A stretch of 33,497 nt of DNA from a virus. A program made the translations under genes and the position numbers. This document shows, one piece after another, positions 1 through 33,497 of the stretch. Numbering within the stretch: the stretch's first letter is position 1; each line of letters opens with the position of its first letter. The stretch covers positions 1 to 33,497 of IMG/VR virus record IMGVR_UViG_3300024517_000064; one strand, given 5' to 3'. The notes under the pieces were generated by a model. It saw nothing but the letters and a program-made list of their open reading frames with translations, was not told the origin of the DNA and ran no database searches.

Positions 1-315
1 CCGCTATTGCGGTCCTACGAGTCCGACAAGTGGGCCCACTACCAGCTGACCCATGACCGGTCGCTCACCGACGACCAGCGGATCAAAGCGTACAACCAGT
101 ACCTCGGGGAGACCGGACGTTCCGACGATGCGGTCTCCGACTCGCTGCTACGCCGGGAAGCGTTCTACCGGGATCTCAGAGCGGTAGCGGAGGCCCAAGC
201 CTCGCACGCCATGTCCGGTGTGGGCGATCTGGAGACCCTGATCGCTGCCGGTGAAGAGATCAATCGTCTCGACAGACTGATCGCCGCCGTCGCCGAACGG
301 AGGGCCCAACAATGA
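1..315 (+). CDS. Hypothetical protein, 5' end cut by window edge
   Basis: The frame is open from the first base and ends at TGA 313-315. An internal TTG at 7 could start translation, but no ribosome site is visible, so the gene probably begins left of the window. The visible ~104 residues are charged and helical, with a C-terminal heptad-like stretch (ETLIAAGEEINRLDRLIAAV) that could form a coiled coil. No family was recognised. It shares an ATGA overlap with the next gene, so the two are probably translationally coupled in one operon. Confidence 0.6.
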   Translation, partial: PLLRSYESDKWAHYQLTHDRSLTDDQRIKAYNQYLGETGRSDDAVSDSLLRREAFYRDLRAVAEAQASHAMSGVGDLETLIAAGEEINRLDRLIAAVAERRAQQ

Positions 316-809
316 GGTCACCAGACGGCGAGACACAGGACGAGCGGGTTATGCGTCTGGCACGCATAGCCTGCCGTCACTGGTCGGCGAACGCCGACTA
401 TCAGGATCAGGTTCAGATCGCCGCAACAGCAGTCTGGCAGTGCCTAGACCTCGAAGACTACCAGTGCATTCGCAGGGCACGAAACGCCTGCGCTGATCGC
501 TGGCGTCAAGTACACGGCAGGAACGGATGCAAGACGTCGACCTCGATGCCCCTACACATCGGAGGGGAGAGTGTGTCTCTCGTCACATCGCTAAAGTCTT
601 TGTCGCCTACTGCCGAGAGTGAGATTGCAGACATAGACCACCTAAAGCCTGCCGCCTTAGCGGCAGAGGCTGGCCTAGAAGGCACTCTCAAGCTAGTAGC
701 TATCAGGCTAGCTGAGGGCACGCCTAAGAAGGACATCGCAGTAGAGCTAGGGGTACACCCCTCAAGGGTGTCCCAGCACATCACAAGCCTCAGGGAGGCA
801 CTCACATGA
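312..809 (+). CDS. Sigma-factor-like HTH protein
   Basis: This 165-aa protein probably acts in transcription. Residues ~28-70 resemble sigma-70 region 2: DYQDQVQIAATAVWQCLD recalls the E/D-D-L-V-Q-E-x(4)-VW core, and RNACADRWRQ follows. Residues ~125-163 form a C-terminal helix-turn-helix like sigma region 4 (GTPKKDIAVELGVHPSRVSQH). An ECF-like sigma factor or a sigma-derived DNA-binding regulator both fit. The start is the ATG in an ATGA overlap with the gene before, and the stop overlaps the next start in the same way. Codons such as CTA are common towards the end, and this part looks less GC-rich than its neighbours. Confidence 0.65.
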   Translation: MRSPDGETQDERVMRLARIACRHWSANADYQDQVQIAATAVWQCLDLEDYQCIRRARNACADRWRQVHGRNGCKTSTSMPLHIGGESVSLVTSLKSLSPTAESEIADIDHLKPAALAAEAGLEGTLKLVAIRLAEGTPKKDIAVELGVHPSRVSQHITSLREALT

Positions 810-1126
810 GCCGCCACAGACACGACCACGTTGAGCTAGGCCCCACCGTTAACCGGTGGCACGTCGAATGTATGGACCTCGGAGCTCTAGGCACCAACGT
901 CTATGTGACCATAGACGGCATGGTCGGACTCGAATGCACCGCAAACGACGACATCGTGGTGAGCGTGATCCCCATGCTCAACGTCTCTGGTCTCTGGAAC
1001 GTCCGTTGCTGGGACGCACCAGGGCAAGAGGAATGGTCGCCCGACTCTGACGACCTCAAGGACCTCGACGGCGCCATCGTAGTGGCGCTGGAAGCCATCC
1101 GAAAGATCATTGCCGACCGGGCCTAG
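806..1126 (+). CDS. Hypothetical protein
   Basis: A 106-aa acidic protein of unknown function. The sequence looks like a small mixed alpha/beta domain: strands around residues 30-75 (NVYVTIDGMVGL, DDIVVSVIPML) and a C-terminal helix (DGAIVVALEAIRKIIADRA). No motif was recognised. The start overlaps the previous stop as ATGA. It is the last gene of the first operon block, and a 125-nt gap with a promoter candidate follows. Confidence 0.7.
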   Translation: MSRHRHDHVELGPTVNRWHVECMDLGALGTNVYVTIDGMVGLECTANDDIVVSVIPMLNVSGLWNVRCWDAPGQEEWSPDSDDLKDLDGAIVVALEAIRKIIADRA

Positions 1127-1129
1127 CAC

Positions 1130-1141
1130 CCGGCTATACTC
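1130..1141 (+). promoter_or_regulatory. Candidate promoter, TATACT -10 box
   Basis: The 12-mer CCGGCTATACTC lies just after the stop of the preceding gene and recurs exactly at 3554-3565. TATACT at 1135-1140 matches the -10 consensus. A weak TTGCCG lies at 1110-1115, but its 19-nt spacer is long. Transcription would start near 1147, giving a 5' leader of roughly 105 nt before the ATG at 1252. The call rests on the -10 match, the repeat and the intergenic position. Confidence 0.5.
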
Positions 1142-1142
1142 T

Positions 1143-1249
1143 CCCCGTTACCCTTCTGTCGGGGGGTACCTGTCGCCTGTGGTGGTGCGTCAGGATCAAT
1201 ACCCCCCGGCTCTCTCGGCCACATGTGGGGGTAGAGGTAGGAGGTACCC
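1143..1249 (+). promoter_or_regulatory. Structured 5' leader with competing pairings
   Basis: Three alternative pairings share the G-run at 1161-1170: CCCCG 1143-1147 with CGGGG 1160-1164; GGGGGGTA 1161-1168 with TACCCCCC 1200-1207; and GGGTACC 1164-1170 with GGTACCC 1243-1249. The last pairing covers the end of the ribosome site (GGTAGGAGG 1236-1244) and the spacer before ATG 1252. These pairings exclude each other, which would suit control of translation of the endolysin operon. No known riboswitch class was recognised. Confidence 0.35.
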
Positions 1250-1251
1250 AA

Positions 1252-1407
1252 ATGGTACACGATGCGAACGAAGAACTATCACCAGAAGAACAAGACGGCG
1301 ACGCCGACCTGTCACCCGGGGCCGAGGATCTGATCGAAATATCTCAGATCCTGGACTGGGAAGCGGCCATCGCCGACGAGGGTAACATCATTGCGGTGAT
1401 CCGATGA
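1252..1407 (+). CDS. Small acidic hypothetical protein
   Basis: A 51-aa, strongly acidic protein of unknown function. ATG 1252 is chosen over the upstream start at 1225 because GGTAGGAGG (1236-1244) sits 7 nt before it, the best ribosome site in this part of the window. The protein is rich in E and D (EELSPEEQDGDADLSPGAED), with a C-terminal helix and strand. Its stop overlaps the start of the endolysin gene as ATGA. It leads the endolysin operon, so it may be a translational leader or a lysis accessory (inference only). Confidence 0.65.
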   Translation: MVHDANEELSPEEQDGDADLSPGAEDLIEISQILDWEAAIADEGNIIAVIR

Positions 1408-2219
1408 GCCACCTTTACAGCCGTGAAGAAGCGGGCCTCGGTCAGCCCCGCAGGGTATCGCACAGCGTGCGCCCCGAGGGTATCACCGCCCACTGGTGGG
1501 GCCCATCACCGTTGGGTGGAGACCGCAGCCACGACAGGTGTGCGGGCATCTGGCGTGGAGGGTACCGCTACCACACCCAGTCCAGAGGATGGTCCGACAT
1601 AGCGTACAGCTCCGGCGTATGCTACCACGGGCACCGCTTCGAGGGCCGAGGCGCAGGTGTCCGCACCGCAGCCAACGGCACGAACGCCGGTAACAGCCGC
1701 TCGCTCGCCGTGGTCTACATCGCAGGTGTGGGCGACCCGCTCACCGAGGCCGCCAAAGCCGCATTCCACCTCGAAGCACAACGTCTAGGTCAGCCCCTCA
1801 AGTGGGCCCACCGGGACTGGAAGTCCACAGGCTGCCCGGGTGACGAGCTCGCCGCATGGATCCACGCTGGATCCCCTGCGTCAGGCGCCGTACTCGATAC
1901 GCCACCGTCAGTCGACCTCAAAGACGTCGACTTCGCAGCACTCCGCCGCCTAGTCGCAGCCGCCCTACTCAACTCGATCCCCCACCAACCGCAGCTCCGC
2001 CAGAAGGACAAGGGCATACATGTCGCCTTCTTGCAGAAGGTGTTGAACCATGCTGCCGGTCGCAAACTCAAGGTTGACGGGTCCTTCGGACCGTCCACCC
2101 ATCAGGCCGTTCGTGAAGTGCAACGCTTCACCGGAATACAAGCTGACGGTATCGTCGGCCCCCAAACCTGGACCGTATTAGCGTTCAGCTTAGAGAAGAT
2201 CCGTCGAGGAGACCAGTGA
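1404..2219 (+). CDS. Endolysin: N-acetylmuramoyl-L-alanine amidase with peptidoglycan-binding domain
   Basis: This 271-aa enzyme should cut the bond between muramic acid and L-alanine in the host wall. Residues ~18-155 match the PGRP/amidase_2 fold: His30 (GITAHWWG), His136 and Cys144 (AHRDWKSTGCPGD) are the expected zinc ligands, and GWSDIAYSS at 62-70 is the usual PGRP signature. Residues ~203-258 are a PG_binding_1 domain (LKVDGSFGPSTHQAVREVQR, then ADGIVGPQTW). There is no signal peptide or membrane segment, so release needs a holin. The holin candidates lie on the opposite strand at 12374-13382. It overlaps the upstream gene as ATGA and the downstream gene as GTGA. Confidence 0.93.
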   Translation: MSHLYSREEAGLGQPRRVSHSVRPEGITAHWWGPSPLGGDRSHDRCAGIWRGGYRYHTQSRGWSDIAYSSGVCYHGHRFEGRGAGVRTAANGTNAGNSRSLAVVYIAGVGDPLTEAAKAAFHLEAQRLGQPLKWAHRDWKSTGCPGDELAAWIHAGSPASGAVLDTPPSVDLKDVDFAALRRLVAAALLNSIPHQPQLRQKDKGIHVAFLQKVLNHAAGRKLKVDGSFGPSTHQAVREVQRFTGIQADGIVGPQTWTVLAFSLEKIRRGDQ

Positions 2220-2428
2220 ACGATTCAGCTTCCATGATCCCTAGCGTCAAGCCTGAACCACAGGTGCTAGGAATGAAACCGCTAGAAGTGGCACCCGTTA
2301 AGACCTTCATGGTCCCCGAAGATGAGATCGATCAGCCGATCAACTTCGACGGTGTACTTGGTGACGACATGGAGATCACCTCAATGTGTGACACTGAGAA
2401 CCCTGAGCCCTGTGACGCCTGCGGATGA
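2216..2428 (+). CDS. Small protein with C-terminal Cys cluster
   Basis: A 70-aa protein of unknown function, starting at GTG 2216 in a GTGA overlap with the endolysin stop. It is acidic and proline-rich, and ends in three cysteines (C58, C66, C69; pattern C-x7-C-x2-C) only one residue from the C-terminus. This could bind a metal or form disulfides. It sits between the endolysin and a 311-aa unknown gene in the same operon. No family was recognised. Confidence 0.6.
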   Translation: MNDSASMIPSVKPEPQVLGMKPLEVAPVKTFMVPEDEIDQPINFDGVLGDDMEITSMCDTENPEPCDACG

Positions 2429-3360
2429 GCCGGCACGCATTTAACGGGTGGCAAACCCTATTCCCCGGCACCCGCTCGCAGTATAGGCAGCAGCACTGCG
2501 ACGCACCGATAGACCGCCCGCTCGACACCGCCACGGTGCTCGAGTCCGAGGAGATCGACTGGGCGAACACCAAGTGGGGCCACCATGGTGCCATAGACAT
2601 ACGCTCCCCGTGGAAGTCGCCCCGTGACATAGGTGGACGGTCAATGCAGAAGGCCCACTCGTTTAAGCGGGCCAAGTTCACCATCGGGCACCCCGACGTC
2701 GGCTACTACGACGCCTACATCCCCGTGCCGGCAAGAGAAGACGGCTACTGGATCGAACACAACCCCAAACCCCTCATGCGTATGGAGCTCGAGGACTTCA
2801 TCGGTTCACTCCGAGGGAGTTACGCCTTCTACGACAGGCACATCCTCCTCATCGCCGACGTACCGGACCGTGACGGGACCCTCATCTGGGAACTCATCGG
2901 AGTGTCACGCACCTCAGGGTGGAAGGCCATGGCCCTAGCACGCTACGACAAGGACATGAACCTGATCGGGGTACACCCGCAGGACAAGCCGGTAACGTGG
3001 GGTGCAGGATTCCAGCAGCGCCAGTCGGGTGACGGTGTACCGTTGAGCTCCAGGCTTTGGAACTCGTTCGACCCGCCGCACCGACTCGCCATGTCACTGA
3101 AGGGCAACGACTTTGAGAAGATGAGTTTCCCTTGGGCCAACGACTGGCTCGCCTTGGACGGGGCACAGATCGACTGGGGGGTACTTTCCCTGTCGGAGAA
3201 ACTGCTGGCCGAGTCGCTCGTTGCACACGGCGCAGTGATAGACGACCACGGATCCACCCGGATCAGTGTCGTCGACGGGGCACAAGCCACCAGTTACTCC
3301 AACCTCTCCAACCAGCTGGCGTTCGGCAAGTTCCGGCGTGTCACTAAGGGGACAACATGA
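2425..3360 (+). CDS. Hypothetical protein of endolysin operon
   Basis: A 311-aa soluble protein with no recognised domain. It lacks a signal peptide and membrane segments and is rich in W, Y, H and D. Clusters such as WANTKWGHHGAIDIR (46-60), GYWIEHNPKP and TLIWELIGVS suggest a beta-rich fold, perhaps carbohydrate-related or a virion or wall-active accessory, but none is an identified active site. The ATG overlaps the previous stop as ATGA, and its own stop overlaps the next ATG. Its place two genes after the endolysin suggests a late role (inference). Confidence 0.65.
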   Translation: MSRHAFNGWQTLFPGTRSQYRQQHCDAPIDRPLDTATVLESEEIDWANTKWGHHGAIDIRSPWKSPRDIGGRSMQKAHSFKRAKFTIGHPDVGYYDAYIPVPAREDGYWIEHNPKPLMRMELEDFIGSLRGSYAFYDRHILLIADVPDRDGTLIWELIGVSRTSGWKAMALARYDKDMNLIGVHPQDKPVTWGAGFQQRQSGDGVPLSSRLWNSFDPPHRLAMSLKGNDFEKMSFPWANDWLALDGAQIDWGVLSLSEKLLAESLVAHGAVIDDHGSTRISVVDGAQATSYSNLSNQLAFGKFRRVTKGTT

Positions 3361-3533
3361 ACGACTGCGAAGACCATGTAGCTATCCGGGGCTCACTGTT
3401 CTGCCCGAACTGCGACAAACTGGTTGACCCCCTAGCCCTAAAGACAATCGACATCAGGTCGTTTGCCGGCCCCCAGTCCCTCAACCCCAAGGTTGAGCGG
3501 TTCTTGGAGACCGGGGACCCTTCGGGAATGTAG
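3357..3533 (+). CDS. Small zinc-ribbon-like protein
   Basis: A 58-aa protein starting at ATG 3357 (ATGA overlap) and ending at TAG 3531-3533. The N-terminus has C4, H7, C16 and C19 (CEDH, then FCPNCDKL), which looks like a compact zinc knuckle. The rest (DPLALKTIDIRSFAGPQSLN) is unknown. It closes the endolysin operon, and a candidate leaderless promoter begins 20 nt after its stop. Confidence 0.6.
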   Translation: MNDCEDHVAIRGSLFCPNCDKLVDPLALKTIDIRSFAGPQSLNPKVERFLETGDPSGM

Positions 3534-3553
3534 GGCGCACGCTCGACAGGGGA

Positions 3554-3571
3554 CCGGCTATACTCAACGTA
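3554..3571 (+). promoter_or_regulatory. Candidate leaderless promoter
   Basis: CCGGCTATACTC (3554-3565) is an exact copy of the 12-mer at 1130-1141. TATACT at 3559-3564 is followed after 6 nt by ATG 3571, so a transcript starting the usual ~7 nt after the -10 box would begin at the start codon. No ribosome site precedes the ATG, which fits a leaderless mRNA, common in Actinobacteria. No good -35 box is visible. Confidence 0.6.
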
Positions 3572-4176
3572 TGGCATTCGGACGGTACCCATGGATCTGG
3601 CAGATAGACCATATTAGCAGGGCAATAGGCCTAGCTCCTGAATCCTTTCAGGAAGTGATAGCCCCCGTCTGGAACACATCGCTGGAACGGCGGCGAGGCG
3701 TCGTGAACCTCGCAGCCGACAGCGAACTTCTCCCACCCGTCAGGTTCCTCCTCCTCCACGGTGTGCTCCCCAATGAGATCAGCAAGATCACCGAGGTCAA
3801 CGAGGCGGCAATCAAACGGTTCGCCTACGGCCACAAGCACGCACCCACACCGAAAGCACTCGACGTCGTAGCCCGCACCAAGAACGGGCAGTCCGCAGCA
3901 GAGATCCTGCGGGACGTAGGGAACACCGGTAAGGGCTGGCTGTACCGTGTGCTCGACCAAGCCAGGATCACACCCACCCCGTTCGGCAAACGTGGAGCCA
4001 CGAACAACGAACAGAGAGCGAAAGTTGCTGAGCTTTACAGGGCCGGCAAGACTTATTCACAAATCTCCTCAAGTACCGGCGTGTCTTTGACGAACGTGAA
4101 GAACATACTCCGAAGGGCCAGAGATTCCGGTCAGCTGCCAGAGTACGGTACCAGAGAGAAGGCCACCAATGATTGA
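3571..4176 (+). CDS. HTH DNA-binding protein
   Basis: A 201-aa protein. ATG 3571 is preferred over in-frame starts from 3463 because those lie inside the preceding gene and because the TATACT box sits 6 nt upstream. It seems to hold two or three helix-turn-helix units: residues ~64-84 (EISKITEVNEAAIKRFAYG), ~95-120 (QSAAEILRDVGNTGKGWLYR) and a C-terminal unit (TYSQISSSTGVSLTNVKNI) at ~160-185 that resembles resolvase or sigma region 4 HTHs. It may be an early regulator or DNA-binding protein. Its last 8 nt overlap the nuclease gene. Confidence 0.65.
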   Translation: MAFGRYPWIWQIDHISRAIGLAPESFQEVIAPVWNTSLERRRGVVNLAADSELLPPVRFLLLHGVLPNEISKITEVNEAAIKRFAYGHKHAPTPKALDVVARTKNGQSAAEILRDVGNTGKGWLYRVLDQARITPTPFGKRGATNNEQRAKVAELYRAGKTYSQISSSTGVSLTNVKNILRRARDSGQLPEYGTREKATND

Positions 4177-5059
4177 AACTCCCGTCACCATCCTCGACCC
4201 TGAAGGGGTCAAGGGCACACCGTTCGTCGAGGTAGTACGCCAGTCGTCTATCTCCGGGGTGGGCACCTGTTCCCGTCAGCTCATGTTCGACCGGATCCAC
4301 GGGTGGCAGCCGGGAGTGTTCAAGACGTTCGGCACCGCATATCATGCGGGGCTCGAAGCGTACCATCGGGGCGGCGAAGCTGCACCCGCAGTGGACTACG
4401 CCTTCTCCGATGCCGGCCAGAAGGATGCGGGCGACGAACCGCTCCCCGAGTCGGCATGGTCCGACTCCGACTGGGGCTCACTCCAAGGCGCCATCGACGT
4501 GTGTCAAGGCATGGTCCGTGTGTACCTGTCCGACTACGAGTGGGAGGTGCGCTACCCCGAGCTGGTAGGCCGCACGATAGGTGTCGAGGTCGACATCCAT
4601 GCAGACCTGCCACGTCCCGGCTTCGTACTGAAGGGCACCGTTGACCGGGCCATCGACGTGCAAGGCACCGAGCTCGGTGAAGAACTTCAACTCGACCACC
4701 TCCTCGTCGACTACAAGACAGCCCGCAGGGCATGGCCCAAGGGCAAAGAACACCCTCGGAAGAACGTCCAGGGTTCATGGTACGTTCACTGGTGGAGGTA
4801 CCTGTGGTCAATGCAGAACGGCGGGGAGATCCTCCGTACCGGGTTCGCATTCGACATCATGACCCACAAGGGGAAGCATGAGGTCCGTTACGTCAAGCCC
4901 ACGGATGCCCAAGTGGCAGCCGTGTTGAGCAAGGCCGCATCGTATGTGTCCCTCATCGAGAACGACGGGCCATGGTTGCCCAACACGGACTCGTTCCTGT
5001 GTTCGGCCAAGTGGTGTGACCATTGGAACCGCTGCGAGTACGGCGCAGCGATAAGCTGA
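4169..5059 (+). CDS. Cas4/RecB-like Fe-S PD-(D/E)XK nuclease
   Basis: A 296-aa nuclease of the RecB/Cas4 group, likely processing DNA ends in phage recombination or replication. Visible motifs are C34 (GVGTCSRQL), H59 (FGTAYHAGLEAY), the catalytic core D159 (LKGTVDRAID) and D181-x-K183 (LLVDYKTAR), and Q201-x3-Y205 (QGSWY). C278, C283 and C289 (FLCSAKWCDHWNRC) would join C34 to hold a 4Fe-4S cluster, as in Cas4 and AddB. No cas1, cas2 or repeat array is nearby, so a CRISPR role is unlikely. The start ATG overlaps the HTH gene by 8 nt. The following small protein may be its DNA-binding partner. Confidence 0.88.
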   Translation: MIETPVTILDPEGVKGTPFVEVVRQSSISGVGTCSRQLMFDRIHGWQPGVFKTFGTAYHAGLEAYHRGGEAAPAVDYAFSDAGQKDAGDEPLPESAWSDSDWGSLQGAIDVCQGMVRVYLSDYEWEVRYPELVGRTIGVEVDIHADLPRPGFVLKGTVDRAIDVQGTELGEELQLDHLLVDYKTARRAWPKGKEHPRKNVQGSWYVHWWRYLWSMQNGGEILRTGFAFDIMTHKGKHEVRYVKPTDAQVAAVLSKAASYVSLIENDGPWLPNTDSFLCSAKWCDHWNRCEYGAAIS

Positions 5060-5082
5060 AGAATCCCCTAAAGGAATCGACC

Positions 5083-5104
5083 GTGCCATCCGAAGGGATA
5101 GCAC
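5083..5104 (+). other. Short hairpin in intergenic gap
   Basis: GTGCCATCC (5083-5091) pairs with GGATAGCAC (5096-5104), with one C-A mismatch, around a GAAG tetraloop closed by C-G. It lies in the 65-nt gap between the nuclease gene and the next ATG at 5125. It has no T-run, so it could be an mRNA-stabilising, processing or weak termination element. Confidence 0.4.
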
Positions 5105-5124
5105 ACGACGAAAGAGAGAGCCGA

Positions 5125-5634
5125 ATGGCTTTAACTGAGAAGGACCAGCAGATATTCGCCAGCGTGGCGGTCAAAGGGGCAGTCGATCTTGTCGCTGCCG
5201 GCCAACGCACGAGTCTGGACGACACATCATCGGAGATCTTCGGGCTACTGCTCGACCTCGCCGCCCTCGCAGTCGGTGCACAAACACCAGCAGCGCCGGC
5301 ACAGGCTCCCGTGAGCTACCCTGCGGAGACCCCCTTGGTCCCACACGCAGAAGCACAGCAGACCACTGAGGGAGCCGTACAGGCCGTCTCAGCGGCATTC
5401 GGTGCTACTGCGATCCAGCCAGCCCCATCAGACGGCCCTTGGTACGAGCTGTTCCGGGACCCGGCACTGTTCTTCGACAACCGCAACTCCAAGCGGAACC
5501 CGAAGGCACCGGACTTCAAGGCCAAGAACACCTCCAACATCGTCGACGCCAAGGGAGAGCCAGCTGCTCTCTGGATCGACGGACGTTCCACCCCGGACTG
5601 GGTGGAAGACTGGGCAACAACCCTACCAGTCTAA
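5125..5634 (+). CDS. Hypothetical, possible ssDNA-binding partner of nuclease
   Basis: A 169-aa protein. ATG 5125 is chosen because a purine-rich site (AAAGAGAGAG) lies just upstream and earlier in-frame starts fall inside the nuclease gene. Residues 1-50 are helical, 52-100 form an Ala/Pro-rich flexible linker, and 104-169 form a compact domain (WYELFRDPALFFDNRNSKR, then PDFKAK, then AALWIDGRSTPDWVEDW). The DNR, PDFK and ALW-D-P-W pattern is familiar from unnamed actinophage proteins near recombination genes. A DNA-binding role is only inferred from its place beside the nuclease. Confidence 0.6.
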   Translation: MALTEKDQQIFASVAVKGAVDLVAAGQRTSLDDTSSEIFGLLLDLAALAVGAQTPAAPAQAPVSYPAETPLVPHAEAQQTTEGAVQAVSAAFGATAIQPAPSDGPWYELFRDPALFFDNRNSKRNPKAPDFKAKNTSNIVDAKGEPAALWIDGRSTPDWVEDWATTLPV

Positions 5635-5647
5635 CTAGGCGTACACC

Positions 5648-5676
5648 GGGGGGTCGGCCCTAACAGGCCGGCCCCT
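5648..5676 (+). terminator. Candidate terminator hairpin without T-tract
   Basis: GGGTCGGCC (5651-5659) pairs with GGCCGGCCC (5666-5674) with one G-T wobble, extended by G5650-C5675, around a 6-nt loop. No T-run follows, as is common for hairpin terminators in high-GC actinobacterial genomes. It lies in the 75-nt gap between the nuclease block and the sigma-like gene at 5710, where a new unit may start. Confidence 0.5.
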
Positions 5677-5709
5677 CAACAAACCACCATCTTCTACCGA
5701 ACGGGTAAC

Positions 5710-6327
5710 ATGAACGACAACACCACCAAACGCAGCCTCGAAGAACTACGTGTCATAGCGATGCACTGCACCAAACCGATCCGCTCCACCCCGAACAACG
5801 ATGAGGACGACTGCTTCAACTACGTCTGGTCCGAACTGTGGAACCGGGACCAAACCCACGGCCCGCACGACTCGAACATCCTGTTCTGGCTGGGACGCAA
5901 GTACGCCCACCGTTTCTTCGAGACGACCTACGGTCGCAGCGACTCGAAACAAGGTCGCCGTCAGCTCCACGAGAACACCGTCACAGCATCCGCCACCGTC
6001 TCCACCGAGACCGGCGAGTCCATGACATGGTTGGAGGTCGCCGGCAATGGCGCCAACTACACAACCTGCGGACATATCGCCGGCCCAGAATCCGCCCTCA
6101 ACACCGACGAGTTCTACCTCGACGACATGGGAATCCAGGGTGAAGACAGAGAGATCATCGACCGGCTACTCGCAGGCGACAAGCGAGCCGACATCTGCGA
6201 AACGCTAGGCATCAGCCGCAACACGTTCGCCAAACGCCTGCGCCTCCTCGCCATCGACATGTACGGGTCAGAGAAGATCGAAGAAGAACAGGCCACCCGC
6301 AACCTGATGAAACTGCGTGGCCGGTGA
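5710..6327 (+). CDS. Sigma-like HTH protein
   Basis: A 205-aa protein with the layout of a divergent sigma factor. The N-terminus (DDCFNYVWSELWNRDQ, then FWLGRKYAHRFFE) recalls sigma region 2. The C-terminus (DREIIDRLLAGDKRADICET, then LGISRNTFAKRLRLLA) at ~147-185 is a clear HTH like region 4. The middle is an acidic, less ordered linker. It begins at ATG 5710 after the hairpin at 5648-5676, with only a weak ribosome site. Its stop overlaps the helicase start as GTGA. It may recruit RNA polymerase to phage promoters or regulate replication genes. Confidence 0.6.
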   Translation: MNDNTTKRSLEELRVIAMHCTKPIRSTPNNDEDDCFNYVWSELWNRDQTHGPHDSNILFWLGRKYAHRFFETTYGRSDSKQGRRQLHENTVTASATVSTETGESMTWLEVAGNGANYTTCGHIAGPESALNTDEFYLDDMGIQGEDREIIDRLLAGDKRADICETLGISRNTFAKRLRLLAIDMYGSEKIEEEQATRNLMKLRGR

Positions 6328-7229
6328 GCTGGGAATACACCACCCTCGAGGACTACGTTGGCGAGGCAGCCGAATACGCTGCCCTCGGACGGATCCCCAC
6401 AGGGTTCCCGTTCTTCGACAAGCGGATCGGAGGTGGCGTCACCCAAGGTGAGGTCACCCTCATGCTCGCCCGCACCAGCGTCGGCAAGACATGGTGGCTC
6501 GCAAACGTCATCGCCAACAACCCGGGCATCCCCGCCATCTTCTTCTCCATCGAAATGGCAGGTCGTGCCATGGCGATACGCCTAGCGGCGATCACCACCG
6601 ACACCCCCGACGCAGAGATCAAACACCAGCTCGAAGAACAGGGCTACTCGTCGGCACTCGACAAGCTGCCCGACCTCCTCCCCAAACTCACACTCGTCGA
6701 CGACTCAGGCATCACCCTGCGTAAGATGTCGACGATCATCAACGAGGTCGAAGACCGCACAGGTGAGAGGCCCAGGTTTGTGGGCATCGACTACCTCGAG
6801 CTCGTGTCCGGCGCACCCGGCATGGAAGCAACATCGCAGGTGTCCGACCTGTCAAAGGACATCAAGCGGTGGGCCCGACGCATGGACGTCCACGTCTTCG
6901 TCCTACATCAGGTGCCCCGAGGGAGGATGGGGCAGAAGGACGGCAAGCCGTTGCAGAACGATGGGCATATGCCACTGACCCTACAGTCAGGGAAGTACGG
7001 CGGCGAGGAAGCCGCCGACTATGTGCTCGGAGCGTACCGCCCGCACCTCGACCCCGAGCTCACCTTCGATCAGATGGAGTTCCACAAGGGCGAGTTCTTT
7101 ATGCAGTTCTTGAAGACCAGAGGCGGAGATCAGACACACCCTCAAGGTGTGGAACACAGAATCAACACTCGTTCAGGGCGGATCCGCCCGCTGAAACGAT
7201 CCGACAACTACAATCAAGAGGCATTCTGA
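6324..7229 (+). CDS. DnaB-type replicative helicase, RecA core only
   Basis: This 301-aa ATPase should unwind DNA ahead of the phage fork. It matches the C-terminal RecA domain of DnaB: Walker A is ARTSVGKT (49-56), SIEM with catalytic Glu77, Walker B FVGIDYLELV with Asp156, a sensor-like His195-Gln196 (LHQVPRG), and KTRGG at 264-268 corresponding to the basic finger region. The DnaB N-terminal domain is missing, and the chain begins only ~25 residues before the core. It starts with GTG in a GTGA overlap and lies upstream of the primase gene at 8173, so the two probably act as a pair. Confidence 0.88.
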   Translation: MSWEYTTLEDYVGEAAEYAALGRIPTGFPFFDKRIGGGVTQGEVTLMLARTSVGKTWWLANVIANNPGIPAIFFSIEMAGRAMAIRLAAITTDTPDAEIKHQLEEQGYSSALDKLPDLLPKLTLVDDSGITLRKMSTIINEVEDRTGERPRFVGIDYLELVSGAPGMEATSQVSDLSKDIKRWARRMDVHVFVLHQVPRGRMGQKDGKPLQNDGHMPLTLQSGKYGGEEAADYVLGAYRPHLDPELTFDQMEFHKGEFFMQFLKTRGGDQTHPQGVEHRINTRSGRIRPLKRSDNYNQEAF

Positions 7230-7402
7230 TGAGCACACCAGACCCCGAATCAAGGCACGTCTTCGTGGCGTGTGACAAGCCTAAGAAGTGGTGGCAAATA
7301 ACCCGCCACGCTTGGTACTGGGAAGACACAAAACCCGGCGATGTTGACGCCGTGCACTGCTATCGGTGCACCGCTGGAGGTATCTACGGTGGCGACCGAT
7401 GA
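7229..7402 (+). CDS. Small Cys/Trp-rich protein
   Basis: A 57-aa protein starting at ATG 7229 in a TGATG overlap with the helicase stop. It has C15 and a CxxC at C44-C47 (HCYRC) plus many aromatics (KKWWQITRHAWYWED), so a small zinc-binding fold is possible. The in-frame extension upstream lies wholly inside the helicase gene and was discarded. No family was recognised. Confidence 0.55.
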   Translation: MSTPDPESRHVFVACDKPKKWWQITRHAWYWEDTKPGDVDAVHCYRCTAGGIYGGDR

Positions 7403-7629
7403 GAGGCCTACTATCAGCGGCAGCCCTAGCCGCCACACTACTCGCACCCGTCGCCTACCATGTAGCGATGCGCCTATACCTCACCAGAGAAGACGAAGGC
7501 GAAGCAGGCGAAGAAGCATGGGACCGCTACGTCGAAGAAGCAACAGCCTACAACGAATCTAAGCGGAGCAAGCCCCGACCCCGCACAGAGCTCGAAGATG
7601 TCGAGCGATACAACTGGGGGCAGGAGTGA
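7399..7629 (+). CDS. Small membrane protein
   Basis: A 76-aa protein starting at ATG 7399 in an ATGA overlap. A hydrophobic segment at residues ~3-25 (LLSAAALAATLLAPVAYHV) acts as a membrane anchor or signal anchor. An acidic then basic soluble tail follows (REDEGEAGEEAWDRYVEEA). It directly precedes the lipoprotein gene, and the two may act together at the envelope (inference). A second in-frame ATG at 7366 lies inside the previous gene. Confidence 0.6.
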   Translation: MRGLLSAAALAATLLAPVAYHVAMRLYLTREDEGEAGEEAWDRYVEEATAYNESKRSKPRPRTELEDVERYNWGQE

Positions 7630-7635
7630 ACACCA

Positions 7636-8076
7636 ATGAAACGAATCCTACTAACAGCGATCCTGGCTTTAGGGGTCTGCCTGACAGCGTGCACCCCCGC
7701 AGAGGTGGCAGCATACCTGACCCTCACACCAGAACAGCAGCAGCTAGTCAACCAGAGGCACCCCGAACTCAACGGGACGAAACCACAATGGAGCCCGAGC
7801 CGGCACCCAACCCTAGTGTGCATACGTCATCACGAATCAGACCGTGGACCGTATCCTCACGGGAATGGCTACGCAGCACAGAACGGCACTTCCTCGGCCT
7901 CAGGAGCCTACCAGTTTATCGACGGTACATGGCGGACGATGAGCGCACGAGCAGGGCACCCCGGATACAGTCGAGCAAAGTACGCACCCGGCTGGGTTCA
8001 GGACGCCGTAGCTTTGTACACCGTCAACCAGTATGGCGCTTCGAGCTCGATGACATGGGCGGGGAGCGGCTGCTGA
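7636..8076 (+). CDS. Rpf/transglycosylase-like lipoprotein
   Basis: A 146-aa exported protein. Residues 1-18 form a signal peptide (MKRILLTAILALGV) ending in the lipobox LTAC with Cys19, so the mature form should be lipid-anchored. Residues ~57-146 match the lysozyme-like resuscitation-promoting factor fold: C62 and catalytic Glu67 (CIRHHESD), HGNGYAAQN, SGAYQFIDGTWRTM, a Q-x-A-V-A-like helix (GWVQDAVALYTV) and a final Cys146 that would pair with C62. Such domains cut peptidoglycan glycan strands. It lies between helicase and primase genes, away from the lysis genes, so superinfection exclusion or wall remodelling is possible. A ribosome site (GCAGGAG) precedes ATG 7636. Confidence 0.85.
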   Translation: MKRILLTAILALGVCLTACTPAEVAAYLTLTPEQQQLVNQRHPELNGTKPQWSPSRHPTLVCIRHHESDRGPYPHGNGYAAQNGTSSASGAYQFIDGTWRTMSARAGHPGYSRAKYAPGWVQDAVALYTVNQYGASSSMTWAGSGC

Positions 8077-8186
8077 TGCGACTGCCCATGCTGCGTTACC
8101 TCGACTGGAAACAATTGCCGCTCTGGAAGCGTATGATGCTACGCTTCAAGGGCACAACGTGGGAGACATACGATGGAACCGACTGA
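8076..8186 (+). CDS. Very small basic hypothetical protein
   Basis: A 36-aa protein starting at ATG 8076, which shares its A with the lipoprotein stop (TGATG). Its last 14 nt overlap the primase start. It is basic and aromatic (LRYLDWKQLPLWKRMMLRF) and might be an amphipathic helix. The frame stays open far upstream, but that part runs antiparallel in meaning to the lipoprotein gene and looks non-coding. The tight coupling supports it, but the short length leaves doubt. Confidence 0.45.
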   Translation: MRLPMLRYLDWKQLPLWKRMMLRFKGTTWETYDGTD

Positions 8187-9111
8187 CCTCGAAGACGCCA
8201 AACGTATCCCCATCCTCGACGTGATAGAGGCCCTCGATCTCGAGCCTCTCATCCGGGACGGTAAGACGTTCTGCTGGCAGCATGAGGAGTACACCCCCTC
8301 AGTTCAGGTGTACGAGAATGAGAACCGGTGGCGTGCATACTGTTGCGCTACCGGCGGCGACACCATCGACCTAGTTAAAACCTATTTCGGTTGCAGCTTT
8401 GGTCGGGCGGTGCGCTGGATCCTGTCGACCGGCCTCGAACCCATTGAAGGGGACGGGGTTGGTCGGCGCAAGGTCAAAGAAGCCGTCGACTTCCTGCGGC
8501 GAGTTCAGACAGAGGTCGACGAGAGACCGGAGACCTGCGACGGGTGGATCCAAGCTCGCTGGCCCGGTGTGGCTAACGGGCCCAGTGGAGACCTCTTCTC
8601 CCCCACCACCCACTTCCACCTAGGGTGGACGCTCCAACATCTGTGGATACCACACTGGTACACGGACATGGACGGCTTACACTGCAACGGTGTGAAGACA
8701 AGGTTCTGGCTCAACACCGACAAGAAAGCCCTCAAAGGGTCCACCTACCCTCGCCTCTACCGTGCGCCACACGCACGGGCAGAGATGGCAGTCCTATGCG
8801 AAGGCGAATCGGATACATGGTGCATGGCCGCACAGCTGACAGACAAGCCCGACATAGAAGCCGTGGGTCTACCCTCAGGGGCAGGCCACCACCCCGAATC
8901 GATCATCAGCGAGCTCGGCCTATACAAGCACATCTACCTCGCACTCGACACGCAGAAAGACAACGGCGACGAGGACAAAGCCGGCGTCGAAGCAACCGAA
9001 GCCATCCTCGAAGCCCTCTGGCTTCGTGGCCCTTCAGGGGTAGAGATCCTACCCGTACCCGGCGGACGGGTAGCAGAAGCAACCGCCAACCAATGGAGAC
9101 CATTCGCATGA
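8173..9111 (+). CDS. DNA primase (Toprim)
   Basis: A 312-aa primase that should make RNA primers for phage replication. The N-terminus has a CHC2-like zinc ribbon (FCWQHEEYTPSVQVY) with C34 and H37, then C57-C58 in YCCATGGD. The canonical second pair is CxxC, so this ribbon is degenerate. The Toprim domain is clear: E210 and D214 (VLCEGESDTW) and the acidic motif starting at D259 (YLALDTQKDNGDEDKAG). No helicase domain is fused; the DnaB-type helicase is encoded separately at 6324. The gene overlaps its neighbours by 14 and 4 nt. Confidence 0.85.
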   Translation: MEPTDLEDAKRIPILDVIEALDLEPLIRDGKTFCWQHEEYTPSVQVYENENRWRAYCCATGGDTIDLVKTYFGCSFGRAVRWILSTGLEPIEGDGVGRRKVKEAVDFLRRVQTEVDERPETCDGWIQARWPGVANGPSGDLFSPTTHFHLGWTLQHLWIPHWYTDMDGLHCNGVKTRFWLNTDKKALKGSTYPRLYRAPHARAEMAVLCEGESDTWCMAAQLTDKPDIEAVGLPSGAGHHPESIISELGLYKHIYLALDTQKDNGDEDKAGVEATEAILEALWLRGPSGVEILPVPGGRVAEATANQWRPFA

Positions 9112-9458
9112 GCAACCCGTCCAAACGTATCGGAACAGAATGGGAGAACGAATGCCTACCCCGACTCCAACGAATCTGGGGGGAACACGTCGACCGTTCA
9201 GCCCCAACCACACCGTCCAACGACTTCCACGGACAGCCCATACCAGTCGAAGCGAAATGCCGCAAGACATGGGGCATACCCGACTGGATCCGGAAGATCC
9301 GGGCGGTAGCATCCGACCACCGATGGGTCATCCTCATCTCCCCCAGAGACATGCGAACCATTTACTCGAAACAGATCGGACAGATAGCAGTCCTCGACAT
9401 CGAGTTCGCAGAAGAACTACTCCAATGCTACTACGACAACCAGGAGCCAACCGAATGA
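9108..9458 (+). CDS. PD-(D/E)XK resolvase-like nuclease
   Basis: A 116-aa protein. The ATG in the ATGA overlap at 9108 is used, because upstream in-frame sequence is a shadow of the primase. Glu11 (RIGTEWENE), Asp39 (SNDFHG) and the E48-x-K50 pair (PIPVEAKCRKTW) form the PD-(D/E)XK set in the order seen in archaeal-type Holliday junction resolvases and phage resolvase-like nucleases. It could cut branched DNA during recombination or packaging. Helicase and primase genes lie just upstream. Confidence 0.78.
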   Translation: MSNPSKRIGTEWENECLPRLQRIWGEHVDRSAPTTPSNDFHGQPIPVEAKCRKTWGIPDWIRKIRAVASDHRWVILISPRDMRTIYSKQIGQIAVLDIEFAEELLQCYYDNQEPTE

Positions 9459-9835
9459 GCCAGCCACACATCCTCTACATAGCGGGCCCCATGTCCGGGA
9501 TCCACGAATGGAACTTCCCAGAGTTCAGACACTGCACGTCCGAGCTCCGTGAAGCAGGGTACGAGGTCATCTCCCCCGTCGAAATGGACGAGGAGCAATA
9601 CCCCACACTCGACGTTCAAGACATGGACGGCACCGAAGACCTCGCCGACCTCGTAGGCTTCGACCGTAGGGCCACCCTCGCCAACGACCTCGCCGTCATC
9701 TGCACAGAGGCGTCCGGTGTGGCAACCCTCCCCGGCTGGACGAAATCCAGCGGTGCCATGGCCGAGGTAGCCGCCGCCAATGCGGTAAACATACCTGTCC
9801 TCACCGTGAAACAGTGGATCGATGCCGCCTTCTAA
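9455..9835 (+). CDS. DUF4406 / nucleoside deoxyribosyltransferase-like protein
   Basis: A 126-aa protein starting at ATG 9455 (ATGA overlap). ILYIAGPMSGIHEWNF at the N-terminus and TLPGWTKSSGAMAEVAAA near residue 90-107 are the hallmarks of the DUF4406 family, which shares a fold with nucleoside 2-deoxyribosyltransferases. It may act in nucleotide salvage or base handling during infection. The catalytic role is not proven for this family. The dNMP kinase downstream fits a nucleotide theme. Confidence 0.8.
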   Translation: MSQPHILYIAGPMSGIHEWNFPEFRHCTSELREAGYEVISPVEMDEEQYPTLDVQDMDGTEDLADLVGFDRRATLANDLAVICTEASGVATLPGWTKSSGAMAEVAAANAVNIPVLTVKQWIDAAF

Positions 9836-10034
9836 AACGAAACGGAACCTACAGTTCCGGCTCACCATCGAACCGCTCGCCGGCAACGGGCAACCAGTGC
9901 CCGACGTCGAACCAGTCGTCACCCAATGGGGCCTCAACTACGCCACCAAATGGGGCGAATCACACCTCGAACTCGGGGTCCGCACACTCATCAACGACGC
10001 ACTCGCAAGAGTCGAAAGGGCAGACAATGGTTAA
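9822..10034 (+). CDS. Hypothetical protein
   Basis: A 70-aa protein starting at ATG 9822, inside the last 14 nt of the preceding gene. It has a basic N-terminus (PPSKTKRNLQFRLTI), a Pro/Val-rich turn region and a C-terminal helix (ESHLELGVRTLINDALARVE). No family was recognised. The last 8 nt overlap the next gene, which supports coupled translation. Confidence 0.6.
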   Translation: MPPSKTKRNLQFRLTIEPLAGNGQPVPDVEPVVTQWGLNYATKWGESHLELGVRTLINDALARVERADNG

Positions 10035-10557
10035 AGGATACAGCAGACCCCCAGGATCACCCTCAGCAGACTTCGCAACCGCAAGAATATTCGAGGAAGA
10101 AGTAGGCGCACAGCTCGCCGAACAAGGCGTCGAACACATCCAACGGTTCAGCCACAACGACGACCTCGACATCTGGGTACCCGGCTACTACCTAGAAGTC
10201 AAAGAGAAACGGCAGCCGCTAACAGACCGCTGGCACCTACTCGAAGGTGTCGAACCGGAGAACCTGTTCGTACTCGACGAACTATCGGTTCGTCGTGGCG
10301 TCCGACACTGGCCGGCAGTCTACTTCCTCCTCCGAGACGTACCCCTCAACCGCTGCTTCCTCGCACCCATCTGGGAAGTCATCGCATGCCGGCGAGCCCG
10401 GATCAACAGGCAAGGCAAAGGCAAATGGGTCGTAGACCTCACCGAGTTCCGCCAGCTAAACGACCTCGACGAGATCAACCCGATCATTATGCAAGAACTC
10501 CCCGAGCTCCCATGGAAATCATCCGCATGCCTAGGCAGAGGGATCGGACAGGTATGA
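10027..10557 (+). CDS. Second PD-(D/E)XK-type protein
   Basis: A 176-aa protein. ATG 10027 follows an AAAGGG ribosome site; earlier starts lie within neighbouring genes. The motif D48 (DDLDIWVPG) and E57-x-K59 (YYLEVKEKRQ) is typical of small endonuclease folds of the VRR-NUC or resolvase type. The rest is alpha/beta (NLFVLDELSVRRGVRHWPAV). It could be a structure-specific or site-specific nuclease. It is not closely alike in sequence to the gene at 9108. Its stop overlaps the membrane gene as ATGA. Confidence 0.65.
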   Translation: MVKGYSRPPGSPSADFATARIFEEEVGAQLAEQGVEHIQRFSHNDDLDIWVPGYYLEVKEKRQPLTDRWHLLEGVEPENLFVLDELSVRRGVRHWPAVYFLLRDVPLNRCFLAPIWEVIACRRARINRQGKGKWVVDLTEFRQLNDLDEINPIIMQELPELPWKSSACLGRGIGQV

Positions 10558-10721
10558 TCGTCGACTGGATCCTCTGGCTACTGAGCATAGCGATCTCATT
10601 CAGCATCCTCGTATTCGCAGGCGCAGCCATAGTCTGGCTACTCTCTCTACTAGAACTAATCTTCGATGTCAACTGGTCCCGAAAGGACGACGATGCAAGT
10701 TCCAACGAACGTACAGAATAG
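10554..10721 (+). CDS. Small membrane protein
   Basis: A 55-aa protein from ATG 10554 (ATGA overlap; GGACAGGT just upstream as a ribosome site). Residues ~5-38 are strongly hydrophobic (ILWLLSIAISFSILVFAGAA, then IVWLLSLLELIF), enough for one long or two short membrane helices. A charged tail follows (WSRKDDDASSNERTE). It has a holin-like look but lies amid nucleotide genes, so the function is open. Confidence 0.6.
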   Translation: MIVDWILWLLSIAISFSILVFAGAAIVWLLSLLELIFDVNWSRKDDDASSNERTE

Positions 10722-11298
10722 GCGCCTCAAAGGGCGGCTCCTCGGTCTAGGCTGCACGCAACGTGTCGGCAAAGACACGGTAGCCGAATACCTTGTCGGC
10801 GAACACGGCTGGGTGCAGTTCGCATTCGCCGACAACGTGAGAGCCCTCACGTCCGCCCTCTACCCGGACGTCGCCGACGCCGTGTACCACACCAACTGGG
10901 AGGAAGCCAAGGAAGACCTCGAGGTCCGCAAAGCTCTCATCGATGTCGGAGTCGAGGTGCGTAGGCACACCCACCCTGACGTGTGGATCTGGGCCATAGC
11001 GGAACAGGTCGCCAAGGTCCGCAACCAAGGGAAAGATGTCGTGATCTCAGATGTCCGTTTCCTCGACGAGGTAAGGTTCGTCCGTCAGACCGGTGGCCGC
11101 AACATCTGCCTCACCCGGGAAGGCTCACCGCAGGCAGATCTGCGGTCCGAGTCGCTCACCGAAGCGGACTTCGATTACGTTCACCGCAACGACGGCGACA
11201 TCGACGAGCTCTACGAATGGGTAGACGACTTCATCATCAACGACGGCGCCGTGTCTATACTCGATGACGTCACCCTCAAAGATGCCGGCATCCTGTGA
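10693..11298 (+). CDS. Deoxynucleoside monophosphate kinase
   Basis: This 201-aa kinase would phosphorylate dNMPs to feed phage DNA synthesis, like T4 gene 1 product. The P-loop region LLGLGCTQRVGKDTVAEYL (16-34) fits the family; Cys21 stands where the first Walker glycine is usual. VVISDVRFLDEVRFVRQ is the conserved Walker B/DVRF segment. A basic DVGVEVRR stretch lies between. ATG 10693 is chosen over 10666 because AAAGGA precedes it by ~6 nt. It overlaps the membrane gene by 29 nt and the next gene as GTGA. Confidence 0.82.
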   Translation: MQVPTNVQNRRLKGRLLGLGCTQRVGKDTVAEYLVGEHGWVQFAFADNVRALTSALYPDVADAVYHTNWEEAKEDLEVRKALIDVGVEVRRHTHPDVWIWAIAEQVAKVRNQGKDVVISDVRFLDEVRFVRQTGGRNICLTREGSPQADLRSESLTEADFDYVHRNDGDIDELYEWVDDFIINDGAVSILDDVTLKDAGIL

Positions 11299-11582
11299 GC
11301 GACAGGGAAAGGCTCCACGGTTTCACGATTGACCCGGCAGTCCTAGACGACATGGGTATGCCTGAACCGGTAGCGGCATTGAAGACGTTCGAGGAGGTCG
11401 GCGAAGCCGTCGACCGTCTCGACGAACCGTACCGTGAGCTCGTCGAAGCGTTCTACTACGAACGCCGGTCGATCAGATCCATAGCTAACACGTTCGGATG
11501 GTCGAGGCATAAGGTGAAGACAACCCTGGAAGTAGCGACCAGCCTCCTCGCTGTAGACCTAGAGGTAGACACCGATGGCTGA
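11295..11582 (+). CDS. Sigma region 4-like HTH protein
   Basis: A 95-aa protein starting with GTG 11295 (GTGA overlap). Residues ~36-85 resemble sigma-70 region 4 with no region 2: VDRLDEPYRELVEAFYYERR, then SIRSIANTFGWSRHKVKTTL. This is the third sigma-like gene in the window. It may bind RNA polymerase or DNA as a small regulator. It overlaps the next gene by 8 nt. Confidence 0.65.
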   Translation: MSDRERLHGFTIDPAVLDDMGMPEPVAALKTFEEVGEAVDRLDEPYRELVEAFYYERRSIRSIANTFGWSRHKVKTTLEVATSLLAVDLEVDTDG

Positions 11583-11889
11583 CGACTGCCTATACGACGG
11601 CGAATGTGTGCATCAGCCACGCATCTGCCGGTACTGCGAAGACAACACCGAAGACACCTGCAACCCCTACTACCTTGACAAGATAGCACGGGGTCTTGTA
11701 ACCCCGTTGGAGGAGACGTTCACTGATGACGAGCTGGATTGGATCGCACGTCCGAAAGATCATGGGGAAGGGCGAAGGTCGGACCAGTATGCGACGGGAC
11801 TTGTGGGTACTCCTGTCCGCATTAGCCGAGACGGTCGCCCACTGGCGATTGGAGGAGACGTTCAGCGCAAACGAAGAGGCCCTCAGTGA
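11575..11889 (+). CDS. Cys-rich hypothetical protein
   Basis: A 104-aa protein from ATG 11575. Five cysteines fall in the first 29 residues (C5, C11, C18, C21, C29), including a CxxC (ICRYCEDN), which suggests a zinc knuckle or disulfide fold. Residues 30-65 are helical and acidic. The last ~40 residues are basic (QRKRRGPQ) and share ~100 nt with the next gene in another frame, so either the tail of this gene or the start of the next is uncertain. Confidence 0.6.
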   Translation: MADDCLYDGECVHQPRICRYCEDNTEDTCNPYYLDKIARGLVTPLEETFTDDELDWIARPKDHGEGRRSDQYATGLVGTPVRISRDGRPLAIGGDVQRKRRGPQ

Positions 11890-12250
11890 CGAGAACGCTG
11901 AACTGTACGCAGAGAACGTGGAGCTGAGGAATGCCGCCCAAACGTACATCCTCGGAATCAAAGCAGCGAACACCGAACTCATCAGGGCGCTCGCCCGGAT
12001 ACAAGCGTCCATCGAAATTGGGAGAGAAGCCCCGGTCGGCACGCAAGCCGGCACCGACGAATGGGTCATCGAACAAACCGAAGCTGAGCTCGGTGAGCTC
12101 TACGCTGCCGGCTGGGAGTTCAACGCCGACCTCACAGAACGAGACGACTGGGCCGGACGTCGACCCATCGCACTCCAACCATGGTGGGAAGACTCCGCCG
12201 ACGAAATCTTTGGAGGACCCAATGTCAGCGAGTCAGATACCGATGAGTGA
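11789..12250 (+). CDS. Coiled-coil acidic hypothetical protein
   Basis: A 153-aa protein taken from ATG 11789; alternative in-frame ATGs lie at 11762 and 11726, deeper in the previous gene. The heptad-rich part (ANEEALSDENAELYAENVEL, then RNAAQTYIL) suggests a coiled coil over residues ~20-75. The C-terminus is acidic and Trp-rich (QPWWEDSADEIFGG). The 101-nt out-of-frame overlap with the preceding gene is unusually long for this window. The function is unknown. Confidence 0.6.
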   Translation: MRRDLWVLLSALAETVAHWRLEETFSANEEALSDENAELYAENVELRNAAQTYILGIKAANTELIRALARIQASIEIGREAPVGTQAGTDEWVIEQTEAELGELYAAGWEFNADLTERDDWAGRRPIALQPWWEDSADEIFGGPNVSESDTDE

Positions 12251-12377
12251 ACGGGCCCACTTTGAACAGTGGGTCCGTCTAGGCATCGACAAGAAATGGT
12301 TGAACAGGAACGCATTAGAGCGGGCCAACCAAGGCAGCCCGCTCCGTTTGCGTCCCGAGAACATACCGAAGGTTTAG
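12222..12377 (+). CDS. Small basic hypothetical protein, last plus-strand gene
   Basis: A 51-aa protein from ATG 12222, preceded at 5 nt by a strong GGAGG. It is basic and helical (ERAHFEQWVRLGIDKKWLNR), then PRLRPENIPKV-like in character. No family was recognised. A longer in-frame reading from 11931 is rejected because it overlaps the coiled-coil gene and has low-complexity shadow composition. Its TAG (12375-12377) overlaps the stop codon of the oppositely transcribed holin gene. Confidence 0.65.
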   Translation: MSASQIPMSERAHFEQWVRLGIDKKWLNRNALERANQGSPLRLRPENIPKV

Positions 12378-12562
12378 TCCGGCGGGTTCAACGACGTGTT
12401 ACCAGAGGCGAGGACGCCTCCGAACACTGCGGTAGCGATACCGAGAACTTGCACGGAGACCTCTTCTGAGATCCACCCTGCTGCGAGTAGTAGTGGTACG
12501 ACGGCGACGAGTACACGGTACACTATCGCCCTGTTGCGTTCTTTGCTAAACCATTCGATCAT
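12374..12562 (-). CDS. Putative holin, two membrane helices
   Basis: A 62-aa protein with hydrophobic segments at ~12-29 (AIVYRVLVAVVPLLLAAG) and ~34-52 (EVSVQVLGIATAVFGGVLA), a short turn between, and a small polar C-terminus (SGNTSLNPPD). Such small two-helix proteins with this kind of Asn-Thr end are common as holin candidates in actinophages. GGAGA lies ~7 nt before the ATG. It is the last gene of the late operon. It would let the amidase at 1404 reach the wall (inference). Confidence 0.72.
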   Translation of the reverse strand: MIEWFSKERNRAIVYRVLVAVVPLLLAAGWISEEVSVQVLGIATAVFGGVLASGNTSLNPPD

Positions 12563-12571
12563 GTGTTTCTC

Positions 12572-13165
12572 CTACGGTATCGGTGAGCCCGGGTCTGTCA
12601 GGTAGAACAGTCCGGTCTCCGTTTCGTTCGTGTGTGTGTGTAGAGCGTTCGCATTGTACATGTTCTCGGTACGCAGCTTGTAGTATCCGGGCACGTCGAT
12701 AGGGCCGGAAATCTCCACTGTCACAGGGATGTCCTTTAGGTCTACCCTCTGGTCGATGGGGAACTTCTCGAGCCGCAACCACAGCTCTGATTGCACCGTG
12801 TCGGCGATCCCGTCAGGTTCGCCCCTTGGGGAGTACCTGTCCAACCAGCGTACCGCTGTGATGTCCACGCCGTCGTTCTGGATGGATGTCGTGTAGCGGA
12901 TCTCTCCGCCGACCCGGTACACTGGTATCCCTTCGGACGTGTGCTCGGTGGAGAAGAGTGCGGACGGCTGACTGATCGACGAGTGAGGCCAGAACCAGGA
13001 CACCTGCGTCACGAAGGTGACCAGAAGTAGAACCAGAACGACGCCAGCAAGGACCCTAGCTGCAACCTCACATCGGCGGCCGCTACATGGGAGCAGATTT
13101 GTGAGCCGACCACTACGGCCAGCGGAATTCCTCGGCGAATGCGGTGACATCGGTGGAACGGCCAT
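12572..13165 (-). CDS. Membrane-anchored protein with extracellular domain
   Basis: A 197-aa protein with a basic N-terminus, one membrane helix at ~36-58 (ARVLAGVVLVLLLVTFVTQV) and a ~135-aa C-terminal domain predicted outside. That domain is beta-rich (GIPVYRVGGEIRYTTS, DIPVTVEISGPIDVPGYYK) and may be an Ig-like sandwich. It lies between two holin-type proteins, so a lysis accessory (antiholin, spanin-like or envelope protein) is possible. The ATG lies one base after the upstream gene's stop. No family was recognised. Confidence 0.62.
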   Translation of the reverse strand: MAVPPMSPHSPRNSAGRSGRLTNLLPCSGRRCEVAARVLAGVVLVLLLVTFVTQVSWFWPHSSISQPSALFSTEHTSEGIPVYRVGGEIRYTTSIQNDGVDITAVRWLDRYSPRGEPDGIADTVQSELWLRLEKFPIDQRVDLKDIPVTVEISGPIDVPGYYKLRTENMYNANALHTHTNETETGLFYLTDPGSPIP

Positions 13166-13166
13166 A

Positions 13167-13382
13167 TCAGGAACCCCAGATCAGTCGGATAGCCGACGTG
13201 GCTATCAGCAGTGCTATCATCCCGCCGGTGGTGGTGAGCAGCCAGAACAGGGTCTTCTCGTTGCGCTCGAACAATGCGAGCAGCGTGTACTCACGCCGCA
13301 CCATATCTTCGAGGTCGCCTATCTTGTCCTCGAGACTGTCCTCGAGTCTGTCAAGGCGATCTCTCAGTTCGTTGTCATCCAT
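13167..13382 (-). CDS. XhlA-like coiled-coil membrane protein
   Basis: A 71-aa protein with a coiled coil at ~5-32 (LRDRLDRLEDSLEDKIGDLE) followed by a membrane helix at ~45-67 (LFWLLTTTGGMIALLIATSA). This layout is that of the haemolysin XhlA family, which works with holins and endolysins. The start ATG shares its A with the stop of the large tail gene (TGATG). Together with the two following genes it forms a membrane part of the lysis module. Confidence 0.72.
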   Translation of the reverse strand: MDDNELRDRLDRLEDSLEDKIGDLEDMVRREYTLLALFERNEKTLFWLLTTTGGMIALLIATSAIRLIWGS

Positions 13383-15898
13383 CAGTTCGCCCGCCTCAAT
13401 GCTAGCACGGTGACAAACCCGATACTGTTGCGCCCTTCATGGGGATCCATGAGAGACACCTTCTGTAAATCTATACCGAGGAGCTCATACAGATGCGCTT
13501 CCCCGTCAGCTGTCCAGTCGACATCCTGTATGAGTAGCAGTTCATTCACCCAGGACTCCAACAAGGCGGTAGCCCTACGGCCCGCACCCTGCTGCCCCGA
13601 CTGCAACGGCAACTCCTTCTCGTTCAACCCTGCCACCCTGTCGAAGCAGGCTATCGGCATGGTGAGCACCTGATCGGATAGGCCCTTAGGGTGCATCCTG
13701 ATCTGCACGTTCTGCACCGTAGGTGCGAACAGGGTGCCCGCATTCAAGGTGATACGCATAGCGGCTTCACGGGCGGAGCCCAGGAGCCCCCAGTCGCCAC
13801 CCCTCGAGCCGGCCTCAGACAGGGACGAGCCGACCGTCTCATAGGTTAGCCGCTGATCGTAAGTGATCGACGTCTCGACCGTAGCCCCAACGGGCAGCGG
13901 TGCGGTCGTCACATAGGCGGTATCCCACACCTTAGACAGGCCAGATCCGCCGCCATCATACATCGACGTCTCGATCCACCCGGTAGACACGGTGGTGTCA
14001 GACTCCCGGACCAGTTCCGTGCCCACACCGAACACGAGTCTACCCTGCCAGCGTGTAGCACCCTGCACGGGGTCAGTCGAATCGTCATACACCCAGCGGG
14101 ACCAGCCGCCAGTCACAAGGTTCACACAGCCAAGACCGGACTCGCCGTTCGGGCCCATCGAAGGCCACCCGAACAAGACCCTGGAACCCTCAGCCACCAT
14201 ACCCGAACCGCCCGGACCCAACTGGTCCGTCACAAGGAACAGGGACAGCTTACCGTCCGTAGTGATAACACCACGCCACAGCTGCACTTCACCAGTGTCG
14301 CCCTCGGCACGGACAAACAGTGTCGACTGGTACTCGAACACTTCCAACGCCCTGTCACCAGCCGGCATCTTAGCCGCCTGAATAGGTGCATCATCACCGG
14401 AAGCGTTCCACGAATAGATCGCAGACTGATCGGCGGAGCTCGCACAGAACCAGACGAAACCGGAACCGCCAGCGATAGACGTAATGTCCCAGCCGTCAGG
14501 GAGGATCAGAAGGCCAGCGATCTCAACAGGCGCACCGGTCGTGGGGTCCAACCTGTCTATCCGGTTCGTAGACGTCGACCCGTCAGGGTAAGCGACGAAC
14601 AACTGATCCGCAGCCCACTCACAAATGTCGGCCTCGTTACCCGTCGAACCATAGTCCGTCATAGTGTCCGAACCGGACTCCACCAGCTCACCCGGCTCAG
14701 AGACAAACACGTCAGAACCATTAGACGACAGATCAGCGTTCGCACCGTAGCCGGACTCAACCAGAGTCGGCCCCAGTGGATCATCCCAAGTGCCGATACG
14801 GTACAAGTTGCCGACATCCGTCAACCAGTACAAGAAGCTACCAGCCGTCACGATCTTCGTCACAGTACCAGAAGCAGACATCGTTTCAGTCTCAGGTAGC
14901 AACGTCACACCGTCAAGGTCAGTGAACGGATCGATACCCCACGACTGGAAGAACGCCTGATCGTCACTGTCGTCACGCTGCGCCCAAGTCTGACCAGCAC
15001 CGCCAGCCCAATCACCCTGACCGACAAACGTGTACCTGTCAAACGCCTCATTGAAAGGAGTGTCCGACGTAGAGAAACGAGGTGCATCCAAAGGCACATG
15101 CCGGCGACCCCAACGCCAATCCTGCCGGTCATCCCTGTTGTCATACAACATGAACGGGATACCCTGAATGCCGACCTCAGAAATCGTGCCCACATCGAGG
15201 AACAAGTCGGCAACGGAACCCAAAGGTTCCGACACGTCGACAGTGAAGATCGAAGACACCTCAGGAGATGGCACACCAGAAGCGTTCCGCACCTGAGCGG
15301 CCACCCGCCACTCGCCCGAAGGCAAAGACACCGACACAGGCACAGACGTAGCCGCACCCTCCTGCCAGCCAGAAGCCCACACCTCGACACCCTGATCGTT
15401 ACGAACCCCAACCCTCCACGACTGCTGAACTATCGTGTCATCGTAAGTCCACGAAACAACAATGAACGGTGTGGTGAAATACTGTACCGTGCCGAGCACG
15501 ATAGTCGGCCCACCCCAAGACAGCTGGAACGCTTTAGTGGCAGTCGTGATAACGGGGGCCACCAGAGAACCGGCACCCGCCTGAACCTCAACTGTTAGCG
15601 ACTGCCCCGAAGGCAAACTCGCAGCAGCGTCAGCGATAATGTATTGGGTGTCAGACCCGGAACGCAAACCCGAATCGAACAGCACCGAGTTGCCCGACAG
15701 GACACGCACCCGGTACGTCGTCGGGGTGATACCCCAATGCTCCTCAATCGACCACTGTACCAGAAGGCTAGGCCCACCAGAAACGTCGACGCTCTCAGGT
15801 TTGAGGATCGTGACGCCGGGTGCCGGCGAACTAGAGGAACCACCAGTAGGTTCCTCATGGTTGACCGGGAGGAAGCTCCCTAGATCAGGCATTTGCAC
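13382..15898 (-). CDS. Large tail protein: FN3-like domains plus beta-propeller
   Basis: An 838-aa virion protein. Residues ~29-125 and ~131-222 look like two fibronectin type III domains (SLLVQWSIEEHWGITPTTYR; PFIVVSWTYDDTIVQQSWRV). Residues ~235-310 form a linker rich in D, R and W. Residues ~340-640 hold blade-like repeats of a beta-propeller (GSFLYWLTDVGNLYRIG; DQLFVAYPDGS; STLFVRAEGDTGEVQLWRG). The C-terminal ~150 residues are a separate domain. A nozzle-type tail protein, as T7 gp12 with its propeller, or a host-binding tail-tip protein fits. The start is GTG 15898 or ATG 15892; both overlap the upstream stop. Confidence 0.7.
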   Translation of the reverse strand: MQMPDLGSFLPVNHEEPTGGSSSSPAPGVTILKPESVDVSGGPSLLVQWSIEEHWGITPTTYRVRVLSGNSVLFDSGLRSGSDTQYIIADAAASLPSGQSLTVEVQAGAGSLVAPVITTATKAFQLSWGGPTIVLGTVQYFTTPFIVVSWTYDDTIVQQSWRVGVRNDQGVEVWASGWQEGAATSVPVSVSLPSGEWRVAAQVRNASGVPSPEVSSIFTVDVSEPLGSVADLFLDVGTISEVGIQGIPFMLYDNRDDRQDWRWGRRHVPLDAPRFSTSDTPFNEAFDRYTFVGQGDWAGGAGQTWAQRDDSDDQAFFQSWGIDPFTDLDGVTLLPETETMSASGTVTKIVTAGSFLYWLTDVGNLYRIGTWDDPLGPTLVESGYGANADLSSNGSDVFVSEPGELVESGSDTMTDYGSTGNEADICEWAADQLFVAYPDGSTSTNRIDRLDPTTGAPVEIAGLLILPDGWDITSIAGGSGFVWFCASSADQSAIYSWNASGDDAPIQAAKMPAGDRALEVFEYQSTLFVRAEGDTGEVQLWRGVITTDGKLSLFLVTDQLGPGGSGMVAEGSRVLFGWPSMGPNGESGLGCVNLVTGGWSRWVYDDSTDPVQGATRWQGRLVFGVGTELVRESDTTVSTGWIETSMYDGGGSGLSKVWDTAYVTTAPLPVGATVETSITYDQRLTYETVGSSLSEAGSRGGDWGLLGSAREAAMRITLNAGTLFAPTVQNVQIRMHPKGLSDQVLTMPIACFDRVAGLNEKELPLQSGQQGAGRRATALLESWVNELLLIQDVDWTADGEAHLYELLGIDLQKVSLMDPHEGRNSIGFVTVLALRRAN

Positions 15899-16877
15899 GC
15901 AGGTAGGAGAACGTCAACCAGAAGTTCGACCCCACACCATCGATGCCACCTATCAAAGGGATCTCCGTGGTCGCCGTCAGATCGACAGGCCCTGTACCCG
16001 GATTGTGTTCGTGATCGATAGTGTACATCGTCGGGTCGGTCGTGTTGGTGGTACCGACAACCGAGCCGAGCTCGATGCGGAACCTGTTGTTGAGCACCGT
16101 CTCATCGTAGGCCAGCGGCGTGTACGCAAACTTGGCGGACGACGCCGGGTTAATGAAGAAGACGTTGGCGAGCTCAGGGTAGCCCTGATCCGAACTGTAC
16201 CCCAACGGGAGAGCGTTGATGTAGAAGATCGTGTTGCTCGAATGGGCCGTCGAAACCCACCCGTTCATCTTGAACTGGTAGTAGGCGCCCGTCTGCAACA
16301 ACGACATGTTGCGGATCGTGAACTCCATGCCGGCCTCTTTCGAGATCGAAACACCAGAAGTGTCCATGGGTACAATGTCGGCACCCGCCGACAGCTGAGC
16401 GTCAACATACGCCTTCGACGTCAACTCTGCATCCACCACAGGATCCACATAGCCGGAAGAGAGAATCGCCTTCGCCATCGTAGTCGTACCCGTAAAGGTT
16501 TCGTTCGACGTCGTTGCGGCAGCCTGAGCTGCCGTAACAGCACCCGCCACATCAGTTGTGATACTGTCCATCTCAGCGGCATCAATACCCATCGTCCACA
16601 CTGTGCCAGCCGAATGAGACCGCACCGATGAACCCGGATCAATCGACGGATAGCCACGACCATACATGCTGACCTCGGTAGAACCCGCCGCATGCAGCCA
16701 AACCCACAGCCGTTCAGGGTCACCCGCAGTGCCCTCAGGGTCCAAAGTGATGTAAGTGTGATCGCCAGAAACCATCTCAGGGAGATTAGCGAACGCAGCA
16801 GACTCCGCTGTCAGCTGCGTGTTGTCGATACTCGAAGACAGGGTGCCCCGCATATAATTCCTGTGCACGAAACCCAT
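15885..16877 (-). CDS. Tail fibre-like protein
   Basis: A 330-aa virion protein. The N-terminal ~60 residues (RGTLSSSIDNTQLTAESAAF, then GDHTYITLDPEG) look like a fibre anchoring domain. A central helical or repeat region (DVAGAVTAAQAAATTSNETF, then LTSKAYVDAQL) includes the KAYVD motif that is typical of phage fibres before the tip. The C-terminal ~130 residues are beta-rich and likely the receptor tip. It lies between the adaptor and propeller genes. The receptor is unknown. Confidence 0.72.
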   Translation of the reverse strand: MGFVHRNYMRGTLSSSIDNTQLTAESAAFANLPEMVSGDHTYITLDPEGTAGDPERLWVWLHAAGSTEVSMYGRGYPSIDPGSSVRSHSAGTVWTMGIDAAEMDSITTDVAGAVTAAQAAATTSNETFTGTTTMAKAILSSGYVDPVVDAELTSKAYVDAQLSAGADIVPMDTSGVSISKEAGMEFTIRNMSLLQTGAYYQFKMNGWVSTAHSSNTIFYINALPLGYSSDQGYPELANVFFINPASSAKFAYTPLAYDETVLNNRFRIELGSVVGTTNTTDPTMYTIDHEHNPGTGPVDLTATTEIPLIGGIDGVGSNFWLTFSYLRANA

Positions 16878-16878
16878 C

Positions 16879-17811
16879 TCAGAAACTCCTCATACGTTGA
16901 TAAGGCCGATGCTTCTTCACCGGCTGATGCTTGCGAACCTCGTCGACACGACGATAGAACTCGCCCCACAATTCACGGATCAGCCGGATGTTCACACCCT
17001 GAGCGATAGCCGCTTCCTGATTCCACTCCTCCACACGGTCCAACTCGCCACGGGACAGTTCACGTCCCGTAGCCATCTTCGCCGCAGCCCACAACATGGG
17101 CAGATCGTCGCCGAACACCGGCAACTTCACATAATCTTCCTCTTCGGTTGGCGCACCGCCAATACCCCGGTCGACACCCTCCTCGCTGTACCAGTGATAC
17201 GGGCGGATCCCCGTACACCAGAACGTGTCGTCCTCATCCGGGCCACCCTGCACCTGAATCGCTTTACCATCCGGCACCATCGTCGCCGGCAAATGATCGA
17301 GGAAATCCCAGCGGGATAACTCGATGACACGGCCCTCAGAATCGAGGACCGCAACCCTAGTCACATCCACAATGTCAGCCGCAACCTCAAGGATCGTAGA
17401 GTCCTCCAAAGGACTCGCAGCGAACCCATGAACCTCAGGCAACGCAGCGACAAGGCCAGACGAAACCGCCTGCTCGAGGGCCCGCTTAACCTGGAAGCGA
17501 GGCCACCGAGGGTTCTTGATACCCTGAGTACCAGACAGCACAACCTCGTTGACCGGTGTGCCCATGTACCCACGGGCCACCGTCAGAATGTTCGACTGCG
17601 ACTTATCCGAAACCAACACCAGCTCCGAACCGAACTCCAACACGTCAGTCGACGCCACCTTCTCAGGGCTCGACACCTCCAAAGAGGTGGTCGAAGCGTT
17701 CGACAGGGCGGACGTGCCGACAGTGACCTGCAACGGCCACTCCGCAGGCGAATAGAGACGACGGTACACGTCGTCCACCATCGAAGCCATAGTAACATTA
17801 CGAGTCGACAT
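16879..17811 (-). CDS. Putative head-tail adaptor protein
   Basis: A 310-aa structural protein. The N-terminus is helical (VDDVYRRLYSPAEW), a beta-rich domain (TSLEVSSPEKVASTDVLEFG, then ILTVARGYMGTPV) resembles phage adaptor or neck proteins, and the C-terminus is helical and very basic (RELWGEFYRRVDEVRKHQPV, then KKHRPYQRMRSF). The set adaptor, fibre and propeller protein recalls the tail genes of podoviruses such as T7 gp11 and gp12. It overlaps the preceding gene by 14 nt. Sequence alone does not exclude another connector role. Confidence 0.6.
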   Translation of the reverse strand: MSTRNVTMASMVDDVYRRLYSPAEWPLQVTVGTSALSNASTTSLEVSSPEKVASTDVLEFGSELVLVSDKSQSNILTVARGYMGTPVNEVVLSGTQGIKNPRWPRFQVKRALEQAVSSGLVAALPEVHGFAASPLEDSTILEVAADIVDVTRVAVLDSEGRVIELSRWDFLDHLPATMVPDGKAIQVQGGPDEDDTFWCTGIRPYHWYSEEGVDRGIGGAPTEEEDYVKLPVFGDDLPMLWAAAKMATGRELSRGELDRVEEWNQEAAIAQGVNIRLIRELWGEFYRRVDEVRKHQPVKKHRPYQRMRSF

Positions 17812-20353
17812 TCAGACCTCCAACATAAACCGGACGCATCCTGCGCCGCACCTTGCGAGCGAAGTCTGAACCGCCCGTATCCAAACGAGTGAGAGTGCCC
17901 TGCTGCCAAGGGTCATCCGTGTTAACCTGACCATGAGGCAACGGCCTCGAGAACACGATAGCTTGCCCCGAATGCTGCTCCAACGTCAACCCGGTAGGCG
18001 TACCGTTGATGACATCCGGCTCCTGGAACACGATGTCCGGGAACGGTGTAGCCGACCCGGCAACCATCGCCTCCATCGTGATACCCTGAGGAGAGACACC
18101 GGCAATCGACGGGCCCGTACCAGCATCACCGAACACGATAGTGGGATCGTTCTCCCAAGTGTGCGTAAGGTACTGGGTGGTCTGGATGCCGGCACCGACA
18201 GCTAGAACAGGGCCATCACCGCCGTCGCCGAAGATGATCTCAGTGAATGCCGCCTCCTCAACATCGAGGACTGTCGGTTCCGTCCCAACCACATTCGGCC
18301 CCAACGTGTCATCACTGAAGACGATCGAAGAGATGTCGAGTTTCCCGAGGACATCAGCGTCCTGCCGGTTGATCTGACTTTGCAGCCACGCCACATAGCC
18401 GCCAGCGGAATCGTTCGTAATGTCGTCATGGCTCGAAGAAGCGTACCGCTCCTCCGTGTGAGGGATACTGTAATCTGCACAGCCCAACCGGAGAGCCCAG
18501 CCTTGACCGGAATCCGATTCCGAACCATTCCAGCCCGTCACCATACCAGTGCTAGCGACCGGACCGAACGAATAGTAGACAGGCGAAGAGTGACCCTCGC
18601 CCGCATAAATCGCCATGACAGGAGACACGACGCTAGGGTTCGACCCGTCCTTCGACGCTATCTCACAATGCAACGACCAAGCGTCAACAAAGTTCCCAGA
18701 CCCAAGACCCGGAGCACCGATATAGGCACGGCCCGCATCCTGCGCCGCCACCACACCCGCACCAGCCTGAGCGATAGCAATATCGAAATCGACGACACCC
18801 TCAAACGCAGCCGCCGACGTAGGCACCACAGTAGTGGCACCCGGCAGCTGACCCCCAGCATAAGGGAGACCGCTGTTGAAATAGTCCGTCAACGACGGGT
18901 CAATCGTCAGGCCAGTCTGGTCCAACCCGTTAGAGTCGAACGACACGTCAGGCAAACTCGTCACACCAGCAGTGAGCAGCGACATCAAAGCCAGATAGCC
19001 GCCAGCAGAATGACCGCACACATGGAGCTCATCGACATCGATACCATGATTGCCGGCAGTCAACGATAAGGTTTCAAGCCCCATCTTGATGTCATGGATC
19101 TGATCCGGATGGAACACCCCATTAGGCCCGCCGCCGCCACGAGCAGAACGGTAATCCATGACGACGAACACCCAGCCCTCCGCCAACACAGCGGCCTTCA
19201 AACTAGCTGCACCCCCGGCGCCCGCAGACGTACCCAGTATAATGTTGTGAGACTGGAAGCCGCCACCCGGAATGAACACGACAACAGGTGCCGGCGTGAC
19301 CGGCACAGTGTCGTCAGGGTAGTACACTTCCATGTAGCGGCGATGAGTCAACGACTCAGGAACACCGCCACGGTAATCGTCGTAATGGTCAGATTGATTG
19401 TCGGCCTTCAACAAAGGCGGACCGTAATAGATGGCCGTATCAGCGACCACAGTCGGACCGGTGTCAGCGGCACCGAACACGTTCACAAACGTGGGCTGCG
19501 TCGTAGAGTTCAACGACGTGAGACTGACGAAACCTTCAGGGGCTACACCTGGACCTGTACCGTCATCACCGAAGAGGATCGTATCAGGATCCTCTTCCCA
19601 ATCGTGTTGGTCCATGGTGAGAGCGCCCGGGGAGGAGCCCGCCACAGTGTAGGGGCCGACAGCTGTCGCAGTATCAGTGACCCGAATCGAGTCATAGTAC
19701 ATGTACTGGATCAAAGCCGCTTGAGAATGCGACCCCAACCGCATCTCATCGGCAGACGTCGCAGTCGTAGTACCAGTCCAAGTTTTAGTTGGAGTACCGT
19801 CGTCATCGTGGCCGTTGTCCGACTCCGCCCACATTTGGACGTCATAATCGGACCCGTCCTGCTGCCACTCGAACCGCAGCCAATCACCCGCACCGCCAGC
19901 ACCATAGGCGTAATCGGTACCAGCCGTTGTAGACGACTGGTTCGACACACGGATATTGTCGTTGCTCAGCAGCTGGATACGCCAAGCCAACGCACCGTTT
20001 GAATAGAAGGCACCGATGTACGGGCTGTAGCCGCCCTGATCCGCACCACGACGCCAGTAGAACCGACCCGAAGAGGTCGTGTGATCCGTGTCGTACAGGA
20101 ACCTTATACGGGCGGTAGCAAACGTAGGCTGATAGAGGCGAAGGGTTTCCGAATCGCCGGATACCGAATCGGTATGCGCCGGATCGGCGTACTCCTCGAC
20201 AAGAGCAACAGCACCAGAACCAGTCGTCCACTCCGACAGAGTAGCACTAGCATGAACAGAATCAGCTGTACCAGAAACGGACCCGTCGCCGAGCTCACCG
20301 TCCCATGCGCCAGCTGTTAGACCATCGCCGGCCCAGAGTAGTAGGTCAGCCAT
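17798..20353 (-). CDS. Virion protein with inserted alpha/beta-hydrolase (esterase)
   Basis: An 851-aa protein. Residues ~30-228 look like a concanavalin/LamG-type sandwich (ATARIRFLYDTDHTTSSGRF; WLRFEWQQDGSDYDVQMWAE). Residues ~336-662 form an alpha/beta-hydrolase of the esterase/lipase group: oxyanion loop PGGGF (362-366), nucleophile elbow GHSAGG with Ser449, possible acid Glu586 and likely catalytic His642 (SSHDD). Flanking both sides are short repeats of the form IVFGDxGTGPx (259, 677, 706, 739). It likely deacetylates or de-esterifies host surface glycans during adsorption. The family is known for carbohydrate esterases; substrate here is inference. It starts 16 nt after a small structural gene. 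Confidence 0.8.
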   Translation of the reverse strand: MADLLLWAGDGLTAGAWDGELGDGSVSGTADSVHASATLSEWTTGSGAVALVEEYADPAHTDSVSGDSETLRLYQPTFATARIRFLYDTDHTTSSGRFYWRRGADQGGYSPYIGAFYSNGALAWRIQLLSNDNIRVSNQSSTTAGTDYAYGAGGAGDWLRFEWQQDGSDYDVQMWAESDNGHDDDGTPTKTWTGTTTATSADEMRLGSHSQAALIQYMYYDSIRVTDTATAVGPYTVAGSSPGALTMDQHDWEEDPDTILFGDDGTGPGVAPEGFVSLTSLNSTTQPTFVNVFGAADTGPTVVADTAIYYGPPLLKADNQSDHYDDYRGGVPESLTHRRYMEVYYPDDTVPVTPAPVVVFIPGGGFQSHNIILGTSAGAGGAASLKAAVLAEGWVFVVMDYRSARGGGGPNGVFHPDQIHDIKMGLETLSLTAGNHGIDVDELHVCGHSAGGYLALMSLLTAGVTSLPDVSFDSNGLDQTGLTIDPSLTDYFNSGLPYAGGQLPGATTVVPTSAAAFEGVVDFDIAIAQAGAGVVAAQDAGRAYIGAPGLGSGNFVDAWSLHCEIASKDGSNPSVVSPVMAIYAGEGHSSPVYYSFGPVASTGMVTGWNGSESDSGQGWALRLGCADYSIPHTEERYASSSHDDITNDSAGGYVAWLQSQINRQDADVLGKLDISSIVFSDDTLGPNVVGTEPTVLDVEEAAFTEIIFGDGGDGPVLAVGAGIQTTQYLTHTWENDPTIVFGDAGTGPSIAGVSPQGITMEAMVAGSATPFPDIVFQEPDVINGTPTGLTLEQHSGQAIVFSRPLPHGQVNTDDPWQQGTLTRLDTGGSDFARKVRRRMRPVYVGGLNVDS
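17939..18325 (-). repeat. C-terminal IVFGD-type repeats in virion esterase gene
   Basis: Residues ~677-805 of the 851-aa protein contain units spaced ~25-35 residues, marked IVFSDDTLGP (677), IIFGDGGDGP (706), IVFGDAGTGP (739), IVFQEP (774) and IVFSRP (799). The unit at 731-750 (HTWENDPTIVFGDAGTGP) closely matches one at 250-268 (HDWEEDPDTILFGDDGTGP) ahead of the hydrolase domain. This suggests a repeat array split by domain insertion. Confidence 0.7.
19445..19579 (-). repeat. N-terminal copies of the IVFGD-type repeat
   Basis: Residues ~259-303 carry ILFGDDGTGP (259) and a second, weaker unit VFGAADTGPTVV (292). These precede the hydrolase domain, whereas the related units in 17939-18325 follow it. 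The near match of HDWEEDP and HTWENDP on the two sides supports a common origin. Confidence 0.65.
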
Positions 20354-20369
20354 AAAGGCTCACCATCCC

Positions 20370-20852
20370 CTACGTCGTAGGGATCTGGAATAGAGCGTTT
20401 GCTGACGGCCAAGTGATCGTGATTGCAGCACCATTCACAGGCACAGGAGACGTCGCAGCGTTCAGCAAACAGATCACAGGTGAATCCGTCTCGTCATTGA
20501 TCCAGCGGAGAAGAACAACACCGTTGAATGTCTGAGAAGTCTCCGACACGTCAGGGTCATCCAGCTCCGAGGTGTCGTCACCCGAAGTGACAACGCCAGA
20601 GGCAGTGACAGAAATGCTAGTGAGCGTGTCATAAGCGATCTCGGCACCACTCACACCGTCAGTCCAGAACTGGTTGCCGCCACGGGCAATGTACGTCTCA
20701 TCTATCTCGTTGACAAACTCGATGCCAGCGAAATAGCTGTCGGTAACACTGTCCCTGTCCACGAGGATGACACGGATCTTGTCATCACCCTCGTGGTCGA
20801 ACGAACCAGCCGTAAGGAGGTTGTTCAGATAGGCTTGGCTAAGGGCGCTCAT
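20370..20852 (-). CDS. Small structural protein of unknown role
   Basis: A 160-aa beta-rich protein. The pattern, from IRVILVD near residue 26, through DEI and GG turns, to AITITWPSANALFQI at the end, is familiar from unnamed minor structural proteins of many tailed phages. It is encoded between the capsid genes and the esterase gene, so a role on the capsid or tail surface is likely. No enzyme motif is seen. The start ATG lies 4 nt from the upstream gene's stop. Confidence 0.65.
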   Translation of the reverse strand: MSALSQAYLNNLLTAGSFDHEGDDKIRVILVDRDSVTDSYFAGIEFVNEIDETYIARGGNQFWTDGVSGAEIAYDTLTSISVTASGVVTSGDDTSELDDPDVSETSQTFNGVVLLRWINDETDSPVICLLNAATSPVPVNGAAITITWPSANALFQIPTT

Positions 20853-20855
20853 CTA

Positions 20856-21269
20856 TTACTCAGCTCCAGCAGCAGTAGCCGAACCGTTAGCCCCAGGATG
20901 AGGATTGATCCGACCAATGTGATCCTGCTCGAGGGTCACAGTCACGTTGCCGGCGACAGTGCCGTCAGCAGCGATACGGGCACGCACATACCGGAAGGGG
21001 GCGTAGAGCGGAAGGACGAACACGTCGTCCGCTTCGGCGCCAACCTGAAGGCTAGAGGCCGACACAACGATGAAGTTGGTGTCGTCCTCGGAACCTTCGA
21101 TGACTACCGCAGCAGCCCCGTCACCTGTGATGTCGGTTGTGACAGTGATCTCAGCAGAGGCCACGTCGAGCGGATAATTGACTTCAACTGAATCGCCGTC
21201 GTCATCCGCAGCAACGCTTTGTGCTGTGTAGAGTGTCGCAGCTTGTGCGTCACGGACTAATGTTCCCAT
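20856..21269 (-). CDS. Putative capsid-associated structural protein
   Basis: A 137-aa beta-rich protein. The start is ATG 21269 with AGAGG 6-8 nt upstream; a longer reading to 21557 lies inside the capsid gene and is rejected. Features are SAEITVTTDITGDGAAAVVI, VFVLPLYAPFRYVRARI and a TVTLEQ end, a pattern seen in small phage head or decoration proteins. Its place right after the major capsid gene supports a decoration role (inference). Confidence 0.62.
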   Translation of the reverse strand: MGTLVRDAQAATLYTAQSVAADDDGDSVEVNYPLDVASAEITVTTDITGDGAAAVVIEGSEDDTNFIVVSASSLQVGAEADDVFVLPLYAPFRYVRARIAADGTVAGNVTVTLEQDHIGRINPHPGANGSATAAGAE

Positions 21270-21279
21270 GTCAGACCTC

Positions 21280-22296
21280 TTATGCCGTTGGGTCGAACGA
21301 GTGCAGGCGCACGAGTCCGTATTTGCTGAATGATGCCAAGCCCGGGTAGAGCTCGAGGCGTCCGACCGCACCGGGTGCAGTTTCGGTTTCGCCGAAGTCC
21401 TTGACGTCGAAGCTACCGCCAGCACCAAGGAGTCCGGAGACACCCTCGTCGCCGGTAGAAACGAAGTAGAGGCTTGAAGAAGTGTCGGTCGCTGCATCAG
21501 GATCGCCACCAGTGTCGACCGAATCTTCGGTCTGGCCCAGGATGGCGTTGCCCTCATGGTCGTCTCCGACGATCTTCAGAGGAATGCCATTCCACTGTGT
21601 GACCTGACGACCGAAGCTGTCAGTGCCAACGTCGATCAGGGAGAACCCTGTGTTCGCAAGGCGGGCAGCCTTGGTGATCGCACGGCGAGTTTGACGGTTG
21701 AGCAGAATGAAATCTGCCATCTCCTGATTGCGGAGAAGGTCGTTCGCTTCGTCGAGCTTGTCAAGGAAGGTGTTGGCGTTAGCCTCACTGTCGATGATGC
21801 CTTTGGGTGTGGCGCTCTCAGCGTGTGAGAGATCCTGGCCGAAGCCGTCTTTGATGAGCTGCTGGAAACCCTTGAAGTCCTTGTTCGCAGCCGAGCCAGT
21901 ACCGTTAACGGCAGTGACGTCGAGCTTGCGAGAAAGGCTGCGAACAACCTTGGCCCACTGCTTCGCCTTGAGGTCCGACTTGTTAGCCGTAACCTTTGTG
22001 AGGAAGTTGTCAATGAACACTTCAGCACCGAGGATGGTTACGCCCCAGATGTGCTCGGTATCTGAACCGGACACTCGGGTGTAGCCCTCGTTCACTGAAC
22101 GGAACTGGGTGTCAGGAAGAGTTCCCTCTTCACTCGACTTGTATGCGTTGCCGGCGATGGTAGTCCACGGCAGCATTTCGGCGATAGGAGACTCCTGAAT
22201 GAAAGTCTCAACTACACCGGTTTTGAATTGGTCATCGCCACACTTGGCGGCTTCGAGGAGGCTTACTCCTCCAGAGAAAGGATCATAGGTTGCCAT
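21280..22296 (-). CDS. Major capsid protein, HK97-fold
   Basis: This 338-aa protein should build the head shell. The order of features fits the HK97-fold major capsid group: a helical N-terminal arm (MATYDPFSGGVSLLEAAK), ESPIAEMLPW, an E-loop region rich in G, S and T, an RSLSRKLDVTAVNG helix, MADFILLNRQTRRAITKAAR and the closing LGAGGSFDVKDFGE and PGLASFSKYGLVRL strands. GGAGGGGG precedes the ATG. A scaffold gene lies directly upstream and a decoration candidate downstream. No protease gene is seen in the window. Confidence 0.85.
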   Translation of the reverse strand: MATYDPFSGGVSLLEAAKCGDDQFKTGVVETFIQESPIAEMLPWTTIAGNAYKSSEEGTLPDTQFRSVNEGYTRVSGSDTEHIWGVTILGAEVFIDNFLTKVTANKSDLKAKQWAKVVRSLSRKLDVTAVNGTGSAANKDFKGFQQLIKDGFGQDLSHAESATPKGIIDSEANANTFLDKLDEANDLLRNQEMADFILLNRQTRRAITKAARLANTGFSLIDVGTDSFGRQVTQWNGIPLKIVGDDHEGNAILGQTEDSVDTGGDPDAATDTSSSLYFVSTGDEGVSGLLGAGGSFDVKDFGETETAPGAVGRLELYPGLASFSKYGLVRLHSFDPTA

Positions 22297-22317
22297 TTGA
22301 GTGCCCCCTCCAAGGGG

Positions 22318-22785
22318 CTACTTCTTAGATTCGAGGGCCGCACGCATGCGGTCGGGACCGACTTTGCCCTCGAATGGGCTTTCACGGGGCGGAGCCCCCT
22401 GAGTGGCACCGACTTGGCGGGTTCGACGGATCGCATCTTCATCGGCGGAACTCACTTGCGAGGTTGTACCCTCACTGGATTCTGCCGCCAATATGCGGTC
22501 TGCTTCTTCCTCTCCCACACGAGTGACAAGAACCGAACGGGTGTCTGCCAGACGACGTTCCTGCAAAGCTGATGCTCTACCTGAAATCTCGTCCAACGGA
22601 ATGTCCGTCAGATCCTCAACCTTCACGAGGTCGAGTCCACCATCTCGGATCGCAGCCTCAGCTTCCCTTGCGGTCAGCTTTGAGGTGAGCTCCTTGTTGG
22701 TCTGGATCTGCGCTTCGAGTTGACCTCTGAGTCCTGAACCCGACTCTCCGATACCGGCGTCGACTTCTTCTTCTGATCCACTCAT
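22318..22785 (-). CDS. Putative scaffolding protein
   Basis: A 155-aa, acidic, Ser/Glu-rich protein with a coiled-coil stretch (QLEAQIQTNKELTSKLTARE) and a basic C-terminal helix (GPDRMRAALESKK). This composition and the position right before the major capsid gene are typical of phage scaffolds. A GGAG site precedes the ATG. An 87-nt gap separates it from the upstream gene; no clear promoter was seen there. Confidence 0.75.
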   Translation of the reverse strand: MSGSEEEVDAGIGESGSGLRGQLEAQIQTNKELTSKLTAREAEAAIRDGGLDLVKVEDLTDIPLDEISGRASALQERRLADTRSVLVTRVGEEEADRILAAESSEGTTSQVSSADEDAIRRTRQVGATQGAPPRESPFEGKVGPDRMRAALESKK

Positions 22786-22872
22786 TGCTGTTCTCCAGTC
22801 CGCCCGATGAAACCTACGCCCTGCTTGGCTCGGGGATGCCGTCAGGGGATCTACTTAGCCTCCCGTACCCGG

Positions 22873-24252
22873 TCAGGTCCGGAACGACTGAAACCCTGCC
22901 TGCTCCAAACCATGTTCCTCACGGCGGACAGCGATCCCGCCGCTGGCCTGCCCCATCGCCTTCTCCTGAGCCAGGATCTGGTCGAGTCGAGCCCGTTCGT
23001 CACCGGCCCCCAACATCGAGGCCTCCTCAAAGTCTCTGACACCGAACGTGTCGCCACGACGGCCAGCTGCTGCGCTGATACGACGGCTGTCTGCACCGAA
23101 GTCGCTGTACTTCTGCAACGCCTGAGCCCTACTCACACCGGCCTGCCTCAGCTCCTGCACCCGTTCCCTACCGGGAAGGGTGAAGCCGGCAGCGGTAGCA
23201 GCACCACCGATCATGGCCTCCTCAAAGGTTGCCATGATGTCATCGATGTTCGTCATGTAATCGCCTGCATTCGGATCGCCACCAGTGTATAGTGTCGCAA
23301 TCATCTGCTTAGCGAACTCGGGATTCACCGAACGCACACGCTCGATAGCTGTGGAGGTTATCACACCCGCACCCTCAAGTTTCTCGAGAGTGTCAACGAC
23401 ACGCTGAAGGCCGACCTCTGTAGCACGATCCGCCCAAGTGTCATAATTGAGTGGGGACGATGCTACCCTAATGTTGTACTCGGACTGCAACTGCTGCATC
23501 CGTTCAGGCTGAATCAGGGCATCATACAGCTGATCGTCCGTCAACCGGATCCCAGCATAAATGTAGAACGCCTCTTTCACAGACCTACCAGAACGCTGCA
23601 CGTTACTGTACGTTTCCAGCCTGTCCTTCAGTTCGTCCTGAGAGACCTCTCCGTTGAAGAAGTGACCGAACCCTTGAGGGTCGGTCGGAACCTCATGCCC
23701 GTACTGGCGGAGAAGCACACCGTAGCCCTGCTGTGAACGCAGATACTCGGCCTCAGTCATCCTCATCGTACCGTCATCACGGCGGATCCAAGGGAAATAC
23801 GCCTGATACTGTGGCAGCTGACGCAGCTTCCCCAACAGGGCGGTGCCCTCCAGGCCCTCGATCAGCCACTCACGAAGCTGAGCACCAATACCCATCTGCT
23901 CCACCCAAGGGAACGCAGAGTAGATGTACGCCTGCCCCTGGAGGGCAACCTGCTCGTCGTACTCGGACTGATAGTTGTTGCTGCCATTGTTCGCCCAAGC
24001 GTCCGTGAAGGTAGTCTGCTCCGGAACCTCCCTGTTAGGGTTCGTGCCGGACTTCCACTGGCCGCCATACCCCGCCGAATCGGTGTTCGTCGAGGTGCCA
24101 ACCTCCCGCTCCTGCCGCCTCGCAGCAGCAGACTGATCCAACAGGTCCTGAGGGACCGGCTGCCCCATCTCATTGTACTTATCGATGTACGCCTGAACGG
24201 TTGCAGCCGACTCCCGTGGGTTAGTGAACGTAAAGTTGTCCCAGTTAGCCAT
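22873..24252 (-). CDS. Internal virion protein candidate
   Basis: A 459-aa protein, largely helical. Residues ~142-212 carry the pattern LRQLPQYQAYFPWIRR, then MTEAEYLRSQQGYGVLLRQY, then GHFFNGEVSQDELKDRL. The same kind of motif is found in large internal or ejection proteins of other tailed phages. The C-terminus (SRAQALQKYSDFG, then DRRISAAAG-like and QASGGIAVRREEHG) is helical and charged. It lies between large internal proteins and the scaffold. DNA ejection or capsid assembly is inferred from this context. Confidence 0.6.
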   Translation of the reverse strand: MANWDNFTFTNPRESAATVQAYIDKYNEMGQPVPQDLLDQSAAARRQEREVGTSTNTDSAGYGGQWKSGTNPNREVPEQTTFTDAWANNGSNNYQSEYDEQVALQGQAYIYSAFPWVEQMGIGAQLREWLIEGLEGTALLGKLRQLPQYQAYFPWIRRDDGTMRMTEAEYLRSQQGYGVLLRQYGHEVPTDPQGFGHFFNGEVSQDELKDRLETYSNVQRSGRSVKEAFYIYAGIRLTDDQLYDALIQPERMQQLQSEYNIRVASSPLNYDTWADRATEVGLQRVVDTLEKLEGAGVITSTAIERVRSVNPEFAKQMIATLYTGGDPNAGDYMTNIDDIMATFEEAMIGGAATAAGFTLPGRERVQELRQAGVSRAQALQKYSDFGADSRRISAAAGRRGDTFGVRDFEEASMLGAGDERARLDQILAQEKAMGQASGGIAVRREEHGLEQAGFQSFRT

Positions 24253-26123
24253 CAGCTAAAGCCCATCTCTTGTGATATACTGCCCAACGTCTGCTCCGCA
24301 GACTTCTGGAAATTCTTTGTCTCCATCCAACCGTCGCCGGACTTCAACTGCTTCTCAAACTCAAACACATTCACACCCTGCTGCATCGCCTGCTGAACCT
24401 CAGGAGTGAACACAGTTCCATTCTTCTCCATCGTCGCACCATACGCCTGCAAGAACGGCTGAGCCGCCTCCTCAGTGACCTGCTCACGGTCCTTCCACTG
24501 GTACAAGACTTGCGCCTGATCCTTCATGTACTCGAGGAGGTCATCGTCAGATCGGTTCATCGAAATGATACCCTTAGCCCACGACTCGATCACACTGGCC
24601 TGCAACTTGACACCCCACTGGTTCGCCAACGCCTGAATGTCAGCCTGCTTGTTCTCAATGTCGAACCCACGTCGACGCTGGTTCTCCGTTTCATTGCGGA
24701 GAGACCTCGACCACGGGGACTCACCATTCTTCTCAGCCTCAGGTTTGATCCAAGTAGCAACAATAGAATCGAACGACCGTTGCCCGGACGCAACCATATG
24801 GGCGTACATCTTCAAATCGTTGTCAGTCAAAGCGATCTGCGATCCGGTCTTCTCCCAGAACTCTTTAGCCAGATCGGCAGAAGCCTCATCGATCCGGAAC
24901 TTCTGTTCCGCATCAGAATAGTCGTTCCACTTGGCCTGCTCCGCAGTCAGGTTGTTGAAATACTCCGTCGACATCAACAGGTTCGTCAGCTCCGACTCCG
25001 ACATGTCAGGTCGACCGGCGAGCTGTGCAATGATCTTCAACACGCCCTTATCTTTACGGGCATCCGAATCTCTAGGGAACACCTTGTCGAGGATCCGATC
25101 CCAATACTTCTGGTACGTCAACCCGTCCTGCTGCATACCTAGCAGCTCGGTAGAGTTGCCACCATCGACGCCCTGATCCATCGTAGCTTTCAGATTGTTC
25201 ATCTGAGCTGCCGTCGTCAGAACAATTCCACCCTCGAGCGGATTCTCGGCGGACTCGTCATACCAGATGGCGATGCCGTCGACCACGAACACGATGACAG
25301 CCTTACCCATAAACCGGTAGATCGTACCACCCAGCGTGCCGCCATTGATCTTCTTACCCGGTTCCGGTTTGCCACCTGAACCGCCACCAGCGCCACCCGG
25401 AGACCCACCACCAGGCAGGAGCTGTACGCCGGCACCAGTACCACTGCCAGGAGTGAACGGTGGCGGCATGTCATAGGTTGGGGCATCGCCGGCAGCAGCG
25501 TTCCCCATCAACCCCTGTGCGAAGTTCTCAAGGTCCTGAGGGTCGCTCGTCTTAGCGGAGTCAAAGAATTTGGCTCGCACATCGGGCGGCTGATTGCTGA
25601 TCCACTGCTTGACATCCTCCGACAGTGTGGACATGACCTGCCATGCCCTGTTGTTCGCCTGATCGGCAGCGTACCGCTGCTCATCCTGAGCGATCCCAGC
25701 ATGATGCTCAGCCTGAACGACCTGACTCAGAAACTTGTTCAGATTGGCGGCATCGTTCTGCTTCGCAGACTCGAAGATTTGGGCTTTGACATGGTCCGGC
25801 TGAGCCTTGATCCACGTCTGTATCGAGGAGTGTAGCTGCGACAATTGGTGCATTGCATACTCGTTCGTGCCCCTCCTGTTCTTCGGCAACGACTGCTCGG
25901 CACCCCGTGCCGACGTAGGTGAACTCGGCATCACATTCTGCAAGAATCTGTTCAGATCCTGGTAGGTGTTCTGCTTCGCAGATTCATATATCTGCTGGCG
26001 CACATGATCGGGCTGATCCCGAATCCACTTCTGCACCTTCGGATGCAGCTGCGACATTTGGTGCATAGCCCAGTCGTCGGTACCCCGGACACGGAACGCA
26101 TTCGTCGACCAACTCTTCGTCAT
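24252..26123 (-). CDS. Internal virion protein candidate with three N-terminal repeats
   Basis: A 623-aa protein. Residues 14-65, 85-136 and 159-206 are three related units with the pattern MHQxSQLHxxxQxWIxxQPD, xHVxxQIxESAKQN, LNxFL. A Gly/Pro/Ser linker follows (SPGGAGGGSGGKPEPGKKIN) near 235-260. Then comes a hydrophobic stretch (GKAVIVFVVDGIAIWYDE) at about 273-290. The rest is helical and charged. It overlaps both neighbours by 1-4 nt in the late operon. An ejection or core role is inferred. No lytic or other catalytic motif is visible. Confidence 0.6.
   Translation of the reverse strand: MTKSWSTNAFRVRGTDDWAMHQMSQLHPKVQKWIRDQPDHVRQQIYESAKQNTYQDLNRFLQNVMPSSPTSARGAEQSLPKNRRGTNEYAMHQLSQLHSSIQTWIKAQPDHVKAQIFESAKQNDAANLNKFLSQVVQAEHHAGIAQDEQRYAADQANNRAWQVMSTLSEDVKQWISNQPPDVRAKFFDSAKTSDPQDLENFAQGLMGNAAAGDAPTYDMPPPFTPGSGTGAGVQLLPGGGSPGGAGGGSGGKPEPGKKINGGTLGGTIYRFMGKAVIVFVVDGIAIWYDESAENPLEGGIVLTTAAQMNNLKATMDQGVDGGNSTELLGMQQDGLTYQKYWDRILDKVFPRDSDARKDKGVLKIIAQLAGRPDMSESELTNLLMSTEYFNNLTAEQAKWNDYSDAEQKFRIDEASADLAKEFWEKTGSQIALTDNDLKMYAHMVASGQRSFDSIVATWIKPEAEKNGESPWSRSLRNETENQRRRGFDIENKQADIQALANQWGVKLQASVIESWAKGIISMNRSDDDLLEYMKDQAQVLYQWKDREQVTEEAAQPFLQAYGATMEKNGTVFTPEVQQAMQQGVNVFEFEKQLKSGDGWMETKNFQKSAEQTLGSISQEMGFS
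25506..26084 (-). repeat. Three tandem ~50-residue repeats (period ~72 aa)
   Basis: In-frame units at 25929-26084, 25716-25871 and 25506-25649 encode residues 14-65, 85-136 and 159-206 of the 623-aa protein. Shared positions include Q-x-W-I-x-x-Q-P, V-R/K-x-x-I/F-x-x-S-A-K and L-x-x-F. The third unit is the most diverged, and linkers between units are unrelated in sequence. Confidence 0.75.
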
Positions 26124-28348
26124 GTGAGCCTCGCAATAATCATCGCAGCGTTAGCCAGCGTCTCCTGATATTTGGACGAATCAGCGGCATCCGTCTTGCC
26201 GGACAGGTACCCCAGCGTTGTCGCTGTGGTACCCTCAGCCATGCCAGCCTGAAGGCCGCCCGTATCGGCGCCAAGATCGGCGCCAAACATGTTCGTCGCA
26301 GCCTGCTTAAACTTGTTGGCGTACTGCTCCTCCGACTCCGACCCCTGCTTGTTGCCAAACAGGCGGGCATACTCTGGAAGGTTCTTCACGGTATCCATGA
26401 TGAGCCCCTCCTTGTCCGAAGTCGTGTACGAACCGCCGTTAGCCTGAGCCAACGCACGGTCATTCGCCTCACGGATGATCGCCCCGTCCAACCGGGACTT
26501 GATCGTAGAAATCTCGCTGGCCGTAGCTTCACGCTGGAACCATGAGGTGAACAGTGTGGCAACAGACTGCCTCACTTCCTCGTTAGATGGAAGCTGAGCC
26601 ACCGCCTTTATCTCAGCGCCACCACCACCGGGGCCGTTGCGTTTGGCGTTCGCCATCTGCTCGCCGTACCGGGACCACGCATTCAAATACTTCTGATAGT
26701 TCGCACGCCCCTGCTTCAAGTTTTTGTTCCGCTGCATGTCGAGCTCGATTGAGTAACGGGACCGAGCATGGATCTGATCGATCTCCATCATGTCAGCGCC
26801 AGTCTCAGTGCCATCCCGCACACGGCCCGCCATACCCTCATCCTGGAAGGCGATCAGCGCAGCGTTAGAGCTGCCGAACCTGTCGACATACCCTTTCGCC
26901 CGGGTGATAACCTGCTTCCAAAGACGAGTGGTATTCAACCTCTTATCTTTGATCCCCGCCTGCACCTTGCGTTGCTTCTCAAGAGCCTTATTGACAGCTT
27001 TGTCGACAGCGATCCTGGACTGCTTAGGGTTGACTCTACCTCGCTTGTATTCGCCGGCGATGCTCCCCATGAGCCCGCCCCGCTTCTTCCCACCGTCCTT
27101 ATACTTCTTGCGCTTCGCCGCAACCCGCTCGTTGTAGGCAGCATAGTTCGCTTTCGCTATATCCAGTTTCGTGCCACCCTGTTTTATCGAACGCTTCCCC
27201 GACGACGACCTCTTCACCTGAGCCAACCATCCGTCACCGGACAGGCCGAACTCTCGAGGATGCTGCTCCATAAACGCCATCTCCTCTTCGGTGTATCCGG
27301 CCCCCCAACCGTCAATCTGTTCGAGGATGGCCGCAACAAGGTATGTGTCAACACCTGCATCCATAGAGAGCTGCTTGAGTATGGGGAGATCCCTCCTACG
27401 CTGCTCGTCATGAAACCAGCCGCCCACTTCCCACTCCATCGGAGCGAAACCATCTATTTCGGTCGCATAGGACATGCCCTTCATGAACCCCCATTTACCA
27501 TCCTCCTTCTCGCCGCCGAAGGCGACCAGCTGCTCGTCCATGTCGAAGTCGTGCCACTGCGAGCCGATCTTAAGACGGTCGTTCTTGAGGTAGGCGTTCG
27601 GGTTCGCCAGCTTCTCGAACGCTTCAAGCATCGCAGGCTTGAGGTTGTTGGCACCACCATCAGTTGGGGATACGTAAGCGACCAGCTGGGTCTCCAGAAC
27701 ATCCAACATCTCGTCGGGATCTATAGACGACCCCACCTCGCCGGAATCAAACATGACTCCCAACAGGTTGTCGATGTCACCGTCGTCAAGATCGAAACCG
27801 AAGACCTGACGGAACATGCCCGAAAGACCCCCACCCATACCCTTGGAGACGGTAGAAAGTGGATTATCGTCGCCGTCTTCGGAAGCCGCTCCCCACTTCT
27901 CACGGTTGGTCATATTCGCAATATCTTCCGCCGTTCGAACGCCGGCCCCTGCAAAGTCCCGTGCTTCCTCAGCGTCTTCCGCACTGATTAGCTCCTGCTC
28001 CTCCTGCTCGTCTATCAGTTTAAGCTTCGCCTCAGTATCAACGTATTTGGAGGCGGACTGCACATCGGCGACATACAGCCGCTTAGCCGCCCCGTCGGTG
28101 AATATCTCACCTCGGTGTTCCTTGCTCCACCCCCCATCATCCTCCGACCGGTCACCCGGTCGCAGGAAGGAGTCAGCGAGAACACGAATTGTCTCGTCGG
28201 AAGAGTCGTCATCGACCTCAGATTTCCGTGCCCAGCTGCCGAACACCCTCCTCACGGTGAGCTCAATTAACTCCCTCTCTATTCCGAAGCCCTCCAACCA
28301 CTCCTCGAGGTTAGCCTGCTGCTGCTCACGACGTGAGGAATCACCCAT
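26120..28348 (-). CDS. Large internal virion protein candidate
   Basis: A 742-aa, charged and mostly helical protein. Features: acidic N-terminal ~200 residues; DEMLDVLETQLVAYVSP; a Lys/Arg/Gly-rich central stretch (VAAKRKKYKDGGKKRGGLMG) near ~420; and a C-terminal region with TSWFQREATASEISTIKSRL and NLPEYARLFGNKQGSESEEQ from residue 656 that echoes the LPxYxxxF motif of the 459-aa protein. The ATG has GAGAGGTG upstream. With the giant upstream gene and the 623- and 459-aa proteins it forms a four-gene set before the scaffold. An ejection or inner-core role is inferred. Confidence 0.6.
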   Translation of the reverse strand: MGDSSRREQQQANLEEWLEGFGIERELIELTVRRVFGSWARKSEVDDDSSDETIRVLADSFLRPGDRSEDDGGWSKEHRGEIFTDGAAKRLYVADVQSASKYVDTEAKLKLIDEQEEQELISAEDAEEARDFAGAGVRTAEDIANMTNREKWGAASEDGDDNPLSTVSKGMGGGLSGMFRQVFGFDLDDGDIDNLLGVMFDSGEVGSSIDPDEMLDVLETQLVAYVSPTDGGANNLKPAMLEAFEKLANPNAYLKNDRLKIGSQWHDFDMDEQLVAFGGEKEDGKWGFMKGMSYATEIDGFAPMEWEVGGWFHDEQRRRDLPILKQLSMDAGVDTYLVAAILEQIDGWGAGYTEEEMAFMEQHPREFGLSGDGWLAQVKRSSSGKRSIKQGGTKLDIAKANYAAYNERVAAKRKKYKDGGKKRGGLMGSIAGEYKRGRVNPKQSRIAVDKAVNKALEKQRKVQAGIKDKRLNTTRLWKQVITRAKGYVDRFGSSNAALIAFQDEGMAGRVRDGTETGADMMEIDQIHARSRYSIELDMQRNKNLKQGRANYQKYLNAWSRYGEQMANAKRNGPGGGGAEIKAVAQLPSNEEVRQSVATLFTSWFQREATASEISTIKSRLDGAIIREANDRALAQANGGSYTTSDKEGLIMDTVKNLPEYARLFGNKQGSESEEQYANKFKQAATNMFGADLGADTGGLQAGMAEGTTATTLGYLSGKTDAADSSKYQETLANAAMIIARLT

Positions 28349-28384
28349 GGAGCACCTCTCTAGTCTTCTCGTTATCGAATAACA

Positions 28385-31300
28385 TCAGATGTCCCTCTCA
28401 ATTGGGCCAAACTCGGACGCCCAGTAAATGTTGTACCACGAACCGAAAGACGGTTCTTCCGCAGCCAACGCCACAGCAACTCGACGGATCTCACCAAGAA
28501 GGTCATCAGGATAGAAGTCCTCATCCCCTTCCCCCAAACCGGCCGCCTCCATATCAGAACGGAACTGCTTGACCAGCGGATCGAACGTCCAAACCGCCTG
28601 CTCAACACGGGACAACCCCGCCGGATTGGGTCTATCAACAATCTGCTTCAACTCCGAATCCCGGGCTATACGCTTAGAGACCCACTCGGACCTGGCGGCC
28701 ACCATCGCCGGATACCGCTGCGAAATTTGCCGCTCACGGTTCTTGTACTGGCGTTTGAGGATGATCCTGGATCCTTGCTGACCGGAAAAGCCCGACTCTT
28801 TGGTCCTCATCACCTGATCGAGCGTCATCCCTTGGGACTCGGCGTATCCGCTGAACTGCTCACGGAGCTCGCTGAGCTCCTCCATGCCCCTGTCGATCTC
28901 GACAGACTTAGAAGTATGGGAAGGGGACGTAGCGACGTTACCTTGATCCTTTAGGGATTCAAGGAGACGTTGAGCCTGCCTGATTGCCGGCACAGCCCTG
29001 AACATGAGGTCCTCCGCCTGACTGTGCTGTTCTGGTGTTTCCAGCAGCAAAGCCTGCGGTAGGAAGACGTTCGCAATGTCCCGTGCGGCGTCACCCATAG
29101 GGGTGTTGTACGCCACATCCAAGAGGGGACGGTTGATACCCCCCAATTGTCCGGGAGAGAGCCCGTAGGCCAGCGGGTTCAAAGTCCGCAACTCTTTCAG
29201 AACAGGGAGATGGGCTTCCATCTTCCCCTGTAGATCGAAGTTCTCATCCAACGTCTCATACGCCTTCAACCCGTCATGCAGGATGATAGCCCTCGAAAGG
29301 TCATCCGTCAAATAGGTGCCCACCTGCGTGGTGAACTTCTTCATGTAGGAGAACGGGAAGAACACGAAGTTTGCTGACAGCTCGGCAGCTGAACGGCCGG
29401 CCCTACCGTAGGAGTATAGGTCCTGAACCTTAGCGGCCGCCTCTTTGAGAGGCATCCCCTGAGAGATAAGGTGGGTAGCAGCCCACGTCTGCCACCTGTG
29501 GTTGGAGAACCCAAGGACACCCTCATCGGTGAACCGTTTCGTTGTAGCTTCCATGAGGTCCGGATTCATCCGGCCCCCGCTAGCATCGTTGAGGGCCGCA
29601 CCCATCTGACTCTCGAAAGCTTTCGGGTTGTTCACGTCGATCGACTGCTCGAGAGCGTCCTCCAACACGTCAGTGTTGAACTTCCCCTGCTTCAGCATCT
29701 TGCGGGACTTGGACGGCGAGTAGTTGAACGGCAGATGGAGGGCCCTGTCACCCCAATCTTTCGTGGCCCCCATGACGATAGCCTCAGAGTACCTCTGAGC
29801 GTCGAACCAAGGGTTGATCGTAAACCGGAGAAAGTCTCTGGTCTGCAACATCGAACTCCCCAGACGGGAGTAGTCTCGGCCGCCCAGCTTCCCGCCAGTA
29901 GCTGCCAGAACGGCAGGCTGAGACAGGTCGTAGGCTTTAGCGCCAGCACGGAACATGCCGGGTGTGCCGAAGGCGCCCAAGACGGTGCCAGCGATGATCG
30001 CACCGGATTGCTGACCGTCATCCTCGGGGGCGATGTTGTTGCCGATAGTGCCACCGACGTAGCCTGTGACACCACGGGCAAGCGTGCGAGTTGAGAACGG
30101 ATTGTAGTCGCCGTACCTCTTCAACGACGCCCCGAAATTGATAGTCTTACTCGACCCGGAAGCCATCAGCTTCTTACCAACAGCACTGCCGGCACCGGGA
30201 ATGGCGGCAGCGCCAGCACCGAACAGAGCACCCTCATACCATTCGCCGCCAAGCCGTTCGCTCATAGCGCCGCCGGCGAGAGCGCCTCCAGCCATAATCG
30301 CAGCCCGTTTAGCGCCAGCGAAATCGTCCCAACCGGTCTTGAATCTTTCGTCGCCCTTCAAGATGGCGGCCATCCGGCCACGCTCAATCGGGTCACGGCC
30401 GGCCTCCGTAGCATCAAAGGTGCGGAGGATCTTCTTTAACATCGGTTGCTCGATCAGGATGTTCTCTATATCCTGCAACCCGTTCTTCTCCCAACCCAGT
30501 TTCCTGGCCTGGATCAGAGAGCCCTTAACGGCCTGCAGGGTTTCGAAATCTAGTTCAGGAAGGAACTTGGCAATGTCCCCCTCTTTGAATCCGTAGTCGA
30601 ATGCGGTGCGAGCTGACATCGACATTTGAAGACGGCCAGTGAACCTACGGGCGATACCCTGAGCGTCCTCCGTGAGAGCCTTCTCCAAGTCATCACGGTT
30701 ACTGCGGACCGCATCGGTCAACTCCCGAAGAAGGGCGTCCGAGTCGTAGACCGTCCAGTTCGGTTTCACTTTCGCCATCTTGTCGGCCATGAGGATCCGG
30801 AAATTCCGCTCCCTTATCTTCATCTTGTCCAGCTCGGTCATCTTGGAGAAGAACCGGCCGAGGGATCGGCGATTCATCGACGACTGGCGGATCATAGCGA
30901 ACGGCCCGTTCAAGGAACGCATGTCGTTTAAGGAAGTGAAACTGACGCCACGAGCCAGCTTGTACCCACGGGCAGCGAGGAACGCCTCAATGTCCTCAGC
31001 CCCCTTAGATCCAGCTACGAACGCCATCTCCGAAGCAGTCGTCTTTCGCAGCTGCGCCAGAGACTTCTCCAACTCTGCGATGTCTTTGGGCTCTGAGAAT
31101 TTCAACTTCTTCACGAAGTCGGAGCCGAGGAGATCCTGCTCCATCTTGGCGACCCAAGCGCCGGGGTCATCCATGTCGCCGCCCGCCTCGTCGATCCAGC
31201 GGAGAGCTTTAACGAACTTGCGCTGCTCCCTATTCGTGCCGGTCAACCCTAGCTCTTTGTATCCCTTCGACGCCATAAATTTGACGACAGAATCGTCAGA

Positions 31301-33497
31301 CCAATTAGCGAACCCGGCCTCGACGTCGGCCGGGGAAAGGTCGTCAAAGGTGCCCAGCTCGAAGTCCTCCGCCGCCTGACGGAGCTTCGCCGAATACTGA
31401 CGGTACTGAGGGGTAAGAGTGACACGCTCATGTATGCGACGCAACTGGCCGGCAATCAAAGCGATCGCATCCAAATCCTGTTTCACAGGGGTGTCACGAC
31501 GGACAGCCGTCAACGTAGACGACTGCAAGTGAGTGATCGGCTTCCGATACCCGTCAACCATGTGTGAAGGGACGCCCATCTTCTTCGCCCACTTGGGGAG
31601 GGGTAGCTTGCGGATCTCCTCAGAGAGATCCCGCATGAGTGGCTCGGACATGGAGAACCGGCCGTCCTCGAAGGAGAGCTCCCCCATCTCCTCGAGCCTC
31701 TTCTGCATCTCGGGGGAACGCACCGACGCCTGCTGCCCGATGTTCTCAGCAACCGGACGTTGATGGATGTCGTCGAGGCTCAATTGGCCGCTCGACAGTA
31801 CGTCGTCGACCTCCATGAACTCGTCCCAATGTTTGAATACGTCGGCGTCACCATCCACCAGATCATCCAGATAGGATGACAGGTGGGTGACATCGTAGTC
31901 GGCGAGGACCTGCTCGAAATGGAACTGACGTTGAGCCTCGTGGTCCTTGATGTGCTTACTCATAGACTCGATAGCGTCGTCCGCTCTCAGGGGGTCGGCG
32001 AACTGATCGGTGATAGCTTTGATCTCTCGAGCTTTGATCTCTTTGATGTTGACGGCGTTCTGTTCACCCTCGAAGGCTGTGCTAGGTAGCGGATCTTCGC
32101 CCGCTTCCATGCGGGCACGGGAGATCTCTGCACCATCCAGGTCGTCCAGATACTTGTACCCCAAGTCCTCCTCAGCGAAGAGGCGGAACTCGGCAGCGTA
32201 CTCGTCAAGTTCAGCCTCTGCCGCATGGCGGGCCTTATCCTTGGTGAGGTACTTTGACGACCCCTTCGTTATTTGCTCTTGCAGCTCCGCCAGCTTACCG
32301 TAGGTGACCCCATGCAGGATCTGTCCACGGGCCGGAGTTATCAAAGCCATCTGTGAGCGGCGCAGCTGGAGGAAGGCTTCCTGATCGTTGTGAACGCCGA
32401 GCAACATCGCCTTTCTCATAGTCGCAGCGTCCACAGCGCCGCCCCCGACCACATACAACATAAACTCGCCGGCCTTCTTCTTGGCGTCGTCAAGCGCCTT
32501 AGGGTTATCCATCTTGACAGCGAACTTCTCGATCTCGGCGGCGTCAGTCAACAGCATAGCTGCGGCCAGCCCACGCTTACCTGGCTCCAACTTGTTTAGG
32601 GCTTGCTGGGCGTCACGGTCAAGCATGCGGGCATGCCACCAGTCAGCAAATCCTCCAGTGAGCTCCTCACGGTTACCGACAGCCCTGAGGTTAGTCTGCA
32701 TCGCCTGAGCCTGGTCGGAATACCCTCGAGCGTACTCGAGCCGTCCGACCTGTTTGTCGAACAGGTTCGACGCTTCACCGTATTCGACTGAACGTCGAGC
32801 TACCCGCCCGACACCCTTGACCGAGTTGGTTATAGTACCCGGCAGGAATATGCGGGACGGCTGGAACATCACTTCCGCAGCCATAGCGATTGCCCCCTGA
32901 GGGGTCAAGGGGTCTATACGCCACTCCCGGGCCGCAGCCTGAGCCTCAGCGGTGCCAGCGCCACGCACTAAACCGTGACCACCTTTACGTTCAGGAAGGA
33001 TGAAGGTCTCCACGTTACCGGCCAAACCCAACCGCATGCCGCCACGAGTGGCGAGTTTCGCCTGCTGGACGGAATGAAATTTCCTCCACCCGTCCATACC
33101 CTTGGCGGCAAGCTTGCCGCCAGGAGCACCCCAGCTACCCATCTTTGATGCGCCCATAGCCATGAGCGACTGTTCTTTCATAATGTTCAAACCGGATTGG
33201 ACTGTACCCTCTGCCATGCCCATCGCTCGAGCAACCTTACCGCCACCCGAACCAACCTTACCGAGCATGGTTGCTGAACGGCCCATCTGAGCGAACCGGC
33301 CGGCCGTCACCCCAAGACGGAAACCTACCGCAACCTGACCTACACCTGAGAACAGGAGCGCCGTGTTCAGGACCGGGAAGAGGATGTCGTCAAGGGGCCC
33401 TGTGGCCGCATCAATAAAATCACGGGCTGACGTTGGGTTATCCCACCATGTCCGCCACTTATTGCCCCACTCCTGCGACTCCCTTTGAATCGCAGTG
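28385..33497 (-). CDS. Giant internal virion protein, 5' end beyond window
   Basis: The frame stays open from the right edge (complement of 33497) to the stop at 28385, so at least 1703 codons, and the true start lies outside. GTG 33310 is only one possible internal start. The open part before it includes a hydrophobic stretch ending in LFSGVGQVAVGFRLGV. Two Gly/Ala-rich, membrane-like stretches occur near 30170-30310 (GALAGGAMSERLGG; GALFGAGAAAIPGAGSAVG) and 29930-30020 (SGAIIAGTVLGAFGTPG). Between these lie long charged helical parts, and NFVFFPFSYMKKFTTQVGTY marks the C-terminal third. Size, context and membrane-like parts recall ejection proteins such as T7 gp16, but no transglycosylase motif was found. 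Confidence 0.65.
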   Translation of the reverse strand, partial: TAIQRESQEWGNKWRTWWDNPTSARDFIDAATGPLDDILFPVLNTALLFSGVGQVAVGFRLGVTAGRFAQMGRSATMLGKVGSGGGKVARAMGMAEGTVQSGLNIMKEQSLMAMGASKMGSWGAPGGKLAAKGMDGWRKFHSVQQAKLATRGGMRLGLAGNVETFILPERKGGHGLVRGAGTAEAQAAAREWRIDPLTPQGAIAMAAEVMFQPSRIFLPGTITNSVKGVGRVARRSVEYGEASNLFDKQVGRLEYARGYSDQAQAMQTNLRAVGNREELTGGFADWWHARMLDRDAQQALNKLEPGKRGLAAAMLLTDAAEIEKFAVKMDNPKALDDAKKKAGEFMLYVVGGGAVDAATMRKAMLLGVHNDQEAFLQLRRSQMALITPARGQILHGVTYGKLAELQEQITKGSSKYLTKDKARHAAEAELDEYAAEFRLFAEEDLGYKYLDDLDGAEISRARMEAGEDPLPSTAFEGEQNAVNIKEIKAREIKAITDQFADPLRADDAIESMSKHIKDHEAQRQFHFEQVLADYDVTHLSSYLDDLVDGDADVFKHWDEFMEVDDVLSSGQLSLDDIHQRPVAENIGQQASVRSPEMQKRLEEMGELSFEDGRFSMSEPLMRDLSEEIRKLPLPKWAKKMGVPSHMVDGYRKPITHLQSSTLTAVRRDTPVKQDLDAIALIAGQLRRIHERVTLTPQYRQYSAKLRQAAEDFELGTFDDLSPADVEAGFANWSDDSVVKFMASKGYKELGLTGTNREQRKFVKALRWIDEAGGDMDDPGAWVAKMEQDLLGSDFVKKLKFSEPKDIAELEKSLAQLRKTTASEMAFVAGSKGAEDIEAFLAARGYKLARGVSFTSLNDMRSLNGPFAMIRQSSMNRRSLGRFFSKMTELDKMKIRERNFRILMADKMAKVKPNWTVYDSDALLRELTDAVRSNRDDLEKALTEDAQGIARRFTGRLQMSMSARTAFDYGFKEGDIAKFLPELDFETLQAVKGSLIQARKLGWEKNGLQDIENILIEQPMLKKILRTFDATEAGRDPIERGRMAAILKGDERFKTGWDDFAGAKRAAIMAGGALAGGAMSERLGGEWYEGALFGAGAAAIPGAGSAVGKKLMASGSSKTINFGASLKRYGDYNPFSTRTLARGVTGYVGGTIGNNIAPEDDGQQSGAIIAGTVLGAFGTPGMFRAGAKAYDLSQPAVLAATGGKLGGRDYSRLGSSMLQTRDFLRFTINPWFDAQRYSEAIVMGATKDWGDRALHLPFNYSPSKSRKMLKQGKFNTDVLEDALEQSIDVNNPKAFESQMGAALNDASGGRMNPDLMEATTKRFTDEGVLGFSNHRWQTWAATHLISQGMPLKEAAAKVQDLYSYGRAGRSAAELSANFVFFPFSYMKKFTTQVGTYLTDDLSRAIILHDGLKAYETLDENFDLQGKMEAHLPVLKELRTLNPLAYGLSPGQLGGINRPLLDVAYNTPMGDAARDIANVFLPQALLLETPEQHSQAEDLMFRAVPAIRQAQRLLESLKDQGNVATSPSHTSKSVEIDRGMEELSELREQFSGYAESQGMTLDQVMRTKESGFSGQQGSRIILKRQYKNRERQISQRYPAMVAARSEWVSKRIARDSELKQIVDRPNPAGLSRVEQAVWTFDPLVKQFRSDMEAAGLGEGDEDFYPDDLLGEIRRVAVALAAEEPSFGSWYNIYWASEFGPIERDI

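Follow-up and report, generated by a model that had tools for sequence, protein, structure and literature searches.

Three promoters of the -10 type read by the host's housekeeping sigma factor probably serve the early, rightward-directed genes of an actinophage-like virus, and the middle one is predicted to be leaderless, its mRNA beginning at the start codon of a helix-turn-helix regulator (probability of this reading about 0.7). The position of the regulator promoter appears to be kept in a group of distantly related phages, and the predicted leader varies in this group from none to about 100 bases. The most interesting part of the analysis is this comparative series of leader lengths.

The virus record and its relatives

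The window (the whole stretch of DNA analysed) is a virus record of 33,497 bases, classed as linear, in which genes are directed rightward from position 1 to about 12,377 and leftward beyond. Two contigs of the same virus, G001 and G002, are 99.93% and 99.95% identical to the window over 26.6 kb. They begin at window positions 6833 and 6903 and so cover neither copy of the 12-mer described below. G002 runs 11.1 kb past the end of the window, which gives a composite of 44,639 bases, and contains a stretch of about 700 bases (706; G002:37032-37737, the same as L023:18032-18737) without long open reading frames, located where the late and early regions diverge, for which Rfam returned nothing above threshold. 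The late ORF at 24252-26123 includes two stretches of 121 bases (window 25755-25873 and 25968-26086) that are 72% alike and constitute an internal protein repeat.

The capsid protein is nearest to those of Gordonia and Streptomyces phages (33%), a weak similarity that gives a slight hint of an actinobacterial host. Phage records gave no DNA match for window positions 1-8000 and no protein match for the regulator. Direct scans of viral sequences with the regulator, ORF 2425 and the nuclease as queries found nothing, but an alignment of the DnaB proteins of three phages retrieved 34 viral loci, about 30 of which are distant relatives. The same alignment gave no relative in a scan of genome contigs, and no host was therefore assigned.

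Site 2 and the regulator operon

The regulator operon and the conserved block to which it belongs comprise the following features of the window:

3554-3565, + strand: site 2, CCGGCTATACTC, with a proposed -10 box TATACT at 3559-3564; the same spacing is found at the homologous gene in L065, L066 and L069
3571-4176, + strand: helix-turn-helix regulator of 201 aa, predicted to be leaderless, with transcription starting at or near the A of ATG 3571 (Sigma70_r4_2, 1.2e-6; HTH_23, 9e-6); homologues in relatives
4169-5059, + strand: PD-(D/E)XK nuclease, second gene of the regulator operon (profile matches; synteny in relatives)
6324-7229, + strand: DnaB-like helicase, marker of the conserved block (profile matches)

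As the initial annotation had stated, TATACT lies 6 bases from the ATG at 3571, with CAACGT between them, and no usable ribosome-binding site is present. No Shine-Dalgarno site falls 4-12 bases ahead of the ATG, and AGGGGA (3548-3553), the only purine-rich stretch, is not one because it is 17 bases from the ATG, which is too far. Across bacteria, leaderless genes, of which lambda provided the first example, are marked by TANNNT about 12 bases ahead of the start codon, and in Actinobacteria and Deinococcus-Thermus they make up more than 20% of the genes (PMC3160421); the first T of TATACT is located 12 bases ahead of ATG 3571. The M. tuberculosis motif TANNNT, found ahead of 73% of primary starts, often follows [G/C][A/G]N and is not accompanied by a -35 motif; roughly one gene in four is leaderless in that species (PMC3898074). 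The sequence GGC-TATACT at site 2 matches this actinobacterial SRN-TANNNT motif (PMC3898074). A sigma-70 scan of window positions 1-13000 for -35/-10 pairs found no TTGACA-like -35 box 16-18 bases ahead of a -10 box, which is expected of promoters that have no -35 box.

Site 2 is thus a probable leaderless promoter, to judge from its sequence and spacing. The earlier proposal that transcription begins at the start codon holds for the geometry, which is as described for leaderless genes (PMC3160421) and is seen again in distant relatives, at the homologous gene; the start itself is a prediction, placed at or within 1-2 bases of ATG 3571. The leaderless mRNA would carry the regulator, followed by the nuclease and DnaB genes. 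The helix-turn-helix of the regulator is C-terminal and of the sigma-region-4/HTH_23 type, according to Pfam and PHROG. As its start codon, ATG 3571 is favoured over TTG 3463 because the bases upstream overlap a gene (3357-3533) that has homologues of its own, and because residue 68 of the window's protein aligns with residue 67 of the L082/G004 homologue. For annotation, the gain is that the regulator should begin at ATG 3571.

Site 1 and its predicted leader

The same kind of box is found ahead of the endolysin operon:

1130-1141, + strand: site 1, CCGGCTATACTC, with a proposed -10 box TATACT at 1135-1140; putative promoter of the 1252/endolysin operon
1147-1251, + strand: predicted leader (105 bases) of the site 1 transcript, with AGGAGG at 1239-1244 (mutually exclusive pairings; folding z -0.99)
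1252-1407, + strand: ORF of 51 aa, first gene of the site 1 operon, the stop codon of which overlaps the endolysin start (no family match)
1404-2219, + strand: endolysin with a peptidoglycan-binding domain (PF01471, 1.1e-14; phrog_1493, 3.9e-33)

A transcript starting about 7 bases past the box would have 105 bases ahead of ATG 1252, a length that agrees with the leader of about 105 bases originally proposed, and would offer a Shine-Dalgarno site to the ribosome. Either of two mutually exclusive sets of pairings may form in this leader: one joins 1160-1168 with 1200-1208, and the other joins 1164-1171 with 1242-1249, over part of AGGAGG, together with 1200-1206 and 1227-1233. These pairings are strong, yet overall the leader folds no better than shuffled sequences (z -0.99), and it has no Rfam match. 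The suggestion that one box serves two modes of translation is plausible.

Copies of the shared word

Only two exact copies of CCGGCTATACTC are present in the window and in the whole record, both on the + strand. They lie between operons, as had been reported, and occupy the gaps between ORFs at 1127-1251 (site 1) and 3534-3570 (site 2). Many copies within coding regions had been named as evidence against a promoter, and the scan found no copy in any gene. A third copy, CGGCTATCCTC, is located beyond the end of the window in the large non-coding gap of G002, where it reads GCGGCTATCCTC at composite position 43,979 (G002:37077), in the 706-base stretch ahead of the early region. The pattern CGGCTATNCTC has three exact matches in the 44.6-kb composite (both strands searched), all of them intergenic and rightward. 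The third copy is a partly independent test: the word was defined without it, but the N of the pattern was picked after it had been seen.

Finding some 12-mer twice in 33 kb is in itself not unusual, and the window's four matches with up to two mismatches are reached by 13 of 100 shuffles; the unlikely part is the location in two short gaps. In dinucleotide shuffles of the early-region gaps (404 bases), two early gaps shared a word of at least 12 bases in 11 of 2,000 cases, and the number was 48 of 2,000 when the non-coding gap beyond the window was added. Of the composite's eight TATACT words, two lie in early gaps in the sense orientation (binomial P 0.004). It is very improbable that the 12-mer is a coincidence in a GC-rich genome, with the regulator made from read-through transcripts: such repeats do arise in shuffles, and nine exact matches to the 12-mer plus ATG in IMG/VR were judged unrelated by their context, but two short gaps hold the copies, the third copy is also intergenic, and relatives show the same spacing at their homologous gene.

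The initial annotation had raised the possibility of a phage-specific promoter, a proposal that the analysis does not support. It would have CCGGCTATACTC recognised by a phage-encoded sigma-like protein, with the three sites as one regulon. The extended core of 11 bases common to the three gaps does exceed what a bare -10 box needs, and there are two candidate proteins: ORF 312-809, which weakly resembles the ECF sigma factor model nearly from end to end (TIGR02937 residues 20-164, E 4e-4, below the cut-off), and ORF 11295-11582, which resembles sigma region 4 only (E 3e-6, below the cut-off). However, an ordinary -10 hexamer plus the SRN extension accounts for the core, both sigma matches fall under the curated cut-offs, and, although site 1 is downstream of a candidate sigma gene, the word was not seen before late genes. 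The 12-mer is also missing at the homologous promoters of relatives, and with the nine IMG/VR matches unrelated, it appears to be private to this virus. A dedicated phage sigma factor is accordingly considered unlikely.

The preferred reading is that the 12-mers are -10 elements which the host's housekeeping RNA polymerase would recognise without a -35 box, with a third such promoter in the non-coding gap ahead of the early region. The sequence of the boxes, their spacing, their clustering between genes and their recurrence in relatives are observed; from these we infer promoter activity, transcription start sites, the sigma factor and the type of host.

Leader length at homologous promoters

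The distant relatives have DnaB proteins 40-45% identical and a G+C content of 42 to 68%, and most of those with a long enough contig keep the gene order endolysin, regulator, nuclease, DnaB. Leader length was surveyed in the relatives by reading the bases ahead of the regulator start. In L065, L066 and L069 (42% G+C), the hexamer and its spacing are identical to those of the window (TATACT-N6-ATG), and the ATG is the first possible start codon because an in-frame stop codon directly precedes it; the regulator homologue of this group is shorter (110 aa) and matches the C-terminal part only. The same box is found 8 bases before the ATG in L067 and L070. L063 has TAGGAT-N7-ATG, in which TAGGAT could alternatively be a Shine-Dalgarno site (AGGA, 8 bases). 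Elsewhere the distance from the -10 box to the ATG is 22 bases (L053), 31 bases (L071 and L073), 34 bases (L055), 73 bases (L061, with the weak hexamer AAAAAT) or 97-104 bases (L080, L082, L059 and L062), and most of the relatives with leaders have a GAGAAGGA-type Shine-Dalgarno site at the end of the leader. In the L072-L081 group, no gap separates the regulator ORF from the endolysin ahead of it.

On trees of DnaB and of the nuclease, the three leaderless cases require three changes. The branch of the window is very long on both and its placement unsure, which makes the number of leader gains and losses tentative. The position of the regulator promoter would be ancient in this phage group, and the leader would have been lost or gained several times.

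The element TGTCNC is found exactly 10 bases ahead of the -10 hexamer in ten anchored cases among the relatives. A high-GC contig has such a site at this promoter and nowhere else, or has no site that satisfies the strict pattern; in some contigs a handful of further matches occur, mostly within genes. Site 2 of the window has no TGTCNC, TCGACA being present in its place, and thus the window's regulator promoter is not a simple orthologue. In L055, L071 and L073, the -10 box of the homologous promoter is surrounded by a dyad (GTGGTTGTC/GACAACCAC and GTGGGTGTC/GACACCCAC), the arms of which vary among the phages and stay complementary. The dyad of these relatives suggests an operator, possibly for autoregulation, or else an RNA hairpin if transcription were to start upstream.

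These elements bear on whether the word shared by sites 1 and 2 is itself an operator, bound by the regulator or another phage repressor and overlapping unrelated promoters, its likeness to a promoter being secondary. The two sites share the upstream half CCGG besides the hexamer, and both the dyads and the TGTCNC-N10 kept at this promoter in most relatives resemble binding sites of the regulator, but site 2 has no inverted repeat and the window has no TGTCNC, and an operator is regarded as quite unlikely.

The group presents a comparative case in which one homologous operon start has predicted leaders of 0 to about 100 bases. Such a series would supply matched natural pairs for asking when phages choose leaderless translation. 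A broader proposal, put forward tentatively and rather doubtful as a whole, is that a widespread group of uncultured phages keeps the place of this promoter and, in most lineages, a TGTCNC operator, and has repeatedly switched between no leader and a structured leader of up to about 100 bases with a Shine-Dalgarno site; the switch would alter translation of the regulator's own mRNA in infection, and leaderless initiation would be a selected mode of control, not a by-product.

RNA elements in the relatives

In the relatives, the gap before the endolysin contains a TAGACT-like word and a terminator-like hairpin. The words CTAGACT-N7 in this position in G004 and G009 were considered as leaderless promoters and rejected, the true endolysin start being further downstream, past the terminator-like hairpin. 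Upstream of the endolysin in L053, L062, L065, L080 and L082, the loops of terminator-like hairpins directly past a -10-like word keep GTTCCTCCTCG, which is an anti-Shine-Dalgarno-like word; these hairpins could belong to a small phage RNA.

Type II hammerhead ribozymes (Rfam RF02276, above the gathering score) also occur in the high-GC relatives as arrays upstream of the endolysin on the early strand, with six sites in L071:474-3420, four in L061:517-2359 and three in L055:1891-3343; none was found in the window or in L023. The same region holds a tmRNA-like RNA of only 82-92 bases (L061:1828-1919 and L071:4979-5060), the tRNA-like ends of which match RF00023. In L061, about 31 bases stand for the 312 of the middle part, too few to contain the usual tag ORF and pseudoknots. 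This RNA is not called by ARAGORN.

Comparison with known systems

Leaderless regulator mRNAs are already known, and the arrangement is common in actinobacteria; by itself, the window's promoter would be ordinary for a phage of a host rich in leaderless genes. The cI mRNA made from PRM of lambda is leaderless, and the message of this phage DNA-binding regulator begins at its AUG. The window likewise has a phage DNA-binding regulator predicted to be made from an mRNA starting at AUG, but it is no CI homologue by any search, and it starts a nuclease/DnaB operon. Pfam and PHROG gave this gene matches of the sigma-region-4/HTH_23 type only, none to a CI/Cro-type repressor, and no lysogeny genes came up in the analysis.

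The weak resemblance of ORF 312-809 to ECF sigma factors recalls ECF sigma-factor regulons, whereas the sites in the window are -10-only boxes and lack the ECF-type -35/-10 pair. The closest likeness is to actinobacterial leaderless promoters (PMC3160421, PMC3898074). Although the window's shared word is longer and the 5' end of the transcript is a prediction, site 2 has the same hexamer and spacing, GGC fits [G/C][A/G]N, and neither a -35 box nor a Shine-Dalgarno site is present.
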